From a virus: a stretch of DNA of 44,480 bases. Below are positions 1 to 44,480 of this stretch, piece by piece. Under the pieces are notes generated by a model, which was not told where the DNA came from, searched no databases, and worked only from the letters and a program-made list of their open reading frames with translations. The position numbers were made by a program, and so were the translations under genes. Numbering within the stretch: position 1 is the first letter of the stretch; each line of letters opens with the position of its first letter. The stretch covers positions 1-44,480 of IMG/VR virus record IMGVR_UViG_3300009151_004681; one strand, 5' to 3'.

Positions 1-135
1 CACTTAAATAATCGCAACAACAACGAGTTAGCGTGTCAATTGTCAAACTTGATTCAAAATTTCACCGAGCAAACTGTGCAATTAGATACTGATGCATTTG
101 ATTTAAAAATTACTCGATGGTTTAATTGGAAGTAA
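1..135 (+). CDS. 3' end of a probable plus-strand gene, cut by the window edge
   Basis: Frame 1 is open from the first base to a TAA at 133-135, giving 44 residues that end in LDTDAFDLKITRWFNWK. The composition looks protein-like (mixed charged and aromatic residues, not low complexity). If real, it converges on the minus-strand gene and overlaps its 3' end by 33 bases, marking the end of the long minus-strand run. An open frame of this length can arise by chance in AT-rich DNA, and no start is visible, so the call rests on appearance and on the lack of any minus-strand gene here. Family not recognised. Confidence 0.45.
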   Translation, partial: HLNNRNNNELACQLSNLIQNFTEQTVQLDTDAFDLKITRWFNWK

Positions 136-1161
136 TATTTCTTTCTTGCATCCACCACACATATTGTTACATGCGATCAATCTACCGTCACCATATGTAG
201 GTATATCCCAAGTCTTCTCTACATTATTAAACCATGCTATACATTCTTCCAATGTATGCTCTAATGCATTGTTGTTTAATATTAATGGACGTAGTTGAGT
301 GTTAACCGCATTCATGTAGTTGTGTGATCCGTGTCCGAATGTTTTAGGTGCAAACCCTAAATAACAGCAAGGATATACTTCACCTACGCTGGTAATATAC
401 ACACTCTTGCTTTTGGCTGCTTTGCAAATTATTGGGACTTTTATTTCTATAGGGTAGCTGCCAATGTTGGTTACAGCAGTGGGTTCGGCTAATTGATCAA
501 ATATAATATTAAAATCAACATTGCTCGGTTTTCCCATTACATATACTAGATTCTTGTCTTTATCGTATATAGGTCCCTGATTACGACCGTGATCGATTAA
601 TTGAAACTCTTTAAATCCCATTTCTGTTGAGATGATTTGTGCTTGATCCTGCTGGTGCCTATTGTGATCAAAATCGATCATTTTCCATATAGCATGCCCG
701 CCTGCACTAATAAACGCTTCTGCATTACGTATCACTGTGCTATACAATGTGTTGCGTCTATAGATACTGTGCGTATCTGCCAAGCCGTCTATACAGAAGG
801 ATACTTCTATACCGAGAGCACCTAGCTTTTGCCAAAACATACGATCTCTGGCGCCACCATTTGTGCTGACAGAAATATTACTAAATCTAGGCATGTGTTG
901 TTTAAAGTATTCAACAATTTCTAATGCATCTGGATTCATTACGATATCACCAAAATTACCATTGATCAATATTTTTCTAAGTTGGCTTAGAAATGCAGGA
1001 GAAAATATATGTTTTGCCTCAACCAAGGTCATTGCGTGTTCTTCATACCCGTCATTGTGTGGGTATCCGCATAAGTTACGCGGGCATTTGGGGCAGGCAG
1101 CATTGCACTCACTAGATATTTCTAGGTGTACTTCTTTTATGTCTTCTACTGCATACATCAT
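103..1161 (-). CDS. Radical SAM protein with C-terminal SPASM-like region
   Basis: Radical SAM enzymes bind a [4Fe-4S] cluster through CX3CX2C and cleave S-adenosylmethionine to start radical chemistry. Here the motif CNAACPKC lies at residues 19-26, very near the N-terminus. A LINGNFGD stretch takes the place of the usual GGEP motif. The C-terminal third carries a SPASM-like set of cysteines: one in PIICKAAK, a CC pair in GEVYPCCYLG, one in LEECIAW and three in CNNMCGGCKK, which would bind auxiliary clusters. SPASM proteins usually modify peptides or proteins. I chose the double ATG at 1161, which has AGGA about 10 bases upstream and leaves a 16-base gap after the PBP7-like gene. A TTG at 1197 would add 12 residues and overlap that gene. 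It differs from the seven other radical SAM proteins in the window, whose extra cysteines are N-terminal. Confidence 0.85.
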   Translation of the reverse strand: MMYAVEDIKEVHLEISSECNAACPKCPRNLCGYPHNDGYEEHAMTLVEAKHIFSPAFLSQLRKILINGNFGDIVMNPDALEIVEYFKQHMPRFSNISVSTNGGARDRMFWQKLGALGIEVSFCIDGLADTHSIYRRNTLYSTVIRNAEAFISAGGHAIWKMIDFDHNRHQQDQAQIISTEMGFKEFQLIDHGRNQGPIYDKDKNLVYVMGKPSNVDFNIIFDQLAEPTAVTNIGSYPIEIKVPIICKAAKSKSVYITSVGEVYPCCYLGFAPKTFGHGSHNYMNAVNTQLRPLILNNNALEHTLEECIAWFNNVEKTWDIPTYGDGRLIACNNMCGGCKKEILLPIKPSSNF

Positions 1162-1177
1162 ACGGAGTAAATCCTGT

Positions 1178-1951
1178 TCAGTTAATATCGCGATCAAGAA
1201 TATGATTAAACATTATATTCTCTACTTGTGCAAGTCGTTGTGTCTTGTTTGCTTCACCTAAAATAACTATAACATATTGTTGTTTCTTGTTTTGCACAAG
1301 TAACGCCACACACCATCCGGCAGGATTAGTAAATCCAGTCTTGCTAATTAGAATATTATCAAACTCTATTAACACTGGTCGATTGGTATTGTTTATATCT
1401 ATGCTCCGAATCTTCTTTCCATAATGAGCATCTATTAATGATTGTTTTTTTGTGCTTGTAATTGTTATTAACTCGTATTTGGCGACTTCCTTTAACAATA
1501 TTCCAATCTCACCAGCTGTGGATATGTTTGCACTACTTAACCCACTGGGGTCATTAAATCGAGTCTGTGTCATGCCCAATGCAGTTGCTTTGGTATTCAT
1601 TGCTTTTATAAATGCTTTTCGACCACCAGGATAGTTTGCAGCCAATGTTTCTGCTGCGGCATTATCGGATCGTATCAACATAGCACTAAATAAATCTTCT
1701 CGACTATAGTGAGTAAGTGGCAATCGACTCTTTGTCACACGAGATAGTTTCAACTGTTGACCCATACTGGGGTTTTGACCGATAGCTATTATTGCTGTCA
1801 TTAGCTTAGTCAGACTTGCAATAGGGCGAGCGCTATTTACATCGTTACCAATTATTATATTATCTGTAGTTTCATTATAAACCCAAATGCTGGGTTTCTT
1901 AGCTGCATGGGCTGATATTGAAAAGAACAACAAGATAATAAGAAATTTCAT
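1178..1951 (-). CDS. D-Ala-D-Ala endopeptidase/carboxypeptidase, PBP7-like (peptidase S11)
   Basis: A serine peptidase of the penicillin-binding-protein S11 family, which cuts peptidoglycan stem peptides or cross-links. All three catalytic motifs are present: SLTK (Ser46, Lys49), SDN (95-97) and KTG (204-206). Residues 1-16 form a signal peptide (MKFLIILLFFSISAHA), so the enzyme should act in the periplasm. At 257 residues it is the catalytic domain only, as in PBP7, without the C-terminal beta domain of PBP5-type enzymes. It starts 1 base after the stop of the carbamoyltransferase gene, so the two are probably co-transcribed. A secreted PBP-type enzyme in a phage could help lysis, remodel the wall, or interfere with beta-lactam-like effectors; the sequence does not say which. 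Confidence 0.9.
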   Translation of the reverse strand: MKFLIILLFFSISAHAAKKPSIWVYNETTDNIIIGNDVNSARPIASLTKLMTAIIAIGQNPSMGQQLKLSRVTKSRLPLTHYSREDLFSAMLIRSDNAAAETLAANYPGGRKAFIKAMNTKATALGMTQTRFNDPSGLSSANISTAGEIGILLKEVAKYELITITSTKKQSLIDAHYGKKIRSIDINNTNRPVLIEFDNILISKTGFTNPAGWCVALLVQNKKQQYVIVILGEANKTQRLAQVENIMFNHILDRDIN

Positions 1952-1952
1952 T

Positions 1953-2882
1953 TTAACTTGGCCAAGCTATTCGTGTATCAGCTAATAACAATGCTGCACC
2001 AATCGCACTAGAACTATCACCAGGTACAGGTAATCCCCATACATTATCCCACAGTGGTAATATACGTTGTCGAGCTTTGCTATTCATTGCACATCCGCCC
2101 ATGTATACCAAGTTGCGCTCGCCGGTTAGTTCTAGTGCTTTATGCATTACCCAGATTACTTGCTCCTCAAATACTCGTTGTACCGCAGTGGCGATGTCGT
2201 AACGATCATAATATGATAAGATTAAATGAGGCCAATTATAAACACCACGATGTAAATTATATCTAGCTTGCATTGGAGATTTGAAATAATCGGCTACAGT
2301 TTCATAATATCTAGTATATGAACCGTGATCGCTATCAAGTTGTAATAAATGTTCTTCACCCAATGGTTTATATCCTATTAGTTTAGTAAATGCAGAATAG
2401 AATAATCCAAGACTAGTTGGGTAACTAACACTCCATAATTTTGTAAGCGTCTTACCGGTGCCTTTCCATATTGAAGCTGATTCCCATTCACCTATAGCAT
2501 CCAATACTACAATAGCTGCACTGTCAAATGTTGATGTATAGAATCCGGCTGCTGCATGAGTCTTATGATGAGAAAAATATTTTATTGGTATCGATGGTAT
2601 AGGCAATTTCTTCAAGTATACGCTAGGAAGTACTTGACTATCAAATGCATCGGCATATTGTCCGGAATATAATTGACGAAACTTTTTAATCAATGGGCGT
2701 TCATACCACGCTATCTGATCTGGTTTACCATGAGCAAGAACATCAGATATCAACGGCTTACATAATAGTTCATCGCCGGAATAAGTATAGTTTCGTGACT
2801 GTGCCCAAAATGCTAATTTATCATCCTTAATCACTGCGATACTTGCATCGTGATTAAGAGCTGTAATACCCCAGGTAATCAT
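1953..2882 (-). CDS. Carbamoyltransferase N-terminal (Kae1-like) domain, stand-alone
   Basis: Matches the first domain of the NodU/CmcH/TobZ O-carbamoyltransferase family, an ASKHA/Kae1-like fold. Visible motifs are NHDAS (10-14), the metal-binding HHKTH (105-109), VVLDAIGE (125-132), GYKPLGEEHLL (170-180), GGCAMN (262-267) and PGDSSSAIGAAL (287-298). Known family members are about 550-600 residues, with a second YrdC-like domain that makes carbamoyl-adenylate; this protein ends after 309 residues without it. No frameshifted remnant follows, because the PBP7-like gene starts 1 base later. It may therefore use carbamoyl-adenylate from elsewhere, or do a different nucleotide-dependent transfer. 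Its ATG overlaps the TGA of the upstream 33-residue ORF (ATGA), so its translation is probably coupled to it. Confidence 0.8.
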   Translation of the reverse strand: MITWGITALNHDASIAVIKDDKLAFWAQSRNYTYSGDELLCKPLISDVLAHGKPDQIAWYERPLIKKFRQLYSGQYADAFDSQVLPSVYLKKLPIPSIPIKYFSHHKTHAAAGFYTSTFDSAAIVVLDAIGEWESASIWKGTGKTLTKLWSVSYPTSLGLFYSAFTKLIGYKPLGEEHLLQLDSDHGSYTRYYETVADYFKSPMQARYNLHRGVYNWPHLILSYYDRYDIATAVQRVFEEQVIWVMHKALELTGERNLVYMGGCAMNSKARQRILPLWDNVWGLPVPGDSSSAIGAALLLADTRIAWPS

Positions 2883-2980
2883 TTATAAATGAATGGATCT
2901 CTACGGCGCAACTCTTTAAGTTTACGCCGATAGCGTATCTCAAGACGTATGCGCTGATATAACGTTTTTATCCAGTTCAT
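2879..2980 (-). CDS. Small very basic peptide (33 residues), coupled at both ends
   Basis: The peptide begins MNWIKTLYQR and ends RRRDPFIYK. It has 12 Lys/Arg and only 3 acidic residues, five aromatics, and no cysteine. Three signs say it is real: its ATG overlaps the TGA of the upstream gene as ATGA; its own TGA overlaps the ATG of the carbamoyltransferase gene as ATGA; and GGAG lies about 9 bases before its start. It exactly fills the space between those genes. The middle would form an amphipathic basic helix. Function unknown. Its place next to eight radical SAM genes makes it a candidate peptide substrate, but it could equally be a small regulatory or nucleic-acid-binding protein. Confidence 0.8.
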   Translation of the reverse strand: MNWIKTLYQRIRLEIRYRRKLKELRRRDPFIYK

Positions 2981-4104
2981 CCCATTCTCCTTTGATAATC
3001 ATATCCCGGTTTTAGCTTGGCAATCTGTTGTTGCTTATAGTCACTGTCGGTCCAACAGTAATCGAATGTTTGATTGATACCATTTACTTCTATCTTATAT
3101 ATATCTAGATGTGCAGACAGCATATTCCATATAGCTTGAGAATCAGTAGTTCCAAAACTCTGCTGCAATTGCACCTGCCCTAAGGGTAAATAACCAAGAC
3201 TTAGTGAAACATCCGTTATGTCTTGCCCATTGTTTTGTAGCCAGTTTCGAAAGTGATCTTGTTCTTTATCATGCCACGGACATACACTATTATACACAAT
3301 ATCATTACCCCATTCAACATCAAATTCTCCAGAATAATATTTAAGATGTGTAATTGCATCACATACCGTATTGGTTAAAACAGGTGCATGTTCGTCTCGA
3401 AATACTTCAAACAAGGTTTTCCCTATCTGAGTCCAATGCATGTACACACCGCCCAATACACGATCATATCCATTGGATTTAAACAGTTGTCTATGTTCAT
3501 CGGTAAGTGGATATCTATCTGCCGTAATCCAAGTTGTAATTTGACTTGGACGTACCCAATTTGGAGCCGTTACTGCTTTTCTTCTGCTTAGAATAAGAGA
3601 CTCTAATTCATGACATATATTGTTTAATTGACGTATAGCATATTTAACCTCATAGTCGGCGTGTTTATACCAGTTACTAATATTTGATACTGTTCCTTGC
3701 AGAATTTCAAAATGATTATGTAATTCGTTAAACAATATATGATTGGGCCCATTTTCGGCCCAATCAGTTGCTAATACTGTATCCGGAGTGATAACTAAAT
3801 CGATATGGTATCCATCTAAGCCATTATTGACTGTGGTAATGTGGTTTGTAATCTCATTGCATAGATATTCCACAGTGCGGGCAGTTTGTGGAAATCCAAG
3901 GAAACAGTAATTTTTCTCTAATGGTTTAGCTGACTTTAATAATTTTTCAAGAGCCGATATCCAGTCTTGCCCAAGTTCGTGATCAAATGATTGTATAACA
4001 TAGTCAAGTTGATCGGCATGATTCAAGGGATTGCGTAGAACTATACGTACATTAGATTCCACGCCACCACCTAGAAACATCTGATCTGGCTGCAAGTATA
4101 TCAT
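2977..4104 (-). CDS. Conserved-looking phage protein of unknown function (375 residues)
   Basis: Soluble, with no signal peptide or membrane segment and no catalytic motif I can name. It is rich in Trp, His and Asn, with stretches such as FNELHNHFEILQGTV, HWTQIGKTLFEVFRDEHAP and LKYYSGEFDVEWG that look like conserved packed motifs, not drift. It resembles proteins I associate with marine phage genomes, but I cannot place it in a named family. It overlaps the upstream radical SAM gene by 53 bases if the first ATG (4104) is used. A second ATG at 4080 would reduce this to 29 bases; neither has a strong ribosome binding site. Its position inside the radical SAM run suggests an accessory role there, for example substrate binding; this is inference. 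Confidence 0.75.
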   Translation of the reverse strand: MIYLQPDQMFLGGGVESNVRIVLRNPLNHADQLDYVIQSFDHELGQDWISALEKLLKSAKPLEKNYCFLGFPQTARTVEYLCNEITNHITTVNNGLDGYHIDLVITPDTVLATDWAENGPNHILFNELHNHFEILQGTVSNISNWYKHADYEVKYAIRQLNNICHELESLILSRRKAVTAPNWVRPSQITTWITADRYPLTDEHRQLFKSNGYDRVLGGVYMHWTQIGKTLFEVFRDEHAPVLTNTVCDAITHLKYYSGEFDVEWGNDIVYNSVCPWHDKEQDHFRNWLQNNGQDITDVSLSLGYLPLGQVQLQQSFGTTDSQAIWNMLSAHLDIYKIEVNGINQTFDYCWTDSDYKQQQIAKLKPGYDYQRRMG

Positions 4105-5350
4105 TCATTGTGATGTTATGTGTACGTATACTTTCTAATTTTAATATACGTGTCTTACCTCTACGTAGTCCATCTGCATAAGCATCTGGCCATTGTTCCT
4201 CAAAAGTAGGACGTTGTTTAAGTTGTAGTAATACATCTGCCAATGCTCTAGAGCATTGTGGGACAAGTTCATCAATCCATGCATTTAATATGTTACGTGG
4301 TAATGCAAGTGGACTCATAACAATATCCGGAGTAAAACTGAATATAACTTTAGCCAATATATCAACACCAAGTTGTTTAGCTAACTTGTCGATCGCAATA
4401 ACTTCGAACATACCTGGCAAGGTCAGTGTAAAATCTATACGTAATTGTCTTGGATGTTTTGCATATGGTAGCCCAAGTTTAAAATTATCTAACCATTCGT
4501 TATAATTTAATCCGGTGCGTATGTATTCGCCAATGGCACCGGTACCATCAAGACTGGCACATATTTGCCAATCACGTAAATGTGCAAGTATGTCTTTATA
4601 TAAATTAGTACCGCCATAACCAACTTTACTAAGATTAGTATTGTACCGAGCATAGACTTTTTTTCCATCGCCAAGCTCAATTATACGTTTCATATATCTC
4701 CAGTGTTGTTCATACATTAGTGGTTCGCCGCCCACCCAGTAAATCTCTTCCACTCTATGTTCTTCAACTGCTTGAGAAAATTCGGCCTCTATCTGTGTGT
4801 CTTGGAATTGTGTTATTTGCTTTTTAACCGTAGGACGCATCCAATTATTTTTTGGATCAGACCAATTGACCATATTATTCTGACGTTGTTCTGTTTCCCA
4901 ACTACTAGAAAGCATGTCACCACACATACGGCATTTGAAGTTACAGAGATTGCTAAATCTATAATCCCAACTAACTGGTAACATTGTGGTTGTGCCATCA
5001 GCATCGGTTGTGCTGGATATTTTATCATATTTGTGTTTAAACAATTGCCAAAAATATGTTCGATATACATCAGTATTCAATAGCTTGTCGTTGCATACTT
5101 CACATTCTGGCAATGTTTCTCCAGCTATCATTCTTTGTCTAACCGATCGCATATGATCACTATTCCAATGTTCTTCTAAGGTGATTGGAATATATTTGCC
5201 GGAACCGGCAGCGGTGTCGATATATTGTTTAAAATTTTGGGCCGGTTCGCGACTTGCACAGCACATCCTACGTTCTCCTTGTGGAGAAAGATATGTATGT
5301 ACCCAGGGTGCTAGGCAAAGAGATTTGGGTTTTTCTAAAATATTAGTCAT
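4052..5350 (-). CDS. Radical SAM protein with N-terminal twitch-like region (array member B)
   Basis: The core motif CNFKCRMC lies at residues 136-143, followed by the SAM-binding VGGEP and a later ASLDG strand motif. Before the core is a cysteine-rich region with Cys12 (in LCLAPWVHTY), the pair Cys30-Cys31 after a Gly-containing turn, and Cys83/Cys86 in CEVC. This layout is that of proteins annotated as twitch-domain radical SAM: a shortened SPASM-like auxiliary cluster site, here N-terminal and not C-terminal. Start at the ATG at 5350, 2 bases after the stop of the next upstream radical SAM gene; no clear Shine-Dalgarno sequence, so reinitiation is likely. Last of seven consecutive radical SAM genes. 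The substrate cannot be read from the sequence. Confidence 0.88.
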   Translation of the reverse strand: MTNILEKPKSLCLAPWVHTYLSPQGERRMCCASREPAQNFKQYIDTAAGSGKYIPITLEEHWNSDHMRSVRQRMIAGETLPECEVCNDKLLNTDVYRTYFWQLFKHKYDKISSTTDADGTTTMLPVSWDYRFSNLCNFKCRMCGDMLSSSWETEQRQNNMVNWSDPKNNWMRPTVKKQITQFQDTQIEAEFSQAVEEHRVEEIYWVGGEPLMYEQHWRYMKRIIELGDGKKVYARYNTNLSKVGYGGTNLYKDILAHLRDWQICASLDGTGAIGEYIRTGLNYNEWLDNFKLGLPYAKHPRQLRIDFTLTLPGMFEVIAIDKLAKQLGVDILAKVIFSFTPDIVMSPLALPRNILNAWIDELVPQCSRALADVLLQLKQRPTFEEQWPDAYADGLRRGKTRILKLESIRTHNITMNDILAARSDVSRWWRGI

Positions 5351-5352
5351 AA

Positions 5353-6471
5353 TTATTCAAAGCACACAGAATGATTTTGTTTACGTGTTTGGTCTAATAA
5401 GGAATTAAATAAACGACTACGTTCCCATTGTACGGTATCAAATGGTTGTGATTCTAATGTGTTGATTAGTTTTGTAAATAATTGTTTATTAATATCAGAT
5501 AGTTCCATACCTAGATATGTTTGTATACGAGAAATTGCTAGGCTTCGTAAATTTGTCGGTAAATTCCATGGTATCATATGCACAGGCTGTGACACCGGTT
5601 GAAAAATGTGATCTATTCCATTACGCTTATCAATATTTTGATTTCTTACATTGTTAATTAAAGAAATCAATGGCGCCAACTGTAGGATGTTAAGATTGGA
5701 TATTGTTGTGTTTATTAGCAAACTGTGACTAGTGTGCGCAAGCAAATATAAATTTTTTAATACCAATGGCCAGTTTGTCCCATCCCTGACTAGTTCAGCT
5801 ATGTGTTCAGTTCCATCAAGACTAATGGTCCAATGTATTGATGGTAATTTTTTCATAGCATCTATCCAAAAATCATCCTTGAAACTGCCATTAGTTGTAA
5901 TTTGAATATCAATATTATGTAACTTGTGATCAATAATGTACTGTATAATCTGTTTAACCTCGGGCATACATGTTGGTTCACCTCCTGCTAATTTAAGCAT
6001 TTTAAGCGTAGGTAAGATATCTATAACATATTCTAAAGTTTGTTTATCTATATACTGTATCTTACTATGTCCGATGCTGCGATAAAATGATTGTAATTCA
6101 TGATTATGTTGTGCTTCAATATCAATTCCACTACTAAAATCTGGCTCACAACTTCTGCATCGAAAATTACACAAATTACTAAGACGTAGATCTAAGTATA
6201 TGGGTGCTTGTTGTTTTTCTGTTTCTCCCCATTCTGACAATGCTTCAAGACGTGTACTTATTCCAGTTATTTTTTCCTTATGTTGACAATGCCAACATCC
6301 ACTTAGTGGCCGGTTGTTTTTAAGTGCCAGATTTATATTAACAAGTTCATCACTATCCCAAAATTCGTTAATAGGCAATGGTGATATTTTTCCGTACGAA
6401 CAACACGGTTTTATTCCGTCAGGTTGTAAAAAAATATGCACATTTGGCAACGGACAACTACGATTTGTCAT
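5353..6471 (-). CDS. Radical SAM protein with N-terminal twitch-like region (array member C)
   Basis: Numbering from the ATG at 6471: the core motif CNFRCRSC is at residues 101-108, with LAGGEP as the SAM-binding loop and TISLDG further on. The N-terminal auxiliary cysteines are Cys6, the pair Cys23-Cys24 (IKPCC) and Cys59/Cys62 (CWHC), the same pattern as its neighbours but in the shortest N-terminal region of the set. I prefer ATG 6471, overlapping the upstream stop by 14 bases, over a TTG at 6477. The gene is somewhat more AT-rich than the average in this run. The C-terminal half is poorly conserved relative to the other members, consistent with a different substrate. Confidence 0.87.
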   Translation of the reverse strand: MTNRSCPLPNVHIFLQPDGIKPCCSYGKISPLPINEFWDSDELVNINLALKNNRPLSGCWHCQHKEKITGISTRLEALSEWGETEKQQAPIYLDLRLSNLCNFRCRSCEPDFSSGIDIEAQHNHELQSFYRSIGHSKIQYIDKQTLEYVIDILPTLKMLKLAGGEPTCMPEVKQIIQYIIDHKLHNIDIQITTNGSFKDDFWIDAMKKLPSIHWTISLDGTEHIAELVRDGTNWPLVLKNLYLLAHTSHSLLINTTISNLNILQLAPLISLINNVRNQNIDKRNGIDHIFQPVSQPVHMIPWNLPTNLRSLAISRIQTYLGMELSDINKQLFTKLINTLESQPFDTVQWERSRLFNSLLDQTRKQNHSVCFE

Positions 6472-7672
6472 ATTCAATTAACTTAGCAAACTCTGGCTCA
6501 ACAATAGATAGATTTTGCGACCTTTTACGATCAAGATCAGCTATCCTCATACGCATGATTGCCCCATCTGTACTTGCCCCTTTATTCATAAATTTTGCAA
6601 TAAATTTAAATTCTGCCAATATATTTTCTAAGACATCGGCATTGAGTAATCTATCAGTTATTACACTCTTGGCTGTATCTGGCAATGACGCTACACTAAA
6701 ATACCAAGCATCATGCATGATATTCCAATATATGTAATCAAATTGTTGCCCAACAATCCATTGTGCTACAGTTTTGAGATAATACACATTAAACACATTT
6801 ACTGTACAGCATACCTGTAATCGTATATTGTTATATCGGGTGCGTAGTTCTTTAAATTTCTGTATGTTATCACATACTTCTGTCCATACTGAATTACTAC
6901 GTTGATACTCGAATCTTTCTGCAACATCATCAATGCTAAATGCGATCTCCACTAATTTAAAATGCTGCCAAATATTTTCAGCATTGCTAGGCCATTGTGT
7001 GCCATTTGTATTATAGTGGATTTCAATATTACCTGCCAGTCCTTGATCAACAAGCCGTTGCAGCATATCAAAATGCTCACGGATCATGAATGGCTCGCCA
7101 CCAGTGAATTCAATATATCGTATTTGTTCAGATACTTGTGCTATCTCCTGCCAGAAGCTAGGATTTTCACGTGGCCACGCACCAGCACGTAACATGGTAA
7201 AGTGATGGTTATTTTTTGAATCTTCTCCAACTGGCAAATTTTTTAATTCTTCAACTGCAAATGTGCTTGAACTCCAGCTACCACATATACGGCATTTTAA
7301 ATTACAGATATTTCCCAGCTTGAGATCTAAAAACATTAATGGTTTTGCATCAGCAGTCCAACTTTGTTCCGGCAGCATGTGTTTTAGTCTGTCTAATGTA
7401 TGCATACGTTTGCTTGTACGACCACCACGTTCTTCATTCCAACATTTCCTGCAAGTTTTTGGCTGTTTCCCATCAAGAAATTCTTGACGAAGATCCCGCA
7501 TATGACTGCTGTCTTGAATATTTTGAAACCCTGCTTGATGCAAATCAAATTTATTACCGGCATCATCTACTATCTCATCATCAGCAAGACAGCATGGTCT
7601 TACTGTGCCAATGGGGCTGGTCTCAAGGCTGACCCAGGGTAATACGCAGAACTTATCGTGTGGAATATTCAT
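6458..7672 (-). CDS. Radical SAM protein with N-terminal twitch-like region (array member D)
   Basis: From the ATG at 7672, the first residues MNIPHDKFCVLPWVS contain the first auxiliary cysteine (Cys9). The CC pair is at 27-28 (VRPCC) and CRKC at 74-77. The core CNLKCRIC follows at 123-130, then FTGGEPF. The ATG at 7672 overlaps the upstream TGA as ATGA; a longer open frame of 15 residues upstream reads poorly and lies inside the previous gene, so I rejected it. The region around IAFSIDD replaces the usual SLDG of the other members, a small change near the substrate side of the barrel. Translation is probably coupled to the upstream radical SAM gene. Confidence 0.88.
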   Translation of the reverse strand: MNIPHDKFCVLPWVSLETSPIGTVRPCCLADDEIVDDAGNKFDLHQAGFQNIQDSSHMRDLRQEFLDGKQPKTCRKCWNEERGGRTSKRMHTLDRLKHMLPEQSWTADAKPLMFLDLKLGNICNLKCRICGSWSSSTFAVEELKNLPVGEDSKNNHHFTMLRAGAWPRENPSFWQEIAQVSEQIRYIEFTGGEPFMIREHFDMLQRLVDQGLAGNIEIHYNTNGTQWPSNAENIWQHFKLVEIAFSIDDVAERFEYQRSNSVWTEVCDNIQKFKELRTRYNNIRLQVCCTVNVFNVYYLKTVAQWIVGQQFDYIYWNIMHDAWYFSVASLPDTAKSVITDRLLNADVLENILAEFKFIAKFMNKGASTDGAIMRMRIADLDRKRSQNLSIVEPEFAKLIEYDKS

Positions 7673-8955
7673 ATTAATGCAGTCAATTCTGGAATAACAT
7701 CTAGTATATTTTCGCATCGTATATAATCAAGCTCACTAGTTTTAGCCCAGAATGTATCGATTAATTTTGTATTATCAGTTTTATTCATAAAGGTAATAGC
7801 ACTTTCAAATCCAACAGTTGCTCTATGTAATGTGTCCAACGGGCGCAGCCATTCTAAATGTTTTTCAAATTTTTGTTGTATCTGTTCTTTGTATTCGTTA
7901 GATGCGATATCAATTCTGAAATGCATTGGATCTTGCAAGATATTTACATTTAAATCTTGTGGAGTTATCAATCCTTTCTCGACCCAGGCTTTATGGAAAT
8001 CGGGTAAGTGCAATGCATTCATGATGCTAAGTGTGGGTGAAATATAAAAGTCTACTTTAGGACAGATTTCTATCATATTTTTACGATTTTCTTCTACAAC
8101 TTTCCACACAGTACCTTTACGAATATATTCTGCACGTGGACCCATGGCATCTAAACTGGCACCAACAGCAACACTTTCAAATTTTTTCCAATAATCAAAT
8201 ACACTACGATTTTTTAGTTTCACTTGTGTAAAATTTGTATTGTATATGAGTCTTACATCAAACCGTTTACGACGTTCTAATTCTTCGAGGATAAGATAGT
8301 GTTCTTCCATCATTAGTGGTTCACCACCGGCAAAATATATTTGTTCGACATGATCGATATGTTCTATTAGCTGTTCCCACATATCAGTTTCATGTTGCCC
8401 GGCATAGTTTAATGCCGTGTTTTTAATCGCCCATTCGGGACCGGCAAGTTTGACTTGATCTTGATACCATTGGCTTGAAAATATAGATCCACAGCTACGG
8501 CAACGGAGATTGCATAAGTTGCTAAATCGTATATCCCAATATGTCATGGCAAATTCATCCACATGTCCTGTGTCTGTTGTTTGATCGATACGGTCAATTT
8601 GATGTCCGTGATGCTTGTTAGCACTTTTACGTCCACTGAAGAATCCAGATTGTTCCTGCTCGTAGCAACGTCCACATGCCACATTGGTATTTTCGGACAA
8701 CATATCAACCCTGAGTTTCTTTTGTGGCTCGCTGTTCCATATTTCTTTAAGTGTATTAGTTTTACAATTACCAACGGGATAGTTCATTTCTGAGTGACAG
8801 CATGGATACGCTTCACCAGTTGGATATGCATGTAAATGGATCCAAGGATAGATGCAAAATGTTTTTGATTCGGAGAGCAAAAACTGTTTCTTTTTGTCAA
8901 GATCGGCTAATTGGATCTTAACTGGATCGGTGCTGCTATAATTATATGCTGTCAT
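7669..8955 (-). CDS. Radical SAM protein with N-terminal twitch-like region (array member E)
   Basis: The core motif CNLRCRSC is at residues 148-155, with FAGGEP and a GASLDAMG strand. Auxiliary cysteines: Cys34 (FCIYPWIH), Cys52-Cys53 (AYPCCHSE), an extra Cys64 and Cys94/Cys97 (CGRC). It has a 30-residue N-terminal extension before the first cysteine that its neighbours D, C and B lack. The start ATG (8955) overlaps the end of member F by 14 bases. Closest in layout to members B and H (shared RAEYIRKG-type motif, seen as GEYIRTG and LEYIRSG). Reaction and substrate unknown. Confidence 0.88.
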   Translation of the reverse strand: MTAYNYSSTDPVKIQLADLDKKKQFLLSESKTFCIYPWIHLHAYPTGEAYPCCHSEMNYPVGNCKTNTLKEIWNSEPQKKLRVDMLSENTNVACGRCYEQEQSGFFSGRKSANKHHGHQIDRIDQTTDTGHVDEFAMTYWDIRFSNLCNLRCRSCGSIFSSQWYQDQVKLAGPEWAIKNTALNYAGQHETDMWEQLIEHIDHVEQIYFAGGEPLMMEEHYLILEELERRKRFDVRLIYNTNFTQVKLKNRSVFDYWKKFESVAVGASLDAMGPRAEYIRKGTVWKVVEENRKNMIEICPKVDFYISPTLSIMNALHLPDFHKAWVEKGLITPQDLNVNILQDPMHFRIDIASNEYKEQIQQKFEKHLEWLRPLDTLHRATVGFESAITFMNKTDNTKLIDTFWAKTSELDYIRCENILDVIPELTALI

Positions 8956-10279
8956 ACCATTCTAATAGGTTGGGAAATGTTTGGGCAAAGTTTTTGCCAC
9001 GGCGTTGATCGTATTGTGTATAAAATTGTTTGAAATCATTGTGTAGCTTGGGCATGTCAAATGCATCACTATGTGGGGTTTCGACTACGTCAAGATAATC
9101 AATTAATCGTTGGACCTGATTGATTTCGTGTTCGTGTAACAATTTATTTGATGCATTGATATTTAACCACGCTGTGAGCTTGTGTTGATATTGTGTACGA
9201 ATTTCTACTGGCAATACCAATGGGCTTTGGAAGCTGGGGAATCGCAGTATATTAAGTGTGAAATTTGGAAAATCTTTACCATATAAGTGTTTTAGCTCAA
9301 GCATGTGATCTAAAAAGTTTGGTAAACTGTCGAGACATAGCGCATTGATCGTACACATTACATGCACAGCACGAACAGTGCCACTTGTGATAAGTGTTCT
9401 CATATTCATAAACCATTGTGCGTAATCAAGACCATCTCTAATGTATTCTGCTTGTGCCGAAACTGATTCGCAGCTGGTATAAACTTCAACATGTGGCAAT
9501 GGACGTATTGCTTCGATAAACTCTTGTAGTTTGTCTTGCTTGAGTCCAAGATTACTGTTAATTGCAAGATGTGTGGTGCTCTTACCTTGGTTAAGTTTAA
9601 ACCATTCTATTAGTTTCCAAGTTTCGGCTGACATCAATGGTTCACCACCGGTGATGCGTAGCTCTTTAAGAGTACGGTGAAGATCAGTTTCCCACCAACG
9701 AAAGAATGCATCCACATATGGATTAGCTTCGCCAAATTTGTATAGTTGTGCGCTGTCATGTGGATGTGTGAAATGATTACGCCCATCACTTATTAGTCCG
9801 GTGTATGCTCCGTTGGTTTTAATATCCTTTACCCATGTGCTTGAAAATGCAGGATTGCAATAGCTACAGGCAAATTGACATGTGCGATCAAATGCAATTT
9901 CTAAAGTTTGAAGATCTACATCAGCAGCAGGATCCATATCAAATGCACGTTGTAGATCTTCTTTGCTGTAAATTTTACTTTTGTACACACGATCGCTGAT
10001 GTTATTACGACCGGTGTCCTCTATTTTCCAACAGTATTCACAGCCTGCAGGACGTTCTCCACGTTGCATCATTGCACGATCTAATTTCTTCTCTTTGGTA
10101 TTATGCAATGCTTTTGGGTTTACTTTAATATCTTCCACATTTACTTTATGTGCAGGTGGATGATGACAACTGGTACTCATACCTGAGCCTAACCATATGG
10201 TTGCATTATAACTTTTAGCAGCACACCAACTGGCGCTTTTGCTATCAAGTAATTGTTGACGAAATTCGAGATCGGTCAT
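8942..10279 (-). CDS. Radical SAM protein, CHHPP subgroup (array member F)
   Basis: The core motif CQFACSYC is at residues 134-141, followed by ITGGEPL. The N-terminal region differs from members B-E: after Cys19 comes a single cysteine in SCHHPPAHK (38-45) in place of the CC pair, then CEYC at 80-83. This could make a different auxiliary cluster ligand set with histidine. The C-terminus ends in a block with YDQRRGKNF and TFPNLLEWY that is shared with member G only. F and G are thus a paired subgroup, probably an old duplication, as they now differ at most positions. The gene is 1 base from its upstream neighbour G (stop 10281, start 10279). Confidence 0.87.
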   Translation of the reverse strand: MTDLEFRQQLLDSKSASWCAAKSYNATIWLGSGMSTSCHHPPAHKVNVEDIKVNPKALHNTKEKKLDRAMMQRGERPAGCEYCWKIEDTGRNNISDRVYKSKIYSKEDLQRAFDMDPAADVDLQTLEIAFDRTCQFACSYCNPAFSSTWVKDIKTNGAYTGLISDGRNHFTHPHDSAQLYKFGEANPYVDAFFRWWETDLHRTLKELRITGGEPLMSAETWKLIEWFKLNQGKSTTHLAINSNLGLKQDKLQEFIEAIRPLPHVEVYTSCESVSAQAEYIRDGLDYAQWFMNMRTLITSGTVRAVHVMCTINALCLDSLPNFLDHMLELKHLYGKDFPNFTLNILRFPSFQSPLVLPVEIRTQYQHKLTAWLNINASNKLLHEHEINQVQRLIDYLDVVETPHSDAFDMPKLHNDFKQFYTQYDQRRGKNFAQTFPNLLEWYDSI

Positions 10280-10280
10280 A

Positions 10281-11702
10281 TTATATATTCTTAGCGTGAT
10301 ATTGACATTGCTGCCACCATTCGCTCATTTCAGGAAAGGTTGTTAAGAAATCCGTGCCGCGGCGTTTATCGTGCTCATTAAAGAATTTCCAAAAATCAGC
10401 TTTGTTCTTATTAAGATATGCTGGATCTAATTTCTGTCCATCACGCATCCAGGCTATGTCGCGGTCAAGACGTGCCAATTCATAATCTTTAAATCCTTTA
10501 AAAGGAGCGTCTTCTGTTTCTATTTGGCGAATCATCCATGCCCATAATAGTTCTAACTGATCTGCATAGCTCTCAGGTAACAACTGTAGACTTTGCCATG
10601 CAGGCTGACGTAATACCGGAGTATCAAACCAAACACGTTGATAGGTATTGCTGTATAGATGTCGTAAGCCCAGTATAGCTGCAAATAAACTACCAAGCCC
10701 TGTTACAGATAGATTATTCATTGTTACGATAAATGTAATACTGTTACGCCCGGGAATCTCTGTTAAAAATTGATTAACTCTATCCCATAACAGATTAAAA
10801 TCTAATCCATGCCGTATGTATTCTGCTTGTGCGCCGAATGAATCCAAGCTTACATATTGCATAAAATGTTCAATATTGTCTTTTTTGCATAAGCGTTTGA
10901 CATAGCTAAGATATTTTTTCCAGCTTTTTTCATCGACGGAAAAGTTACTTGTAACATTTAAATGTAGATCCGGCTTTGGATTAGCTAACACATAATCAAA
11001 CACACGATATGTATTTTTGTCCAGCAATGGTTCGCCGCCGGTCATACGGAAATGTTTTAGCTGTGGATATAGTTCGGGCCACCATGCCCAGAATGCATCC
11101 ACATAGGGATTAGGTTGTGAGTGTGGTATTGGCTTACGACTTCCTGTGAAATGTTCCGGAGCATTATGTGGTATTGAGGTTAGGTAGGCCCCGTGGCGAT
11201 CTATTTCCTGCTGCCAGGTGCTGCTGAATTGTGGGCTGCAATAGCTACATTTAAGATTACACGCATTGTTGAAATTAACTTCTACATAACTAGGAATAAC
11301 ATCTTCATCCCCTGTTGAATTTTTAATAGCATCAAAATCTGCAGCAGCCCATGGCTCTCCTGAACGATAGTGTCTATCACTAAGTTTGCCATTATCTTCC
11401 ATATTCCAACAGTAGCTACATTCTGCTGGACGTTGTTGTTTTAACATAATCTTACGTTGATCTTTTTTGTATGCGGTATTATGCAACGCCGATGGATTGG
11501 ATCTAATCGCAGATGGATCTATGGAATGCAGTGGAGGATGATAACATGAGTTGTTTAGTCCGGTTGGTAAATGTAGACTAACCTGTTTCCATTTAGCTAG
11601 ACAAAGTGCAGGACCGAGATTGGTTTTCATAAACTCTGCATCATCTAAAAACTTTGATTTAAAGTTGGATGTAATTTCGTCGCCTTTATTACTCATATTC
11701 AT
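10281..11702 (-). CDS. Radical SAM protein, CHHPP subgroup (array member G)
   Basis: The core motif CNLKCSYC is at residues 148-155, then MTGGEPL. N-terminal auxiliary residues: Cys34, SCYHPPLHS (52-60) and CSYC (95-98), matching member F. Also shared with F are the LHNT segment after the HPP motif, the NPYVDAF stretch before a Trp-rich segment (WAWWPEL here, FRWWETD in F), AEYIRHGLD, and the C-terminal HDKRRGTDF ... TFPEMSEWW. With 473 residues it is the longest of the eight. Start at ATG 11702 (a second ATG lies at 11696), overlapping member H by 14 bases. F and G may act as a pair on one substrate; this is inference. Confidence 0.87.
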   Translation of the reverse strand: MNMSNKGDEITSNFKSKFLDDAEFMKTNLGPALCLAKWKQVSLHLPTGLNNSCYHPPLHSIDPSAIRSNPSALHNTAYKKDQRKIMLKQQRPAECSYCWNMEDNGKLSDRHYRSGEPWAAADFDAIKNSTGDEDVIPSYVEVNFNNACNLKCSYCSPQFSSTWQQEIDRHGAYLTSIPHNAPEHFTGSRKPIPHSQPNPYVDAFWAWWPELYPQLKHFRMTGGEPLLDKNTYRVFDYVLANPKPDLHLNVTSNFSVDEKSWKKYLSYVKRLCKKDNIEHFMQYVSLDSFGAQAEYIRHGLDFNLLWDRVNQFLTEIPGRNSITFIVTMNNLSVTGLGSLFAAILGLRHLYSNTYQRVWFDTPVLRQPAWQSLQLLPESYADQLELLWAWMIRQIETEDAPFKGFKDYELARLDRDIAWMRDGQKLDPAYLNKNKADFWKFFNEHDKRRGTDFLTTFPEMSEWWQQCQYHAKNI

Positions 11703-12789
11703 GATTTTTTAAAATATTATCAACAGCGAAAGATTTAAACGGTAATAAATCAAATAATTTTTCGCCTCGTAAATTATCCAATAGTAATATGTGTGAGATA
11801 GTTTGCCGAAATAGAGTTTGATTAATATTATTGTTAATTAAATTTTTAATATGCAGTATTACATTATTGTTTATTTTATATTCAGATTCAAGTTTAGCAA
11901 TTTTATCTAATGCTAATGATTTTAATGAATCAGGCATTACATCTAATGCTAAGTAGTCTGGGCCTGTTAGTATAATTAAGTTAATAGGAATATTATTTAA
12001 TAATGCATACTTGTATAATTCGTCAATAAACCAAATATTTAAAATACTCAAAACTGGACTAAGATTAATATTAATATTTGATTTTTTTGAAAACGCTATT
12101 AGTTGTTCTAAATTTAATTTTATTTTCTCCCATCTGGCTCCGGATCTAATATACTCAAGCGGTACACCAACTGCATCAATACTACATTGGATTGTAACAT
12201 TTTTAAATTTTTTCCAAATATCAATAATATTCGTATCTTTATATTTTATTGTGGTTAAATTAGTATTATACATTAATGATATATCAGCAGATTTTCCACT
12301 ATCAATTAATTCATTAAGCAACACCCAATGTTCGCCGTTAATTAATGGTTCGCCACCAGTAAAATACATCCAATGTAACGAGTCGGTGATCAGTATATTT
12401 TTATAATCAATTATATCTTGATGTTGTACCACTGCCAACTTATCAAGTTCTTCCGCCCATTTACTGCTAAAATGTGGACCACAATATCTACATTTTAAAT
12501 TACAAAGATTAGTATTTCTAATATCAACAAATTGTAATCCCACAGCTGATGTTACTTTGCTTTTAAACATATCTCTATAACTAGGTAGTTTGTGATATTC
12601 TGCTACCGAACATTTATTACACGGATGTTCGGGAGGACAGTCTTGTGTTTTTAAATCTACAAATCTATCGGAATTTACTAATTCGGATATAGGTTTTAAA
12701 TATTTTGCGTCGATTAAACCACACGGACCAATTTTCCCATTAGAAAAAATAGTAACTCCGTGGTCAATTGCCGGGCAACGCCAAGTCAT
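11689..12789 (-). CDS. Radical SAM protein with N-terminal twitch-like region (array member H), strongly AT-rich
   Basis: Numbering from the ATG at 12789: Cys5 in MTWRCPAIDH, Cys23 (IGPCG, a single cysteine where others have CC), Cys51, Cys57 and Cys60 (CNKC), then the core CNLKCRYC at 96-103 and FTGGEPL. The ATG at 12789 begins 7 bases after the GT-like gene; a longer frame to 12834 lies inside that gene and is not preferred. The base composition differs from its neighbours: sample lines near 11900 and 12250 are about 22-27% GC, against 40-48% in members F and G. The protein is correspondingly rich in Ile, Asn and Lys. This suggests later arrival from a low-GC genome. It is the first of the array to be transcribed. 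Confidence 0.85.
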   Translation of the reverse strand: MTWRCPAIDHGVTIFSNGKIGPCGLIDAKYLKPISELVNSDRFVDLKTQDCPPEHPCNKCSVAEYHKLPSYRDMFKSKVTSAVGLQFVDIRNTNLCNLKCRYCGPHFSSKWAEELDKLAVVQHQDIIDYKNILITDSLHWMYFTGGEPLINGEHWVLLNELIDSGKSADISLMYNTNLTTIKYKDTNIIDIWKKFKNVTIQCSIDAVGVPLEYIRSGARWEKIKLNLEQLIAFSKKSNININLSPVLSILNIWFIDELYKYALLNNIPINLIILTGPDYLALDVMPDSLKSLALDKIAKLESEYKINNNVILHIKNLINNNINQTLFRQTISHILLLDNLRGEKLFDLLPFKSFAVDNILKNHEYE

Positions 12790-12796
12790 AATTATT

Positions 12797-13723
12797 TTAC
12801 CAGCCTTCCTGCGTTCTAATAACATCAATTTCACGTGTCATAACACCAACATTATGCCAATTGCTGCGATAATGTTGTTTAAAGAATTTACTACCAGTGT
12901 CGTCTAACATGGTAATCGGCAAACCAAGTTGCGTAATCAAATCTTCGGACACACGACCTGCTAATAAATCCGGATCTGAATCCTGCACTGTGCCCCAGAG
13001 CTCGGTTAATGCATCAAAGTCTTGAACCCTTGTATGATCCCAATTAGTAAGCATGGTCATGTAAGTACCCATCCTGGCGCCGGCTATGCTCCAACTGCCA
13101 TACTCTACATCACGACCAACGTTGTGCCATATAGTAAGATGATCAAGATTACGCTGATGTACTTGAGTTTGAAATTCTGTCAATGTTGGCTTTGCTCCCT
13201 TGTTCAAACACATCTTAACTCCTTCTCTAAATCCTGCACGCCAAGCATGATAGGATGATTGGTTAGGATATGTTGTGCTATAACAATCATGCATGGGCCA
13301 ATATAATGGATCAAAGCAAAACTCTACTTGAGTTTCGGCTCTGCCATCTGTGGCTTCGTGTGTTTGCATACGGTTAACAAAATCTTTTGTCCAGCTGCTT
13401 ATTCCTCCATTGCCGTACATGAGTCCATTTACATGGTTACGAGCACGCCAACGATATACAGCCTGTTGCCATTCTACTGTGGGAAATGACAATGAAAAAT
13501 TGAAAAATTTTTGGTCAGGCATGTTGTCGCCATCAATTAGAATAAATCGATCAGTTGCGCTTGCTGCTGCCGCTGCTTTATGTGCTGCATCGCTACCTTT
13601 AATTCCATCAATTCGTTTGGCCCATGGGATCATGTTTCGAATTTTAATCCAGAATTCTTCTCGATTTGGTTCATCAAATGTAAGAAAAATTACATCAAGA
13701 TCAGCAATGTCAATTTGTGTCAT
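12797..13723 (-). CDS. Probable GT-A-type glycosyltransferase-like protein
   Basis: The N-terminal 70 residues look like a nucleotide-sugar-binding Rossmann half of GT-A enzymes: the strand DVIFLTFDEPN (10-20), a conserved Lys/Ala-rich helix (AHKAAAAASATDRF) and the strand ILIDGDN (61-67), whose DGD would be the metal-binding DxD motif. The remainder is Trp/His-rich and not recognised. No membrane segment. It overlaps the next upstream gene by 14 bases and sits directly before the radical SAM array. Donor and acceptor are unknown. The DxD reading rests on position and flanking strands only, so glycosyltransferase activity is likely but not certain. Confidence 0.6.
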   Translation of the reverse strand: MTQIDIADLDVIFLTFDEPNREEFWIKIRNMIPWAKRIDGIKGSDAAHKAAAAASATDRFILIDGDNMPDQKFFNFSLSFPTVEWQQAVYRWRARNHVNGLMYGNGGISSWTKDFVNRMQTHEATDGRAETQVEFCFDPLYWPMHDCYSTTYPNQSSYHAWRAGFREGVKMCLNKGAKPTLTEFQTQVHQRNLDHLTIWHNVGRDVEYGSWSIAGARMGTYMTMLTNWDHTRVQDFDALTELWGTVQDSDPDLLAGRVSEDLITQLGLPITMLDDTGSKFFKQHYRSNWHNVGVMTREIDVIRTQEGW

Positions 13724-14063
13724 AGTTCTTTAAACTCCACTGTGTATGTATCTGCATAGCATCCACTACCACACATATATCTTGAGGATCGCAACAGGTT
13801 CCCGGAGATATTGGTACTAGCTTTTTTGACTGTGAGTGAATATCGATTTTTACTAGTTGTCCGGCTATCACACGAACCATCATTGATGCGGTTACATAAG
13901 CTATTGGATCTACATCTATATACAATCCGGGGAGATTCTCCATAGTATAGAATAATGGCATACCTTGTGCATCATGATATAATCTTCGGAATATTATGGG
14001 TGGTTCGTATGGCGGCAAGTTATTAAATACTGCCCAAAAATTATCAATAGTTTCGTTGCTCAC
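13710..14063 (-). CDS. Small phage protein of unknown function (117 residues)
   Basis: I start it at a GTG at 14063, which overlaps the TGA of the glycosyltransferase gene as GTGA, the same coupling used repeatedly in this operon. The longer frame up to 14150 would overlap that gene by 91 bases. The protein begins VSNETIDNFWAVFNNL and has a compact hydrophobic core (LPGLYIDVDPIAYVTASMMV) and a cysteine-rich segment, GTCCDPQDICVVV. No family recognised and no signal peptide. Its place between two GT-like genes suggests a partner role, but nothing in the sequence proves it. Confidence 0.65.
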   Translation of the reverse strand: MSNETIDNFWAVFNNLPPYEPPIIFRRLYHDAQGMPLFYTMENLPGLYIDVDPIAYVTASMMVRVIAGQLVKIDIHSQSKKLVPISPGTCCDPQDICVVVDAMQIHTQWSLKNYDTN

Positions 14064-14848
14064 TGTATGCACCAATCTTTGATATGGTAATGTACCGCAC
14101 CCCATTGGGCTATGGTATTGATACGTAACCCTGGGTCGGTATGTTCCCACACAAGTTCTTGTGTCCAGTCTGATGTCCGAATTGGGATGATGTGTTTTTT
14201 CATATGTACCATGTTTGGTCCATAACCCGGCGGTAATGTAACTGTATCCGTGCCTAGAATTACTGCGGCTAATGCATACACAACATCAGTGGTAGGCTCT
14301 TGCTCAGCAAACTTTAATAACTTCTTAAATTGATCCCAGTTTTCGAATATCTTGCGTACCAACTCAAAGAATGCCTGAGCTGCATAACTTACCCGCCAAT
14401 ATGTAATACCGTTATATACATCCGGTAATTGATTTTCATCAAATACACGTCGATAGAATCTGTTGTGACTTGTTTGATCGTAAAAGTCCCGGCAGCCTTG
14501 ACTGATAACAATGTCACGATGTTCAAACAATGACCACCAATGATCTATTGGACTGGCGATGAACACGTCAGCTTCTAGTTTTATGGTTTGGCGAAACGGT
14601 GATGCTGCAAAGACTTGCCAATCATTTGATAGTTTCCAACTACTATCGGGATCTTGATCTCCGTACGGTAATTGTACCACATGATCAAATATTGGATCTA
14701 TTATAGATTGATTTGTCAACAAGCAAACATTTGCAGCAGGATGCCAGGCCTTTATGCTGTAAGCAAGTTGCTGCGCACAGGCTGTGTAATCATTGTTGGC
14801 TGTGTTGATAGCTGGGATTAGATATCCACGTTCACAAAGAATTGGCAA
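14060..14848 (-). CDS. Probable glycosyltransferase (GT-A fold, GT8-like)
   Basis: Resembles small GT-A glycosyltransferases. An N-terminal segment has the SIKAWHP and NVCLLTN strands, the motif KLEADVFIASP (90-100) holds an acidic EAD in the DxD position, and a later HMKKHIIP and AVHYHIKDW supply the His-rich C-terminal motif common in GT8-like enzymes. 262 residues, no membrane segment. The start is TTG at 14848: GGAGA sits about 6 bases upstream and no in-frame ATG follows at a sensible place, so this non-ATG start is well supported. It overlaps the next upstream gene by 17 bases. A likely partner of the second glycosyltransferase in building or decorating a glycan. Confidence 0.65.
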   Translation of the reverse strand: MPILCERGYLIPAINTANNDYTACAQQLAYSIKAWHPAANVCLLTNQSIIDPIFDHVVQLPYGDQDPDSSWKLSNDWQVFAASPFRQTIKLEADVFIASPIDHWWSLFEHRDIVISQGCRDFYDQTSHNRFYRRVFDENQLPDVYNGITYWRVSYAAQAFFELVRKIFENWDQFKKLLKFAEQEPTTDVVYALAAVILGTDTVTLPPGYGPNMVHMKKHIIPIRTSDWTQELVWEHTDPGLRINTIAQWGAVHYHIKDWCIQ

Positions 14849-15638
14849 CTATATCTCCTAGATGACGTTTTCCCATGGCATGGAAATCTTGACCTTGCAA
14901 TGTCATCCAACGTGGCTGTTGTTGTGCTGTGACAAACTCCACACGGTAATTATCTTGACTTATCTCAACCACTTTGTGCTCAGGTGTGATACTAGCAAGA
15001 TCCCAGGGTATGACAGGGTAGGTAAGAACATGTCCATTAACAAGACTTTGAGCTATTGTTAGGGCATGGTCGTTACGATATGCTGATCTTGCGTTGGCAT
15101 AGAGATTTACGTAGTGTGGCCAATGATCACGTACCATACGCATGCTCTTAAAAATAAGATCAGCTGTGGTGCTGCGTTGAAATAACATAACAGTGGCCCA
15201 GGACATGGGCATACGATGTTGACCAAAATAATTAAGATCATCAAAATCTCGTAAATTGGTTATGTCATACGCACATGAATGTGCAAGGAAGTCTTGATTC
15301 GCTGAAAACAAAGTGCTGAGTTGATTGCTTGCTACTACATAATCTGCATCAAGCACCAAGGTCTGCTGCCATGGCGAGATGTTATATGCATCCACACGGT
15401 CTGCATTGTACCAAATTACATTACCATCAATGTCTGCAAATTGTCTAATGCTGCCTGCTTGTGGCTGCAGATGTATAATCTTATCAAATGTATGATCAGC
15501 AGGCAGTATATCTGCATCGGTCACGATACACACCGGAATGTTTAAATGTCGATGTATATTTTTTGTAGACCAAGCAGCCAGTGACACATAATCAATATAC
15601 TCATTATTGAATGCAAATATCAACGCGCCGGTTATCAT
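14832..15638 (-). CDS. Probable glycosyltransferase (GT-A fold)
   Basis: From ATG 15638 the protein begins MITGALIFAFNNEYIDY. It has the strand HLNIPVCIVTDAD (31-43) and the clear DxD motif in LVLDADYV (94-101), where GT-A enzymes hold Mn or Mg and the sugar nucleotide. Distantly similar to the next gene, so the two may be old paralogues. ATG 15638 overlaps the upstream TGA as ATGA; a longer frame of 19 residues upstream was rejected because it lies inside the preceding gene. No signal or membrane segment, so it would act in the cytoplasm. Sugar and acceptor cannot be deduced. Confidence 0.7.
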   Translation of the reverse strand: MITGALIFAFNNEYIDYVSLAAWSTKNIHRHLNIPVCIVTDADILPADHTFDKIIHLQPQAGSIRQFADIDGNVIWYNADRVDAYNISPWQQTLVLDADYVVASNQLSTLFSANQDFLAHSCAYDITNLRDFDDLNYFGQHRMPMSWATVMLFQRSTTADLIFKSMRMVRDHWPHYVNLYANARSAYRNDHALTIAQSLVNGHVLTYPVIPWDLASITPEHKVVEISQDNYRVEFVTAQQQPRWMTLQGQDFHAMGKRHLGDIVANSL

Positions 15639-15943
15639 CTTTGTTGTGTAAGTGCGGTGTATTCTACCAGCCATGCATTCATTTGTTCCTGCCATCGCTG
15701 TTGGCTTAACGCCATGAGTTCTGTGGTATCGATTTTTACAGGAGTCTCGTAAAGATCTAATAACACTGCTTCACCAATTTTACCACAAGTAAATATAGTT
15801 GACTGTAATTCTGGACCGGCTTGCCACATACCTCCGTGACTTGCAAATAGCAGTTTAGCTTGATATTTTTCTTTAAGAGTGCGTTTGGCCGCGGCATGAT
15901 CAAATCGTGCTCGAGAATGTTTAATCAATTCATCAGTATCCAT
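15635..15943 (-). CDS. Small conserved-looking phage protein (102 residues), first gene of the accessory module
   Basis: From ATG 15943: MDTDELIKHSRARFDHAAAKRTL, a charged helix-rich start, then LLFASHGGMWQAGPEL, and a C-terminal helix with RWQEQMNAWLVEYTAL. The composition suggests a small helical soluble protein. It seems familiar from phage tail regions, but I cannot attach a function. A longer frame to 15985 runs into the terminator palindrome and adds an unlikely hydrophobic leader, so I use 15943. There is no Shine-Dalgarno sequence. A TATAAT-like box lies only 6 bases before the ATG, so the message may be leaderless. It links the tail module to the accessory module. Confidence 0.7.
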   Translation of the reverse strand: MDTDELIKHSRARFDHAAAKRTLKEKYQAKLLFASHGGMWQAGPELQSTIFTCGKIGEAVLLDLYETPVKIDTTELMALSQQRWQEQMNAWLVEYTALTQQR

Positions 15944-15949
15944 GTGATA

Positions 15950-15978
15950 ATTATATAGGAAAATTAGGCAAAAGTAAA
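15950..15978 (-). promoter_or_regulatory. Candidate sigma70-type promoter for the accessory module
   Basis: On the minus strand, TTTACT (15973-15978) is followed after 17 bases by TATAAT (15950-15955). The -10 box is perfect and the -35 box matches TTGACA at four of six positions. The predicted start of transcription falls at or next to the ATG at 15943, so transcripts would be leaderless or nearly so. It lies immediately downstream of the terminator and shares bases with it, a sensible place for restarting transcription. Prediction from sequence only. Confidence 0.35.
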
Positions 15979-15996
15979 GGGCCAATTGGCCCTTTA
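15975..15996 (-). terminator. Rho-independent terminator closing the tail module
   Basis: A perfect 22-base palindrome, TAAAGGGCC-AATT-GGCCCTTTA, starts 18 bases after the stop of the last virion gene (16015). On the minus strand it is followed by CTTTTGCC and then a further T-rich stretch. The stem has six G-C pairs flanked by A-T pairs. As a palindrome it could fold on either strand, but the T-rich tail and the gene layout favour the minus strand. Confidence 0.7.
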
Positions 15997-16014
15997 TCTA
16001 AGTCGATTGTCCGA

Positions 16015-16989
16015 TTATGCAACCGATGCAGCTACTGTAGGTGTTCCCCATGTGGCGGTGAGATTTGTTGTTTCAGGTGGAATATACGTAACCACTGTGG
16101 CTGGTGCTGTTCCAAATGTAGTGAATGGACTGGCAGTATCAGTACCACCTGTTATAACAGAATTAGCAGCAGGGCCGCCTGGATCAACCCAAGTTGTGGT
16201 CAAGGTCAGTACTGTAGACGTTGCACTGGCTTGAATCCGTATGTATTGGCCGGTATATGGTGAGGTATCTGCATTTTGCTGGTAAATGGTAACTGGCGTG
16301 CCGGTAAGTGCATACCATCCAGTTGTGGTAGCTAATGTGTTTGGTGTGCCAGTTCCGTTAATCTTTGTAGTTCCGGTATAAGAAACACCATTAATAGTTT
16401 GTGCTCCGCCGGTTATGTATATCTGTCCGGCTAATGTGCCAGCCAAATCATTCCATTCTGCATCTGCAGGTAATCCGGTGCTGGTTTTGCTAAATGCACA
16501 TTTAATAATGCCGCCGGCATTGAAGAAATATCTGGCTGCATCGGCTGTGGCAAAAGTAACAGTGTGAGTAAAAGTAATAAGCCAGGCGCTGGTCCCTGAT
16601 CCAGTATTTGTGGTCTTAGCAGAACTACCAGTCCAGGTTTTATATTCAGTGCCGGACGATACTGCATTACCACGATTTGTATTACAATTAGTAAGATCGG
16701 TATTAAGAGCAGCTAAAATAGAAATAAGGTTGCTGGCAACAGGACTGGTTCTTGTTGTTATTGCTGTTCCGGTATGTGCTGCTATGCTGGTGATCCTGCT
16801 GCATAATGCCGACCAGTTTGTGGCAGTAACAGTGCTAGCTGCGGCCACAGTGCCCAGCGTAGTACTTTGCCCATACCCACTATTAGTACTGCCGGTGCCC
16901 CATATGCTATCTACATTTGCCCCTACAGTGGTACTTGCAAATCCATTATAGTCTGTGGCTAGTATTATGTTACCTGCTGAATATGTCAT
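16015..16989 (-). CDS. Putative virion structural protein (Thr/Ser/Gly/Ala-rich)
   Basis: 324 residues of low charge, dominated by Thr, Ser, Gly and Ala, typical of beta-rich fibre or decoration proteins. The first 60 residues (MTYSAGNIILATDYNGF and following) look like an attachment or trimerisation region. Residues 80-125 hold an alternating hydrophobic helix (ISILAALNTDLTN). The middle has GSGTSAWLITFTHTVTF and ARYFFNAGGIIKCAF, which read as beta-strands of a compact domain. Last gene of the tail module, 10 bases after the fibre gene, with AGGA 8 bases before its ATG. Probably a tail-fibre tip or accessory virion protein; the specific role is not shown. Confidence 0.65.
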   Translation of the reverse strand: MTYSAGNIILATDYNGFASTTVGANVDSIWGTGSTNSGYGQSTTLGTVAAASTVTATNWSALCSRITSIAAHTGTAITTRTSPVASNLISILAALNTDLTNCNTNRGNAVSSGTEYKTWTGSSAKTTNTGSGTSAWLITFTHTVTFATADAARYFFNAGGIIKCAFSKTSTGLPADAEWNDLAGTLAGQIYITGGAQTINGVSYTGTTKINGTGTPNTLATTTGWYALTGTPVTIYQQNADTSPYTGQYIRIQASATSTVLTLTTTWVDPGGPAANSVITGGTDTASPFTTFGTAPATVVTYIPPETTNLTATWGTPTVAASVA

Positions 16990-16999
16990 TCCACTATTC

Positions 17000-18358
17000 C
17001 TAGTTTATTGTTACAATGGCTTCTACCGTGCCACTATCTACATCTAATTTATCGGCCAATGCTCGACCAATTACATTAAATGCTGTGGCTTCTCCGGCAC
17101 GTGCGGCTCGGGCCAATCCCGCCCCTGCTGACACAAGACGATCGCCTTTGCAAACCTTACCGATTACTTGAACCGGAACACGTCCAGTCATTGCAATCGG
17201 TGGATGTGTTGCATCTGATCCAGCACCGCTGTTCATAAGATACGCCGCCTGGGTACTGATCACACCAAACACCCGCTCGCTCAATTCTTCCTGTGCTCTT
17301 GTTATTTCTTTTGCACCGCCAAGTTCCATTATGGTACCTGCTGAGTATACTGCATCTGCTGCAAAACGTTCAGCAACGTCAGCATATAGTGCTGAGGTGG
17401 CTTTGGCAAAGATTGTATTGAAATATGAGCTTGTGCTGCCAATATTGCCTACCGCATTGCTATTAAGATTGGTTAGGCCAAGCACACCAATCTGTCCGGT
17501 GGACCCAACAACGGTCAATGCATTTGTTGGCAATCCAGCTATATTAACACTCATAGACAGATTTCCGTTTGATGTTTGATTGGCAATAGTAGCTGCTGTG
17601 CCTGCTACACTTACTGCAAAGTCGCTGTTAGAACCAACTTTTAATCCGGTGTTATTAGTGACAGATAATGTGCCGGTGGTAGATGTATTGGCATCACTAC
17701 GCATGAATTGTGTGTAACTTAATCCGCCGACTGAGTTTGAATCGGTTGATGTGCCCTGGAACAGTGGGATTTGAGTACCGATCAATGTACTAAGTGTTAT
17801 ACCTGGACGTACAGTGGTATAGCCTGACAATGCCACTTGTGGTGTAAATGCGGCATCTTTGCTAACGATGCCGACTATCGCATCTGACACATATAGTTCA
17901 ATAACCACATGGCTCACTGCGGTATTATCAGTAATAGTGTTAACGATTGCGCCTGTTGTTCCTGTGCCTGAAGTAAACGCCGGGCCAATTAATAAGAATG
18001 CTGTTCCGGTCCAAACTTTAAGTTGTGCATTTGTTGTGTCATACCAAAGATCGCCTGTGACATTACTAGTAGGTGCGCTGGCGCTGGCAGTTGCTGCAGA
18101 AATAGTTTTAAATGTGCTGCCGTTGTATACTTTTAGTAAACTATTACCGCTATCCCACCACAATTGCCCAGTAAGTGGTGCCGGAGGTGCAGTTGTATTG
18201 GATGCATTTTCCAGTAAATGTATGAAGTTATCGTCTAGGAATTGCCCGTAACCAGCATAGTTTTTGCCCACCAAAGTCATCGAACTGGCGGTGTTGATAG
18301 TACCATCTGCTATTGAAGCAAATATTGCACCATCTGTTAGATTAATTGTATATGCCAT
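17000..18358 (-). CDS. Tail fibre-like protein with G2/IMC-like C-terminal domain
   Basis: The N-terminal 55 residues (MAYTINLTDG..., YAGYGQFLDDNFIHLLEN) look like the attachment part. They are followed by two copies of a beta motif: GQLWWDSGNSLLKVYNG (64-80) and GDLWYDTTNAQLKVWTG (102-118). The central part is a low-charge repetitive shaft. From about residue 322 the C-terminus, beginning YADVAERFAAD and including GGAKEIT and FGVIS, resembles the peptidase G2/IMC-type domains of phage appendages, which help trimerisation and in some phages cleave themselves off. Cleavage here is unproven. AGGATAAGG lies upstream of the ATG, and a late-promoter-like box is 42 bases upstream. Confidence 0.75.
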   Translation of the reverse strand: MAYTINLTDGAIFASIADGTINTASSMTLVGKNYAGYGQFLDDNFIHLLENASNTTAPPAPLTGQLWWDSGNSLLKVYNGSTFKTISAATASASAPTSNVTGDLWYDTTNAQLKVWTGTAFLLIGPAFTSGTGTTGAIVNTITDNTAVSHVVIELYVSDAIVGIVSKDAAFTPQVALSGYTTVRPGITLSTLIGTQIPLFQGTSTDSNSVGGLSYTQFMRSDANTSTTGTLSVTNNTGLKVGSNSDFAVSVAGTAATIANQTSNGNLSMSVNIAGLPTNALTVVGSTGQIGVLGLTNLNSNAVGNIGSTSSYFNTIFAKATSALYADVAERFAADAVYSAGTIMELGGAKEITRAQEELSERVFGVISTQAAYLMNSGAGSDATHPPIAMTGRVPVQVIGKVCKGDRLVSAGAGLARAARAGEATAFNVIGRALADKLDVDSGTVEAIVTIN

Positions 18359-18399
18359 TTTTGTTTACCTTATCCTATTGTTTGAAATATTCATATTCA

Positions 18400-18406
18400 T
18401 ATTTAT
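18400..18406 (-). promoter_or_regulatory. Candidate T4-type late promoter box (ATAAATA)
   Basis: CATAAATATG on the minus strand, overlapping the stop region of the preceding gene and 42 bases upstream of the fibre ATG at 18358. T4 late promoters use TATAAATA as a lone -10 element; this differs at the first base. The spacing leaves room for a leader of about 35 bases carrying the visible ribosome binding site. Single motif in AT-rich DNA, so chance occurrence is possible. Confidence 0.35.
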
Positions 18407-19008
18407 GCCGCACTTAGATTAGTCAACGTCTGAATTCTCAACGTATAATCAATCTGGATTTGGCGATTTAAACTCTTTTGCACCGGATGAAAAATAACAT
18501 GGGTAATCAACCGTAAATTTGTTGCTGATCCATTCCACACCTTAAGCCCAAGTTCATCAAATACATATTCACCATTGAAATTTGTGCTATTATCAAATGC
18601 TTGTTGTCCGGCCGGTTCGCCATAATCTAGCAAGCATGATACTAATATATCTGTATATACTTTGCCGGTTGTGTGTAACACAGTCATTTTATTATTTAAC
18701 GGATCTGTATCAGCAGCCGACCTATCATCAACTACTTTGGCGTAAGTTTCATTATACAAATCGGCATTCTGCCCGGTTGTATTTGGGGGAAGATAGGTAA
18801 TAACCCCAGTTGGATCTACCGAACTCCCACCGTTACGAAATGCCATAAGATAAATGTATCCAAGATCTCTATTGCTTAACGTCTGTGCCATTGCCACGGA
18901 TATATTTTCGTAATGGATCGCATTGGTTTTGTCCACAAAAACTTCGCCGGTGATTGGATTAAAAATCTTTACAAATCCTTGTATATGTGCCATTCCTGCG
19001 CTGATCAT
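18403..19008 (-). CDS. Phage tail/virion-associated protein (201 residues)
   Basis: Begins MISAGMAHIQGFVKIFNPIT, then GEVFVDKTNAIHYENIS, and continues as a beta-rich domain ending in LNRQIQIDYTLRIQTL. Resembles a family I know as recurrent in phage tail-fibre regions, without assigned function. The first ATG (19008) overlaps the TGA of the upstream small gene as ATGA and has GGAG 8 bases before it, so I prefer it over Met6. Its N-terminal segment is similar to the last 25 residues of the adjacent 49-residue protein. Probably a virion or fibre-assembly component. Confidence 0.7.
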   Translation of the reverse strand: MISAGMAHIQGFVKIFNPITGEVFVDKTNAIHYENISVAMAQTLSNRDLGYIYLMAFRNGGSSVDPTGVITYLPPNTTGQNADLYNETYAKVVDDRSAADTDPLNNKMTVLHTTGKVYTDILVSCLLDYGEPAGQQAFDNSTNFNGEYVFDELGLKVWNGSATNLRLITHVIFHPVQKSLNRQIQIDYTLRIQTLTNLSAA

Positions 19009-19154
19009 GCTCGTTGCTCCACAAATATTTCCTTAGTTTCTGGGTCAGAAATTCGAACAAACGCTTCAACCGAAATAGAGCCAGTTTCGTTTGGGCGTTT
19101 AGGTGACTGCACTCCGGGCTTGCTATCTTTGAGATTTTCATTTGTTTGTTTCAT
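19005..19154 (-). CDS. Small protein (49 residues) related to the N-terminus of the next gene
   Basis: Begins MKQTNENLKDSK and ends SVEAFVRISDPETKEIFVEQ followed by RA. The second half aligns with IQGFVKIFNPITGEVFVDK of the next protein: FV-[RK]-I-x-[DN]-P-x-T-x-E-[IV]-FV matches in order without gaps. Its TGA overlaps the next ATG (ATGA), and AGG lies about 10 bases before its own ATG, so it is very likely translated. The first half is hydrophilic and probably disordered. It may be a shortened copy, or a small partner that shares a binding edge with the larger protein. Confidence 0.75.
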   Translation of the reverse strand: MKQTNENLKDSKPGVQSPKRPNETGSISVEAFVRISDPETKEIFVEQRA

Positions 19155-19170
19155 GCTTTATTTACCTGGG

Positions 19171-20466
19171 CTACATACCACGCAAGAACCTTGCGGCCTG
19201 CGTATCTGTGTTCTGCAATGCGACTCCATCACTGGCTGTGTTTATTCCTGGTGCGTACCATGTTACTCCCTGACGTATAAGAACAGTAATTTGCACTCCG
19301 GCAACTGGTGCTGTATCAAACTGTACTGCCACAGGATTATTACCAATAATCGTATACCCTGTTAATTCTGTCAATAAGATTCCACCTACATATACTTCTA
19401 CCGCTTCATTAATCAACGTACTGTCATCACCTGCAAGCACTACATTATCTGCGGTAAACAATGTGGTAACACCATCTGCCATAAACTCATTATAATCTAT
19501 GTAGTTTTGGAATTCTTGAGCCAATAAATTACCACGACCCAGATCATATACTATGGCATTAACTGCATGTGTTGCTGCACCAGTTCCGGCAGTGCCACGA
19601 CGTAACCCAGATACAGTATTGGATACTGTATCTCTTGTGCGATACATAATACGCTCGCCATCAACTGTGAGCACACCCCAAATATTAATAGCAAGGTCTG
19701 GTTCTGCAAGAGCTGCGGCATTTGTCACATACATAACATCATCTGTCGCACCCAGTGTGGCTGTCAGTGTTGTGGTTGTATCTGTTGTGATACGGTACGT
19801 TGCTTGCACTCCACGCATGTCCTGGAAGATACGGAAGGCCATTGCACCTGGTGCAACGCTGTTGGTGAACAGAGTTATCATCATGACATCAATTGCATTT
19901 ATGACACCAGACGTTAATACTAATTCTTGTCCGGACATGGTAAACCCTGAGCCATAAAATAATCGATTACCATTCAGAGTAACCCAAAGCCTACTGGTGT
20001 CTATAATTTCTCTTTCTAATATGAAATTATTTACAGTGATAATTGATCCTGCTGCATAATCAAAAGACCCAGAAGCACCGTCCACTGTATCTGGTGAGTA
20101 GACTGTGTCATCGTATCCTTCTTGAGCTACGACATTTTGGGTTATAGGGCCAACAAATACCTGCGTTAATATATCCTGCTGGCGAGTGTCGTTCCAAGAA
20201 GTTACGGCTATAATGCTACTATCGTTAGGAACTAATCCGCCAGTTGCATTAAATGTCAACGTATTGCCGGTTACTGTATATTGGGCATTTGTGCTGACTG
20301 TGATTAACACCCGAATACCTATTGTTGGCGGAGTGATAAACTGTATCGCTCTTGGTGATCCACTTAGTGGATCATATGCTTCTACTGTATAAACTATTCC
20401 CTGTGTTTGCAATATATCGTCAAGATATACACGTACTTGGTTGTCAGCTATTAATGCAGCACTCAT
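19171..20466 (-). CDS. C-terminal continuation of the giant tail protein, separated by an in-frame TGA
   Basis: 431 residues from the first ATG, in the same reading frame as the 4421-residue ORF upstream. It holds at least three modules of the same type as in the giant protein: around RVYLDDILQTQGIVYTV, LWVTLNGNRLFYGSGF and VEVYVGGILLTELTGY, each followed by an AP..G/..I..V strand, like the N-terminal attachment domain of T7-type tail fibres. The ATG at 20466 has a poor ribosome binding site (TTGGA directly against the ATG), and its first module starts upstream of it. It is therefore best read as the end of one polyprotein-sized protein reached by readthrough, or as a fragment created by a nonsense mutation. 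Independent expression is possible but less convincing. Confidence 0.7.
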   Translation of the reverse strand: MSAALIADNQVRVYLDDILQTQGIVYTVEAYDPLSGSPRAIQFITPPTIGIRVLITVSTNAQYTVTGNTLTFNATGGLVPNDSSIIAVTSWNDTRQQDILTQVFVGPITQNVVAQEGYDDTVYSPDTVDGASGSFDYAAGSIITVNNFILEREIIDTSRLWVTLNGNRLFYGSGFTMSGQELVLTSGVINAIDVMMITLFTNSVAPGAMAFRIFQDMRGVQATYRITTDTTTTLTATLGATDDVMYVTNAAALAEPDLAINIWGVLTVDGERIMYRTRDTVSNTVSGLRRGTAGTGAATHAVNAIVYDLGRGNLLAQEFQNYIDYNEFMADGVTTLFTADNVVLAGDDSTLINEAVEVYVGGILLTELTGYTIIGNNPVAVQFDTAPVAGVQITVLIRQGVTWYAPGINTASDGVALQNTDTQAARFLRGM

Positions 20467-20535
20467 TCCAAGACGTTGTGGTAAAGCATAAGCTGTACTA
20501 CCATCACCATAATATTCTGCACCGGCTGCGCTTCA
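20467..20535 (-). other. In-frame TGA and 22 open codons linking the two giant-protein ORFs
   Basis: After NGIRA the frame reads TGA (20533-20535), then 22 sense codons (SAAGAEYYGDGSTAYALPQR...) straight into the 431-residue ORF. The GDGST...YALP stretch belongs to the same beta module as the following codons, so the stop interrupts a domain linker, not a natural protein end. The stop is followed by A. TGA is used as a normal stop by several genes here, so the code is not reassigned. CGA to TGA is a single transition. Confidence 0.75.
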
Positions 20536-23500
20536 AGCACGTATACCATTCACAGTAACAAACAAATTATCCGGATTGGTAAAGATCATTGCATTAGTAA
20601 GAGTATAAGTTAATACTCCAGTTACACCATTAATATATTGTGTCTGTGGTGTACTCCAACTATAAGCCACGGTAGACGAATCAACTGTGGTTACACCAAT
20701 TGCAGTTAAATTAACATAGTCAGCTGCTGTGTATGTTGTACCAAATAGCACTTGAGTTTGACTGTTTGTTAAATCAGTTAATGTATAATCTGTTGTGTAC
20801 ACTCCGTTAACAAATACTGCTAGTTCTTGTATAGCTGTATACATCACTGGTACGATAACTGTGTTACCAATCGTTGCACCATTGTATGCATTGCGAAATA
20901 ATTGATTGCCACCACCGATTCCATACACACTCACAGCAATTACATCACCATTTGACGCACCATTGATAATTGTGATGATTTGATCTGGCCAATTTACTGT
21001 GTAGTCTGTTCCAAGATCCAAATCGTCTGTGCTTGTTTGATTACTGACTACAACTTGTACTGGATATTGTATAGCGTCGGCAAAGCTTGTGGTGTTAGCC
21101 ACGGTATCGTATGCAAATTTAAATTCAATTTCATTAAATCCGTGTCCATTGCGATCCCAATCAGCACCGGGGGTTGTGTAGACACGCATGTCTAATGTAT
21201 CAAACTCGCTACCTGGTATTAACTCTTCTGGAGCATAGCTGCTAAACACGTCAATATATTCACCACCAGCTATATTAACATCCGTTGCTCGTGTACCAAG
21301 ATACGGATCAACAAAGGAACTTTCGTATATGGCGTCAAGAATAGCAGGGTCGTATGTGGGTTTACCTTCTGGACCATACGATAAATTATCAAATGGATTG
21401 ATATCATAGTTGCCAACATCAAATCCCGAATTTTGATCGTAGTTTACCCCTTTGACCTGAAGTCCAGGATATTCAACCCCATCAATTAATAATGGCAAAC
21501 TAAGTCCAGGTTGATTTACAGTTGGTGTGTATAGACCCATGGTACGATCAACACCACTTAATGTTTCGGGATCAACCAATAACCATTGATCAGTATTAAA
21601 TGTAGTTGACGAGTGTGTTATTTTTACGGTTGGATTACTAAAAAATCCACTTAGTACTACACCATTTCCTATTTTCGTACTTGTAACACCTGTTATGTCA
21701 TTTGTAAATCCAGCTGTAATAATTGGGGTACCTATTGAATTTACTAAAATTATTATACCGCCTGTTGTGTGTTCGAGTACTATGGCTCCATTACTATTAA
21801 TGCTCGCAATAACATACGGCACCGACGCTGCTGTAATTGCAGCAACAAACGCAGCGGGTGTTGTACCAAGTAATGTTGCTGTTACAAAAGCTGTCGTATT
21901 TGGTGTTCCTGGGGCGGACGCACTAATAATAAATTTATCGTTGACAACAAATGGTCCTGGCGTATTGTCATTGCCGGTTATAATAGTTGCACCAGCAAGA
22001 AATCTTTTAAACGGTGCATATCCAAGTGTGGCAGTTGAATCGACTTGTGCATACGTAGTACCTATTGCAATATTAATACCACCGCCAACTGGATCAAGTG
22101 CATAAATTGCCGATGCAGTGGTTTGATATATTACAAATGGGAAGTTAGCAGACCAAACTTGATTGGCATATCTAACTTCCGTACCATTTGCATATTGTAT
22201 ATTTGGTTCCCATTCTATAATAGTAGAAACATATTGATATCTGTCATATTTGATAGTTGTAGATATCGATCTTATAAGACCATTACCCATCACCACAACT
22301 GCACTTGCCCCGGCACCATTACCACCATCAAATGTTATTGTGGCATTAGTAGAATATCCAGATCCTGCATCTGTGATTATAACACCAACAACTTTTCCAA
22401 CACTGTTAATAACAGCAGTCATACTAGCCGGAGTAATGCAGGTACCTGTCACTGTTACAACTGGTGGTTCGGTATATCCCGAACCAGTGTTGACAATGTT
22501 CACATCTTGGATACTTAATAGATAGTTGTTGTACCAATTGGTCCAAGGCCATTTAGTCCATATCGTACTATCTGCAGCCGTATCACTGTTAAAATTATTA
22601 GTGCCAGTGCCCATTGCTGTACTGGCAGTATACGGCAGCAATATCGGACTTATGTATTGTGGTATTTCGAGATCAGCATTATAAAATGCAGGATTATCAA
22701 AGTCGGCTAAACTGCCTGGATATACATCTTGTCCATTATATGCTAACTGCAATTCTCGTATTTGAACATGATATGGTTTAACTTCTTGTATGTAATCTAC
22801 AACAAATTCTTGGTTGTCTCTGCTATAAAGTTGATATGGTATCAGTTCACGAATACGATGCTCTACATCAATTAAACTGGTTTTGACTAGCCACTGTGGG
22901 GCGGCGGACTCGCTCAGAATATAATTAAACATAAGAATCAATACGCGATTACGTTCTATAGCTAAATCATCGATTAATAACTCTTGATTAATAGCTTGGA
23001 TTATCTTGCGTGTTTCAATCACCGGTTCTTTGTCGAAATATTGTGCATCAAATACTTCAATGACAAATCCAAATCTACCAATGGAATAGTCCCATAATTC
23101 GGCAGAGAATGCAATGGTACCATCTTCAAGCCCAACCCGATCCCATCCAATCAATGTGCGAAGATAAATTTCATATTTGCCTTGTGCATTTGCTGTGACT
23201 TTAACGCTGCTACCAACTGGGACAGATATTGTATCTAATGCTGAGTATGTTGCTACTTGCGCAACTGGCTTTATACTGCTATTATATCCAGGCAAGTACC
23301 AATTGATGTAGTTCCAATAGTTGCGAGTATCATATGTCTGCACCCGCAACAATTGTGTAGTTTTTTCTCCGGTGACAGCATTGGCTATAATAACTGTGTA
23401 TATGGCCCAAAGACCATTATTGCTACTGTCAGAAACGATAAGATAGTTATAGCCAATAGGCACTATTTTTAAATTTTGATAACTAAGTTCTTCAAGATTG

Positions 23501-26500
23501 GCCAACCGTTTGTTCCATGCACCACTGGCAGAATTTGGTTCTGGTTCACTGCTATTCAACAATGTAAATGTACGAGATTCTGCCATTGGATATTGTTTTA
23601 TTATGGCATTTACTCTAGTAAGATAGTTTTGTAATGCTACATATCTGTCGACAAACATTGTTTGCCTTGGGCGGAATTGCACACCAATTTTTTCAGCATC
23701 TGACAGATTTGGATCAGGTACTTTTGCACCGGTGGTATTTACACCACAAAAACTATCTTGTAACTTGCGGTATAATCCTGTACTAATAAAACTACTAGGT
23801 CTTCCGTCGGTTACTAATTCATATTCAATATGGATATTGTCTGAATTAAGTTTCTTATCATACTCTATATGTAATATAGTATCCTGTGCTGAAATAAATT
23901 CTAATCCGTTATAAATTGCTATTGTACTTGCATCAAGTGCAGCAATATAAGGGATGCCACTGCTTTTTGGATTTTCTATGTAACGTGCAATGCCAACAGT
24001 GCTAAGTGTTTTTCCAGCTGCGGAGTTCACCGTATCAATTCCCGTAACCCAGAAATAATAATTAGTAGAAATTATACCATTAGACCCCAGTCTAGATAGA
24101 ACAGTATATCTAGTTGTTGACAATGGCGTGCCTATGCCAGCATATTGACTCGGTGGCGTACTACTTGCTACCCATTGGTAAATCTCGATTCGACTGCCGG
24201 GAAATAACTGTCCCCATCTACGACTGGCATACACAATATCATCCTGGTTAGGATCAATAAATCTTGCTGAGTTTGTATCCCACCATATTTGTCCAACTCG
24301 ATCCTGTGCCCAATAATTTCCATTATTATTTACTGCACCGGTATTGTATTTTGCAGGATCTACAGCACCAAGGAAATCAATATTCTGACGGGCAGCACCG
24401 AGTATCTTTCCTTGTAATGGATTGAAGAAATCAAAATATTGAGTCTTGGCTGATAATAGTCTATCATACATGTAGATCGAATCTAATAGCTGAACATCAA
24501 CAACCGGTTGCTGCGTATGTATCACAGCCCAGGCAGATGTTTGTGTAGTGTTGTCAAATATGCCCACACGACCATAATTGGCTGTGCTATCGTCAATATT
24601 ATCATATCCTGGAGATCCTACTAGTAAGCGACCACTGGTATAATTAAGTGAGGATCCCCATTGATCTAATTCTTTAAGTTCACTGTCATATATTTGTTGT
24701 CCAAATACTAAATTTCCCGGATTGGTAATTGATGGTGTGGCACTTGGTAGATAGTCAAATGTATAAACTGCTCCACTTTGTACAATTACGCTAAAGAAGC
24801 TTGTACTGCTATCATCAAAATAAGTAGTACCTTGGTCAAATGTTAGTGGCGTATACACATTGCCGCCTGGCGCACCAACTACAAGATTTACCGCACTGCT
24901 GTCAATGAATACTGCGCTGCCAAATTTAGCATAATAATCTACACGTGGACTAATAAGCGTCTGTGCATACGTGTATTCTTTAAACCCTAGAGCAGCAAAT
25001 GCTGTACCAACAGTCCCTGGCAGTACACTAAGTTTGTTAAATTCATCAGCAGCTTTATTATCGATAACTGATATAGTTAACAATCCTGCAGAAACAGATG
25101 CCATTACATTTGGTATACTTGCTGCATTTATTGCAGCAGCCAGGCCAGTAACCGTTTGATTTGGAGAATTGGGCACAGCAACTGCGGTATTATTAATACG
25201 TATAGTATCGCCATTGTTGAGCACTGGATTAGCAATAGTAGAAGTTATAACTCCAAACAATCTAGCTTGATTAATATGACGTTCAACAGAACCGGCGCCC
25301 GACAGTATAGAACTATCTCCAGGTGAGCCTACATAAATGCTGCAATTTCTACTACATACATCAGTTGCAGCGCCAAACAATGCACCGGCTGCTGGTACAT
25401 TTGCCGGTATCTTTTGTACCAATGTAAATATATTGCTTTCAATTTCTAATATATCACCAACAGCAAGTGTAACAGAGTTTGAAAGTACAACATCGGTTCC
25501 TACAACAGCAAATTGACCATTCATAATTTGCGCATCGTTTGTAAGGAATTGATTGTTTAATAGTACTGCCACAGGATTCACAAAGTTAGCCGGCATTGCG
25601 TAGGTAAGCTGTGTTGGCGTGTTGATAATATATCGTGACACGCTACGATCAATAGCATAGATAGATCCTGCAGAGTTAGTTGCACTTACCGTATCATTAG
25701 AACATCCGATAATTACCTGTCGACCATCTGTGGTTGTTGACACACTTGATCCAAATCTTGCATTAGCTGGTAATCCAGGTACTTTTAATGCACTGATATT
25801 TTCAAAATAACTACGGGCAGACACTATTATAGTTGCACCAGCAGCTGGTACTGTAACAAATACAATTTCCATTGCGTATAATGCGCTATCACTATTAAAG
25901 TCATAATCTATGTGTGGACGTTGTAGAACACCATCAACCGTGACTGTAAATGAATAGATATTTGTAACAGTGTATAGATATGGATCTATTGCAAATATTG
26001 TTGTATTGCTAACTCCGCTACCAGACTTAGTAAATCCAGTTATGCTACCACCAGCACCAATCGAAGTAATTGTTATGGTTATATTATTGGCAGGGCTTGT
26101 ACCACCATCTACTGTGGCAGCCAGGATTGTTATGGTATTTGCCACTGCATAATTAGTTCCACCTGCAGTAAGAGATACATTGTACACTCCGCGTGTGCGA
26201 TCAATAGTAAATTCGGCGCCGGTTCCTACTCCTGATGTAGAATTTTGTAGAATATTATAATAACTTTCTTGGTCTAATTGATATGAAGAACGTCGACGTA
26301 TTATAATTGGTAAGTTAGCCACTGGTGCTGAATTAAAGATTACATCAGTCGCACTAACTGAATAATCAACATTTAATATCTGTAACATATTATTAACTAC
26401 TACATTTAGCTGCGCATCATTGCTTATTTCGATCGTGTCAGCGTAATTATAAAATGAAGTATATCCTGTGCTGGTATAAGTCACTGTTTGATTATCGTCA

Positions 26501-29500
26501 ACGTCAACTCTGCCATAAGCATATACTGTGTTTGCGCCCGGAGCACTAATATACATCCATCGTTCATTCAAACTCATTGTTACAGCATATCCAAATTCTG
26601 TTGATCCGAAGTTTTGATCAGGTGCAGTCAATAACTGTAACTGTTCGAAAACATTACTAGCTGAGTTGCGATAAATTACTGCTGCATATCCTTGATTATT
26701 ATTGCTGGAACTTGCACCAGCAACACTCCAGGTATTGGTTCCAGTATCAACGGCATTGCCATATCCTTTAGTACCGGTTGCTCCTAGTGTTAATAAAGTA
26801 TTTTCAGCATAATTACCCTGATTGTCTGTGAGATAAGTGTAAATTGCCCCGGTATTGTTATAACCTGACATTCCAACTAGAGCTGCTGTATGATTAACCG
26901 ATTGTGCTACAGCAGATCCAAATTTTGCTCCGGTTGGTAAGTCTGCTGGTTGCAATGATGTCCGTGTGTCAAATGGTTGTTGTTTCTCTAGGACCTCCCA
27001 ATGTCCAAACCCATTATTATCGACCCAGGCACGCGCACCTGGAAGCAAATCAGTTGAATATGGTAAATTCGCAACATCACTTGCTTGTGCTACACGTTGA
27101 GTCTGAAGAAAATATGCAAGCCCTTGACCGGTTATAGTAACCGCTGCTTGCAAATCAATAACAACGGCTCCAACTGATGGGACAGCCAATACCCGATAAA
27201 CGCCATTTGCAGTACCATCGACGAACTTTAAAATTATTATATCATTAACTGCAAGTAGTGGATCCGTAGTAAAAACCACTGTGCTTGTTCCATTTAGATT
27301 GCTACTAATCTCGGCAATAAAGCCAGGTACAGCCACGCAGCGATATATATTCCAATCATATTCATTACTTTTAGCTGCCCATACTGTGGTACCAACACCA
27401 ATGGTACTAATAACTCCCGGTGCTAATCCAAGCTGTCCTTGTATAGAAAAAACTGTAATATCAACGTCATCGATATTCACATAACCGGCCGATGGTAATG
27501 CTGTGTCGGTTGGTACTGTAAATGTGGTGGGCAAGAAATTTGGAGATGTAAGTTTATAACTTTCTCTCCATACTTCATTTAGCAATATTGGCTGATCTGC
27601 GAGTGTTGATTCTCCAGGATTAATTAACTGTACTAGAGATGGGTCTGAACGAAGCAATGCTTCATTAAGTCTAAATTCGACAAAACTTTGATTAGCATTG
27701 GCTCCATATACTGCCCGCTGTATAGCCCAGTTTTCCCAAACATCATACTCGGCTACTTCTTTAGCAAGTTGTGCATTGGCGAACAGATCTATACTGAGTT
27801 TTGTTCCTTTGCTTTTTAGGAATTGCTGATACACATTTACTTGACTTACATCGTCGAGATTTAACGAAGTCATGTATGTTCTTGGTCTAAATCCAATTAA
27901 GCCATAACTTAATAAATCATTGTCTAATTCTAAATTAGCAGCATTAACATTATAGCTATTGGCTAATTGATTAGCTTTATTTGGAATATTAGCAAGTAAT
28001 CCGCGCTGTATTTTAGTATAATCGCTCTTAACCCAATCGCTAAATTTAAAATTAGCACTAGGTTGTACAATGTTCTGTGCTGACCAATAATTGTTTTTAT
28101 AGCTAACAATTTCTCCCTTGGCATACTTCCTAATAGGTTGCCATTCTGTTACTGTAGTATCATCGTTTAATATAAATCCCTGTGCATCTAGTTGACCATT
28201 CCAATCAGCACTAACTGTTGCAATTACATTTATTCTACCTTGTCTTGCTCCGGTAACAGGAGAATATATCAAGTCATTGAATATACTTACATTATCTAAT
28301 ACTACCATGCTTTCGTAACTAACAAATTTCAAATCAAGATATGAAATTGTCTGTGCAGATGCTGTAGAAACAGTGAAGGTATTTTCGTCTCTAACCACAA
28401 TAAGATCACGAGCAGGTACTGTAGTTCTATTTTGATCAAGCACAAGATTTTCTTGTGTCATTAACACTATACTATCAACAATAGCTTGTGATTTTATTGC
28501 GGTTAGCGCACCTGCTGCTGGATTAAGACCTATAATACTTCCGTCACTCCATCCTTGATTGGCCCAATATAAAAATTCTTGTGCCATTTGATTCCAATCA
28601 AGTGCGTGGCCGTTTTCAACACCATCAAACATTAATCCTTGTCTTGATAGCAATGCGCCATAACTTAATAGGAAATCTACGACCATGGTGGCATTTGCTA
28701 ATACATAACCATACGGAACCTGTGTGACAACATCGCTATATTGTGTCGGTACGGTAACAGATTCTCCGCCGGTACTTATTGTAGTCTTCAGGCCACCCGG
28801 ACGACTGGTAAGAATCTCAAAATAAGGATTAGTTATGCTATAACCTAGTACTCTATATCCATCACCAGCATTTTGTATAATAACCGCACTGTAAATTATA
28901 CGCTCAAATGGTTGATTCTTGTATAATAATAAATTATAACTTTCATCTGGTAGCAATAGACTACTATTTTGACTATTGGGGCTGGATTTTTCTGTATATA
29001 TTTTGAGATATTGTTTGTCTGTAAATGTGCCCATGCGATAACATAATCTTACATCTAAGCTGGCTAAGTCGGCTGCTAATTTTGCAGAGCTATCGCGGCC
29101 CGATACTTGATTATAATCAACTATCCAATCAATGTAGCTGGCCTTGCTAACTCCACTACCATATACTTGAATACCATTGGCATCAAGACGATAACGATCG
29201 TTGTAAAGATATTGATTATAATCTAAATTATATTTGTAAAGATCTCGGTCAGCAAATAGACTGAAGAATTCTGCTGGTCGAGTTAGCGCCAATAAGCGCA
29301 TGATTGCAAATGGATAGCTACTGCTCTTAATCCAGCTGGCTTCGACTGGGCCACCATCACCAAATACCCAACTTTTACGAAATTGTGAAGAATCATACAC
29401 ACCAACCACGCTGTTAAATGGGCTTAGTAGTTGTCCTTCTGTGCCAGTTGGAATAACATCGGTTAATCTTGGTCTTGCATACTGTGGTAAGATATATGTG

Positions 29501-32500
29501 CCGGCAGGGTCGGCAACAAGACCAAGTGCTAGATCATCCCATAACACCAAGTTATCTTGTGTGTATGGTCCCGGACCATATACATCTATCCACCAGGTGG
29601 GTATCTGACTAAAACCTAGCATCTGCCACGGGGTACGTTGCGGACTGTCTGTATCGTAGAAATAATTATAGATACCGCGCCAAGCACCCAATAATGGTGT
29701 TTCTCCAATACTTGTGTCGCCAGTTAAACGATTGCCAGCTGCACTATAATTCCAAGTAAATTCATTACTGGCGATATAATTCTGTGTAGAATAATTTAAT
29801 TTATTCCAGCCTATCCAACTTAGAAAATCTGTTGATAATATCTCGTTTATTTCAGACAACGAATAGTCTGTGGTACGAAACTGTCCAGGTATGACTTCTG
29901 TCGCAGGCAATGGTATGGCGGAACGAATTTTAAGATTATTAAATATACGGGTTTCAAACTCTAATAAAATCTGATCTCGTATATCACTAAATGCAACTGT
30001 GATACTGCCATCATGGCCACGGATAACTACCGTGGGATTTACATAGGTATCATCTACAAAAATTTCTGGCTTATATGCAGGATATAAGCCTAACTTGGTA
30101 GGAGTATTAGGTACGTAATTACCATAAGTTGCTGCATATTCTTGTATGGTAATTACATCTCCAACTACTAGCGGAATAGTGATTGTAAGTCGCGGTCCAT
30201 CTGTAGACACGATATAATCATAATTTAATGCCAACAATACGTCATTTACATACACCAACAACCCTTGATAGTTTGATGCGGTAAAATCATAAGTTGTTGT
30301 TAGATCAAATACTGGTGTTGATATTGCGGTATATGTCGTAACCGTTTGGGTATTGGTCGACCCAACAGGCAACATGTCACTCCAATAAAATGAATTTAAA
30401 TTTGATTTACCATCATTTATATCTGAAAATGCAGAGGTTAAAATACCAGCCACTGTCTCATCGCTATAATCGTTACGGATCACATTATCCAATAATTGAT
30501 TTTTAAATTTAATGTATTCTCTACTGTTGAAATCAAGTGCAGCAAAGATATTGTATTCTTTGCTACGCATAAAATAGCCAGCCATTGTCATCGGCGCACT
30601 TTGTTGCAGGATATTCATACCGTACGGTATGATGTCGCCGAGGTCACGTGTGTTGTTTGCTCCGTTAATTGGACCGGAGATAGCTAATAGATTCTCCCCT
30701 ATGGTTTCGTAGTGAGCGCGGATAGTGCCAAGACTAAGCACTGGACTATTTTGATTTAATGGATTATTTTCAAGATTAACTGGTACTTGATAGAATCCTA
30801 CACCGCTTGTCTGGTCACTTATTGCTGCTACTTCTATGATATCGCCGGGCACATAGATATCTAATAATGTTATAGTTGTAACAGTATTGGTACGTGCAAC
30901 CGTATATCGGCTTGGATTTACAAATACCGATCCGGCATATAATTGTATGGCTGGAACACTGGTGTTATCATTCGTTCTAATATCCAGTCGCAACGGGCCA
31001 CCATCATAGCTAAATCTAAACTGTTGACGTATCTTACTTTTTTCTATAGCAGGTTGCCAACCAATCTCTTTAATAAATGATATACGATTACTGTATTGTC
31101 TAACAACACCTTCACTAATATTTTCTACACTGCTAACACTATCAATTACATAAACAAATGTATCAGTGTATAGATTATTGGCAAAAACAATATCACCGAT
31201 GTTGTTTAGACTTAGATATTTTAATGCAAACCCTAAAACGGGATCAACTGTACCTGATGCAGTTGCATAGGAAAATAACTTGCTGCCAACAAATGTGCTG
31301 CTTGGATATTTGTCTTTATTACTAAAACTAATACCGCTAATATCGTATATATTAAACAACGGTGCTTGATTAACACTAATTTTTTGTTGTGCATTAATCC
31401 ATTCAACACCATCATACCAAAAACTCTTACCTTGTACTGTATCTCCAGCAAGGCATACTATAACCTGGTCTATTAGCACATCTGAATCTGCTGCCAGAAC
31501 TAAATTTATAATAGGTTGTGCAATTAATGGTGGCACAGTGTCTGGTACAATAAATGTAACTTCATATATCTTGTTTCGTACTGCAGGATTCGTGTCGGCA
31601 GCAAATATCACTCTTGTGCCACTTACAAATGTATATCCATCTGTACTATATCCAATCGATCCATTGATATTACTTAAAGCATCAGTACTAGAAAAATCGA
31701 TTATATCGATTGGTTGTTTTCCTTGTGTACCGTAATCATATAATCGAGTGCCGGCACGGTATTCTAATATAGGACGACGACCACGAAACGCATTATCAAC
31801 AACCGGATTAGTGTTATTATAGGTTGCTGATGCATTAATAATATCAATGTGGAACCAGCGATTACTACGTGTCCACGAATTTAAATCCGGGCTGGCACGA
31901 TTAATAGTAAGATAATCAGGTACCATTGGTATATTAAGACTTGAATAATCAGTTATGCTCTGCACATAGATTTCTGGAGTTACAAAATCATCCACTGACA
32001 ATAGTTTAATTGCTGTACCAACTCCTTCGATATAATATGTTTGTCCTTGATAGATTGCAGGAGTTACTGCTCCGATAAATCGTACTTTTAATCCATTGGA
32101 AAAGACCACACCATTTGGACTTGTGTAGTTTTTTTGTCCTATGATTTCATCTATGTCAAGGATATCTGAACTTGTCTGATCGATTAAGCGTATTCTGCCG
32201 AAGATTTCTGGATCAGTTCCATCTTGATAATATAATGTATTTTGTATCGCCGACAACAATGGTATCTGTTCAAAGTATCCTTCGGCATTTTTATACCAAT
32301 TGGTGCTAGAATATTGCGTACCGTAGTTAATACTGAATTTTTCAAGATTATTAACCGATTCAACACTGTTAAGTACCATGTATGGTAATCCGTCAGCATC
32401 ATACACATATCGTATCTGCCATACACTATATCGTTGTGCTTGACTATCGATATTCGTAACTTGATCAAATAGTGTAGTATCAAATGTGCCCGGTAATCCT

Positions 32501-33798
32501 GGAGTGGCTGTTGGCGGCAATGGATCAAACTGTGTGGTTATTTGCCAACCACCATCCTCCGGATCAGCAATAGGATTAAGGAATATAATAGTTTTACCAT
32601 TAAGTTCGGTTATGCCGTCGATGCTACCATTTTCTTCTAAAAAAGGAGCCACATATACATTATTGATTTGATTAAACTTTAAGGTTGGAACTACAAGATT
32701 AACCACACCACCAGCAATTACAGGAAGGGTATAATAAAAATTCTGTGCTGTGCTTGCCGGTACGTTGAATTGAACTATACCAAGATCTTCGCCGTTGTTA
32801 ATAACGCCAAGCACATCTCTACTACTGATATTTGGTGCTGTTGGTAATCTACCATTTACGCCTGGTGTTGTTTGTATCCAAAATCCCGGTCCGGTTCCGG
32901 CTGTACCATCGACTATATTTAGAACACCATTCATGTTCATTTCTGTATCACTTGTATAATACAAGGTGTCGGGTGCATCTTGGGGAACAACAAAAGTTAC
33001 TGTTTGCTCGAATGCTCCATTGTTAGTAACTCCAAGATCGTATGTTTGCCCTTGTCCAAGTACAGGTGCAGTTTTAATATAAAATCTGTAAGCACCACGC
33101 AGGCTCAAGTCAAACGCATAAGTGTTGCCGCGCACAAGAGTTAGCGTAGGATTATTAATATAATCTATTACGTATGCAGAATTACCGGCATTTGTTACAC
33201 GATAGTTAACATCTTCTTTGGCATTTTGGGCTACAGTAAATGAATAGTTGCCCTGACGTACTAATGTTAGTGTTGGATTAGTTCCCGTTGCGCCCGAAAA
33301 CGTGTAAACACCATTTGCTCGTGTCACAACAAAATTATCTGTACTCGGTACATTTTCCGAAAATACATCGACACTATCTGGACCATTTGGCAACCAATAG
33401 TATTGACTATAGTTTACGAATTTATCAAAATCTACAAACGGATCCCATGTATAATACTCGCTGGTATACAGTCGATCAGCACGAGTTGTTAAACTACCTT
33501 GTAATGCCAGAGCATCTGTAATACCTGGATATGTTATAGCATCGGCTATATCGGTAGAGTCAGGTTTTGTAATTATAACACCCGGTTCTAATTGATAATT
33601 GGCGCGAGTATCTGTAGTTTCTTTTACATAGTTATCGTTAGGATTTATTCCCGGACCAATTGCGCGGCCAACAAATCCTTGTATCTTTTTAAAATTTGGT
33701 TCTTGTACAAGTTGATCTAATGTTGCAGATAAAAATTGTCGATTTACTGGTGTTTGAAATATCTCAGGTAAAAAATCTACTGTACGAGTTCTTGCCAT
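20533..33798 (-). CDS. Giant multidomain tail/baseplate structural protein (4421 residues)
   Basis: Follows gp6 with a one-base TAATG overlap and GGAG 8 bases before its ATG. The N-terminus (MARTRTVDFLPEIFQTP, then YTWDPFVDFDKFVNYSQYYW near residue 115) is of a type I associate with giant structural proteins of aquatic myoviruses, and occupies the place of T4 gp7. Visible domains: many T7-fibre-like attachment modules (for example near DNA 30200, 26400, 25900, 25550, 21000 and 20800); seven FG-GAP-like blades at about residues 2285-3090; two copies of a FlgK-hook-like fold (TVTGLAAAINAASIPNV near 2890, and AAFVAAITAASVPYV near 3985); and Gly-rich GSGYT/GSGYS repeats near 3770-3830. No signal peptide or enzyme motif. 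Likely a baseplate-periphery or fibre scaffold. The frame ends at an in-frame TGA with related sequence beyond. Confidence 0.85.
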   Translation of the reverse strand: MARTRTVDFLPEIFQTPVNRQFLSATLDQLVQEPNFKKIQGFVGRAIGPGINPNDNYVKETTDTRANYQLEPGVIITKPDSTDIADAITYPGITDALALQGSLTTRADRLYTSEYYTWDPFVDFDKFVNYSQYYWLPNGPDSVDVFSENVPSTDNFVVTRANGVYTFSGATGTNPTLTLVRQGNYSFTVAQNAKEDVNYRVTNAGNSAYVIDYINNPTLTLVRGNTYAFDLSLRGAYRFYIKTAPVLGQGQTYDLGVTNNGAFEQTVTFVVPQDAPDTLYYTSDTEMNMNGVLNIVDGTAGTGPGFWIQTTPGVNGRLPTAPNISSRDVLGVINNGEDLGIVQFNVPASTAQNFYYTLPVIAGGVVNLVVPTLKFNQINNVYVAPFLEENGSIDGITELNGKTIIFLNPIADPEDGGWQITTQFDPLPPTATPGLPGTFDTTLFDQVTNIDSQAQRYSVWQIRYVYDADGLPYMVLNSVESVNNLEKFSINYGTQYSSTNWYKNAEGYFEQIPLLSAIQNTLYYQDGTDPEIFGRIRLIDQTSSDILDIDEIIGQKNYTSPNGVVFSNGLKVRFIGAVTPAIYQGQTYYIEGVGTAIKLLSVDDFVTPEIYVQSITDYSSLNIPMVPDYLTINRASPDLNSWTRSNRWFHIDIINASATYNNTNPVVDNAFRGRRPILEYRAGTRLYDYGTQGKQPIDIIDFSSTDALSNINGSIGYSTDGYTFVSGTRVIFAADTNPAVRNKIYEVTFIVPDTVPPLIAQPIINLVLAADSDVLIDQVIVCLAGDTVQGKSFWYDGVEWINAQQKISVNQAPLFNIYDISGISFSNKDKYPSSTFVGSKLFSYATASGTVDPVLGFALKYLSLNNIGDIVFANNLYTDTFVYVIDSVSSVENISEGVVRQYSNRISFIKEIGWQPAIEKSKIRQQFRFSYDGGPLRLDIRTNDNTSVPAIQLYAGSVFVNPSRYTVARTNTVTTITLLDIYVPGDIIEVAAISDQTSGVGFYQVPVNLENNPLNQNSPVLSLGTIRAHYETIGENLLAISGPINGANNTRDLGDIIPYGMNILQQSAPMTMAGYFMRSKEYNIFAALDFNSREYIKFKNQLLDNVIRNDYSDETVAGILTSAFSDINDGKSNLNSFYWSDMLPVGSTNTQTVTTYTAISTPVFDLTTTYDFTASNYQGLLVYVNDVLLALNYDYIVSTDGPRLTITIPLVVGDVITIQEYAATYGNYVPNTPTKLGLYPAYKPEIFVDDTYVNPTVVIRGHDGSITVAFSDIRDQILLEFETRIFNNLKIRSAIPLPATEVIPGQFRTTDYSLSEINEILSTDFLSWIGWNKLNYSTQNYIASNEFTWNYSAAGNRLTGDTSIGETPLLGAWRGIYNYFYDTDSPQRTPWQMLGFSQIPTWWIDVYGPGPYTQDNLVLWDDLALGLVADPAGTYILPQYARPRLTDVIPTGTEGQLLSPFNSVVGVYDSSQFRKSWVFGDGGPVEASWIKSSSYPFAIMRLLALTRPAEFFSLFADRDLYKYNLDYNQYLYNDRYRLDANGIQVYGSGVSKASYIDWIVDYNQVSGRDSSAKLAADLASLDVRLCYRMGTFTDKQYLKIYTEKSSPNSQNSSLLLPDESYNLLLYKNQPFERIIYSAVIIQNAGDGYRVLGYSITNPYFEILTSRPGGLKTTISTGGESVTVPTQYSDVVTQVPYGYVLANATMVVDFLLSYGALLSRQGLMFDGVENGHALDWNQMAQEFLYWANQGWSDGSIIGLNPAAGALTAIKSQAIVDSIVLMTQENLVLDQNRTTVPARDLIVVRDENTFTVSTASAQTISYLDLKFVSYESMVVLDNVSIFNDLIYSPVTGARQGRINVIATVSADWNGQLDAQGFILNDDTTVTEWQPIRKYAKGEIVSYKNNYWSAQNIVQPSANFKFSDWVKSDYTKIQRGLLANIPNKANQLANSYNVNAANLELDNDLLSYGLIGFRPRTYMTSLNLDDVSQVNVYQQFLKSKGTKLSIDLFANAQLAKEVAEYDVWENWAIQRAVYGANANQSFVEFRLNEALLRSDPSLVQLINPGESTLADQPILLNEVWRESYKLTSPNFLPTTFTVPTDTALPSAGYVNIDDVDITVFSIQGQLGLAPGVISTIGVGTTVWAAKSNEYDWNIYRCVAVPGFIAEISSNLNGTSTVVFTTDPLLAVNDIIILKFVDGTANGVYRVLAVPSVGAVVIDLQAAVTITGQGLAYFLQTQRVAQASDVANLPYSTDLLPGARAWVDNNGFGHWEVLEKQQPFDTRTSLQPADLPTGAKFGSAVAQSVNHTAALVGMSGYNNTGAIYTYLTDNQGNYAENTLLTLGATGTKGYGNAVDTGTNTWSVAGASSSNNNQGYAAVIYRNSASNVFEQLQLLTAPDQNFGSTEFGYAVTMSLNERWMYISAPGANTVYAYGRVDVDDNQTVTYTSTGYTSFYNYADTIEISNDAQLNVVVNNMLQILNVDYSVSATDVIFNSAPVANLPIIIRRRSSYQLDQESYYNILQNSTSGVGTGAEFTIDRTRGVYNVSLTAGGTNYAVANTITILAATVDGGTSPANNITITITSIGAGGSITGFTKSGSGVSNTTIFAIDPYLYTVTNIYSFTVTVDGVLQRPHIDYDFNSDSALYAMEIVFVTVPAAGATIIVSARSYFENISALKVPGLPANARFGSSVSTTTDGRQVIIGCSNDTVSATNSAGSIYAIDRSVSRYIINTPTQLTYAMPANFVNPVAVLLNNQFLTNDAQIMNGQFAVVGTDVVLSNSVTLAVGDILEIESNIFTLVQKIPANVPAAGALFGAATDVCSRNCSIYVGSPGDSSILSGAGSVERHINQARLFGVITSTIANPVLNNGDTIRINNTAVAVPNSPNQTVTGLAAAINAASIPNVMASVSAGLLTISVIDNKAADEFNKLSVLPGTVGTAFAALGFKEYTYAQTLISPRVDYYAKFGSAVFIDSSAVNLVVGAPGGNVYTPLTFDQGTTYFDDSSTSFFSVIVQSGAVYTFDYLPSATPSITNPGNLVFGQQIYDSELKELDQWGSSLNYTSGRLLVGSPGYDNIDDSTANYGRVGIFDNTTQTSAWAVIHTQQPVVDVQLLDSIYMYDRLLSAKTQYFDFFNPLQGKILGAARQNIDFLGAVDPAKYNTGAVNNNGNYWAQDRVGQIWWDTNSARFIDPNQDDIVYASRRWGQLFPGSRIEIYQWVASSTPPSQYAGIGTPLSTTRYTVLSRLGSNGIISTNYYFWVTGIDTVNSAAGKTLSTVGIARYIENPKSSGIPYIAALDASTIAIYNGLEFISAQDTILHIEYDKKLNSDNIHIEYELVTDGRPSSFISTGLYRKLQDSFCGVNTTGAKVPDPNLSDAEKIGVQFRPRQTMFVDRYVALQNYLTRVNAIIKQYPMAESRTFTLLNSSEPEPNSASGAWNKRLANLEELSYQNLKIVPIGYNYLIVSDSSNNGLWAIYTVIIANAVTGEKTTQLLRVQTYDTRNYWNYINWYLPGYNSSIKPVAQVATYSALDTISVPVGSSVKVTANAQGKYEIYLRTLIGWDRVGLEDGTIAFSAELWDYSIGRFGFVIEVFDAQYFDKEPVIETRKIIQAINQELLIDDLAIERNRVLILMFNYILSESAAPQWLVKTSLIDVEHRIRELIPYQLYSRDNQEFVVDYIQEVKPYHVQIRELQLAYNGQDVYPGSLADFDNPAFYNADLEIPQYISPILLPYTASTAMGTGTNNFNSDTAADSTIWTKWPWTNWYNNYLLSIQDVNIVNTGSGYTEPPVVTVTGTCITPASMTAVINSVGKVVGVIITDAGSGYSTNATITFDGGNGAGASAVVVMGNGLIRSISTTIKYDRYQYVSTIIEWEPNIQYANGTEVRYANQVWSANFPFVIYQTTASAIYALDPVGGGINIAIGTTYAQVDSTATLGYAPFKRFLAGATIITGNDNTPGPFVVNDKFIISASAPGTPNTTAFVTATLLGTTPAAFVAAITAASVPYVIASINSNGAIVLEHTTGGIIILVNSIGTPIITAGFTNDITGVTSTKIGNGVVLSGFFSNPTVKITHSSTTFNTDQWLLVDPETLSGVDRTMGLYTPTVNQPGLSLPLLIDGVEYPGLQVKGVNYDQNSGFDVGNYDINPFDNLSYGPEGKPTYDPAILDAIYESSFVDPYLGTRATDVNIAGGEYIDVFSSYAPEELIPGSEFDTLDMRVYTTPGADWDRNGHGFNEIEFKFAYDTVANTTSFADAIQYPVQVVVSNQTSTDDLDLGTDYTVNWPDQIITIINGASNGDVIAVSVYGIGGGNQLFRNAYNGATIGNTVIVPVMYTAIQELAVFVNGVYTTDYTLTDLTNSQTQVLFGTTYTAADYVNLTAIGVTTVDSSTVAYSWSTPQTQYINGVTGVLTYTLTNAMIFTNPDNLFVTVNGIRA

Positions 33799-36700
33799 TA
33801 TATGACTCCGCTGCCAGGGGCAGTGCGTAAATTGGTGCTGGTCAACGCTTCGATTACTTCAACGCTGTTGATATTGGCTGCATTAACAAATATCTGGTTA
33901 GGTGCTGATCTAATTTCATATAGATCACCAAAACTCTTTTGTAGATTCAATGGTACCAGCACGACCGAACTAATGATACTACCCATCTGTGCATGTAGAT
34001 ATGCTGCCATTTCTGAAAAATAGAATGTATCTCCAAAGTCCCACTTATCTATGGTAAAATAATTATTCATATTGGCTATAACAAGATTCTTAATTTCACT
34101 CACACTTGCATTACTACCATATGCCTTTATAACCTTGATAGTGGCTTGCAACTCTTTTGCTGCTTTGGCACCAAATAGCGGTTTAAATTCTACTGAATTC
34201 ATTATCATTGTATCGGACAACATCTTATAGTTTTGCAATCCACTATATGTAGTTGTCAAAGAATTAATAGTAGGAGGTACTGGTTTGGGTACAGTATCAG
34301 TAATATCTTTTATATAATTTTGATATTGACTATAATATTCTCGTGTTACTACATATACGTCTATAATATTTGTTGTTCCAGGGTCTATTAGATTAGTTAA
34401 AGGACTATTATGTCTGTATTGAAAATACAAGTCTTGGCGACCAGTTCTGGCAATAAAATCATTGCGTAGAACTAGTGATCTAACTCCTGTTGTTGGATCG
34501 ATTACAAGTGTATAAAATAATTCCGCAGTATATGCATAAAATATTTGCCCATCAACATAGGTATTTTTAACAAGTTCGATCTCATTCATAGTAGCATATT
34601 CGGAATTAACTATACCGCTTTCAACTAATAGATAGCGTTCAAGATTATCAAAATCTACAGTTTTTTGTAAGAATACTAATTTAAAGTTTGAAGCAACATC
34701 TGGTGCCACTACTTCTGTGAAGAAATCCGGATCATCTGGCACACCATCACCATCGGAATCTTGAAATGATACTAACACTTGATAATCGTCAACATATCCA
34801 TCGCTTTCAACTGGCTGACCTACAATAGTAACATCGATGTCACTAGGAAAGGGTGCAGAAGAATCTGGAAGACTATTAGATTTTAATACTTTAATAAAAT
34901 CTTTAATTACTGTGCCGGTGCGTGAATCATATATGGCTTGATTGCTATAGAAGAAAAATCTAGTCTGTAACACGCTACCAAAAATATAATCTAATGCTCT
35001 TGCAGTTGTTGTATAGGTAATGCCGTCTGTGAGAAATTCTACCACCCAACTTGCATCACTGCCGACACCGGCAGTACTACCAGCATTTGTTTGGCTCCAG
35101 GCAGCACCTTGATCAAGATTAGTAGAAGTAATAAGATACCATGTACCAGGCACACCGGTGATAGTACCCAAGCTATCAAACCCTATACCAAAATTACGCT
35201 GCAATACAATTTGATCCAACATGCTTTTTTCAAATGCAGCTGGCAGATCTGTTATTAATAATGGAATTACTTGTGTGGCAATTGCGCCAGTTGGTATAAA
35301 ATTATTCAGTGCAATAGGGCCTGTACCATTTGATAAATTACCTAGACCTCGATTGGTACCATCACCTATTACTGCTGTTGGGCTTGCCCATAGTATTAAT
35401 TTTTCGTCTGCTCTAAGCGGAGTTCCGGCTTGTAATCTATTGTTTGAATCAAAGTAATAACCAACCGGTGGTATAAATTTTACCAATGATCCAACTTGGA
35501 TATATTTTTTATTATCGCTAGTATAGCTACCAACAGGGGCAGGTGCGCCAAGACTGTTTACAAAATATCCAGTAGTTTCATTTATTAAGGTAGTACTCTG
35601 ATTCCAAGTAATTGCAAGTGGTACAAGATCTGGTCGGGGAAAATTAGCATAATAAAACTGCTGCATTTGAGAAGCAGCCAAGAGTGGTTGTACTTGATTA
35701 ACAATAATATCATTGATCTCGTTTGTGGTTGCCCAAGTGAATAAGAATGTCGGTAAAGTATTTTCTTCATACAATGCACCATCACTACCAAAAATATTTG
35801 TGCTAGAATACTTGCCAGTGTTATCTACTAGATCTAGATATCTACTGGTACCGATGCTACTACGATTCAATGCTTTGCTTTTTATAATGCTGTTGTATGC
35901 AGTGAATGGAAAATTATTATAATCTTCGCCGTTGACCATACGATTTTGTGTATAATATCTAGCTGGCGCCCGTTGTTTGATTTCGTCTATAGTTTCTCTT
36001 GCTTGTGCATTAGATACTGGCTGTGTAATACCACAGGTAAATGTAATAGTTTCAAGTTGTCCGGTTCTGCTGACATAACTTATAGGCAAGCTAACTGCTT
36101 GCATTTCTTCAGGGTTGATGATATACTCGAGCCCGTTGCTGGCACGTACATAGTTACGGAACTGTCCAACTGGGATTTCGCTAAACACACCATCACCAAA
36201 ATTTAATGTGATCTGATCGTTGGTTCTGCTTGCAACAGAGAACAGCTTTCTTAAACGTGCGCCTTCCTGCACCGCTGCAGAGGTATATACGCTTTCAACA
36301 TACTGCCATTCAGATGCAATAGAACCAACATTATCTAATTGATATAACCAAATATCTTCGTTGTTGATACCTTCAATATTGATGTTAACAGTTCTGTTGC
36401 TTATGCGTTCTGTCAGATTGAAATCTTGATTCTGCAATGCACCTTGTTTGAATAAAAAGAAGTAGCCGGTATTAGCACTGGCAAATCCTAGTTGATCATT
36501 ACGAAATAACATATTAAATACGCCATTTGGTTTTGGTGCTGGCTCGTAGATAAATTCTTTGTTAAGTGCAGTACTTGTGACGGCTTCAAATGGCATGCTT
36601 ATACCATTAACTGTGGCGGTATATGGGATTACTGGCAAGTAGCCCGGAACCAAGTTAATACTATACTCGTCGGTGCGTACTCCTAATATGGTAGTACGAT

Positions 36701-37223
36701 TTCCCGGACGGCCAACACGCTGAGTATTCACCATAGATGCATTTATGATAGCTGTGAATTGTTCTTGCCAATTTAAATTTGTAGGATCGGCCCAATTTAC
36801 TGTGACGTTAGCAAGATTGATACCGTTGATGTCTGTAACATTTTCTGTGGTTTGCACAGAGAATACTTTGAGATATCCTTCAGCAGCACTATTGCGCTTA
36901 GGTGTATAGCTTACAAGATTAGCAAGTCGAACTACAGAATCTCTGCGTTCGGCTGTATCCATGTAATTTTCACGTGTGTTTAAATCTGTGCGGAATGCAA
37001 GGGCTTGACCCATGAATGCCATCACATCAAGTATGGCTATAAATTCTGAACTTTCTATGTAGTCATTAAAAGTTTCAGGGTAATAAAGGCGTAGATAGTC
37101 CACAAAACTTTTACGCAACGTTTCAAAATCGTAACTTTGAAAGTCTGCCTCACGGTAGGTTTGATAGATTCTTTTCCAATCCTCAACCCCGAATATTGCT
37201 GTTTGTCTTGTTGTTTTTGCCAT
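33798..37223 (-). CDS. 6: Baseplate wedge protein, T4 gp6 / P2 gpJ-like
   Basis: Gp6 dimers link the wedges of the contractile-tail baseplate. The N-terminal 110 residues carry gp6-type blocks: SFVDYLRLYYPETFNDYI, IAILDVMAFMGQALAF and RRDSVVRLANLVSYTPKR. Near residue 420 lies the J-like segment EIKQRAPARYYTQNR with NGEDYNNFP. At 1141 residues it is nearly twice as long as T4 gp6 (about 660), mostly through an insertion in the middle. Near residue 823 is a thrombospondin-type-3-like calcium loop, DSDGDGVPDD. It starts 34 bases after gp25 and shares its stop base with the giant-protein ATG. The order spike, gp25, gp6 is the P2/T4 arrangement. Confidence 0.93.
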   Translation of the reverse strand: MAKTTRQTAIFGVEDWKRIYQTYREADFQSYDFETLRKSFVDYLRLYYPETFNDYIESSEFIAILDVMAFMGQALAFRTDLNTRENYMDTAERRDSVVRLANLVSYTPKRNSAAEGYLKVFSVQTTENVTDINGINLANVTVNWADPTNLNWQEQFTAIINASMVNTQRVGRPGNRTTILGVRTDEYSINLVPGYLPVIPYTATVNGISMPFEAVTSTALNKEFIYEPAPKPNGVFNMLFRNDQLGFASANTGYFFLFKQGALQNQDFNLTERISNRTVNINIEGINNEDIWLYQLDNVGSIASEWQYVESVYTSAAVQEGARLRKLFSVASRTNDQITLNFGDGVFSEIPVGQFRNYVRASNGLEYIINPEEMQAVSLPISYVSRTGQLETITFTCGITQPVSNAQARETIDEIKQRAPARYYTQNRMVNGEDYNNFPFTAYNSIIKSKALNRSSIGTSRYLDLVDNTGKYSSTNIFGSDGALYEENTLPTFLFTWATTNEINDIIVNQVQPLLAASQMQQFYYANFPRPDLVPLAITWNQSTTLINETTGYFVNSLGAPAPVGSYTSDNKKYIQVGSLVKFIPPVGYYFDSNNRLQAGTPLRADEKLILWASPTAVIGDGTNRGLGNLSNGTGPIALNNFIPTGAIATQVIPLLITDLPAAFEKSMLDQIVLQRNFGIGFDSLGTITGVPGTWYLITSTNLDQGAAWSQTNAGSTAGVGSDASWVVEFLTDGITYTTTARALDYIFGSVLQTRFFFYSNQAIYDSRTGTVIKDFIKVLKSNSLPDSSAPFPSDIDVTIVGQPVESDGYVDDYQVLVSFQDSDGDGVPDDPDFFTEVVAPDVASNFKLVFLQKTVDFDNLERYLLVESGIVNSEYATMNEIELVKNTYVDGQIFYAYTAELFYTLVIDPTTGVRSLVLRNDFIARTGRQDLYFQYRHNSPLTNLIDPGTTNIIDVYVVTREYYSQYQNYIKDITDTVPKPVPPTINSLTTTYSGLQNYKMLSDTMIMNSVEFKPLFGAKAAKELQATIKVIKAYGSNASVSEIKNLVIANMNNYFTIDKWDFGDTFYFSEMAAYLHAQMGSIISSVVLVPLNLQKSFGDLYEIRSAPNQIFVNAANINSVEVIEALTSTNLRTAPGSGVI

Positions 37224-37230
37224 AGTCAGT

Positions 37231-37237
37231 TATTTAT
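37231..37237 (-). promoter_or_regulatory. ATAAATA box 7 bases before the gp6 start
   Basis: ATAAATA followed by seven bases and ATG. The same box at the same distance precedes the gp25 gene. It resembles the T4 late -10 element, but the spacing would give a leaderless message. It may instead be an A-rich ribosome-entry sequence, since no Shine-Dalgarno sequence is visible here. Confidence 0.25.
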
Positions 37238-37257
37238 GGACATATTAATCAGCTGAT

Positions 37258-37632
37258 TTATACGTAACTGGCGCGGCGTGAACTTTGATCAAAAAATATT
37301 GCCAAACTCTCTGCATTGGTGCCCGGCACAAACACCAATTCAACTTGTATTAACATTCCATTTTCTTGTGGGAATAGCTGTAATTCGCTGATTTGCACCC
37401 TAGGATCACCTCCCACAACTCGTTGTAATTCTTGAGTTATCGTGCGCTGTGTATCGGCATTTTGATTTTCGAATAGATTATCCCATAAACTAGTACCATA
37501 GGAAGGTCTTCCTACTAACTGCCCATGACGAATATTCAAAGCATTAAGCAGATCTCGTTTAATAAGCTCATTATCAAGCAAAGTAAATTTTTTGAATTGA
37601 TTTTGTGTATTAAACCCGATAAATGTTGTCAT
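37258..37632 (-). CDS. 25: Baseplate wedge protein gp25 / gpW family
   Basis: 124 residues, the usual family length. The core motif GRPSYGTSLWDNLFE (41-55) corresponds to the conserved basic-proline-Tyr-Gly-Thr and Leu-Phe-Glu segment of GPW/gp25 proteins, which form the centre of the wedge and the sheath-initiating contact. The C-terminal half has the expected strands (VQISELQLFP, LIQVELVFVPG). It begins 10 bases after the 262-residue gene, with ATAAATA 7 bases before the ATG and AGGAAA a little further upstream. Followed by gp6 as in P2 (W then J). Confidence 0.93.
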   Translation of the reverse strand: MTTFIGFNTQNQFKKFTLLDNELIKRDLLNALNIRHGQLVGRPSYGTSLWDNLFENQNADTQRTITQELQRVVGGDPRVQISELQLFPQENGMLIQVELVFVPGTNAESLAIFFDQSSRRASYV

Positions 37633-37639
37633 GATACTT

Positions 37640-37646
37640 TATTTAT
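37640..37646 (-). promoter_or_regulatory. ATAAATA box 7 bases before the gp25 start
   Basis: Same seven-base box and same distance to ATG as before the gp6 gene. It overlaps the stop region of the preceding gene. Late-promoter-like, but position relative to the ATG is unusual; may be coincidence in AT-rich DNA. Confidence 0.25.
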
Positions 37647-38431
37647 TTCCTCAAAGGATTGTCTGGAGCGAAGCGGAAAATTCCATCTTCGTCTGTTAAC
37701 ATAGGAGCAACGACCGATACTGCCACTGCTGCATCTGAATATATGATGTTGGGTATTTTTGCATTTCCAATTATATTTGAAACTAGCTGATCAAGATCTT
37801 GACGTTGTACAGTGTTATCATATCCAGATAGTGATGGAGCCACATTAAGTTGTGCAGAATATGCATCAACAAAATCTATAGCATACTGCCCTTGCCTTGC
37901 AGCCATTTGTATTTTACCGATCATATCCGGAGGTGATACTCCTACTATCCAAGCAATAACAGCATCTACCCCATATTGGGCAGCAGGTTGCACTAAGGCA
38001 GCTTGGAATCGCGCGCTTTCATCGCCGGTCATCATGCCAGTATCAATTAATCCCTGATAACTTCCTTGTAACAAGGCCTGTTGTGCTAAATTTTGTATCA
38101 AGGGAAAATTTAAATAGTCTAATAGTGACGTTACTCCAAGCAATCCTGTCCATACACTTGATTGCAGCAGAACTGCAAGGGTATCTGCGGGATCTTGTAA
38201 ATACGTATCGATTGTTCCTGGTTTTAAAAATCCCGTTAATGTTAATGCTGCAGGACTTTGACCATACACTCCAACACCACGTGTGGCTATGTCGGCTCCG
38301 AGATATACTGGATCATTGCTGTCATTTAATTGCCAATCTGGCAATAACACACCATTGACATCGTATGCACCAATGGCAGATGCTACAGCAGTTTGTGCCG
38401 TTAGTGCAGTAACTTGTTGAGCTGTAAACAT
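37643..38431 (-). CDS. Unknown baseplate-module protein (262 residues)
   Basis: Lies between the central spike and gp25, with 1 base to the spike stop and 10 bases to gp25, so it is surely co-expressed with the baseplate genes. Ala/Gln/Leu-rich, helical in appearance, no cysteine. Segments include GADIATRGVGVYGQSPAALT, LNFPLIQNLAQQALLQG, AVIAWIVGVSPPDMIG and a C-terminal VVAPMLTDEDGIFRF. It has no PAAR, LysM or lysozyme motif. Its slot could hold a spike-associated or hub-capping protein, but that is position-based inference. No family recognised. Confidence 0.7.
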   Translation of the reverse strand: MFTAQQVTALTAQTAVASAIGAYDVNGVLLPDWQLNDSNDPVYLGADIATRGVGVYGQSPAALTLTGFLKPGTIDTYLQDPADTLAVLLQSSVWTGLLGVTSLLDYLNFPLIQNLAQQALLQGSYQGLIDTGMMTGDESARFQAALVQPAAQYGVDAVIAWIVGVSPPDMIGKIQMAARQGQYAIDFVDAYSAQLNVAPSLSGYDNTVQRQDLDQLVSNIIGNAKIPNIIYSDAAVAVSVVAPMLTDEDGIFRFAPDNPLRK

Positions 38432-38432
38432 G

Positions 38433-40130
38433 TTATATCGATTGTCCTATTGATTGACTTGCTGGTGGTTCTTTAATATATGCTTCCACAGTAAGTGGAT
38501 TAGATAATGGTATATTATCAATATATTCTACTGCCTTTACTGTTGCGATTGGAGTACCTGTTGCGCCCGTAGTACCTGTTGATACTGCACCGGTATTTGA
38601 ATTAACTACCGTATTTGTTGACGTGGATACCGCCCCTGAACTAGTAGTCGTTGTGGTTGCTGCAACGTTTAAATTGCTAGTTACATTAACTCCTTGATTG
38701 GCATATGGATAAGGTGAATGTGTCGGTGCTCGTGTCACAATAGTTGGTAGTATTCCGTTTTGCGATTTCCACCCTTGCGCGGTTAAACTTGTGTCGGCGA
38801 GTTTAAATCCTTTTAATGCTGTGGCCGATGATACCGATGGCGGGCTACCTCCATTTAAATTAATAGGAGACCCTGTTAAGTCTAATGAACCAGATGCATT
38901 CCATCCACCTTGTTTACTTTTTATTCCCAACTTACCACCGCTGTTGATTCCAATTTCTGTTTTACTATACAACAACATCTTTTTTTCAGCATAAACTGTC
39001 ATTGTTGCGTCGCTTTCTAAACGTAGATTATCTTTACTTTTAATATTAATCTTGCCGCCGGCATACATGTTTATGTCTTTGTCAGCATGTAGATTAAGAG
39101 TACCTTGGGTACGTATATTCACACTATTTGTTGAGAATACATCCACAGTGCCTTGCTTACCAAACTCCATCCATGTCTGTCCATTGGCATGAGTGATGAA
39201 GAAACAATCCCCATCATCGCTCATGGTTATTTGGTGACCTTTTGCTGTGCGTATGCGTATTAGTGTATCTGCTCCGTCAAGATCACCATCATCCATTACA
39301 AAAGTATGTCCGCCTTGTCGGCCTACTACTTTAATATCTTGCGGTTTAAGCTCACCACGTTCTAATTTCCCACGAATAGTTTTAGTATCAAGCCCGCCGT
39401 TATAGATAGCCTTGCCTGGGGTGCTGATTCCATATACTGTGCTGGGACTTTCTCGTTGGCTACTGCTGCGGATAGGACCACGTATAATATCTTTATCTAA
39501 CCCTTGTTGAAACAATACTGCGGCCACCACACTTTGAACTGGTTTAATTTGATCAAAGAATCTTGGATTATCACTTATAGCAGTATTGTAATCATTTATT
39601 TCAGTAACAGGCAATACCGCAGCACGTACAAACGAAGTTTCTTGTCCATTATTAGAAACAGAATATTTACTACTTGATCCAATGGCCGGGATCATATGAT
39701 TGATACCCGGTTCGGGCACACATCCAGTATAGTATCCTTGGCTTGGGTCGCCGCCGACAAAGAAACATAATACTCTAACACCAAGATCTGGTGGAGTAAA
39801 CCACATACCGTAACTGGAACTATTGCCCGGAAATGTTCCAGGACCAGTAGTTTCGTCTATAAAATTTATATCACCATTGAATGGTGTGGCTCCGTAAAAT
39901 GGCGGACAATAACTTACTGTGCGCCAAAGATTTATATCTGTTAAATTTGGAGTTCCATTGGGGTTGATAGCATTGAATTCTTGTATAGCAACCTGCAATC
40001 TACCATTGCGTGTATTATCAATATTATTAACAACGATACCGATAAATGGTCCCATTTCTGCAGGAACGCCGCCGCGGTCGTATTTGTATGCTGGTGGTCT
40101 ACCTCTGCTGCGTTGACTATTATATCCCAT
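38433..40130 (-). CDS. Baseplate central spike, gp5/VgrG/gpV-like
   Basis: The membrane-piercing spike of contractile tails. Residues 25-140 form an OB-fold-like domain (FIGIVVNNIDNTRNGRLQVA, then LGVRVLCFFVGGDPSQGYY). After a linker, residues 285-420 form the beta-helix needle with short VgrG-type repeats such as LNLHADKDINMYAGGKINI and LRLESDATMTVYAEKK. A Thr/Ser-rich tail follows. Unlike T4 gp5 there is no lysozyme domain between OB fold and needle, so wall degradation must come from elsewhere. AAGGA lies about 6 bases before the ATG. Downstream of the hub gene and upstream of gp25, as in other contractile tails. Confidence 0.9.
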   Translation of the reverse strand: MGYNSQRSRGRPPAYKYDRGGVPAEMGPFIGIVVNNIDNTRNGRLQVAIQEFNAINPNGTPNLTDINLWRTVSYCPPFYGATPFNGDINFIDETTGPGTFPGNSSSYGMWFTPPDLGVRVLCFFVGGDPSQGYYTGCVPEPGINHMIPAIGSSSKYSVSNNGQETSFVRAAVLPVTEINDYNTAISDNPRFFDQIKPVQSVVAAVLFQQGLDKDIIRGPIRSSSQRESPSTVYGISTPGKAIYNGGLDTKTIRGKLERGELKPQDIKVVGRQGGHTFVMDDGDLDGADTLIRIRTAKGHQITMSDDGDCFFITHANGQTWMEFGKQGTVDVFSTNSVNIRTQGTLNLHADKDINMYAGGKINIKSKDNLRLESDATMTVYAEKKMLLYSKTEIGINSGGKLGIKSKQGGWNASGSLDLTGSPINLNGGSPPSVSSATALKGFKLADTSLTAQGWKSQNGILPTIVTRAPTHSPYPYANQGVNVTSNLNVAATTTTTSSGAVSTSTNTVVNSNTGAVSTGTTGATGTPIATVKAVEYIDNIPLSNPLTVEAYIKEPPASQSIGQSI

Positions 40131-40150
40131 GTGTATCCTTGTTAATCATA

Positions 40151-43100
40151 TTATAATCCGCCAATATCAGAGTTTTCATTTAAGGTAATTGTTTGTGTAT
40201 CTTGTGCGCCTACCCCATCAGTTTGTATAAGATCTGCATTATTTTCTCTAGCATTTGGATCTACTTGATTATATGCATCATCGGTTGCTGCCATTACTTG
40301 TAATGGAGTATTTACTATTTGTGTTGAGGTCGCTGCGTTAATTGCATCGTTTACGCTTTTGGTTACGACATTGCCGGCTGCTCTGGCAGTTGGTAAAAGT
40401 GCCTGCGCCAATGTATTTTGCAGTTGAGCGCTTGCTGTACCAATAAACTGACCAAAAGACGTTGGGGGTTTTGATTGCGCAGCAATACTTGGTGTTGCTG
40501 CGGTTGCTGCTATAGCATTATCGCTTTTACGTACATCTCCCTGTGATGCTGATACTAAATTATTAATCCCAGCTGCAACCACAGTTGACGTTGTGCCGAC
40601 TCTTGCATTTTCAGCAAGCATCAGGCGTAAATCGGCTGCTTCTTTATCGAGAGCGATATCGGCATCTACATCTGTATGAGATAACTTGAACGCACCACCC
40701 GTAATTGTTTGTGTGAATTTTCCTTGCTTAAAGTCACTAATAACTTCACTTGCTTTAAACACATAATTCTGTGCTGCGCGCCCGGGGCCAGATCTTCCAG
40801 GAACACGCCCAATAATTGGATCAATCCCAAAGTTATTTGCGCCGACATCCATAAGTCCAGTTTGAAGATTATAATCTGTAGGTGTGTTAAACGCTATTTC
40901 AAATAATATTTCTTGACTTTCAAAGTTAATAGTACCATCAGGTAAAAATGGATTAAAAAATACTGATCGAGCTAATCCTACAGATGCTTCACCTTGTTGC
41001 AACCAAGCCGGATCTCCAACAATAGTTAATTTTGCTTCGTTCCAAATTGATGGGCTATAAAATTCATCTGCTGCGTTGGCTGCTGCTTCGTTTACGCGGC
41101 CGGCGGCGCCGAATGCGCTGGCATCACTGCGTGGCTGTGCATTGCGTTTAATTAATGAGTTTAATAAATTTGCATTTTGTATTTCCCCGTAAGGTATGGT
41201 AGATGTTATAGACTGGGTATAGAGATTATCCATGGTATTTTCATAGCTTATAACTGAGGTATTTTCGCCAGTGAACCAATAATTATAAGATTTATGAACT
41301 CCCTGAAATTTACGGTCGCCAATAAAATAACTACTTGTTAATTCGGACAATTTGTAAAAACTTAATGTGTATGTGATATCATATGCATAGTCGTGTCGTA
41401 ATGGGTCTATTGGGCTATTTGGCACCGCTGTCATCCCAATTTTAAACCAACTTAACGCAGAAAGACCGCCGCTTGCTATTGGTTTAAGTGTTTGTTTTCC
41501 ATCCGCAGCATCAACATCAATAGTTTGCTGATCTTTTATATAGGTACTATTACGTGTAATTAATTCAAGTACTTGTACAAGTTGTTGACCGGCACTGAAT
41601 GTAAGATCGTACGATTTAGCATTCATTGACTGTTTTCTTGGATCGAAATCATACACATCGTTTGGTCCACAAATCATAGATGTTTTTGTTTTATCTATAG
41701 ATCCCGGAGGCTTAATCATTGCATTTGCAATAGCAGGATTTAAAAATTCTATAAAATAACGATCGGGATATGTTACCTGTGTACCCACTGCTTCCAATTG
41801 TTGTTGATTCATTGCATCCATTAATCCACGCCGCACTGTTTTTGCAGGGGTTGGTGCTGCTATTGCATTTGGCGGTGGTGTATTTACTGCCCCTGCTACC
41901 TTTGTTTGCGCAAAAATTGCATTGACCTGTCCAGTTGCTGTACCAAGTTGCGGATTAAACACTTGACCGGTAAATGTAGGAAGTCTTTGTCTTGCTGCGA
42001 TATCAGATGATTGACTCTCGGTTGTTCCAGATGATCGAATCTCGGTTGTTCCAGATAGCGCCTGAGATAGCGTCATAGCACTTAATTCTACACCATATTT
42101 AATTGTTCCTCTATCAGAACTTCCTGCTATTTGAATAGCAGGGGTAGTTGCTTTAATTGTATATTCAACTGCTTTACTGGCAATCTTCCAATTAAGCTGC
42201 ACTAATGAGAATGGATAAAATTTTTCAATTATTGCATTTACTTTTCCTGGGGAATTTGTACCGTTTGAGAAATCTAAACCGCCGCCAGTGACACCACCTT
42301 GCACTAATTTTCCATTTTGGTCATATCCATAAAATCTTATTGCTAAAAGATATATTTGTGAAGAAAAGCTATTATCTTTATCTCCAATTGTTCCTAGAAA
42401 TTCATTAACGGCCTTCTTTAAATTAGAAAGAAAAGTTATACCATATGGTTCAATTACAGTCATGGTAAATTCATTTGCATTATGTGCGGTATTAGTGCCG
42501 TGGCCGGCGGTAGTTGATTTTATCGAAAACGTATCAATATAATAATCTGTTTTAAAAAACTTATTACGCCCGACTTGATCATCAATAGTATTAAGTGTTG
42601 CTCCCCCGCTTTGGAACAATAGCTGTGCGCCACGTAATGATACTTTTCTTTCTTTCATCATTTTTGCATAATCAGTGGGACTTAATAGATATACAGATGC
42701 ATTGTAGGTATAACTAGCATACTGATCAAGTACATTAGATTGGGGTGTTATCTGTTGATCTTTATTAAAGATATCATCAATTTCAATCAATGTGGCATTT
42801 CTATTAGGTATAACATTATCAGCGTTACCGGCACCGACCCCTATTTTCGTTATAGGTTTTGCTATTTCGGGCATTACTGCAATAGCATCATCGCCGGTGC
42901 TTGCTGCCATGCGCACCCTGGGTGGTGGAGGAGGATTTCTAATCTGAATATTTGGAGTATCTGTAGTCGCTTGTGTTTGTATTACTGGTCGTGTTGCGGC
43001 GTCGGTTCCAAATGTTATTCCATCAACGTCCACAGATGGTATGGCATTAGTTCCTGCGGTAGTAGTAGAAGGTGCCACACCCACTCTACCATTATCGTTA

Positions 43101-43468
43101 ACTTGTAGTTGTTGTATTGCAGGCGCCTGCGGGCGAGCCCCATCATCGGTCGCTGCTTGTGCGTCTTGTGTGACTTGTCCTGTACTTGCTGTTCCCTTGT
43201 CGTCTTGCGCAACAATCACAGGATTTGTAGACTGTGTTGGTGGTGCCACAGCCGCAACTAACGCAGTATCAAGTGCAGCAACATTTGCTATTGTTTCTGG
43301 ACGTTCAAGTAATGCAAATAATGTTTGTCGTTTATTTAAAGGAAGTTCATTAAAAATACGCGGATCATCAATTACTCTGGTGCTAAGATCGAGTCCTTCA
43401 TATTGTTTACGGAGGAACTCTTTTTGTGCATCAGTTAAATTACTCCATTGAGATCCAGTATTATTCAT
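40151..43468 (-). CDS. Large baseplate hub-like structural protein (1105 residues)
   Basis: Between gp53 and the spike, the usual place of hub proteins that hold the spike under the tail tube. Residues 1-70 are charged and helical. Residues 75-210 are Pro/Ala/Thr-rich with a PPPPP run and probably disordered. The rest is folded, with blocks such as VSLRGAQLLFQSGGA, IYLLAIRFYGYDQNG, FYPFSLVQLNWKIASKAVEY and, near the C-terminus, FKQGKFTQTITGGAFKLS; the last resembles the end of hub/gpD-type domains. A 24-base duplication near 42016-42056 repeats the residues SGTTE. Hub assignment rests on position and these blocks. Confidence 0.7.
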   Translation of the reverse strand: MNNTGSQWSNLTDAQKEFLRKQYEGLDLSTRVIDDPRIFNELPLNKRQTLFALLERPETIANVAALDTALVAAVAPPTQSTNPVIVAQDDKGTASTGQVTQDAQAATDDGARPQAPAIQQLQVNDNGRVGVAPSTTTAGTNAIPSVDVDGITFGTDAATRPVIQTQATTDTPNIQIRNPPPPPRVRMAASTGDDAIAVMPEIAKPITKIGVGAGNADNVIPNRNATLIEIDDIFNKDQQITPQSNVLDQYASYTYNASVYLLSPTDYAKMMKERKVSLRGAQLLFQSGGATLNTIDDQVGRNKFFKTDYYIDTFSIKSTTAGHGTNTAHNANEFTMTVIEPYGITFLSNLKKAVNEFLGTIGDKDNSFSSQIYLLAIRFYGYDQNGKLVQGGVTGGGLDFSNGTNSPGKVNAIIEKFYPFSLVQLNWKIASKAVEYTIKATTPAIQIAGSSDRGTIKYGVELSAMTLSQALSGTTEIRSSGTTESQSSDIAARQRLPTFTGQVFNPQLGTATGQVNAIFAQTKVAGAVNTPPPNAIAAPTPAKTVRRGLMDAMNQQQLEAVGTQVTYPDRYFIEFLNPAIANAMIKPPGSIDKTKTSMICGPNDVYDFDPRKQSMNAKSYDLTFSAGQQLVQVLELITRNSTYIKDQQTIDVDAADGKQTLKPIASGGLSALSWFKIGMTAVPNSPIDPLRHDYAYDITYTLSFYKLSELTSSYFIGDRKFQGVHKSYNYWFTGENTSVISYENTMDNLYTQSITSTIPYGEIQNANLLNSLIKRNAQPRSDASAFGAAGRVNEAAANAADEFYSPSIWNEAKLTIVGDPAWLQQGEASVGLARSVFFNPFLPDGTINFESQEILFEIAFNTPTDYNLQTGLMDVGANNFGIDPIIGRVPGRSGPGRAAQNYVFKASEVISDFKQGKFTQTITGGAFKLSHTDVDADIALDKEAADLRLMLAENARVGTTSTVVAAGINNLVSASQGDVRKSDNAIAATAATPSIAAQSKPPTSFGQFIGTASAQLQNTLAQALLPTARAAGNVVTKSVNDAINAATSTQIVNTPLQVMAATDDAYNQVDPNARENNADLIQTDGVGAQDTQTITLNENSDIGGL
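42016..42056. repeat. Short direct repeat, 17 bases at 24-base period
   Basis: TCTCGGTTGTTCCAGAT occurs at 42016-42032 and again at 42040-42056. It encodes two in-frame copies of SGTTE with a diverged linker (SGTTEIRS, SGTTESQS) in a hydrophilic part of the hub-like protein. Looks like a recent slippage duplication. Confidence 0.75.
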
Positions 43469-43471
43469 TAG

Positions 43472-43771
43472 TTAAAATCCCAGGATGGTGCGTAATGTAG
43501 ACAGTTTAGGCAAAAATATTGTAACACCTACTGCGAAATCCAACGGTGGAGCAGCTAGTGTGTTAGGATTACGTTGATAAAATACCCACCATAACCCCGG
43601 ATCATTATATAGATCAAATGCCAACAGATCTGGGCGATATTGATAGGTTTGTGTTATTATCATTTGTAGATCATCGGTCTGTTTGGGAATGGGCCTATTC
43701 ACCATGGGGCTAAGATAGAACTGGGTATATCCAGTTTCGTAATATGGGCTAGTTGGTGCGTAGTCTGCCAT
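43472..43771 (-). CDS. 53: Baseplate wedge protein, gp53-like
   Basis: 99 residues from the ATG at 43771, which shares a base with the upstream TAA (TAATG) and has AGGA about 8 bases upstream. The core YQYRPDLLAFDLYNDPGLWW followed by VFYQRNPN and a GVTIFLPKLSTL end is the LysM-like gp53 pattern: Tyr-x-Tyr-Arg-Pro-Asp, Leu-Tyr-x-Asp-Pro, Trp-Trp. Gp53 joins wedges to the hub in T4-type baseplates. A TTG at 43777 would add two residues and is not preferred. Confidence 0.85.
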   Translation of the reverse strand: MADYAPTSPYYETGYTQFYLSPMVNRPIPKQTDDLQMIITQTYQYRPDLLAFDLYNDPGLWWVFYQRNPNTLAAPPLDFAVGVTIFLPKLSTLRTILGF

Positions 43772-44480
43772 TACCAAAATCCTTTACTGAGTAAATTACC
43801 ATTTGCAAATTCAGTTAAGCTGAATACTTGGCTTACTTGTTGCCGCGATTGCATTGGGTATAAGCTAATATTGATATCTATTTTAGTAGGTACATACGTT
43901 GATGGTGGATCTTGTGATGAAACTTGCCCCAATATGCGTACAAAGGCAGGGTCTTTTTGTGCACCTGGGTTTATACCTTGCCCAAGATTTTTAAGACGCT
44001 CTATTGTATAGCTCAACGGATTGCTTGCTGTACTTGTAGTTTCTCTTGCGGTAAGCGTATTGGTTCCATTAACGTTGAATACGCTGCTTGACCGTATATA
44101 GTTTACGTCTGCTGGTAAAGAATAATCAAACGAAGCTACCACACACGGATGTTTATTAAATTGATATTGTCCCAATCCAGTAAGAAAAACCAATGGAGGA
44201 GGTGCACCACGGTATGCATCTTGCCCATAAAACATTTTTGTTACCGAACGGAAAAAATGTATCACTGCCAGCATATAATTAGCTTCGGCAGTATCCTGTG
44301 CTGTAAATGTTGCTTTAATATTAATTGGGTCAACATAGCTACTTTTGTAAAAGTATCCTTTGAAGTTGCTATGTGTCAATGAATACGGTTCATAATCAGC
44401 TTTGTATGCGGTACTGATAGCGGGTGTGTATGGAAATATAACTCCGCCTGTGTTTTTTAATGGTCTTAGTATAGTGCCCA
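43771..44480 (-). CDS. Tail-tube-cap/baseplate-like protein, 5' part outside the window
   Basis: The frame is open to the right edge of the window (no stop before 44480), so the N-terminus is missing. The first TTG at 44379 is not the start: coding sequence continues upstream with LRPLKNTGGVIFPYTPAIST and YKADYEPYSLTHSNFKGYFY. Further blocks are FFRSVTKMFYGQ and GQYQFNKHPCVVASFDYSLP, then a C-terminal YPMQSRQQVSQVFSL. Its pattern and place before gp53 suggest the tail-tube terminator/cap group (T4 gp48/gp54-like), which joins hub and tube. I hold that assignment loosely; structural role is likely. Confidence 0.65.
   Translation of the reverse strand, partial: GTILRPLKNTGGVIFPYTPAISTAYKADYEPYSLTHSNFKGYFYKSSYVDPINIKATFTAQDTAEANYMLAVIHFFRSVTKMFYGQDAYRGAPPPLVFLTGLGQYQFNKHPCVVASFDYSLPADVNYIRSSSVFNVNGTNTLTARETTSTASNPLSYTIERLKNLGQGINPGAQKDPAFVRILGQVSSQDPPSTYVPTKIDINISLYPMQSRQQVSQVFSLTEFANGNLLSKGFW

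Follow-up and report, generated by a model that had tools for sequence, protein, structure and literature searches.

The window analysed here, the whole stretch of 44,480 nucleotides of the viral record IMGVR_UViG_3300009151_004681, carried an array of seven adjacent radical SAM genes on its minus strand (4052-12834). These genes are given below with their scores against NF033640, the NCBIfam model of N-terminal-twitch radical SAM proteins (N_Twi_rSAM; curated cut-off, 170 bits).

r1, 11689..12834, minus strand: N-twitch radical SAM, accessory (optional); 245 bits
r2, 10281..11702, minus strand: N-twitch radical SAM, core; 315 bits
r3, 8942..10279, minus strand: N-twitch radical SAM, core; 302 bits
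r4, 7669..8955, minus strand: N-twitch radical SAM, core; 397 bits
r5, 6458..7717, minus strand: N-twitch radical SAM, core; 332 bits
r6, 5353..6477, minus strand: N-twitch radical SAM, accessory; 218 bits
r7, 4052..5350, minus strand: N-twitch radical SAM, core; 285 bits

All seven were open frames whose left ends agreed with those of the first-pass annotation, and the CX3CX2C cluster ligands and GGEP motif that it had read were found in each of r1 to r7. The N-terminal cysteine set was also recovered, with C34, C52, C94, and C97 (r4 numbering) being invariant in the alignment of the seven proteins. The scores of 218-397 bits were all above the cut-off, with nearly the full profile covered. 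In the Pfam scan, PF13186 preceded PF04055 in r4, r5, and r7 and weakly in r1 (E 0.012), while r2, r3, and r6 returned no PF13186 match at E 0.1. The genes had been described as separated by 14-base overlaps or gaps of 1-2 bases, which holds for part of the array (overlaps of 14 and 14 bases, gaps of 1 and 2) but misses further overlaps of 20 and 49 bases between the maximal ORFs. The real starts may lie later than the maximal ORF starts, and the maximal ORF of r6 begins at TTG. The reported strong divergence was borne out, with the other members being 19-29% identical to r4. Since the five core genes r2, r3, r4, r5, and r7 fell into five separate clades, recent amplification was rejected, in agreement with the first-pass annotation.

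The remaining genes on this side of the array were as follows.

r8, 103..1197, minus strand: radical SAM with C-terminal SPASM-like cysteines, separate family
D-Ala-D-Ala carboxypeptidase (S11), 1178..1951, minus strand: PF00768 E 3e-38; outside the core
Carbamoyltransferase (Cmt), 1953..2882, minus strand: N-terminal part only, 309 aa
U375, 2977..4104, minus strand: conserved cassette protein of unknown function; weak cyclophilin-like barrel with a helical insert

The description of r8 as an eighth, SPASM-type member was correct as to CX3CX2C and the C-terminal cysteines, but r8 has no GGEP and belongs to a family other than that of r1-r7. It scored only 19 bits against NF033640, placing it outside that family, and 270 bits against rB360, a bacterial family profile built in this analysis; its SPASM match was weak and under the cut-off (E 0.0026). 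The carbamoyltransferase is indeed a fragment, comprising the N-terminal domain (PF02543 E 4e-30; phrog_1601) with no match to the C-terminal domain PF16861 at E 0.1. Among its relatives, 94 of 120 were 480-519 aa long, and some of the shorter ones end at the locus edge. Its dN/dS against the copy in the nearest relative, G001, was 0.10. The predicted structure of U375 (pLDDT 86) resembled cyclophilins with Z 8-9, near the level that possibly means a mere common arrangement; its best Foldseek E was 0.61, and the PDB sequence search gave no match. The cyclophilin resemblance, if any, could hint at peptide binding.

On the other side, the array is preceded by genes for candidate glycosyltransferases and fibre proteins. 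Counts refer to r2 loci with enough upstream sequence.

GT308, 12797..13723, minus strand: GT-A fold enzyme with an invariant DGD, cassette member
U146, 13710..14150, minus strand: small phage protein, function unknown; 76/76 loci
GT262, 14060..14848, minus strand: glycosyltransferase-like (GT8-like by eye); phrog_1903, unknown function; 76/76 loci
GT287, 14832..15695, minus strand: related to GT262, glycosyltransferase-like (GT8-like) by eye; 76/76 loci
U116, 15635..15985, minus strand: small protein beside the fibre gene; 75/76 loci
F324, 16015..16989, minus strand: Ser/Thr-rich (by eye) fibre-like protein, candidate modification carrier; 74/76 loci
F452, 17000..18358, minus strand: fibre or structural protein (phrog_14394 virion structural protein); 72/76 loci

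Pfam scanning matched no family in GT308, and PDB sequence searches with r2 and GT308 gave nothing usable. The AlphaFold2 model of GT308 (pLDDT 86) matched the PBCV-1 capsid glycosyltransferase 2p6w in Foldseek (E 2.8e-4) and superposed on GT-A enzymes with Z 9.0 and rmsd 3.2 over 140 residues. GT308 is thus GT-A-like in its model and has the DxD motif; nucleotidyltransferases have this fold too, so its glycosyltransferase activity is putative. GT287 scored 54-59 bits against the GT262 profile.

The cassette lies directly after the fibre genes, in fixed order, in 76/76 loci, and it follows a 4421-aa virion protein (phrog_10938), with no gp14 gene in the window. T4-type baseplate genes in the window supported the phage origin, and among the phage records compared the gp6-like protein was closest to that of Sinorhizobium phage Phosso (34%). 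Megablast of bases 1-25000 against phage records found no match. By tblastn against the same kind of records, r2 matched only Vibrio phages K566/K567, r4 matched only these (22%) and a single-cell fragment, and GT308, U375, F324, and GT262 had no matches. Five N-twitch-like genes were counted in K566. The MAG labels of phage-like contigs disagreed among themselves; many of the related IMG records are, we assume, from freshwater.

No sequence block was conserved well enough across r1-r7 for one common profile, and relatives were gathered by single-protein searches, of which the best 80 of 198 r2 relatives in viral contigs and the best 80 of 186 r7 relatives were used. The array is not a single oddity: of 160 related viral loci, 120 (90 when counted by distinct r7) carried the complete set r2-r3-r4-r5-r7-U375 in this order, and many of the remaining loci end early. 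No locus holding all six genes, with r4 and r5 either separate or fused, departed from this order (120/120), and chance was therefore excluded. Cmt, placed after the set, was present in 103 of these ordered loci and GT308, placed before it, in 102. Around r2, in loci with enough flank, r3 was present in 56/56, r5 in 55/56, and U375 in 51/56. Around r7, likewise, r2, r3, r4, U375, and Cmt were each present in 55/55, GT308 in 41/55, and r5 in 52/55, the other three carrying r4 fused to r5. Outside the window, the r4-r5 fusion was present in four loci (L109, L172, L188, and L200). A candidate r3-r2 fusion was rejected, the two being separated by a TAG stop in L010 and forming separate ORFs in L016. 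CX3CX2C, GGEP, and the four twitch cysteines were retained in 681/681 full-length orthologues of r1-r5 and r7 (some contigs counted twice), and median dN/dS values of 0.05-0.12 (r2, 0.066) indicated strong purifying selection. The proposal that each enzyme has its own substrate or step fits the five core genes, but r1 and r6 are optional.

The accessory genes were distributed differently. In loci with enough flank, r1 was present in 5/56 r2 loci and 3/55 r7 loci, and no r6 orthologue at 40% identity was found in the 56 r2 and 55 r7 loci. G001 contained neither r1 nor r6; its r1 slot was occupied by another gene, and r6 was a whole-gene difference. The S11 carboxypeptidase was present in 2/56 and 2/55 of these loci, respectively. 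Insertion slots in related phages held further radical SAM genes and NDP-sugar epimerase-like proteins (15 proteins in 13 loci), one of which was compared and matched PDB epimerases with E 5e-23. SGNH-like inserts matched GDSL/SGNH enzymes weakly (E 7e-5), the labels sulfotransferase, dioxygenase, and GT-like for slot genes were judged by eye, and PDB sequence searches brought up no usable match for either the largest slot family or a sulfotransferase-like insert.

Relatives of the set also occurred in bacteria. In genomes sampled from one bacterial phylum, 95/290 had N-twitch genes above the NF033640 cut-off, which is the base rate for their co-occurrence with GT308; GT308 was found in 17/280 genomes, and all 17 contained N-twitch genes with E 1e-92 or better. 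An N-twitch gene lay within about 1.5 kb of GT308 in 14/30 loci and was absent from that distance in 16/30, some of them incomplete. Several loci had sugar genes: two r2-like genes surrounded by DegT, NTP_transferase, GDP_Man_Dehyd, Epimerase, and GT2 genes (L231); relatives of r7, r3 (two), and r2 close to NTP_transf_3 and GT2 (L275); and a two-domain carbamoyltransferase with PF16861 beside an r4-like gene and GT2 (L348). In L346, four N-twitch genes lay in an O-antigen-type cluster (RmlC, RmlD, WbsX, and an ABC-2 permease), one of them fused to ABC_tran and Wzt_C in a single reading frame. The core relatives in L279, L342, L343, and L344 had housekeeping-like neighbours, among which no sugar gene was recognised by eye. 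The bacterial neighbours (n = 135) included 29 radical SAM, six GT2, and three Epimerase genes, compared with two radical SAM, at most one GT2, and two PMT_2 genes among control neighbours (n = 125); the sugar enrichment near bacterial relatives is therefore modest. One bacterial contig (L325) held F324-U116-GT287-GT262-GT308-radical SAM together, with F324 and U116 but without F452 or F201, and with pheS/pheT-like genes by eye; F324 was found in just 1/280 bacterial genomes. Judged from sequence, the set has a descent common to phages and Bdellovibrionota-type genomes.

The fixed gene order and the GT-A fold of the GT308 model uphold the idea of a modification pathway with GT-like and carbamoyltransferase genes. 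The cassette is probably a phage-borne module for making and tailoring a glycan, with the radical SAM enzymes acting on sugars; the target of the chemistry in these uncultured giant phages would then be a sugar coat and not a peptide. The substrate class, chemistry, and display site that we infer would be these. GT308, GT262, and GT287 would assemble the glycan, and r2, r3, r4, r5, and r7 would change its sugars through radical C-H chemistry such as epimerisation, dehydrogenation, or deoxygenation, with one position or step per enzyme. In most relatives, the NodU/TobZ-type transferase would add an O-carbamoyl group. Further variety in the product would come from the optional genes: r1 and r6, additional radical SAM genes, and those for NDP-sugar epimerases and SGNH-like proteins. 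The most likely place of display for the completed glycan would be F324, the neighbouring fibre protein, with the host envelope as the alternative. The linkage to F324 is also compatible with direct modification of the fibre polypeptide.

The destination of the product distinguishes this reading from the next one, with which it has the glycan chemistry in common. The module may instead remodel the host surface polysaccharide for superinfection exclusion or receptor change, a credible but lesser possibility. The relatives in the O-antigen-type cluster and the D,D-carboxypeptidase gene nearby are in keeping with it, and an excerpt of PMC7029224 argues the same for GT8 genes in a comparable genome region. 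However, the genes are fixed beside the fibre genes and behind the baseplate genes, the place expected for virion modification, and no polymerase, flippase, or initiating transferase was found among the 28 window proteins scanned, the record being a fragment.

SPASM/twitch enzymes often act on peptides, and the first-pass annotation had hinted at a peptide or protein substrate. By this analogy, the radical SAM set would modify a phage protein directly (F324, F452, or a small one such as U146), with the GTs glycosylating the same protein. The invariable position after the fibre genes, the cyclophilin-like U375, and the bacterial contig in which F324 and U116 accompany the cassette genes all accord with such a role, which we nevertheless regard as unlikely. 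Peptide-maturase models stayed far under their cut-offs: among the matches listed, the best score of r1-r7 was 41 bits, against a mycofactocin model with a cut-off of 265 (NCBIfam; best 25 for r1 and r6). Because these scores are low and several bacterial relatives lie beside NDP-sugar/O-antigen genes, one as a Wzt fusion, a peptide substrate is not supported. Among ORFs of 60 aa or more, no gene for a short Cys-rich precursor stood out, and the U146 alignment (one row misaligned) had no invariant column.

In some phages, hypermodification of DNA bases draws on radical SAM, GT, and carbamoyltransferase genes, and the enzyme classes overlap with those found here. Such a function is very improbable for this cassette, given its location among fibre genes, the sugar loci of some bacterial relatives, and the lack of any recognised nucleotide-modifying enzyme among the 28 window proteins, most of the genome being outside the window. 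Least probable of all is a selfish or decaying paralogue array without joint function, which the coming and going of the accessory r1, r6, and r8 would fit but which the dN/dS values, the retained cysteines, and the constant order contradict for the five core genes.

If the glycan reading is true, the cassette would bring a further enzyme class into glycan tailoring and would be a concrete route for phages to diversify fibres or the host surface. The O-antigen/NDP-sugar links, the fusion to Wzt, and the constancy of the five core genes make a testable pathway that joins radical C-H chemistry to surface glycans. A bolder version, which we hold tentatively and consider rather doubtful, is a dedicated pathway of five radical SAM enzymes, found in both jumbo phages and Bdellovibrionota-type bacteria, for rewriting a polysaccharide or fibre-linked glycan of the phage tail, with swappable radical SAM, epimerase, and other tailoring genes giving a phage-specific glycan type. 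These glycan types would then be the virion counterpart of bacterial serotypes.

With respect to known systems, r1-r7 are all members of the NF033640 family, for which we know of no assigned substrate, and here five of its subfamilies occur as an invariable group within a single cassette. The literature searched did not contain the NF033640 accession, a substrate for N-twitch radical SAM proteins, anything tying radical SAM to a Bdellovibrio surface glycan, or the ordered set with its glycan link and its descent common with Bdellovibrionota-type genomes. The O-antigen ABC exporter Wzt, joined to an N-twitch radical SAM protein in L346, is bacterial and offers pathway context only. The carbamoyltransferase is homologous to NodU/TobZ-type and cyanophage 'Nol-like' enzymes (phrog_1601), from which the window copy differs in having no C-terminal part. 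A full-length relative from L061 had matches in 140 phage records, and r4/r2 tblastn found no radical SAM partners in these, the exception being MH319727, in which a radical SAM gene comes next.

The first-pass remark that so many such genes are not accounted for by any known phage function remains fair where function is concerned, although phages with multiple radical SAM genes have already been described, as far as excerpts of the papers show. TARA_ERS488813_N000010, a T4-like marine genome, has 12 radical SAM genes, read as Fe-S cluster metabolism (PMC5332604), and in phages from Lake Baikal such genes were ascribed to PQQ or SAM-cycle functions (PMC7678222); both are likened here by description only. 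In PMC10783043, a radical SAM gene appears only in passing, as a neighbour of QueC. The T4-related Campylobacter coli phage IBB_35 has six radical SAM genes spread widely over its genome (PMC3322345), in contrast to the single array here. The pelagimyophage host recognition cluster, a variable region after VrlC, likewise combines fibre, GT8, and radical SAM genes, with radical SAM cassettes added between two genomes and the enzymes left unanalysed (excerpt of PMC7029224), whereas the present locus, in another lineage, holds them as a conserved, ordered set.

The main genes of the window, a virus record of 44,480 bases, lie on the minus strand. In the direction of transcription, baseplate-type proteins (weak gp53, hub/lysozyme, gp25, and gp6-type) come first, then a virion protein of 4421 aa, the fibre-type genes, a pair of GT-like genes, and finally the radical SAM array. 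The last part of this order contains the following genes:

12797-13723, minus strand: GT308, a GT-A fold enzyme
4052-12834, minus strand: r1 to r7, seven adjacent N-twitch radical SAM genes (r2, r3, r4, r5, and r7, core; r1 and r6, accessory)
2977-4104, minus strand: U375, a conserved protein
1953-2882, minus strand: Cmt, a carbamoyltransferase
103-1197, minus strand: r8, a further radical SAM gene

The first-pass annotation had described seven consecutive twitch-type radical SAM genes and a nearby eighth of SPASM type. The array was confirmed, with all seven proteins passing the cut-off of the NCBIfam model NF033640 (170 bits) and each containing all seven cluster cysteines. The eighth gene was indeed a radical SAM gene with SPASM-like cysteines, but it encodes a different protein from the seven. 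The 4421-aa protein (window 20533-33798) matched phrog_10938 and, weakly and near residue 3862, a carbohydrate-binding module; it may be a VrlC counterpart.

Searches of viral contigs yielded 8 relatives of r4 (8 kept), 198 of r2, and 186 of r7 (best 80 kept for each), on contigs of up to 374 kb. Some contigs were common to the r2 and r7 sets, which also included near-duplicates, and all counts refer to loci. The set r2, r3, r4, r5 (or an r4-r5 fusion), r7, and U375 was complete in 120 of the 160 r2 and r7 loci (best 80 of each), and the gene-neighbourhood comparison proposed earlier found the order r2-r3-r4-r5-r7-U375 to be identical in 120/120. These loci, 90 by distinct r7 sequence, contained Cmt in 103 cases and GT308 in 102, and the remaining 40, in which cut loci and true absences are pooled, lacked at least one member of the set. 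All 56 r2 loci with sufficient flanking sequence contained GT308, r3, and r4; r5 was found in 55, r7 in 54, U375 in 51, and Cmt in 37, the required flank not always being long enough to reach Cmt; r1 occurred in 5 and r6 in 0. The 55 r7 loci with enough flank all contained r2, r3, r4, U375, and Cmt, with r5 in 52 and GT308 in 41. In the three without a separate r5, r4 and r5 were fused, and a fourth fusion was found in L109. Upstream, the order F452-F324-U116-GT287-GT262-U146-GT308-r2 (F, fibre/structural proteins; U, small proteins; GT287 and GT262, glycosyltransferase-like) was kept in 76/76 r2 loci with 6.5 kb upstream, F324 being present in 74, U116 in 75, and F452 in 72. Median pairwise identity was 65-72% for r2, r3, r4, r5, r7, GT308, and Cmt, and 57% for U375.

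The genes between these fixed positions varied. G001, the nearest relative found, matched the window in eight pieces at 88-97% DNA identity; it had about 20 bases in place of r6 (window 5321-6478), a 231-aa gene in the r1 slot, an extra 394-aa gene at the r2/r3 junction, and no DNA match to window 1-1175, the r8 region. Across the r7 loci, with a slot counted as occupied when it held a gap over 600 bases or an extra radical SAM gene between neighbours, occupancy was 50/68 for r2/r3, 22/50 for GT308/r2, 34/77 for r5/r7, 27/77 for U375/Cmt, 13/75 for r4/r5, 8/74 for r3/r4, and 0/79 for r7/U375. Gaps over 400 bases in the r2 and r7 loci held 386 distinct ORFs of at least 150 aa, chance ORFs included. 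The families comprised one of 146 members, GT-like by eye and with no usable match in a PDB search, as well as 59 SGNH-like, 35 radical SAM, and 15 NDP-sugar epimerase-like proteins. In our reading, the core of the cassette is fixed and its tailoring genes are exchangeable.

Median dN/dS values were 0.05-0.12 (16 to 25 pairs per gene, picked at 85-97% protein identity), and CX3CX2C, GGEP, and the four twitch cysteines were retained in 681/681 proteins; the families used for conservation, dN/dS, and motif counts comprised complete ORFs of normal length, from which broken copies would have dropped out. The window carbamoyltransferase lacks its C-terminal part, as does that of G001, and a D,D-carboxypeptidase gene lies one base away. 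With a dN/dS of 0.10 between the two copies, the remaining part looks to be under selection despite this absence.

In a midpoint-rooted FastTree phylogeny of 76 proteins (428 columns), phage r2, r3, r4, r5, and r7 formed five separate clades, each with a gene of contig L223 inside or next to it and with bacterial relatives near, although several inner supports were low (down to 0), leaving the bacterial sister of r2 and the L223 position for r4 unsure. The bacterial locus L279 carried relatives of all five core genes. Therefore, the five subfamilies most likely predate the diversification of these phages and stayed together. In the same tree, r1 was placed beside the r4 clade, r6 had no well-supported grouping with any orthogroup, and five N-twitch-like genes of Vibrio phage K566 (L220, record 140000-180000) formed their own clade.

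Bacterial genomes were sampled from the phyla of G018 and G010, which we infer to be Bdellovibrionota and Pseudomonadota. With thresholds differing between the two, NF033640 was over the cut-off in 95/290 genomes of the former phylum and found at E 1e-40 in 3/299 of the latter. GT308 was present in 17/280 and 1/299 genomes, respectively; N-twitch genes accompanied it in 17/17, and the single case was G010, on the L223 contig, which also carried F452- and F324-like genes. Some genomes of the G018 phylum had up to 54 first-look N_Twi_rSAM candidates, about six per genome being scored. In a recurrent bacterial group (L264, L265, L266, and others), the r8-like family rB360 and a 370-aa radical SAM (rB370) stood with an N-twitch gene, and GT308 was often present as well. 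The maximal ORF of one bacterial r2 relative (L281:9823-12138) had a 310-aa N-terminal extension, which may reflect a misplaced start and not a domain.

Several bacterial loci had a sugar context. L231 carried DegT, NTP_transferase, GDP_Man_Dehyd, Epimerase, and GT2; at L275, whose contig spans 2.66 Mb, the genes were NTP_transf_3, GT2, and GDSL lipase; and at L346, RmlC, RmlD, WbsX, methyltransferases, an ABC-2 permease, and a Wzt-radical SAM fusion accompanied four N-twitch genes. L348 and L276 belong here through their carbamoyltransferase genes. On the other side, NADH dehydrogenase was among the neighbours at L229, and no sugar genes were seen by eye at L279, L342, L343, and L344. From 157 selected neighbours, 135 were scanned after removal of duplicate loci and of certain ORFs that were small or large; they included 29 other radical SAM proteins, 6 GT2, and 3 Epimerase. 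The 125 control proteins of the same genomes included 2 radical SAM proteins, 2 PMT_2, and no more than 1 GT2. Radical SAM genes clearly cluster in these neighbourhoods, and the sugar link is modest by counts, resting mainly on particular loci.

The best hint of a product carrier came from a single locus, L325 (G180), whose contig also bears genes that by eye look pheS/pheT- and trmD-like. It contained an r4-like gene, GT308, another radical SAM gene, an F324 homologue (E 3e-31), U116, GT287, GT262, a 163-aa gene, a second GT308, and two radical SAM genes. Because it occurs there together with the enzymes, the fibre-like F324 is a possible carrier of their product. F452 and F201 had no match within the 20-kb piece of L325, nor did F324 in the other 279 genomes. 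In the jumbo Sinorhizobium phage Phosso (L221, 180000-216000), several radical SAM genes that barely match N-twitch profiles follow a giant virion protein, and F201 and F452 homologues are present.

At the CX3CX2C cluster, radical SAM enzymes generate a 5'-deoxyadenosyl radical and then abstract hydrogen, and an auxiliary cluster can accept an electron or bind substrate. Small molecules are the substrates of BtrN and MoaA, which both have such auxiliary clusters. The presence of five different enzymes, together with the r4-r5 fusions, suggests that the set would act on a single substrate, either in succession or each at its own position. Since GT-A type transferases and an O-carbamoyltransferase lie alongside, the simplest substrate would be a sugar. 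Phages rich in radical SAM genes are already documented in PMC5332604, PMC7029224, and PMC3322345. The relevant passages of these publications, and the titles retrieved from other open-licence literature, give no description of the twitch family, the set in its fixed order, its link to carbamoyltransferase, or relatives in O-antigen loci.
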